Shown piece after piece: positions 1 through 20,502 of a stretch of DNA of 20,502 nucleotides. The notes beneath the pieces are model-generated. The model saw only the letters and a list, made by a program, of their open reading frames with translations. It had not been told where the DNA came from and ran no database searches. The stretch is from a virus. The translations under genes were made by a program, and so were the position numbers. Within the stretch, counting starts at the first letter, position 1. Each line of letters opens with the position of its first letter. The DNA lies in IMG/VR virus record IMGVR_UViG_3300032323_004092, positions 1-20,502 of that record; one strand, 5' to 3'.

Positions 1-410
1 AGCCACCAAGTGCCATCAGCTGGTATTCCCACTGGGCGACTCAATGAAGCAGTGAGTTCAGTGAGGTCAATGTCTGCTCGCTGAACATAGGCACGATTTG
101 TTATACCCAATGCACTATATGCAGCCAACAAGCCATATTCGTTGAGCTCGTAGCCGTTGATTGGAGTGCCAGTAGTGGTATTGTAGAAAAATGGTACACC
201 AAATGTGGCAGCAAGGTCTCGCTGGCTGGTGATTAGATAAGTTTTGTTAGCGTTTGCAGCCAATGTTCCAGCTGCCACAGTAACTCCGTTGCCAGAAACT
301 TTGTTTTGAGCAGTGGCAATAACAAAGTAAGGAACGGTGTTAACCGCTGATGAAATATATTGACTTTCGTCAATTACAGTTACTTGTACGCCAGGTGATA
401 GTAGAGCCAT
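1..410 (-). CDS. gp18: Tail sheath protein, T4 gp18-like (N-terminal part, cut by window edge)
   Basis: This is the contractile tail sheath subunit, which polymerises around the tail tube and contracts at infection. I translated the reverse strand by hand: the open frame starts at ATG 410 and runs off the left edge, giving 136 residues. It begins MALLSPGVQVTVIDES and later has PINGYELNEYGLLAAYSALG and NRAYVQRADIDLTEL, the N-terminal signature of T4-like myovirus sheaths (GVxVxVxDES opening; NEYGxxxAYxALGxxNxxYVxRADVDLxxL). An AAGGA ribosome site (418-422) lies 7 bases before the ATG, and a late-promoter box lies 24 bases upstream. The C-terminal part is outside the window. Sheath identity is confident; completeness cannot be judged. 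Confidence 0.93.
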   Translation of the reverse strand, partial: MALLSPGVQVTVIDESQYISSAVNTVPYFVIATAQNKVSGNGVTVAAGTLAANANKTYLITSQRDLAATFGVPFFYNTTTGTPINGYELNEYGLLAAYSALGITNRAYVQRADIDLTELTASLSRPVGIPADGTWW

Positions 411-434
411 GGTTGAGTCCTTTTCAAGTTCTAA

Positions 435-442
435 TATTTATT
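435..442 (-). promoter_or_regulatory. T4-type late promoter box before the tail sheath gene
   Basis: The reverse strand reads AATAAATATTAG, with the octamer AATAAATA matching the T4 late consensus TATAAATA at seven of eight positions. It lies 24 bases before the sheath ATG, with the AAGGA ribosome site between. In T4 such boxes are read by RNA polymerase carrying gp55 and gp33; those factors are not in this window. The rest of the 95-base interval 411-505 shows only weak 5-bp inverted repeats and no recognisable plus-strand promoter for the next gene. Confidence 0.7.
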
Positions 443-505
443 GAGACCTTGAAAAAAACAGCCGTTTTGAATACCTTTGCCCAAGGTCCAGCTGGTAAAT
501 AGTGC

Positions 506-850
506 ATGCGGCCACTATGTCAGTCTTGCTATCAAAGACCTTGTGCAGTGAACTATCAACGCAACGGTGTCACACACTATCGTTCGCGGTGTGAGAACTG
601 CGCTAGAAAAAATCGCGGACTTCGTCCACGTGAACCTAGGTGGAAATCAGCAGGCTACAAAAAGAAAATGACCTGCGATCGCTGTGGGTTCAGAGCCAAA
701 TATGTGGCTCAAATCATGGTTTACCACATAGATGGCGATCTCAACAACACTGCTGTGAAAAATTTGAAGTCAGTGTGCAGAAACTGCGAAGTAGAATTGG
801 CTAAGACTGATCTACCTTGGCGTCAAGGCGACCTTGAACGGGATCTATAA
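506..850 (+). CDS. HNH-like zinc-binding protein
   Basis: A 114-residue protein with four cysteine pairs: C5/C8, C29/C32, C57/C60 and C91/C94, suggesting two bound zinc ions. Between the last two pairs is YHIDGDLNN...NLKSVCRNC (H74, D76, N81, N86), which follows the ββα-metal pattern of HNH nucleases (H-x-D-G-x-x-N ... N-L-x-x-x-C-x-x-C), but the usual final catalytic His is not at the expected place after C94. Proteins of this form recur in T4-like aquatic phages, usually unnamed or called HNH endonuclease. It could be a nuclease or a DNA-binding zinc protein. It sits on the plus strand in a minus-strand region, and its last 50 bases overlap the dNMP kinase gene tail to tail. No strong ribosome site precedes ATG 506. 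Confidence 0.7.
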   Translation: MRPLCQSCYQRPCAVNYQRNGVTHYRSRCENCARKNRGLRPREPRWKSAGYKKKMTCDRCGFRAKYVAQIMVYHIDGDLNNTAVKNLKSVCRNCEVELAKTDLPWRQGDLERDL

Positions 851-1472
851 CCAGTTGTCTGACCTGTTGATACAGATGATCCAAGGTGCCATTGTTGTCT
901 AGCACAGCATCAAAATCTGTGCCCACCCAGCTGGTTTCACTGGCATGAATTCCTAGGGTTTTGAGACGCTCTCGGCTGATCATCCAACTCATGTTGCCAC
1001 GCCCTTGATTGACATTCACAGCATCCTGATACCACTCAGGCTCAGGACCCCGCACCACTCTTATCACTTTGCCGCTGGCATTTCTGATAGCTTCAATTTC
1101 GTTGGGAAATCTACAATCGCTGATCACAACGTCATCTTCGCTGGTACGCAGTTTGTTTTCTAACGCTGCAATCCAAATGTCATCGTGGAAAGCTCGGCGA
1201 CAAACTTCGGTGCCCCAGTGTTGTAAAATCCAACGTGGTGTCAAATGTGGCATAGACAGACGTTCAGCCCACCAAGAATCAACTTGTTCGCGCCACTCTC
1301 GGGCTTCCTTGGTACGCCCTTCTAACAGAGTTCGGTCCCATCCAAATACCGCGCTTACCGCATCTTTCAGTGTGTTTGCAAAACTTTCGCGTCTGAACCC
1401 GTGAAAGTTTACAAGAAAGTCAGCGATGGTATCTTTGCCTGATCCAATGAATCCGCAAATTCCAATGATCAT
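801..1472 (-). CDS. gp1: Deoxynucleoside monophosphate kinase, T4 gp1-like
   Basis: It phosphorylates dNMPs, including modified ones in T4, to dNDPs with ATP, feeding phage DNA synthesis in the cytoplasm. The 223-residue protein (T4 gp1 is 241) opens MIIGICGFIGSGKDTIADFL, with a P-loop at residues 7-15 (GFIGSGKDT). It then has GFRRESFANTLKDAVSAVFGWDR, RWILQHWGTEVCRR and VVISDCRFPNEIEAIR, all in the gp1 family order, the last being the Walker-B-like DxRFPNE segment. ATG 1472 overlaps the exonuclease stop codon as ATGA, and GGGAG lies just upstream inside the exonuclease gene, so the two are probably translationally coupled and share the promoter at 1997-2025. The 3' end overlaps the convergent HNH-like gene. 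Confidence 0.92.
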   Translation of the reverse strand: MIIGICGFIGSGKDTIADFLVNFHGFRRESFANTLKDAVSAVFGWDRTLLEGRTKEAREWREQVDSWWAERLSMPHLTPRWILQHWGTEVCRRAFHDDIWIAALENKLRTSEDDVVISDCRFPNEIEAIRNASGKVIRVVRGPEPEWYQDAVNVNQGRGNMSWMISRERLKTLGIHASETSWVGTDFDAVLDNNGTLDHLYQQVRQLVIDPVQGRLDAKVDQS

Positions 1473-1990
1473 TTTAGCTCCCTAATATTGAGGTATTTAA
1501 GTGTGTTTTGCAGCATGCCTATTTGTCTGCGGCAGTCTTCCAAGGCGTGGTGAGTTGTGGGTGGTATGGGTTGGTCCGGCCACAAAGAAAACACAGTGCG
1601 GCTGTCTCGAACCATGTAGTACTTCCAAGGCAGGGGTTTGTGATAGCTCTTGTAGGCATGCTCAAGAATGTTCATGTCATAGGTAGGACCCTGTGCCCAG
1701 ATTCGCTTGGAGTGCCAAATCAGTTTACCTAGACCATCTAATGCTTCATCCAAGGGTATGCGCCCATCTTCGGCAAATGCTTCGTCACGTACCACAGCAG
1801 GCTGAGTGGCCCACCAATCAATTGTACCTTGTTCAATGCTGCGATTTTCCTGGCTTTCCAAGGTCACACGAGCATAGTAGCACTGCTCATAATGACCTGT
1901 GCCCATGGGGTCAAATGTCTGTGCAGCAATGGTAAGAATAGTGGTTTCTGGGCCTGTGCCCAGGCCTTCGAGGTCAATCATGAGGTCCAT
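1469..1990 (-). CDS. DEDDh 3'-5' exonuclease (DexA / Rv2179c-like)
   Basis: A 173-residue exonuclease of the DEDD superfamily, predicted to trim DNA or RNA 3' ends with two metal ions. Visible motifs are Exo I D6-x-E8 (MIDLEGLGT), the family-typical DWW at 58-60, Exo II D105 (TYDMNIL), a VRDSRT segment near 129, and Exo III H147...D152 (THHALEDCRR). The layout fits the T4 DexA and Rv2179c-like family; RNA versus DNA preference cannot be read. Start choice: ATG 1990 has no ribosome site, but a good promoter ends 6 bases before it, implying a leaderless message; ATG 1981 (Met4) is the alternative. It forms an operon with dNMP kinase by ATGA overlap, a sensible pairing for recycling host nucleic acid into DNA precursors. 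Confidence 0.88.
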   Translation of the reverse strand: MDLMIDLEGLGTGPETTILTIAAQTFDPMGTGHYEQCYYARVTLESQENRSIEQGTIDWWATQPAVVRDEAFAEDGRIPLDEALDGLGKLIWHSKRIWAQGPTYDMNILEHAYKSYHKPLPWKYYMVRDSRTVFSLWPDQPIPPTTHHALEDCRRQIGMLQNTLKYLNIRELK

Positions 1991-1996
1991 TTTGCT

Positions 1997-2025
1997 ATTG
2001 TAGCAAAAATGTGCTCAGTGGTCAA
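1997..2025 (-). promoter_or_regulatory. Early sigma70-type promoter of exonuclease-dNMP kinase operon
   Basis: On the reverse strand TTGACC (2025-2020) is followed by a 17-base spacer ending TGC, then TACAAT (2002-1997), an extended -10. Only 6 bases, AGCAAA, separate the -10 from ATG 1990, so the expected transcription start coincides with the start codon. A perfect 8-bp inverted repeat with a 3-base loop (1990-2008, TTTTGCTA/TAGCAAAA) straddles the -10 and could be a repressor operator. Confidence 0.78.
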
Positions 2026-2793
2026 TCAGCCAATGACCCAAGTCAGCGGTTGTGATGCATCGACGTAGTTGACCAGTTGGCCAATCAACTCGTCCTGTGC
2101 AGTTTTGCCTTCGGCTTTCATGGCAGTGCCGTTGAGTGTGCCGCCGCCCTGTGGACCTGCTATCTGTCCAAATTTTTCACGTGCTTCGCCAATGATGATC
2201 TTGCAAGTGGCCACCATGTAGTCTTTGATCCACTGTTGTATTTGAAAATCACTGAGCAGATTGATTTCTGGCTTGAGATTGTAGGTCCAGATCAGCACTG
2301 CTTCGCCGGTGTTTTTGGGGTCTCTGATCAACTGCAACTTCTTGGTCACAGGATTGAATGTGTAGTTGAAATAGCCACCAAACATTTTGGCAGCCAACTC
2401 TGTGTATTGACTGTAGAAATCGTATGTGGCCAAGCCTCCAGCCACGTTGAAATTCATGAGATAAACATTGAGCGATGCCTGAGCAAATGGATCAAAGTTT
2501 GAAGCAAACGGTCCAGTGGCGTCGCCAAATGTTCTGCGAAAGCACTGACGCACACTCACAACTTCCTGGGGCAGTGTATAGATGTTTTCGTCTTTGACCA
2601 GGGTAAAAAAGCTGTAGCTTTCTTCGTAGGCGTTGTTGGCCCGCTGGCGATATGTACCAATGGTTTTTTGATAGGCTACTTCATAGTGTGCTGGATCCAG
2701 TTCCAAATCTATGATTTGATTGCCCAGCATGAGTTGACAGTATTCGATGAGATTTTGTTTGAGTTGCGAAAGTGTGTCTTGTTGTTCAGCCAT
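2026..2793 (-). CDS. gp13: Neck protein, T4 gp13-like
   Basis: A 255-residue head-completion/neck protein, predicted to join the portal-closed head to the tail. Its start (LIEYCQLMLGNQIIDLEL, residues 15-32, then DPAHYEVAYQKTIGTYRQR) matches the T4 gp13 opening (LKxxIxxxLGxPxINVELTxxQ...ALxxY). The middle has YTLPQEVVSVRQCFRRTFG. The C-terminus, WIKDYMVATCKIIIGEAR...GPQGGGTLNG...EGKTAQDELIGQL...WVIG, parallels the gp13 ending (WVKDYAxALxKELxG...LPGGVTxDGxRL...ILVG). T4 gp13 is 309 residues. ATG 2793 is preceded by GGAG (2800-2803) and a late box at 2811-2818. A 35-base gap to the exonuclease holds that gene's early promoter, so late and early transcription units abut here. Confidence 0.85.
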   Translation of the reverse strand: MAEQQDTLSQLKQNLIEYCQLMLGNQIIDLELDPAHYEVAYQKTIGTYRQRANNAYEESYSFFTLVKDENIYTLPQEVVSVRQCFRRTFGDATGPFASNFDPFAQASLNVYLMNFNVAGGLATYDFYSQYTELAAKMFGGYFNYTFNPVTKKLQLIRDPKNTGEAVLIWTYNLKPEINLLSDFQIQQWIKDYMVATCKIIIGEAREKFGQIAGPQGGGTLNGTAMKAEGKTAQDELIGQLVNYVDASQPLTWVIG

Positions 2794-2810
2794 GAGAAGC
2801 TCCGATATGG

Positions 2811-2818
2811 TATTTATC
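2811..2818 (-). promoter_or_regulatory. T4-type late promoter box before gp13-like gene
   Basis: The reverse strand reads GATAAATACC, 17 bases before ATG 2793 with a GGAG ribosome site between. The TAA inside the box is also the stop codon of the upstream SGNH hydrolase gene, so promoter and stop are superimposed. Confidence 0.7.
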
Positions 2819-3452
2819 GGTCAAGCCCTATCCATTGAGCCAAGCGGTCAGCAATCAGCTGATGTCCCAGTTGGTTGGGATGACAAAAGTTGGGTCTGAT
2901 ATATGGATTGTCTCCTACATCCAAGAGATGCTCGCCGTTGTGTTTGCTGGCCCCAAACCAGTCAGCAGCAGTTTCTTGCCCTTGTGCCCAGATCTTGTCA
3001 AGATTCACTCCAGGCATCCAATTTTGGTATCGATTCCATCCTGCAAAGTACCAGTCCGCGATGCCCAAGTTTTGACACCAAAACTGCAAGGCACTTACAG
3101 TAGAATTATACCGCATGATTTCATTTTCAGTGCTGAATAAGTGGACAATGACTTTTTTGAGATCTTCGTGATCAGTTTGAGTGCTCATGAACAAAGGCCA
3201 TTGCACAGTGCGTCCTGGATTGGTCAAGAAAAAAATTGCAGTGGTTTGATGATTGGCCTGGTGCACTTCTTTGATGTGCCGTTGAAATTGAAACAACATG
3301 TGTTCATTGCTGGCGCCACCCATGCCGTAGTTGTACCACTGATCAAAATCATATTGCTCTTGCAAAAGATGACCATAGGCCTTGCCAGAACCCAATTCTG
3401 CGCCGCCGGGCCAACTGTCACCAAAAGTTGCAATTACTTTAATCGTATCCAC
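2814..3452 (-). CDS. SGNH/GDSL-type hydrolase
   Basis: A 212-residue SGNH-fold esterase/lipase-like protein. Block I is ATFGDSWP with the nucleophile Ser13; block II is YGMGGASNEHM (Gly45/46); block III is FFLTNP (Asn78); block V is CHPNQLGH with the base His191. The position three residues before that His, usually the catalytic Asp, is Asn188, so a Ser-His dyad or a different acid may operate. Possible substrates are acetylated or acylated surface sugars, but nothing fixes this. The start is GTG 3452, supported by AGGAG a few bases upstream, and it overlaps the radical SAM gene by 14 bases, so the two are probably co-translated. No signal peptide is visible. Several T4-like aquatic phages carry such hydrolases. 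Confidence 0.82.
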   Translation of the reverse strand: MDTIKVIATFGDSWPGGAELGSGKAYGHLLQEQYDFDQWYNYGMGGASNEHMLFQFQRHIKEVHQANHQTTAIFFLTNPGRTVQWPLFMSTQTDHEDLKKVIVHLFSTENEIMRYNSTVSALQFWCQNLGIADWYFAGWNRYQNWMPGVNLDKIWAQGQETAADWFGASKHNGEHLLDVGDNPYIRPNFCHPNQLGHQLIADRLAQWIGLDR

Positions 3453-4404
3453 TCACGGCTCCTGATTTTTTACTCACTGCAAACAGTTTGTTCATTTGAA
3501 ATTGACTGCTCACCGGGCAAAATTTACATTGGGGTATCACATTGCCAAGATTCCCTAAAAATTCTTGGCCACGACTATAAAACTCATCCACTGTCAAGGG
3601 TCTATAGCCGTTGATTGTCTGTCGATCTTGATCAGAAATATCAAACTGATGTTGTTGATCAAATTCTGGAAACAAGGCCACCGGAGCGCACTTGTACAAT
3701 TTGCCATGCGCAAAATGATGGCAGTTGTACCGCACAAACCCGCAGCCGCTGTGAGCCTCGTTGGGGTCATTGTCGAACAACACAAATCGTCCCGATTGAC
3801 TTCTTTGCACAGCAGCGGTATAGAAATCTTGATATTCCCATACACAAATTTTCACACCATTGCTGTCAACAAAAGCATGATCGCCGCCCATGGTGTAAGC
3901 ATTGTTTACGTTTCGTGAATCATCTTTGTGTATGTAATCCACAGGTCCTTTGAGAAACTGTTTAATGGTTTCAAAACAACGATCGCGATCATTGGCATTG
4001 TGCAGGCTTACCCCAATCCAATTTCTTATACTGGCATTTTCTGAGTCAAATGAACGAGTCAATTTATCATACAACCCAGGCACATGGTTTAACCTAGTGC
4101 CATTGGTCAATATTTGCACCGATTTGTTCCATATGCCATTGATTCCATCTATCCAGTCTAAGATTGTGGGATTCAACAAAGGTTCGCCACCCATGATGGT
4201 GATGCGTTGCAGTCGTATGCGTTGGCCCCATTGTTGGTATACATCGGCATAATCTGCCCAACGCTGCCATCCACTGAAATTGTGGTTGTTGAAACGGTTG
4301 CAATTTGAACAGGTCAAATTGCACACATTGGTGATGTAAAATTCGATGTTGGGCACAAAACGACGAGGATCGCTGGGATCCTCGTCTATGATATTGGGTC
4401 TCAC
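3439..4404 (-). CDS. Radical SAM protein with C-terminal cysteine cluster
   Basis: A 321-residue radical S-adenosylmethionine enzyme. C28-x3-C32-x2-C35 would hold the catalytic [4Fe-4S] cluster, followed by GGEP at 72-75 (SAM amino-group binding) and TNG at 100-102. Further cysteines at 187, 221, 228, 239, 293 and 296 resemble the SPASM/Twitch auxiliary-cluster regions of peptide- and protein-modifying members, so it may install a radical modification on a protein or peptide. The substrate is unknown. The start is taken as GTG 4404, the first plausible start, seven bases after the preceding gene's stop; GAGG abuts the GTG unusually closely, so the start is uncertain. It overlaps the SGNH gene by 14 bases. 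I found no clear promoter of its own. Confidence 0.85.
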   Translation of the reverse strand: MRPNIIDEDPSDPRRFVPNIEFYITNVCNLTCSNCNRFNNHNFSGWQRWADYADVYQQWGQRIRLQRITIMGGEPLLNPTILDWIDGINGIWNKSVQILTNGTRLNHVPGLYDKLTRSFDSENASIRNWIGVSLHNANDRDRCFETIKQFLKGPVDYIHKDDSRNVNNAYTMGGDHAFVDSNGVKICVWEYQDFYTAAVQRSQSGRFVLFDNDPNEAHSGCGFVRYNCHHFAHGKLYKCAPVALFPEFDQQHQFDISDQDRQTINGYRPLTVDEFYSRGQEFLGNLGNVIPQCKFCPVSSQFQMNKLFAVSKKSGAVSGYD

Positions 4405-4411
4405 CCTCTAT

Positions 4412-5548
4412 TTACCAACTCTTGAGAATGACCAGTGTATCTGTGCCACGACCATTCCATGCAGTCTCTGTGGCACGAATTTCTTTGAAGGCTTTGCGAG
4501 CTGCTGGTTTGCCTGCTGTGGTAATGCTCTTGAGCTGTTCTGCGGGCTTGCGCAGAGTTTTTTGCACAGTTTCCACAGTGGAGAATCCAATGATGGAGTT
4601 GTTTTTCACAGTGAATGCCTGTGCATGACTGTCGGCCACCAAGTGTATGAGCTTGCGCTTCTTGGTGTCGTAAAGCCAGGCTTCGCTCTTGTCCACCAGT
4701 TGAGCTGCTGGTAAGCTACGAAGTTTGAGTTCAGCAAACTCAGTCTGAATTTTGAACTTGGCCGCACGTTTTTCTGGCGTGACAGGCTTGACCTTGCGAG
4801 GCTTGCGTTCCACTTTCTTGATCTGTACATAGGCACCACAATCACTGATTACCAACTCACAGAACTTCGCACAGTTCTTGAGCTGTGTTTTGGTAAGGTG
4901 GCTGTAAGCCTGTGCAATCTGCGGGTCTTCGCCGGCCACTGCCTGATCAAATTCAGTCAAGCGACGAGTCCAATGATCACGAATCATGCTGGTCAGCTGC
5001 GGAGCAATGTTCATACTGCGCATGAGACTTACAGGTTTGTAGTCGGCTGTCAGCTTGGCACCTGCTGTGACAAACTCATCAAACATGCCTTCCATTTCGC
5101 CTAAGCACTCAGACACTTTTTCTCGCAAGCGATCTTGAATGGTCAAGCGGTTGGTGGGGTCAGGTTCCGCTATTGCGGTCTGCTGGGCAGGCTGTTCTCG
5201 ATGAGCCAAAATTTCGCTGATCATATTGTCTAGTTTGATCTGCTCGTGTTTATCCAAATTCAAACCCATGTCTGCCATGCGACACAGCCAGCCAGGAGTG
5301 AGCCGTATTTGACTGTCGGGTGTGGCTCTGATTTGTCGAGCATCACGCACACGTTCACGACGATCCAAATAGCCGGCAATGAAATCTTTGGCTTCTTTTT
5401 TGCCGTAGAAGTAGCCATACCAGTTGAATGCCCTTGTAAGCACAGCAAATCGGTTGTGTGTGGGTTGTTCGCGCCACAGCGGCTCGTCACCTACGTATTT
5501 GGTATCAGCACTACGAGGATTCAAAGGTTTGAGAACAGCAGTTTTCAT
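4412..5548 (-). CDS. Conserved phage-type protein of unknown function (378 aa)
   Basis: I do not recognise a functional family. The protein is soluble, with no membrane segment or signal peptide. It starts MKTAVLKPLNPRSADTKYVG, has a helical, charged middle, a very basic stretch around residues 255-275 (KKVERKPRKVKPVTPEKRAAKF), and an end of about 70 residues reading LYDTKKRKLIHLVADS, TVKNNSIIGF and DTLVILKSW. The basic segment suggests nucleic-acid or phosphate contact, but that is inference. ATG 5548 was chosen over the upstream in-frame start at 5587 because AGGAG lies 6 bases before it and a strong early promoter ends at 5573, which an upstream start would place inside the gene. Similar uncharacterised proteins occur in T4-like aquatic phages, as far as I recall. 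Confidence 0.75.
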   Translation of the reverse strand: MKTAVLKPLNPRSADTKYVGDEPLWREQPTHNRFAVLTRAFNWYGYFYGKKEAKDFIAGYLDRRERVRDARQIRATPDSQIRLTPGWLCRMADMGLNLDKHEQIKLDNMISEILAHREQPAQQTAIAEPDPTNRLTIQDRLREKVSECLGEMEGMFDEFVTAGAKLTADYKPVSLMRSMNIAPQLTSMIRDHWTRRLTEFDQAVAGEDPQIAQAYSHLTKTQLKNCAKFCELVISDCGAYVQIKKVERKPRKVKPVTPEKRAAKFKIQTEFAELKLRSLPAAQLVDKSEAWLYDTKKRKLIHLVADSHAQAFTVKNNSIIGFSTVETVQKTLRKPAEQLKSITTAGKPAARKAFKEIRATETAWNGRGTDTLVILKSW

Positions 5549-5572
5549 TGAGTCTCCTGATGGCAAACAGTA

Positions 5573-5601
5573 ATTATAGCAAATCAAGCAATTTTGGTCA
5601 A
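5573..5601 (-). promoter_or_regulatory. Early sigma70-type promoter, extended -10
   Basis: The reverse strand has TTGACC (5601-5596), a 17-base spacer ending TGC, and a perfect TATAAT (5578-5573). It drives the 378-residue gene with a short leader of about 18 bases containing the AGGAG ribosome site. The -35 and spacer lie inside the 3' end of the preceding gene. A second TTGACT overlaps five bases further upstream, but its spacing is too long. Confidence 0.85.
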
Positions 5602-5862
5602 GTCAAGTGAAAGCATTACCAAAGTGAGGTCTGCCTCATTGCGGAATGTGATCCAGTAAGTTTTGCGGTCAGAGTGTCCATTGGCAGCGCCAAAATAGCC
5701 GCACCAGTCGGCCTGGCGATCGTATCCAGGGCCGCCCAGACGTTGCCTTACAAATTGTTCAACCTTGCTGGCTTGCGCACTGTAGCCAGGAAAACGTATG
5801 GCCACAGTGTGCCCGTTTTCTCTGAACTGCTTGAATCTGCGGTTGAGTTTGACCACTTTCAT
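5584..5862 (-). CDS. Small protein of unknown function (92 aa)
   Basis: An unrecognised, basic, probably globular protein. It begins MKVVKLNRRFKQFRENGHTV and contains RQRLGGPGYDRQADWCGYFG and RKTYWITFRNEADLTLVMLSL, an alternating pattern that suggests an alpha/beta fold. The start is the ATG at 5862; a TTG two codons upstream is in frame but lies between the -10 element and the ATG. There is no ribosome site, and the promoter places transcription start at the ATG, so it may be translated from a leaderless message. Its early-type promoter suggests expression soon after infection, perhaps as a host-modifying factor; no homology supports a specific role. Confidence 0.7.
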   Translation of the reverse strand: MKVVKLNRRFKQFRENGHTVAIRFPGYSAQASKVEQFVRQRLGGPGYDRQADWCGYFGAANGHSDRKTYWITFRNEADLTLVMLSLDLTKIA

Positions 5863-5868
5863 TGCCAA

Positions 5869-5897
5869 ATTGTAGCAGCATTGGATTTATTAGTCAA
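5869..5897 (-). promoter_or_regulatory. Early sigma70-type promoter, predicted leaderless start
   Basis: The reverse strand has TTGACT (5897-5892), a 17-base spacer ending TGC, and TACAAT (5874-5869). Six bases (TTGGCA) separate it from ATG 5862, the same geometry as the exonuclease promoter. It occupies nearly half of the 56-base divergent region between the 92-residue gene and the gp14-like gene. Confidence 0.78.
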
Positions 5898-5903
5898 CCT
5901 GCC

Positions 5904-5911
5904 CATAAATA
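5904..5911 (+). promoter_or_regulatory. T4-type late promoter box before gp14-like gene
   Basis: The plus strand reads CATAAATACTTG, ending only 7 bases before ATG 5919. That would also put the transcription start close to the ATG, unlike the other late boxes in the window, which leave 17-24 bases. It lies back to back with the early promoter at 5869-5897, giving a compact early/late divergent switch. Confidence 0.62.
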
Positions 5912-5918
5912 CTTGACC

Positions 5919-7277
5919 ATGCCACGTTTAAGCCTATACCGCCCAAATCGAACTCGCGATTACCAATTTTTGGACCGAACTATAAGTGAGATGTATACAG
6001 TTGGTGGCTTAGATATATTTTGCCACAAGTATCTGGGCCCGCAAACCGGTGGCGAAGATTCAGCATTTAGTGGCAATTTTGATGCCACGCAGCCCATTTA
6101 CGAAGATCAGAGTCCGCTGAACATTCAAGACTTGCTGTTGCTGGAAAACCGTGACAGAGTATACGCTCCCGACATTTATGTCATGCGTGGTGTATACCGT
6201 ACTCAAGATGTAGATTTTGACCTTACGCAGTTTGGCTTGTTTTTGAACTCTGATACCCTGTTTATTACTTTTCATTACAACGACATGATTGATACCCTGG
6301 GTCGCAAGCTCATGAACGGCGACGTCATTGAAGTGCCTAACCTTAAAGATTACAATCCTTTGAATGCGGCGCTGCCCTTGGCCTTGCCCAGATACTATGT
6401 GATACAGGATGCCAATTTTGCTTCTGAAGGCTTTAGCCAAACATGGTTGCCACACCTATGGCGTGTGAAAGCCACACCATTGACCAACGCACAAGAATAC
6501 AACAACATTTTAAACAAACCCTTTGTGGCTGAATATATTTGGGATCCCAGCGATTTTTACCCCATGGGCAGTGTGGTTAACTACGGCGATGTGTATTACA
6601 GAGCCATACAGAATGTGCCTGCTGGCACTGAGATCAACAATACAAACTACTGGACACTGTATACGCCGCCCACTATATCTGACATGCAGAGCACCAGGCC
6701 CAAAGATCAGCAAATCAATGACGACATCTTGACCCAAGCTGACGTAGAAGTTCCTCTCAGCGGGTATGACGTAGAAAAATTTTACATTGTGGCCACCACA
6801 GACGGTGGTCAGCCGGCCAACCCCAACAGTCTCACTGTTAGCGGCAACACCACTGTAGACGGCACACAAGGAGGCATGAATGTTACGCCTAAATCAGATG
6901 GCTATACCATGGGCTATCTCACAGGAGATGGCAAGGCACCCAATGGCTTGCCTGTGATTCCGGGCGTGGCTTTTCCCGCCAATCCTGCTTCGGGCGATTA
7001 CTGCCTGCGCTTGGACTACAAGCCCAATAGACTGTTTAGATATGACGGACGTCGATGGATCAAGATTGAAGAAAAAGTACGCACCAATTTGAACAATGCA
7101 CCAAGCAATCAAACTCAGCGCTCAGGCTTTGTGAACAATACATACACTACCAATACCACTGACTTGGGTGCTATACCACAGCGCCAAAGCTTGAGTCAAG
7201 CTCTCAAACCCAAAGCAGACAATGGTGATCAAGGCGGATTCTTGCCACCCAACCCACCACCACCTTTTTCGAGATAA
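5919..7277 (+). CDS. Virion structural protein, probable gp14-like neck protein with extra domains
   Basis: A 452-residue virion protein. The N-terminus (RPNRTRDYQFLDRTISEMY, VGGLDIFCHKYLGP) and the stretch FDLTQFGLFLNSDTLFITFH...GRKLMNGDVIEVP...WRVKATPL match in order the T4 gp14 neck protein (HGxDxxYxPR; SKFGL; RPxxGDLIYFP; ...FKVxxEL). The match is by pattern only, so gp14 is likely but unproven. Around residues 207-245 is an aromatic segment (YPMGSVVNYGDVYYRAIQN...YWTLY) resembling family 5/12 carbohydrate-binding modules. After residue 340 comes LRLDYKPNRLFRYDGRRW, a tail-protein motif, and a Pro-rich end (PPNPPPPFSR). ATG 5919 was chosen over 5862 because the family opening starts there. 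gp15 follows after 2 bases, supporting a neck/tail completion role. Confidence 0.6.
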   Translation: MPRLSLYRPNRTRDYQFLDRTISEMYTVGGLDIFCHKYLGPQTGGEDSAFSGNFDATQPIYEDQSPLNIQDLLLLENRDRVYAPDIYVMRGVYRTQDVDFDLTQFGLFLNSDTLFITFHYNDMIDTLGRKLMNGDVIEVPNLKDYNPLNAALPLALPRYYVIQDANFASEGFSQTWLPHLWRVKATPLTNAQEYNNILNKPFVAEYIWDPSDFYPMGSVVNYGDVYYRAIQNVPAGTEINNTNYWTLYTPPTISDMQSTRPKDQQINDDILTQADVEVPLSGYDVEKFYIVATTDGGQPANPNSLTVSGNTTVDGTQGGMNVTPKSDGYTMGYLTGDGKAPNGLPVIPGVAFPANPASGDYCLRLDYKPNRLFRYDGRRWIKIEEKVRTNLNNAPSNQTQRSGFVNNTYTTNTTDLGAIPQRQSLSQALKPKADNGDQGGFLPPNPPPPFSR

Positions 7278-7279
7278 AC

Positions 7280-8698
7280 ATGCAACAGTTCTTCTATGAT
7301 GCCCAAATACGCAGATTCCTGCTACAATTTACCAGAATCTTTTCAGGATTTCAAATTGAGTACGGCAACGAAACTGATGGCGTCAACAATGCTAGCCTGT
7401 TGCGTGTGCCTGTGCGCTACGGTGATGCCAGCCGCAATGCTCAAACCATTATACAAGAAAACTCTGCCAGCTCCTTGCCATCTACTCCGTTGATGACCTT
7501 TTATATCAACAATCTTGAATACGACCGTCCCAGAATTCAAGAACCATACTTTGTGGACAAAATCAACGTGCGCCAACGTACCTACGACACTGCCACTGAA
7601 ACCTATGAGACCACTCAGGGCAATGCGTTTACCATTGAACGCTTGATGCCTGTGCCCTACAAGCTCAGTGTCACACTGGATATTTGGACATCAAACACCA
7701 ACCAAAAGTTGCAATTGTTGGAACAGATTCTCACACTGTTTAACCCTAGCCTTGAAATACAAAACACCGACAACTATATTGACTGGTCAAGTCTCAGTGT
7801 GTTGTACCTAGATCAATTGACCTGGAGTTCTAGAACCATTCCACAAGGCACTGAAAATCCCATTGACATCGCCAGTATCAAATTCTCAATGCCCATATGG
7901 ATCTCATCTCCAGCCAAAGTTAAAAAATTGGGTGTGGTCGAGCGAATTGTGGCTGGCATATTTGATGCCAATGGTGATGCTGCGGATGCCGTCACCAACA
8001 ATGATTTACTGCTGGGAACCAGGCAAATGTTTACTCCATGGAACTACAAACTGGTGGTTATCAACAACCAGATACAGATACTGTACAATCCAACCATTGT
8101 GCCCAACGGCGACTACGACAATCTCAACCCCACTGCCATTGTGGCAGATTCTCCGCTGTTGTGGCCTGCTGTGATTTCTGCGTTTGGTGTGCTGAGACCA
8201 GGTATCAGTCAAATTCGATTGAACCAGCCAGCTATTGCTGCTCCTGATACAGCCAATCCTATCATCGGAACCATTGTGATCAATCCTGACGATGATAGAT
8301 TGGTAATTTTTACACCTGATCCTGATACCGCACCACAAAACACACTGGCGCCTATTGATGCTATCATTGATCCTAGACTCAGTGGGCCAGGAGCAGGGTT
8401 ACCAACACCTGTTACAGGAGTACGATATTTGTTAACAGAAGGCACAGGCTATTTTGACAATGTGGACAATCCCACTGCGTGGGACGGCACAAGCGGTCAA
8501 CCACTGATTGCTAACGCCAATGACATCATTGAGTGGAACGGCACACGTTGGAGAGTGGTTTTTGTCAGCCAGGACGAAACTGCTGTGCAGTATGTAACCA
8601 ACATAACTACTGGCACACAGTATGAATGGACTGGCGAACAATGGATAAAAAGCTATCAAGGAGTGTACCCACCTGGAGCATGGAGCCTGGTACTGTAA
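7280..8698 (+). CDS. gp15: Tail sheath stabiliser and completion protein, T4 gp15-like
   Basis: In T4, gp15 forms the hexameric terminator at the head-proximal end of the tail and contacts gp14. This 472-residue protein opens MQQFFYDAQIRRFLLQF, FSGFQIEYG and LLRVPVRYGDASR, matching T4 gp15 (FYNSSFRRYxxLxGDLFSNIQI...RVPITYA). It continues with PYKLSVTLDIWTSN, LLEQILTLFNPSLEIQ and SSRTIPQGTENPIDIASI, the equivalents of the gp15 core (YELSIFTR...QIVEQILPYFQP). T4 gp15 is 272 residues; the extra ~200 here form a C-terminal extension with NDIIEWNGTRWRVVF and QYEWTGEQWIKS, aromatic beta-rich motifs. The start lies 2 bases after the upstream stop, with a weak GAG ribosome site. It overlaps the Nudix gene by 19 bases. 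Confidence 0.82.
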   Translation: MQQFFYDAQIRRFLLQFTRIFSGFQIEYGNETDGVNNASLLRVPVRYGDASRNAQTIIQENSASSLPSTPLMTFYINNLEYDRPRIQEPYFVDKINVRQRTYDTATETYETTQGNAFTIERLMPVPYKLSVTLDIWTSNTNQKLQLLEQILTLFNPSLEIQNTDNYIDWSSLSVLYLDQLTWSSRTIPQGTENPIDIASIKFSMPIWISSPAKVKKLGVVERIVAGIFDANGDAADAVTNNDLLLGTRQMFTPWNYKLVVINNQIQILYNPTIVPNGDYDNLNPTAIVADSPLLWPAVISAFGVLRPGISQIRLNQPAIAAPDTANPIIGTIVINPDDDRLVIFTPDPDTAPQNTLAPIDAIIDPRLSGPGAGLPTPVTGVRYLLTEGTGYFDNVDNPTAWDGTSGQPLIANANDIIEWNGTRWRVVFVSQDETAVQYVTNITTGTQYEWTGEQWIKSYQGVYPPGAWSLVL

Positions 8699-9120
8699 AA
8701 GCAGTAGGTGTTTGGTTTTTGGCTCGTGAAACTGGGCGCTACCTTTACCTGCTGCGCAACGACCCCAAACATCCAGGCACATGGGGCCTGCCTGGAGGCA
8801 AAGTTGAGCCTGGCGAAACACTGCTTGGTGGTATGGAACGAGAATGCGTGGAAGAACTGGGACATTTTCCACAATACCGCAGACTAATTCCTCTCGAAAA
8901 ATTTACATCAGCTGACAATGTATTTGAATATCACACTTGGGTTTGTGTGCTGGATCACGAGTTTGTGCCCATACTTAACGACGAGCATGTTGGTTATGCC
9001 TGGATCAATGCTGGCACATGGCCTAGGCCCATGCACCCAGGACTGTGGAACACAGTGAATATTGACACTGTACAACAAAAACTGGCCAGTGTGGAGAGCA
9101 CAGAGTTGGCTAGTTTATAG
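8680..9120 (+). CDS. Nudix hydrolase
   Basis: It hydrolyses a nucleoside diphosphate linked to another moiety, with Mg2+ bound by the Nudix box. The box is complete at residues 40-62: G-x5-E-x7-R-E-C-V-E-E-L-G-H. Upstream lie AVGVWFLARETGRYLYLLRN and GTWGLPGG, the family's usual first strands. The 146-residue length is normal for a single-domain Nudix protein. Possible roles are cleaning oxidised nucleotides, ADP-ribose turnover or mRNA decapping like T4 NudE; substrate cannot be assigned. ATG 8680 was chosen because the fold starts right after it. A longer in-frame start at 8626 lies deep in gp15 and has no ribosome site. The stop codon directly abuts that of the convergent giant fibre gene (TTA|TAG at 9115-9120). 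Confidence 0.88.
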   Translation: MEPGTVKAVGVWFLARETGRYLYLLRNDPKHPGTWGLPGGKVEPGETLLGGMERECVEELGHFPQYRRLIPLEKFTSADNVFEYHTWVCVLDHEFVPILNDEHVGYAWINAGTWPRPMHPGLWNTVNIDTVQQKLASVESTELASL

Positions 9121-12100
9121 TCTGCCAACCACAACTTCAATAATTCCTGATTCTCCGGTGAAGTTTTCCAAAGCTTTGCCAATCACAGAGCCCATGGCTG
9201 GTGTAGCACAGGCCTGTGCAGCACCATTGCCTGCTGACACCATCATGTCGCCTTTGCGCACATTGCCCACCACAGATGTTGGCACACGACCAGTCAACGC
9301 CACAATAGCTACATTGGGTGCATTGAGTCCTGCATTCATCACATGAGCAGGATTGGTAGAAACTACGCCAGCAATTCTTGTGTCTCCAATTTCAGTGGCC
9401 CGAGTCACTTCATCTGATCCGCCAAACACCAACACAGTGCCCGGAGCATAGGTAGCATCACTTGCATATTCTTCTGCCAAGTCAGCATACCGTGCGGTAG
9501 TAGCAGTTGCAGTAATAACGTTAGCCGTAAAGTTTCCACTTGCATCACGTGCAACAATTGCACCAGCTGTGTTGGCTGATGTAGCTGTTGATCCCAGAGT
9601 GATAGCACCAGTTGATGCATTGACTGTGATTCCGCCACCACCTGTCAGACTCAATACACCAGTGTTGGTAATAGTAACACCTGTGCTGCCGTTGTAGCTG
9701 GTACCGCCTAGGCCTGTGCCAATAGTGAGTGTACCTGTAGCTGTGGCTGTTACGGTACCTGATCCGCCTAGAGCAATTGAAACACCGTTAACTGTCAAAG
9801 ACGCATTGGCCAAACGTGCTTGTGCCAGTGTACCTGATGAGATGTTTGTGGCATTGATGCCGGTAACGTTAGCGCCTGATCCGTTGAGCGTACCAATGAA
9901 GTTGCCTGAAGTTGTATTACCAGTCACTGCCAAACTACTCAGTGTACCCACAGATGTAATATTGGGCTGTGACGCACTGGTTACTGTGGCAGCAGTGCCT
10001 GCTGATCCTGTGACACTGATTGACCAGGTGCCCGATGCACCAGCACCACCAGTACTAGGCGCACCCACAGAGTTGTAACTTATTGTTCTAGCTGTTCCGC
10101 CATTGAACTGTGTGCCACTGGCATCACCACTGCCAGCATTGCTAAAAGTCAGTGCCGCAGGAGTACTTGCGGTAATAGTAACCGAACCACCCAGTGATAT
10201 TGCAATACCATTGACTGTGACAGCACTGTTGGCCAAAGCACCATTGGGTATTGATGTCAACCCAGCACCTGATCCATTGAATTGTGATCCAGTGATTTGA
10301 CCAGTGGCAGATATCAAGCCAGCAGTACGCAAGTTACCACCATCAATGTTGCCAGACACACTCAAACTACTGAGTATGCCCACAGATGTAATGTTGGGTT
10401 GTGCAGCAGTGGTCACAGTGCCTGCTGATGTAGCAAAAGTAGCATTGGCCACGGTACCAGTGACATTGCCACCTGGGATGGATGTCAGTCCTGCACCTGA
10501 TCCATTGAACTGACTACCAGTGACTTGACCAGTGGCAGATATCAAGCCAGCAGTACGTAGGTTGCCGCCATCGATGTTGCTGGTAACAGAAACCGTGGTG
10601 CCTGTGTGCGTGGTAGCATTGACGTTTGCACCACCCAATATGTTGCCACCTGTAATGTTACCAGTTGCTGAAACTTGTCCAACAGTGCGTAAATTACCGC
10701 CATCGATGTTGCCAGACACACTCAAACTGGTCAATGTACCCAATGAAGTAATATTGGTTTGAGCTGCTGTACCAATGGTACCAAAGTAAGTAGATGCTGT
10801 GATATTGCCACTGGCACTCATGCGACCAATGTTTACATTGCCAGTGCCGTTGGGCGTGAGCACAATATTGGCATTGGTTGCTGTGGTTTGAATGTCAAGT
10901 TGTGCTGAATCTAAGATTGCTCCACTTAGCAATATGTTGCCAGCAGTGATATTGCCAGTGCTCACTGACAAATTACCACCAGTGATGTTGCCTGTCGCAC
11001 TGACCTGACCACTAGTTAAAATATTTCCACCAGTGACGTTACCTGTGGCTGATACTCCTGCTGCTGTGTTGACATTACCAGCAGCACTAACTTGTCCAGC
11101 GGTTAAGATATTGCCACCTGTGATGTTGGCAGTGGCAGATACCTGACCAGCGGTGCGTAAGTTGCCGCCATCAATGTTGCCAGTGGCAGTGACCAATCCA
11201 GCGGTGCGTAAGTTGCCGCCATCAATGTTGCCAGTGGCAGTGACCAATCCAGCGGTACTCAAGTTACCACCAATGACGTTCCCTACCGCAGTGACCAATC
11301 CAGTGGTGGTTAAATTGCCGCCCAGCACATTGGCAGTGGTAATGATATTGCTAGTATTGGTACCAGATGCCAAATAGCTGGCAACCTGAGCATTAGAATA
11401 ACCTGCTGGCAGACCAGTGAGTTGGCTACCATTGCCTAATATAAACGCAGCAGACACATTGCCTGAAGTCGACACTGCTCCTGTGCTCAACAAATTGCCA
11501 CCATTGACGTTGCCTGACACAGACAACGAACCCAGTGTGCCAACAGCCGTAATTTGAGTCTGGCTAGAATTTACAGAAAAAGTGGTGCCAGTGAGTGTGA
11601 GCCCAGTGCCTGCGGTATATGTGCCAGCACCAGAAAACTGAGTAAATGCAATGTTGTTGCCAGCTAGACCAATATTAGATACTGAAGTAGTTTGTACCCA
11701 ACCAGTGTTGGCATAAGTGGCACCTAACTCTACAAACATAAAATCGCCAGCCTCAACTTCTGGCGGCGTATCATAATCTGTAGCTCTGGTAATAACTGTG
11801 GCATTGCTCCACACATACACACCGTTGGTCACAGCATTGGCTTCGTTGAATACCAAAATTCTGGTGCCAGCCACCTGTACATTCACTGTGTCAATAAGAT
11901 TAAACGAACCAGTTGTGGCCAACGTGGCTCCAATACCGTTGGTACCGTTGTTGTAGGTAATGGTACCACCGCTGATATTGGCCAAAGTGTTAGGAGTGGC
12001 AACTTTGACTGCATCATGAATGTTCAATCCGCTGACAAAATTGTCTACATATGATTTGTTGACTGCATCGCCTTCTTGCACTGGCGATGGAACATTGTTG

Positions 12101-15100
12101 ATATACCGGTCTTTGACATCAATATTGCCAGTGGCACTCAACACTATATTACCAGTGGATACTAACGTCAGTTCTGTACCTGTAATTCGATTGGTATTGA
12201 CATTGCCACCAGACAAATTGCCTGTAGCTGACACTTGACCAGGTGTTGTAACATTGCCAGCTGCTACATTGCCAGAGGCAGACACTTGCCCAGGTGTGCT
12301 AACATTGCCAGCAGCCACATTGCCAGTTGCACTAACTTGACCAGGTGTTGTGACATTGCCAGCTGCAATATTGCCGCCTGCTGATACTTGTCCAGATGAG
12401 CTAATATTACCAGCAGCAACATTAGCAGGTGTTGTGACATTGCCAGTTGCACTAACTTGTCCTGGTGTTGTGACGTTGCCAGCTACAACATTGGCTGTTG
12501 CGCTGAATGTGGTTGCAGTTATGACATTGGCGCCAGTGATGTTGCCACCTGATCCACTGGTTGAAATGTTTCCACCAGTGATGTTGCCTGTGGCCGAAAT
12601 CAAACCACCTGTGATCAAGTTACCTGATGTGGTATTACCTGTTACTGTAAGTGCAGTCAGTGTACCAACACTTGTGATATTGGGCTGTGCGTTTGTGGTC
12701 ACGGTGGCAGCGGTTGTAGCTGATGCTACAGTACCTGTGACGTTGGCACCTGGGATACTTGTCAGGCCTGCACCAGACCCAAAATATGTTGCGGCTGTGA
12801 TGTTTCCTGACGCACTAACACGCCCAACGTTGACGTTACCTGTGCCATTGGGTGTAAGCACAATGTTGGCGTTGGCAGCTGAGGTCTGTATATCCAACTG
12901 AGTCGAATCAATGATAGCACCACTCAATATCAGGTTACCACCAGTGATGTTGCCTGTGCTCACAGTCAAACTGGTACCAGTTATGTTTGCACCTGTAACA
13001 CCACCAGCTGCTGAAATCAAACCACCTGTCAGCAGGTTTCCGCCAGTTATATTGCCTGAGACTGAAACTGTGGTGCCAGTCAAGTTACCAACATGGGTAC
13101 CAATAATGTTGCCGCCAGTAATGTTGCCAGTGGCTGATACGCCTGATGCTGTGTTGACATTGCCTGTAGCTGTTATTAATCCAGCAGTGTTAATGTTTCC
13201 ACCATTAATGTTACCAGTAGCAGTGACCAACCCAGCTGTGTTAATGTTACCACCAGTGATGTTACCAGTAGCAGACACACCTGATGCTGTGTTCACATTG
13301 CCAGTGGCAGTGACCAATCCAGCTGTTCTTAAATTACCACCATCAATGTTGCCAGTGGCAGTGATCAAACCAGTTGTTCTTAAATTGCCAGCCTGAACAT
13401 TTCCAGTGGCTGACACACCTGCTGCTGTGTTTACATTACCAGTGGCACTGACTTGTCCAGGAGTGTTGACATTACCAGCAGTTGCATTGCCAGTGGCACT
13501 GACCAATCCAGTTGTTCTTAAATTACCACCATCAATGTTGCCAGTGGCACTGATCAAGCCAGTTGAGCTCAGTGTACTCCCTGTGATTGTGGTGCCAGTG
13601 ATAGTACCAGCAGCAGATACCAAACCACCTGTGAGCAAATTACCAGTTGTGGTATTACCAGTTACGCTCAATGATGCAAGTGTTCCAACACTGACTGCTT
13701 GAACTCCTGTGAGCTGGCTGCCGTTACCAAGGAAAAAGTTACCAGAAATGTTGCCAGTGGCAGTGATCAATCCAGCAGTGGCGACATTACCGCCTGTGAT
13801 ATTGCCTGTGGCAGTGACCGTAGTACCTTGTACCAGTGCTGCACTGATCAAGTTACCACCATCAATGTTACCTGACACACTCACTGTGGTACCAGTCAAA
13901 CTGGTTGCGTTGACATTGGCTCCACCTAGGATGTTGCCGCCGGTGATGTTGCCAGTGGTGCTGATATTGCCAGTGCCCACAATGCCCACAGTGTTGACAT
14001 TGCCAGTTGAGCTCAATGTGGAACCAGTTATTGCAGCACCGGTGATGTTACCAGCAGCTGATACCAGTCCAGCGGTAACCAAATTAGCACCTGATATGTT
14101 GCCAGTAGCGCTCAAACTACTACCTGTTATTGTTCCAGCAGCAGATATTGCCGCATTTGAGTTAAGGTTGCCAGCAATCAAATTGCCATTCAATGATGCT
14201 CCACCAGAAACTGACACTGACAATGAAGAAGTATCAACTATGGTTAAGTTTAACGCTTGTAATCTTCCATTGGTGGTAATATTACCAGCACTTGCGTTGG
14301 CAAGAATAGCCAAGTTGCCACCAGAAATGTTACCAGTTGCAGAAATCAAACCAGCTGTGGTTACGTTGCCGCTTACAACATTGCCAGTTACCGAAACAGT
14401 GGTACCTGTGTGAGTGGTTGCGTTGACATTGGCTCCACCTAGGATATTGCCGCCAGTTATGTTGCCTGCTGCTGAAATCAATCCACCTGTTAGCAGATTG
14501 CCACCAGTAACGTTGCCAGTCACTGATACAGTGTTGCCCACACTGGTAACCACTGGCACACCATCAACTAACAGACTGGTTGATGTTGCACTGAGAGTTA
14601 CATTACCTAAAAATATACTGCTGTTGGACAACCACAGATCATTGAATCGTTTATCGGACTGACCCAAATCGTAAGTGATATTGGCAGTGGGCACAATGTT
14701 GCCCGTAACATTCACGTTAGCTGCATTAATGTTGCCAGACACACTGGCCAATCCATTTAGATACAGACCAGCTGTTGCAAAAACTGCAACGTTTGATGTG
14801 CCAGCCACACTGACGTTTGCATTGCCATTGGCAGTTTGAATTTCTATTGATGTGGTACCGTTGATGATTCTATCACCAACAATGTTGCCACTCAGCGATG
14901 CATTACCAGTTACAGTAAGATCACCGTTGATCACTGCACTGTTGGCAGTGATGTTATTGGCTCCTACATTTCCTGTAGTAACAAACGCACCATTGGAAAT
15001 CAAGTTACCGCCAGTTATGTTGCCTGCTGCTGACAAAATGCCAGACAATGAAATATTTGAACCAGTTATGTTACCAGTGTTTGATATTCCACTTTGGCTT

Positions 15101-15180
15101 AGATCTAAAAAGTCGCCAGCTGGCAACTCGTTTATTGTATTTGCGGCTGCATTTGCTATCAGTGGGAAAAAATTTGCCAT
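9115..15180 (-). CDS. Giant Gly-Asn-repeat fibre protein with conserved C-terminal domain
   Basis: A fibre-type virion protein of about 2020 residues. It opens MANFFPLIANAAANTINELP; around 150-200 is ITYDLGQSDKRFNDLWLSNS...LGNVTLS, a motif common in aquatic phage fibres. Most of the protein is Gly-Asn repeat (ATGNITGGNLxTxGLVS) with a 17-residue period, interrupted by GNGSQLTG / GSGAGLTSIP motifs and by a duplicated LDIQTTATNANIVLTPNGTGNV block. About 1025-1195 is a non-repeat domain (VNKSYVD...GTRILVFNEA...NGVYVWSNATVITRA...WVQTT) found in phage tail proteins. The last ~125 residues (YADLAEEYASDATYAPGTVLVFGG...VAIVALTGRVPTSVVG) form a conserved tip-like domain, candidate receptor-binding or assembly/chaperone element. 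AGGATGG precedes ATG 15180; a late box lies 18 bases upstream. Its exact structural role is inferred. Confidence 0.8.
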   Translation of the reverse strand: MANFFPLIANAAANTINELPAGDFLDLSQSGISNTGNITGSNISLSGILSAAGNITGGNLISNGAFVTTGNVGANNITANSAVINGDLTVTGNASLSGNIVGDRIINGTTSIEIQTANGNANVSVAGTSNVAVFATAGLYLNGLASVSGNINAANVNVTGNIVPTANITYDLGQSDKRFNDLWLSNSSIFLGNVTLSATSTSLLVDGVPVVTSVGNTVSVTGNVTGGNLLTGGLISAAGNITGGNILGGANVNATTHTGTTVSVTGNVVSGNVTTAGLISATGNISGGNLAILANASAGNITTNGRLQALNLTIVDTSSLSVSVSGGASLNGNLIAGNLNSNAAISAAGTITGSSLSATGNISGANLVTAGLVSAAGNITGAAITGSTLSSTGNVNTVGIVGTGNISTTGNITGGNILGGANVNATSLTGTTVSVSGNIDGGNLISAALVQGTTVTATGNITGGNVATAGLITATGNISGNFFLGNGSQLTGVQAVSVGTLASLSVTGNTTTGNLLTGGLVSAAGTITGTTITGSTLSSTGLISATGNIDGGNLRTTGLVSATGNATAGNVNTPGQVSATGNVNTAAGVSATGNVQAGNLRTTGLITATGNIDGGNLRTAGLVTATGNVNTASGVSATGNITGGNINTAGLVTATGNINGGNINTAGLITATGNVNTASGVSATGNITGGNIIGTHVGNLTGTTVSVSGNITGGNLLTGGLISAAGGVTGANITGTSLTVSTGNITGGNLILSGAIIDSTQLDIQTSAANANIVLTPNGTGNVNVGRVSASGNITAATYFGSGAGLTSIPGANVTGTVASATTAATVTTNAQPNITSVGTLTALTVTGNTTSGNLITGGLISATGNITGGNISTSGSGGNITGANVITATTFSATANVVAGNVTTPGQVSATGNVTTPANVAAGNISSSGQVSAGGNIAAGNVTTPGQVSATGNVAAGNVSTPGQVSASGNVAAGNVTTPGQVSATGNLSGGNVNTNRITGTELTLVSTGNIVLSATGNIDVKDRYINNVPSPVQEGDAVNKSYVDNFVSGLNIHDAVKVATPNTLANISGGTITYNNGTNGIGATLATTGSFNLIDTVNVQVAGTRILVFNEANAVTNGVYVWSNATVITRATDYDTPPEVEAGDFMFVELGATYANTGWVQTTSVSNIGLAGNNIAFTQFSGAGTYTAGTGLTLTGTTFSVNSSQTQITAVGTLGSLSVSGNVNGGNLLSTGAVSTSGNVSAAFILGNGSQLTGLPAGYSNAQVASYLASGTNTSNIITTANVLGGNLTTTGLVTAVGNVIGGNLSTAGLVTATGNIDGGNLRTAGLVTATGNIDGGNLRTAGQVSATANITGGNILTAGQVSAAGNVNTAAGVSATGNVTGGNILTSGQVSATGNITGGNLSVSTGNITAGNILLSGAILDSAQLDIQTTATNANIVLTPNGTGNVNIGRMSASGNITASTYFGTIGTAAQTNITSLGTLTSLSVSGNIDGGNLRTVGQVSATGNITGGNILGGANVNATTHTGTTVSVTSNIDGGNLRTAGLISATGQVTGSQFNGSGAGLTSIPGGNVTGTVANATFATSAGTVTTAAQPNITSVGILSSLSVSGNIDGGNLRTAGLISATGQITGSQFNGSGAGLTSIPNGALANSAVTVNGIAISLGGSVTITASTPAALTFSNAGSGDASGTQFNGGTARTISYNSVGAPSTGGAGASGTWSISVTGSAGTAATVTSASQPNITSVGTLSSLAVTGNTTSGNFIGTLNGSGANVTGINATNISSGTLAQARLANASLTVNGVSIALGGSGTVTATATGTLTIGTGLGGTSYNGSTGVTITNTGVLSLTGGGGITVNASTGAITLGSTATSANTAGAIVARDASGNFTANVITATATTARYADLAEEYASDATYAPGTVLVFGGSDEVTRATEIGDTRIAGVVSTNPAHVMNAGLNAPNVAIVALTGRVPTSVVGNVRKGDMMVSAGNGAAQACATPAMGSVIGKALENFTGESGIIEVVVGRL
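11147..11248 (-). repeat. Perfect 51-bp tandem duplication inside the giant fibre gene
   Basis: Two copies of a 51-base unit (11147-11197 and 11198-11248) are identical by my base-by-base reading. A third, degenerate copy follows from 11249. The unit encodes one 17-residue turn of the Gly-Asn repeat. Exact identity, including wobble positions, indicates a recent duplication against a background of older diverged units. Confidence 0.85.
12232..12435 (-). repeat. Four-unit 51-bp repeat array inside the giant fibre gene
   Basis: Units begin at 12232, 12283, 12334 and 12385, exactly 51 bases apart, each containing (plus strand) a CTTGnCCAG-like start and ACATTGCCAGC-like centre. Translated on the minus strand they give GQVSATGNVAAGNVTTP-type 17-mers with a conserved Pro. 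The units differ mainly at silent or conservative positions. Confidence 0.8.
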
Positions 15181-15198
15181 TGGTCCATCCTAGTTTGA

Positions 15199-15206
15199 TA
15201 TTTATG
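15199..15206 (-). promoter_or_regulatory. T4-type late promoter box before the giant fibre gene
   Basis: The reverse strand reads GCATAAATATC, 18 bases before ATG 15180, with an AGGATGG ribosome site between. The TAA of the box is also the stop codon of the 150-residue gene. It would let the giant fibre be transcribed independently of the upstream fibre genes. Confidence 0.7.
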
Positions 15207-15654
15207 CAACCACTGGGACCATGATGTTTCCAGTACGACCAATGATGTTTAGCGCTCCTAGTTCAATTTGGACATTCATTACCTGCCCTGATCGCAAATA
15301 CACTGCTATATTTCCGCCGCCGGCTCCGCTGACTGTGGTAAAATAAGTTTGTCCGTTGCCGTAAGTGGCCAATACTTGTCCAGATAAGCCGTCTACATTG
15401 GTATATTTTACATTGCCACTTTGAACCAATCCGGCTGCTGATACAGTGCCCAACGACAAAATGTTCCCGCCGGTGACATTGCCTGACACTGACAAAAACT
15501 TGTTGCTGGCAATGACTGTGACCACATTGCCAGCATTTTTGTAAAACAAGTTGCCATCACTGTAGTTGATGGCCAATTCACCGGGCACTAGGTTAGCAGC
15601 GCCCGGTACTGAATTAGGTACACTTGACCGTTTGAGTTGTACTGTGTTTGTCAT
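15202..15654 (-). CDS. Short fibre-type virion protein (150 aa)
   Basis: A compact member of the fibre gene set. Residues 1-60 (TVQLKRSSVPNSVPG, NLVPGELAINYSDGNLFYK) closely match the start of the 1335-residue neighbour (LIKRSG...VPSSGNLSLGELAINYNDGNLFYKD), a small N-terminal module seen on phage fibre and tropism proteins that may anchor them or form trimers. About two Gly-Asn repeats follow, then GLSGQVLATYGNGQTYF, a common fibre motif, and a short beta-rich end (LGALNIIGRTGNIMVPVVA). It could be a short fibre, a tip or an adaptor. ATG 15654 lies 15 bases after the upstream stop. The ribosome site is poor and there is no late box, so it is probably read from an upstream promoter. Confidence 0.72.
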   Translation of the reverse strand: MTNTVQLKRSSVPNSVPGAANLVPGELAINYSDGNLFYKNAGNVVTVIASNKFLSVSGNVTGGNILSLGTVSAAGLVQSGNVKYTNVDGLSGQVLATYGNGQTYFTTVSGAGGGNIAVYLRSGQVMNVQIELGALNIIGRTGNIMVPVVA

Positions 15655-15669
15655 GTCTCATTTTTCTTT

Positions 15670-18600
15670 TTAATAGAGTCCACCGTCTACAGTACTTGCA
15701 GTGTCTAAAACTTGATTTGGTCCTTGAAAAACGTTTCCTCCAGTAATGTTGCCAGTGCCACTAACAATTCCTACACCAAATAACACATTGCCAACATTGG
15801 CATTGGCAGCAATTAAGTTGCCACCTGTGATGTTGCCAGTGGCACTGATCAACCCAGTGGTCAAAAAGTTTGCAGCAGCAATGTTGCCTGTTGCACTGAA
15901 TGTACCGCCAGTGGTAATGTTACCAGCTGTGACATTACCACTGGCACTGATATTAGCCGCAGTGTTAATGTTGCCGGTGGCAGTGATTAAGCCAGCAGTT
16001 GTGATGTTACCACCAATGACATTTCCAGTGGCCGAAATTTCACCAAGGGCTCTAATATTGTTTGCGGCAGCAATGTTGCCGGGTGCCTGAAACTCACCGC
16101 TATTGGTACCAAAAGTAAATTGATAATTAGCCCCGTTGGGGTCGGTCATTATCCTAAAATCTGGAGTTGCGGCAATAGTCGGGGTTGAAAACCCTCCTCC
16201 AGATATCTGCAACCAGACGTTGCCGTTGCTGTACGCAAATCCTAGACTATTTGGCGTTACAGTTCCAATGTTTGCAATATCCGTTGCAACAAGTATCGAG
16301 CTGGTAATACCTCCAGCTGTGACATTGCCAGCTGCTGAGATCAAACCTGCAGTTTCAATGTTTCCGGCCGTGACATTGCCAGTTGCACTTATTGTACCAC
16401 CAGTTGAAACATTACCAACTGTGGCCGTACCAGTGGCGCTGATAGCACCAGCAGTAGAAATATTGCCGCCGGCAATGTTGGCAGCACTGGTAATGTTACC
16501 TGTGGCTGAAATCAATCCGCCAGTGTTAACATTGCCGCCAATCACGTTGCCTGTGGTACTGATAAAACCAGCGCCTGCATCAACATTGCCAGCTGTGACA
16601 GTGCCTGTCACACTCAAACTGGTTCCAGTTGCAGCACCAATGTTTGGTGTGGTAAGATTTGCACTGGCTTTGACAACAATGTTACCACCGCCGTCAAATG
16701 CAGTGGTAGTGTTGTCAACTTTGGCGTTGAAAGTTTGCGCAACTAAGCTCAGACCAGCATTGGTGTTGGCTGAGTAAATTTGAGCTTGACTAAACTGAGC
16801 AAATTGAATGTTTGATGTGCCAAATGTGATAACTCCTGTTGGAGCGTCAACCACATATGCACTGCCTAGATTTACATTACCACTGCTTACAAAGAAATAA
16901 TTGTTTAGACTAAATTGGTCGTCACCAGGACCATATGTGTCTGTATCAGAACTTCTTGTGATTACTGTGGCATTTGACCATACATAAACACCATTGTATA
17001 CTGCATTGGCTTCGTTCTTGACCAAGATACGTGTGCCCACTGTTTGAACATTGGCTGAGTCAATGATATTGAACGAGCCAGTGGTGGTCAATGTAGCACC
17101 TATGCCGTTGGCAACACCATTGGGTTGAGCATAGGTAATGGTACCGCCAGTTGTAGTGGCCAAATTGGCTGTGGTAGCCACAAACACAGCTTCGTGGTAA
17201 GCCAAAGCTGTGGAACTCATGATATCTACATAATATTTGCTGGCAGCATCAGCATCTTGCTGAGGAGTCAACTGCAAACCATTGATATAGGTATTAGCAA
17301 GAACAACGTTACCAGATCCGTTAGGGTACAAGTTAATGTTGCCATTGGCCTGTGACTCAAAAGTTAGATCAGCAGTTTTACCAACAATGTTGGCAGTGAA
17401 CAGTTTTGTACCAACGTTGACATTGCCACCATCCACATTGCCACTGGCTGACACTGTGGTTGCGGACATCGTAGCAGCAGCCACAGTGGCAGTGGTAGTG
17501 ATGTTAGACGTGGTGTTGATGGGGCTAATGACATTGCCACTGAGACTCAAAATTCCTGTGTTGACGTTGCCGCTGGTCAAATTACCTGTGGCAGAAATTG
17601 CTCCGCCAGTCAACAAGTTACCACCAGTTACGTTGCCAGAAGCACTGACCACTGTGGAAGTAACAGAATTGGTAGCACTGAGATTGTTGGCAGCTAGGTT
17701 ACCAGAGGTACTCACTGTGCCAGTAGTAATCAAATTACCACCAGTGATGTTGGCAGTGGTAGTGATGTTTGATGTAGTGTTGATGTTACTGATTACGTTA
17801 CCACTGAGGCTCAAAATGCCTGTGTTGACATTGCCACCTGTAATATTACCAGCAGCTGATACTAATCCACCAGTGATTACATTGCCACCGGTGATGTTGC
17901 CAGATGCACTAACTACTGCGGAAGTCACAGAGTTAGTTGCACTGAGATTGTTGGCTGACAAATTGCCAGTTGTTGCAACTGTGCCAGATGTTATTAAGTT
18001 ACCACCTGAAATATTAGCGGTGGTAGTGATATTTGAAGTTGAATTGATATCACTGACAACATTGCCACTCAAGCTCAATCTAGTGGCATTGAGGTTTCCG
18101 CTGATGGTGTTACCACTCACTGACAAGCTGGTCAATGTGCCAACTGATGTAAGACTTGAGTTAAGTACGTTGGCGCTGAGTGTGTTGCCTATTAAATTGT
18201 TGGCATCAACACTGCTGGCTGTTACACCTGTGAGCTGTGAGCCATTACCAATGAAATAATTTCCTGTAATGTTGCCTGCGGCAGACATTATACCTGCTGT
18301 GGTCACATTGCCAGCAATTACGTTGGCAGACGCTGACAATGTGGTAGCTGAAATAACATTGGCACCAGTGATGTTGCCGCTTGCCCCTGAAGTTGTAAAG
18401 TTGGCAGCAGTGATATTGCCGCTGGCACTGACTGCGCCAGCGTTGACATTGCCAGTGACTGAAGTTGTACCAGTCACTGCCAGCACATTAGTTGCGCTGT
18501 TAAAAGTCAAATTGGCGCTGGCAGCAAACCCGCCTGAACCATTATTGAACTGAATCTGAGTGTTAGAACCTGCAGGTTGTTGGAAATCCCAAGGTGTGCC

Positions 18601-19677
18601 ATTGGCATGATAGAGACCATCTGTAAGAAGATTGCCTGCTGCAACGTTGGCGGTAGTGGTGATGTTGCTGACAGAGTTAATAGCACTGAGTACATTGCCG
18701 CTGAGACTCAAGCCGCCAGTGTTGACATTGCCACTGGTCACATTACCTGTAGCAGAAATTAATCCACTAGTAACAACATTGCCACCTGTGATGTTGCCAG
18801 TAGCACTGACTGTGCCACCAGTGGCCAAATTGCCACCTGTGATTGTAGCAGCAGCAGATACTATGCCTGCTGTGGCAACATTGCCACCTGTGATGTTGCC
18901 AGTTACACTTGCAGTACCGCCTGTGGCCAAATTGCCAGCTGTTGCTGTACCTGTGGCACTGATTGTTCCAGCTGTGGCAACATTGCCACCTGTGATGTTG
19001 CCGGTGGCACTGATTATGCCCCCAGTTGACAAATTGCCACTGGTAGTATTGCCACTGACCGACAAACTGGTCAGCGTACCTACTGTAGTTAAACTAGAAA
19101 ATAGAACGTTTGAACTCAGCGTGTTGCCAGTCAAATTGTTGGCATCTGTACTGGCAGCATTAACTCCAGTAAGTTGACTGCCATTACCAAAGAAATAATT
19201 GCCTGTGATGTTGCCTGTGGCACTGACTATTCCAGTGATTGCAACTCCTGATGGCGAAAACACTGCCACGTTGGGGGTGCCAGCAGGATTTACTGTGATA
19301 TTACCGTTGAGCAACGTCTGCACTGTGGCATTGCCGTTGCTGATCAGGGTGGTATCAATGCCAGTTAAGAACCTACCATTGCCTAAAAAGTAGTTGGCAG
19401 AAACGTTGGCGGAGGTTGTGATGTTGCTGGTAGAATTAATAACACTCAGCACATTGCCATTGAGACTTAGGCCAGTGGTATTGACATTTGACCCTGTGAT
19501 GTTGCCTGACACAGACACAAACTGTTTGCTAGCAATAGTCTGAACTGTACCCAGTGAGTCTTTGTAAAATAAGTTGCCATCGTTGTAGTTAATGGCCAAT
19601 TCGCCCAGCGATAGATTACCTGACGAAGGCACTGAATTGGCTGTACCTGAACGCTTAATAAGAATTGTATTTGACAT
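15670..19677 (-). CDS. Long Gly-Asn-repeat fibre protein (1335 aa)
   Basis: A second long fibre-type protein. Residues 1-50 are the RSG...GELAINYNDGNLFYKD N-terminal module shared with the 150-residue gene. Then come Gly-Asn repeats with NYFLGNGRFLTGI and NYFFGNGSQLTGV insertions, a block near 355-400 (GSNTQIQFNNGSGGFAASAN) common in tail proteins, and an 88-residue tandem duplication at about 534-709. A non-repeat domain at about 795-968 (SKYYVD...GTRILVKNEANAVYNGVYVWSNAT) is a paralogue of the one in the giant fibre. Near 1125-1205 is a unique segment (WLQISGGGF...DFRIMTDPNGANYQFTFG). It lacks the giant protein's C-terminal domain and ends in Gly-Asn repeats (QGPNQVLDTASTVDGGLY). AGGA precedes ATG 19677. 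Role as fibre shaft is inferred. Confidence 0.78.
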   Translation of the reverse strand: MSNTILIKRSGTANSVPSSGNLSLGELAINYNDGNLFYKDSLGTVQTIASKQFVSVSGNITGSNVNTTGLSLNGNVLSVINSTSNITTSANVSANYFLGNGRFLTGIDTTLISNGNATVQTLLNGNITVNPAGTPNVAVFSPSGVAITGIVSATGNITGNYFFGNGSQLTGVNAASTDANNLTGNTLSSNVLFSSLTTVGTLTSLSVSGNTTSGNLSTGGIISATGNITGGNVATAGTISATGTATAGNLATGGTASVTGNITGGNVATAGIVSAAATITGGNLATGGTVSATGNITGGNVVTSGLISATGNVTSGNVNTGGLSLSGNVLSAINSVSNITTTANVAAGNLLTDGLYHANGTPWDFQQPAGSNTQIQFNNGSGGFAASANLTFNSATNVLAVTGTTSVTGNVNAGAVSASGNITAANFTTSGASGNITGANVISATTLSASANVIAGNVTTAGIMSAAGNITGNYFIGNGSQLTGVTASSVDANNLIGNTLSANVLNSSLTSVGTLTSLSVSGNTISGNLNATRLSLSGNVVSDINSTSNITTTANISGGNLITSGTVATTGNLSANNLSATNSVTSAVVSASGNITGGNVITGGLVSAAGNITGGNVNTGILSLSGNVISNINTTSNITTTANITGGNLITTGTVSTSGNLAANNLSATNSVTSTVVSASGNVTGGNLLTGGAISATGNLTSGNVNTGILSLSGNVISPINTTSNITTTATVAAATMSATTVSASGNVDGGNVNVGTKLFTANIVGKTADLTFESQANGNINLYPNGSGNVVLANTYINGLQLTPQQDADAASKYYVDIMSSTALAYHEAVFVATTANLATTTGGTITYAQPNGVANGIGATLTTTGSFNIIDSANVQTVGTRILVKNEANAVYNGVYVWSNATVITRSSDTDTYGPGDDQFSLNNYFFVSSGNVNLGSAYVVDAPTGVITFGTSNIQFAQFSQAQIYSANTNAGLSLVAQTFNAKVDNTTTAFDGGGNIVVKASANLTTPNIGAATGTSLSVTGTVTAGNVDAGAGFISTTGNVIGGNVNTGGLISATGNITSAANIAGGNISTAGAISATGTATVGNVSTGGTISATGNVTAGNIETAGLISAAGNVTAGGITSSILVATDIANIGTVTPNSLGFAYSNGNVWLQISGGGFSTPTIAATPDFRIMTDPNGANYQFTFGTNSGEFQAPGNIAAANNIRALGEISATGNVIGGNITTAGLITATGNINTAANISASGNVTAGNITTGGTFSATGNIAAANFLTTGLISATGNITGGNLIAANANVGNVLFGVGIVSGTGNITGGNVFQGPNQVLDTASTVDGGLY
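17551..18078 (-). repeat. 264-bp tandem duplication (2 full copies plus partial third)
   Basis: Inside the 1335-residue fibre gene the motif LSLSGNV starts at 18078, 17814 and 17550, exactly 264 bases (88 residues) apart. Copies 1 and 2 are full and agree at about 71 of 88 residues by my hand count. The third, from 17550 downward, keeps the first ~20 residues, then jumps to another cassette. The same opening (LSLxGNVLSxINS) also occurs twice earlier in the protein. Confidence 0.82.
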
Positions 19678-19691
19678 AATTTTTCCTAGTT

Positions 19692-20502
19692 TTAAAACTC
19701 ACCACCGACGACCACTTGAAAATCGTTAACTATTTTGATCCAACCTGACCAAGTTCCTGCCCAGTAAGTGCGATTCCATTGAATCTTCTCATCGCCGCTT
19801 TGTACAGTGCCAGGATAAAAAATTTGTGTAATTGCAGTGTCAGTACCGTTTAACACTTCCAGCAATCCCACAAAAACCTGGCTGTCCAGCGGCGTTCCAA
19901 CTGTACCAGACCAGCTAGCTCTATTTACCGTATACACGCCCATTTGGGTCAGTGTGTTCCAGTTGTTACTGTCTGTGCCGCGATCAGTGACCACACTGGT
20001 CAGCGCTTGCCCATTTCCTATAATAGCACTGGCCACCACATTTCCTACCAGAGACAGTGTGGCATTTGCAGCAGTAAATCGAAATGCATCAGTGGCACCA
20101 ACTACTCCGTTGGAATTAAATAGCACATCTCCAGTATTGCCCGTGACATTAAAATTGCCAGTGACATTGCCAACAATATTGCCTGCTACAATATTGCCAG
20201 GTACTGTAAGCCCAGCACTGTTAAATTCTGCTACGTTGCTAACTGAATTAACACTGACTGTGATATTGGCGTTGGGTTGGTTAATAGCAATATTGCTGGT
20301 TCCAAACGCAATACTATTTGATCCTGTAGAAACAATACCAGTTAAGAATCTACCATTGCCGGCAAAATAATTGCCAGCAACATTGCCAACAAACTCAGCA
20401 TTGACAGCAGTGACGTCACCACCGGTGACCACATTAGTACCTGAAATATTGCCTCGAACTGTCAGCGCAGAATTGACGTTGCCAGCAATACTAAGATTGC
20501 CT
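19692..20502 (-). CDS. Fibre-type protein with C-terminal pyocin-knob-like domain (5' end beyond window)
   Basis: Open to the right edge: translation upstream of 20432 stays in frame (GNVNSALTVRGNISGTN), so at least 270 residues are present and the start is outside. The visible part has Gly-Asn repeats, a GNYFAGNGRFLTGI motif, an ANITVSVNSVSNVAEFNSAG module also present in both long fibres, and GDVLFNSNGVVGA. The last ~95 residues (DSNNWNTLTQMGVYTVN...GLLEVLNG...TQIFYPG...NRTYWAGTWSGWIKI) match the pyocin-knob pattern, a small domain on phage tail fibres and R-type pyocins thought to bind or present towards surface glycans. The stop lies 14 bases before the next gene's ATG, consistent with one transcript. 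Confidence 0.77.
   Translation of the reverse strand, partial: GNLSIAGNVNSALTVRGNISGTNVVTGGDVTAVNAEFVGNVAGNYFAGNGRFLTGIVSTGSNSIAFGTSNIAINQPNANITVSVNSVSNVAEFNSAGLTVPGNIVAGNIVGNVTGNFNVTGNTGDVLFNSNGVVGATDAFRFTAANATLSLVGNVVASAIIGNGQALTSVVTDRGTDSNNWNTLTQMGVYTVNRASWSGTVGTPLDSQVFVGLLEVLNGTDTAITQIFYPGTVQSGDEKIQWNRTYWAGTWSGWIKIVNDFQVVVGGEF

Follow-up and report, generated by a model that had tools for sequence, protein, structure and literature searches.

Genes and Promoters of the Locus

The window analysed here, the whole 20,502-nucleotide stretch of the viral record IMGVR_UViG_3300032323_004092, carries on its minus strand three near-identical promoters at positions 1997–2025, 5573–5601 and 5869–5897. 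As had been described in a preliminary description made from the sequence, each consists of TTGAC[C/T], a 17-base spacer ending in TGC, and TA[C/T]AAT. They conform to the sigma70 extended -10 pattern (TTGACa, 16–18 bp, TGn TATAAT), for which the reversed control gave at most one match per contig. A zero-mismatch scan of the window returned these three sites alone, all on the minus strand, and the same three remained alone when up to two mismatches were allowed (none forward, three reverse). As a control, the reversed pattern at this tolerance matched 3 times on the forward strand and 0 times on the reverse. Because the motif specifies about 13 bases, arithmetic predicts some 0.001 exact chance matches in 20.5 kb over both strands, for a motif that was defined post hoc.

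The first of these promoters (TTGACC-N17-TACAAT, 1997–2025) precedes the gene for a 173-residue 3'-5' exonuclease of the Rv2179c/RNase AS-like, DexA type (1469–1990, minus strand; Pfam PF16473, E=8.8e-33; PHROG 255, exonuclease), whose predicted leaderless start reads MDLMIDLE. The start region is TACAAT-AGCAAA-ATG, with the ATG at 1990. The promoter at 5869–5897 (TTGACT-N17-TACAAT) precedes, in the arrangement TACAAT-TTGGCA-ATG with the ATG at 5862, a gene encoding a 92-residue protein (5584–5862, minus strand; MKVVKLNR...) that gave no Pfam or PHROG match, found no counterpart in isolate phages and is likewise predicted to be leaderless. In both genes exactly six bases lie between the -10 box and the ATG and no Shine-Dalgarno (SD) sequence is present, as first reported, and the AGGAG leader reported for the third gene is also there: this gene, encoding a conserved 378-residue protein (4412–5548, minus strand; PHROG 11903), has its own promoter (TTGACC-N17-TATAAT, 5573–5601), from which 24 nt lead to the ATG at 5548. 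It is thus a built-in leadered control for near-identical promoters.

The preliminary description understated the finding, since late promoter boxes of the window also sit close to an ATG. A T4-type late promoter, CATAAATA, lies on the plus strand at 5904–5911, 7 nt before the ATG of a virion structural gene (5919–7277, plus strand; MPRLSLYRPNR, PHROG 11591), and a late-type box, GGTAAATA (ATAAATA with one base changed; 494–501, plus strand), lies 4 nt before the ATG of a gene for a 114-residue protein with a Cys/His-rich motif and no Pfam match (506–850, plus strand; MRPLC...). Both genes are predicted to be leaderless or nearly so. The virion structural gene diverges from the 92-residue gene, their start codons being 56 bp apart, and this divergent pair is kept upstream of many homologues. 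Two further late promoters, both ATAAATA on the minus strand, serve as leadered controls: 17 nt separate the first (2811–2817) from the start codon (ATG, 2793) of a head-tail adaptor gene with a GGAG SD, and the second (435–441) is followed after 24 nt by the start codon (ATG, 410) of a MALxSPGVxVTVIDE gene with an AAGGA SD, which by resemblance probably encodes the tail sheath. The octamers before structural genes are of the T4 late type (TATAAATA-like). The phage itself is T4-like: the window encodes a T4-gp15 tail sheath stabiliser (Pfam PF16724, E=6.7e-24), and gp23 (Pfam PF07068) was found in three related contigs.

Conservation of the Start Regions

In distinct homologues of the exonuclease, the -10 box was located 5–6 nt from the ATG in 91 of 94, no SD preceded the ATG in any of the 94, and the start codon was ATG in all of them. 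The 92-residue gene behaved likewise, with the -10 box at 5–7 nt in 57 of 58 distinct homologues, an SD in 0/58 and an ATG in 58/58. The SD before the 378-residue gene was kept in 82 of 83. The late-type genes also kept their arrangement: in the MPRLS family the late box lay 4–8 nt from the ATG at 63 distinct sites, the close class being present in 8 contigs, and in MRPxC homologues NATAAATA was found at 4–5 nt in 5 contigs; the head-tail adaptor and MALxSPGVxVTVIDE families were leadered in 5/5 and 7/7 contigs, respectively. Close spacing is therefore not limited to early-type promoters, 'early' being the label given in the preliminary description.

A rival explanation would be that the annotated ATGs are wrong and that SD-led downstream starts are used instead, as would be the case if a downstream in-frame ATG were the true start. 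Codon 4 or 5 of the exonuclease does encode a conserved Met, and in a few early-type genes counted as leaderless an ATG preceded by an SD follows in frame after 24 nt (of the MFSKKEPTMGYK type), so that part of the count may represent SD-led or dual-start genes. Against this, no SD was found ahead of the internal ATG of the exonuclease, and codons 2–3 appear to be translated, because the changes there are mostly synonymous or conservative (five different codons for Leu; two each for Asp, His and Ala). For the 92-residue gene a downstream start is impossible, as the next in-frame Met is at residue 83. We regard this explanation as very improbable.

Two Classes of Promoter-to-Start Distance

The preliminary description had proposed a motif scan in related phages. 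In eight related long contigs (1.35 Mb, with simple ORF calls as gene calls), the distances from strict sigma70-type promoters to ATGs showed the close spacing to be a separate genome-wide mode: 36 lay at 5–7 nt, 30 of them at exactly 6, with at most one at each distance from 8 to 18 nt and about 80 at 12–45 nt. An SD was present in 0/37 cases at 0–8 nt versus 70/80 at 12–45 nt. Against the 8–18 nt background the 5–7 nt class has a Poisson P of ~1e-30, although the counts are not independent events, as the contigs are related. The close peak was seen with in-frame ATGs and was absent with out-of-frame ones. ATAAATA late boxes in the same contigs numbered 48 at 4–7 nt and none at 9–14 nt, the remainder being leadered. 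In an IMG/VR sample unselected by gene, in which pattern scans were compared by ORF fraction among the matches listed, an ATG at 6 nt opened at least 50 codons in 73 of 115 matches listed, and an ATG at 10 nt did so in 10 of 64. One isolate-like match (L452) belongs to a cyanophage in which no long ORF begins at the ATG, and it was set aside as chance. The exact window matches, the reversed control, the 5–7 nt peak and the ORF fractions at 6 nt together ruled out a chance motif.

The close class was absent from six control phages (T4, phiM12, Atu_ph07, PA5oct, Vibrio 2.275.O and Cr30). Sigma70 promoters at exactly 6 nt numbered 0 in these versus 39 in this phage group, and late boxes at 4–8 nt numbered 0–2 per control phage versus 40; the strict leaderless pattern had 0 matches in eight control genomes. 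A general T4-like property was thereby ruled out. A property of alphaproteobacterial phages, prompted by the distant homologues of the 378-residue protein in Sinorhizobium, Caulobacter and Rhizobium phages, was unsupported, because the close class is missing from phiM12, Cr30 and Atu_ph07.

Leaderless or leadered status was uniform in 36 of 51 gene families, compared with 17.5 expected and a maximum of 29 in 5000 shuffles; several early-type families were mixed. This bears on the proposal that the promoters were simply squeezed into minimal intergenic space, loss of the leader being a tolerated side effect and not a regulated mode. In favor of compaction alone, leaderless early-type genes have a median gap of 35 bp to the upstream stop, compared with 73 bp where a leader is present, and at many exonuclease loci the -35 box directly adjoins this stop codon. 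Status, however, is kept within gene families, leaderless starts occur in divergent regions too, and the phage contigs measure 200–340 kb, which does not suggest extreme size pressure. We place compaction alone just short of an even chance.

Predicted Leaderless Messages

The close-class genes have the sequence features of leaderless genes: a -10 box 5–8 nt before the start, no SD, and an ATG start that is comparatively supported. The preliminary suggestion that they are leaderless gains strong support from the spacing in about 150 distinct homologues, the separate mode, the control phages and the uniformity of families; it extends beyond early-type promoters, as late promoters are included. 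We consider it probable (about 0.85) that in this phage group each of the two promoter classes gives rise to leaderless as well as SD-led messages. The 5' end of the leaderless mRNAs would lie at or within about 2 bases of the A of the AUG. Purines are common 2 nt before the ATG and late spacings span 4–7 nt, and the sequence resolves the 5' end to ± 2 nt only.

The start of transcription might accordingly precede the ATG by 1–3 nt; the resulting 5' UTR would be very short and free of an SD, with initiation practically unchanged. Base 5 after the -10 box is a purine in 43/52 leadered promoters, base -2 is a purine in 27/45 leaderless ones, and late spacings of 6–7 nt hint at one or two extra bases. 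Yet the combination of a pyrimidine at -1 (38/45) with an A at +1 also agrees with what transcription start sites commonly prefer, and the spacing is sharply peaked at 6, so that such a short UTR seems to us somewhat unlikely. In leadered promoters, bases 6–9 after the -10 box are mostly Y-W-T-R (CATA, CTTA, TATA); a start-region consensus therefore exists, into which the ATG merely fits.

The model of two message kinds would operate as follows. In this large, uncultured, aquatic, T4-like group, both sigma70 (extended -10) and T4-type late promoters, at conserved gene-specific sites, would place the transcription start on or within about 2 bases of the A, and messages from these close sites would have no leader and no SD; other genes would use the same promoters followed by a leader of about 10–25 nt carrying AGGAG. 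Leaderless mRNAs in general can be started by 70S ribosomes (PMC9031893), and by analogy those of the phage would be initiated on the 5'-terminal AUG, often by 70S ribosomes, with less dependence on the SD and the 30S subunit; they might in this way escape normal initiation control, as the preliminary description suggested. A gene would gain a compact promoter, and the output of the leaderless mode may change with cellular conditions in its own way. The expression time of the sigma70-type genes and the benefit to the phage are points that we infer.

A bolder version holds that two-mode translation characterizes an entire lineage of jumbo T4-like phages, with a fixed leaderless set, served by both promoter classes, for conditions that exclude SD-led genes or for ribosome forms (perhaps altered by a phage-encoded bS21) that do so, and with some early genes dual-start, an AUG at the very 5' end being combined with a second, SD-led one in frame. 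A phage bS21 is encoded in 5/8 contigs, and no phage IF3 was found in the eight. We judge this version unlikely.

Clues to the Host

By its similarity, the phage bS21 directs attention to a set of Pseudomonadota genomes, and its C-terminus seems to look betaproteobacterial. A GTDB scan gave a single 3.4-kb contig in a Legionella MAG bin, which was taken as binning noise. It could be that leaderless mRNAs with this spacing are already customary in the host lineage, the phage merely matching it. The Pseudomonadota genome G231 has 45% GC, like the phages, and a bS21 among the closest to that of the phage, and in 400 kb of it TANAAT boxes peak at a distance of 6 nt before ATGs that are in frame, with 12 such cases against 0 for out-of-frame ATGs; another genome, G321, peaks at 6–7 nt, whereas the GC-matched control G211 does not. 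In addition, leaderless mRNAs have been identified by TSS mapping in Burkholderia cenocepacia (PMC4603805) and Cupriavidus (PMC7563307). The bS21 link is weak, however (58% identity), neither G231 nor G321 exceeds the reversed control when exact TATAAT-N6-ATG matches are counted, with no clear excess across 30 bacterial genomes, and the T4-type late promoters, predicted to be leaderless too, are the phage's own. Inheritance from the host thus appears possible, at somewhat under even odds.

Significance and Comparison with Known Systems

Leaderless translation is usually seen as a trait of certain bacteria and a handful of genes in phages. If one and the same gene set stays leaderless across large divergence in a T4-like lineage that abounds in aquatic metagenomes, the lineage would offer a natural setting in which to study why a gene should do without a leader, with SD-led neighbours that have near-identical promoters serving as built-in controls. 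The old question of whether phages exploit 70S or SD-independent initiation is thereby made testable. In practice, SD-based gene callers may misplace or miss leaderless starts.

The nearest isolates by major capsid are PA5oct, Vibrio 2.275.O and Sinorhizobium Phosso (65–66% identity). For the tail sheath stabiliser, identity is 28–36% among the nearest isolates, the jumbo T4-like phages PA5oct, Atu_ph07, Phosso and Vibrio 2.275.O. Atu_ph07 differs from this group in having 60 sigma70-type promoters at 19–33 nt and no close class; Phosso was scanned with the strict pattern only. T4 has the same octamer before its structural genes (TATAAATA), but in T4 itself no ATAAATA stands 4–8 nt ahead of an in-frame ATG, against 40 in this group.

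To our knowledge, most earlier phage leaderless cases are single genes, such as lambda cI; these have RNA evidence, whereas the leaderless starts of the present group are predicted from sequence. Predicted leaderless SigA-type promoters were described in Cluster O mycobacteriophages, the Corndog group (PMC4351075). These differ in having an actinobacterial host rich in leaderless genes, in that only three predicted promoters were so described, and in lacking a counterpart to the late promoters. Bacterial leaderless mRNAs, known from Caulobacter, Mycobacterium, Streptomyces and Deinococcus (PMC4117421, PMC4633059, PMC9031893), and lambda cI share with the genes considered here a -10 box about 6 nt before the AUG, the lack of an SD and the AUG start. 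Unlike them, the T4-like group would employ this arrangement at many of its genes, served by sigma70-type and late promoters alike, alongside SD-led genes.

Promoters and gene content of the window

A pattern scan of the window for TTGAC-N15-TGC-TANAAT returned exactly three perfect copies, all on the minus strand. In the sigma70-type promoters of the exonuclease gene (1997-2025, minus strand) and of the 92-residue gene (5869-5897, minus strand), 6 bases separate the -10 hexamer from the ATG, and in that of the 378-residue gene (5573-5601, minus strand) the -10 box is followed by 24 bases, including AGGAG, before the ATG. The preliminary description of three near-identical promoters, two at 6 bases from an ATG and a third with an AGGAG leader, was right to the base. 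Moreover, the 56 bp between the two ATGs at 5862-5919 hold divergent, back-to-back promoters, one of sigma70 type for the 92-residue gene and one of T4-late type for a structural gene, with both starts predicted to be leaderless, an arrangement kept in many relatives.

The window is a 20.5-kb piece of a T4-like phage genome, encoding a T4 gp15-type tail sheath stabiliser, a head-tail adaptor, a virion structural protein, a dNMP kinase and the exonuclease, which is of the Rv2179c/DexA type. Two very large minus-strand ORFs of 2021 and 1335 residues (9115-15180 and 15670-19677) are probably fibre or baseplate proteins, and a Radical SAM protein (PF04055, E=1.4e-10; 3439-4404, minus strand) lies amid structural genes. 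No near relative was found among 50,697 phage records, and close relatives are very frequent in IMG/VR. By its capsid protein, a related contig is nearest among isolates to jumbo T4-like phages, for example PA5oct, Vibrio 2.275.O and Sinorhizobium Phosso (65-66% identity).

Conservation of predicted leaderless and leadered starts

Distinct homologues drawn from about 220 IMG/VR loci bear directly on the proposal that two of the three genes are leaderless. The -10 box lies 5 or 6 bases from the ATG in 91 of 94 exonuclease homologues and 5-7 bases from it in 57 of 58 homologues of the 92-residue gene, with no Shine-Dalgarno (SD) motif in any (0/94 and 0/58), while 82 of 83 homologues of the 378-residue gene possess one. 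This fixed spacing and lack of SD lend the proposal good comparative support. In exonuclease variants with an extra residue (MADLM, MSHLM), the promoter has shifted along with the start codon. The alternative that the true starts are downstream in-frame ATGs finds little room: variation at exonuclease codons 2 and 3 is mainly synonymous (Leu as TTG, CTG, TTA, CTC or CTA; Asp as GAC or GAT), so these codons are probably translated, and the next in-frame Met of the 92-residue protein comes only at residue 83.

The motif scan near ATGs was extended to eight related phage contigs joined from pieces (80-340 kb each, 1.35 Mb in total), measuring from each strict sigma70 promoter to the nearest ORF-opening ATG. 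Most distances belonged to one of two groups: 36 promoters lay 5-7 bases from the ATG (30 at exactly 6) and about 80 lay at 12-45, mostly 19-36, each distance from 8 to 18 holding one case or none. Against this 8-18-nt background the close class is in excess by far more than chance would give, with a Poisson P of about 1e-30, a figure to be read knowing that related contigs are not independent. SD-like motifs accompany none of the 37 close cases (0-8 nt) versus 70 of the 80 others. T4-type late boxes behave similarly: 48 lie 4-7 bases from the ATG, the 9-14 range is empty, and the remainder are leadered, mostly with SD. The close peak is present for in-frame ATGs and absent for out-of-frame ATGs of the same genes.

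The same analysis found no close class in T4, phiM12, Atu_ph07, PA5oct, Vibrio 2.275.O or Cr30. These six control phages had 0 full sigma70 promoters at a distance of exactly 6 bases, versus 39 in the related group, late boxes at 4-8 bases numbered 0-2 per control phage versus 40, and the strict leaderless pattern had no match in eight control genomes. Among the IMG/VR matches listed, sampled without regard to gene, 73 of 115 ATGs placed 6 bases past TTGAC-N15-TGCTATAAT opened at least 50 codons, compared with 10 of 64 placed 10 bases past the same pattern; the arrangement therefore extends further than this group among aquatic phages. Proteins with it in this wider sample include look-alikes of GIY-YIG nucleases and of a thymidylate synthase. 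Predicted leaderless starts of small GIY-YIG-nuclease-like proteins (..DRTHIVY..YIGIT..) recur over many IMG/VR contigs (L428, L451, L453, L458, L474 and others). Taken together, the leaderless interpretation of these phage genes, as predicted from sequence, is well supported, the "early" timing being putative and the exact 5' ends predicted.

Geometry of the start site

In leadered early promoters, the consensus of bases 6-9 past the -10 box is Y-W-T-R (CATA 16, CTTA 8, TATA 5; n=52). This indicates a conserved start region, at the distance of the leaderless ATG, that does not depend on any start codon, ATG being one realisation of W-T-R. Transcription might begin two bases upstream of the ATG, as Y-W-T-R has no power to fix the first base. 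A few early genes, for example in contigs G002 and G006, combine a 5'-terminal ATG with an in-frame, SD-led ATG 24 bases downstream, possibly a double start; one such pair reads MFSKKEPTMGYK (MLSKKEIQMRH).

Mechanism, function and host

At chosen genes, the promoter would be set so that the mRNA begins at the AUG or within about two bases of it. Ribosomes, often whole 70S particles, bind leaderless mRNAs via the 5'-terminal AUG, and SD pairing matters less (PMC9031893); 70S initiation on these phage messages would follow from such general knowledge. The arrangement may do no more than save space, and the shorter median distance to the upstream stop codon in leaderless early genes (35 bp versus 73 bp in leadered ones) fits compaction. 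It may also be used for regulation, and the conservation of status by gene family fits a function: 36 of 51 families found at least twice were uniformly leaderless or leadered versus 17.5 expected, and 5000 label shuffles gave at most 29. Among families present in at least three contigs, those leaderless without exception were the exonuclease, the 92-residue protein, a 166-residue protein (MRILTLDN), the 161-residue MTRKL family, a UV-damage-endonuclease-like protein of 343 residues (MTTxxRFGFCCKW) and the MRPxC family, which is rich in Cys and has its window member at 506. Nearly all members of the structural MPRLS family (window 5919) were leaderless, and the head-tail adaptor and the MALxSPGV family, the probable tail sheath, were always leadered.

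Regarding the translation apparatus, ribosomal protein bS21 is phage-encoded in five of the eight related contigs (G002, G003, G006, G008 and G009; L374-L377), its C-terminus ending LPKKLY, LPRKLY or similar; any connection with leaderless initiation is speculation. No phage-encoded IF3 was found in the eight contigs. Three contigs scanned carry arrays of 12-33 tRNA genes (L227, 30; L251, 33; L259, 12), and L227 also has a tmRNA prediction that is doubtful and whose tag is unusual.

The best matches to phage bS21, at about 58%, come from a subset of Pseudomonadota genomes. Two of these, G231 (L378-L397) and G321 (L408-L417), are compact, at 45-46% GC. That the phages copy a leaderless practice of their host is a lead, not a result: in both genomes TANAAT boxes are most frequent 6-7 bases upstream of in-frame ATGs, a peak that a GC-matched control lacks, the genes involved, including ychF-, mpl-, ribE- and rpe-like ones, being candidate leaderless housekeeping genes, but the exact TATAAT count shows no excess in either. 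Also in its favour, transcription start site mapping has reported leaderless mRNAs in Burkholderia cenocepacia (PMC4603805) and Cupriavidus (PMC7563307). Leaderless mRNA is a known phenomenon, and its predicted lineage-wide form in these phages is, judged against the open-access literature, new.
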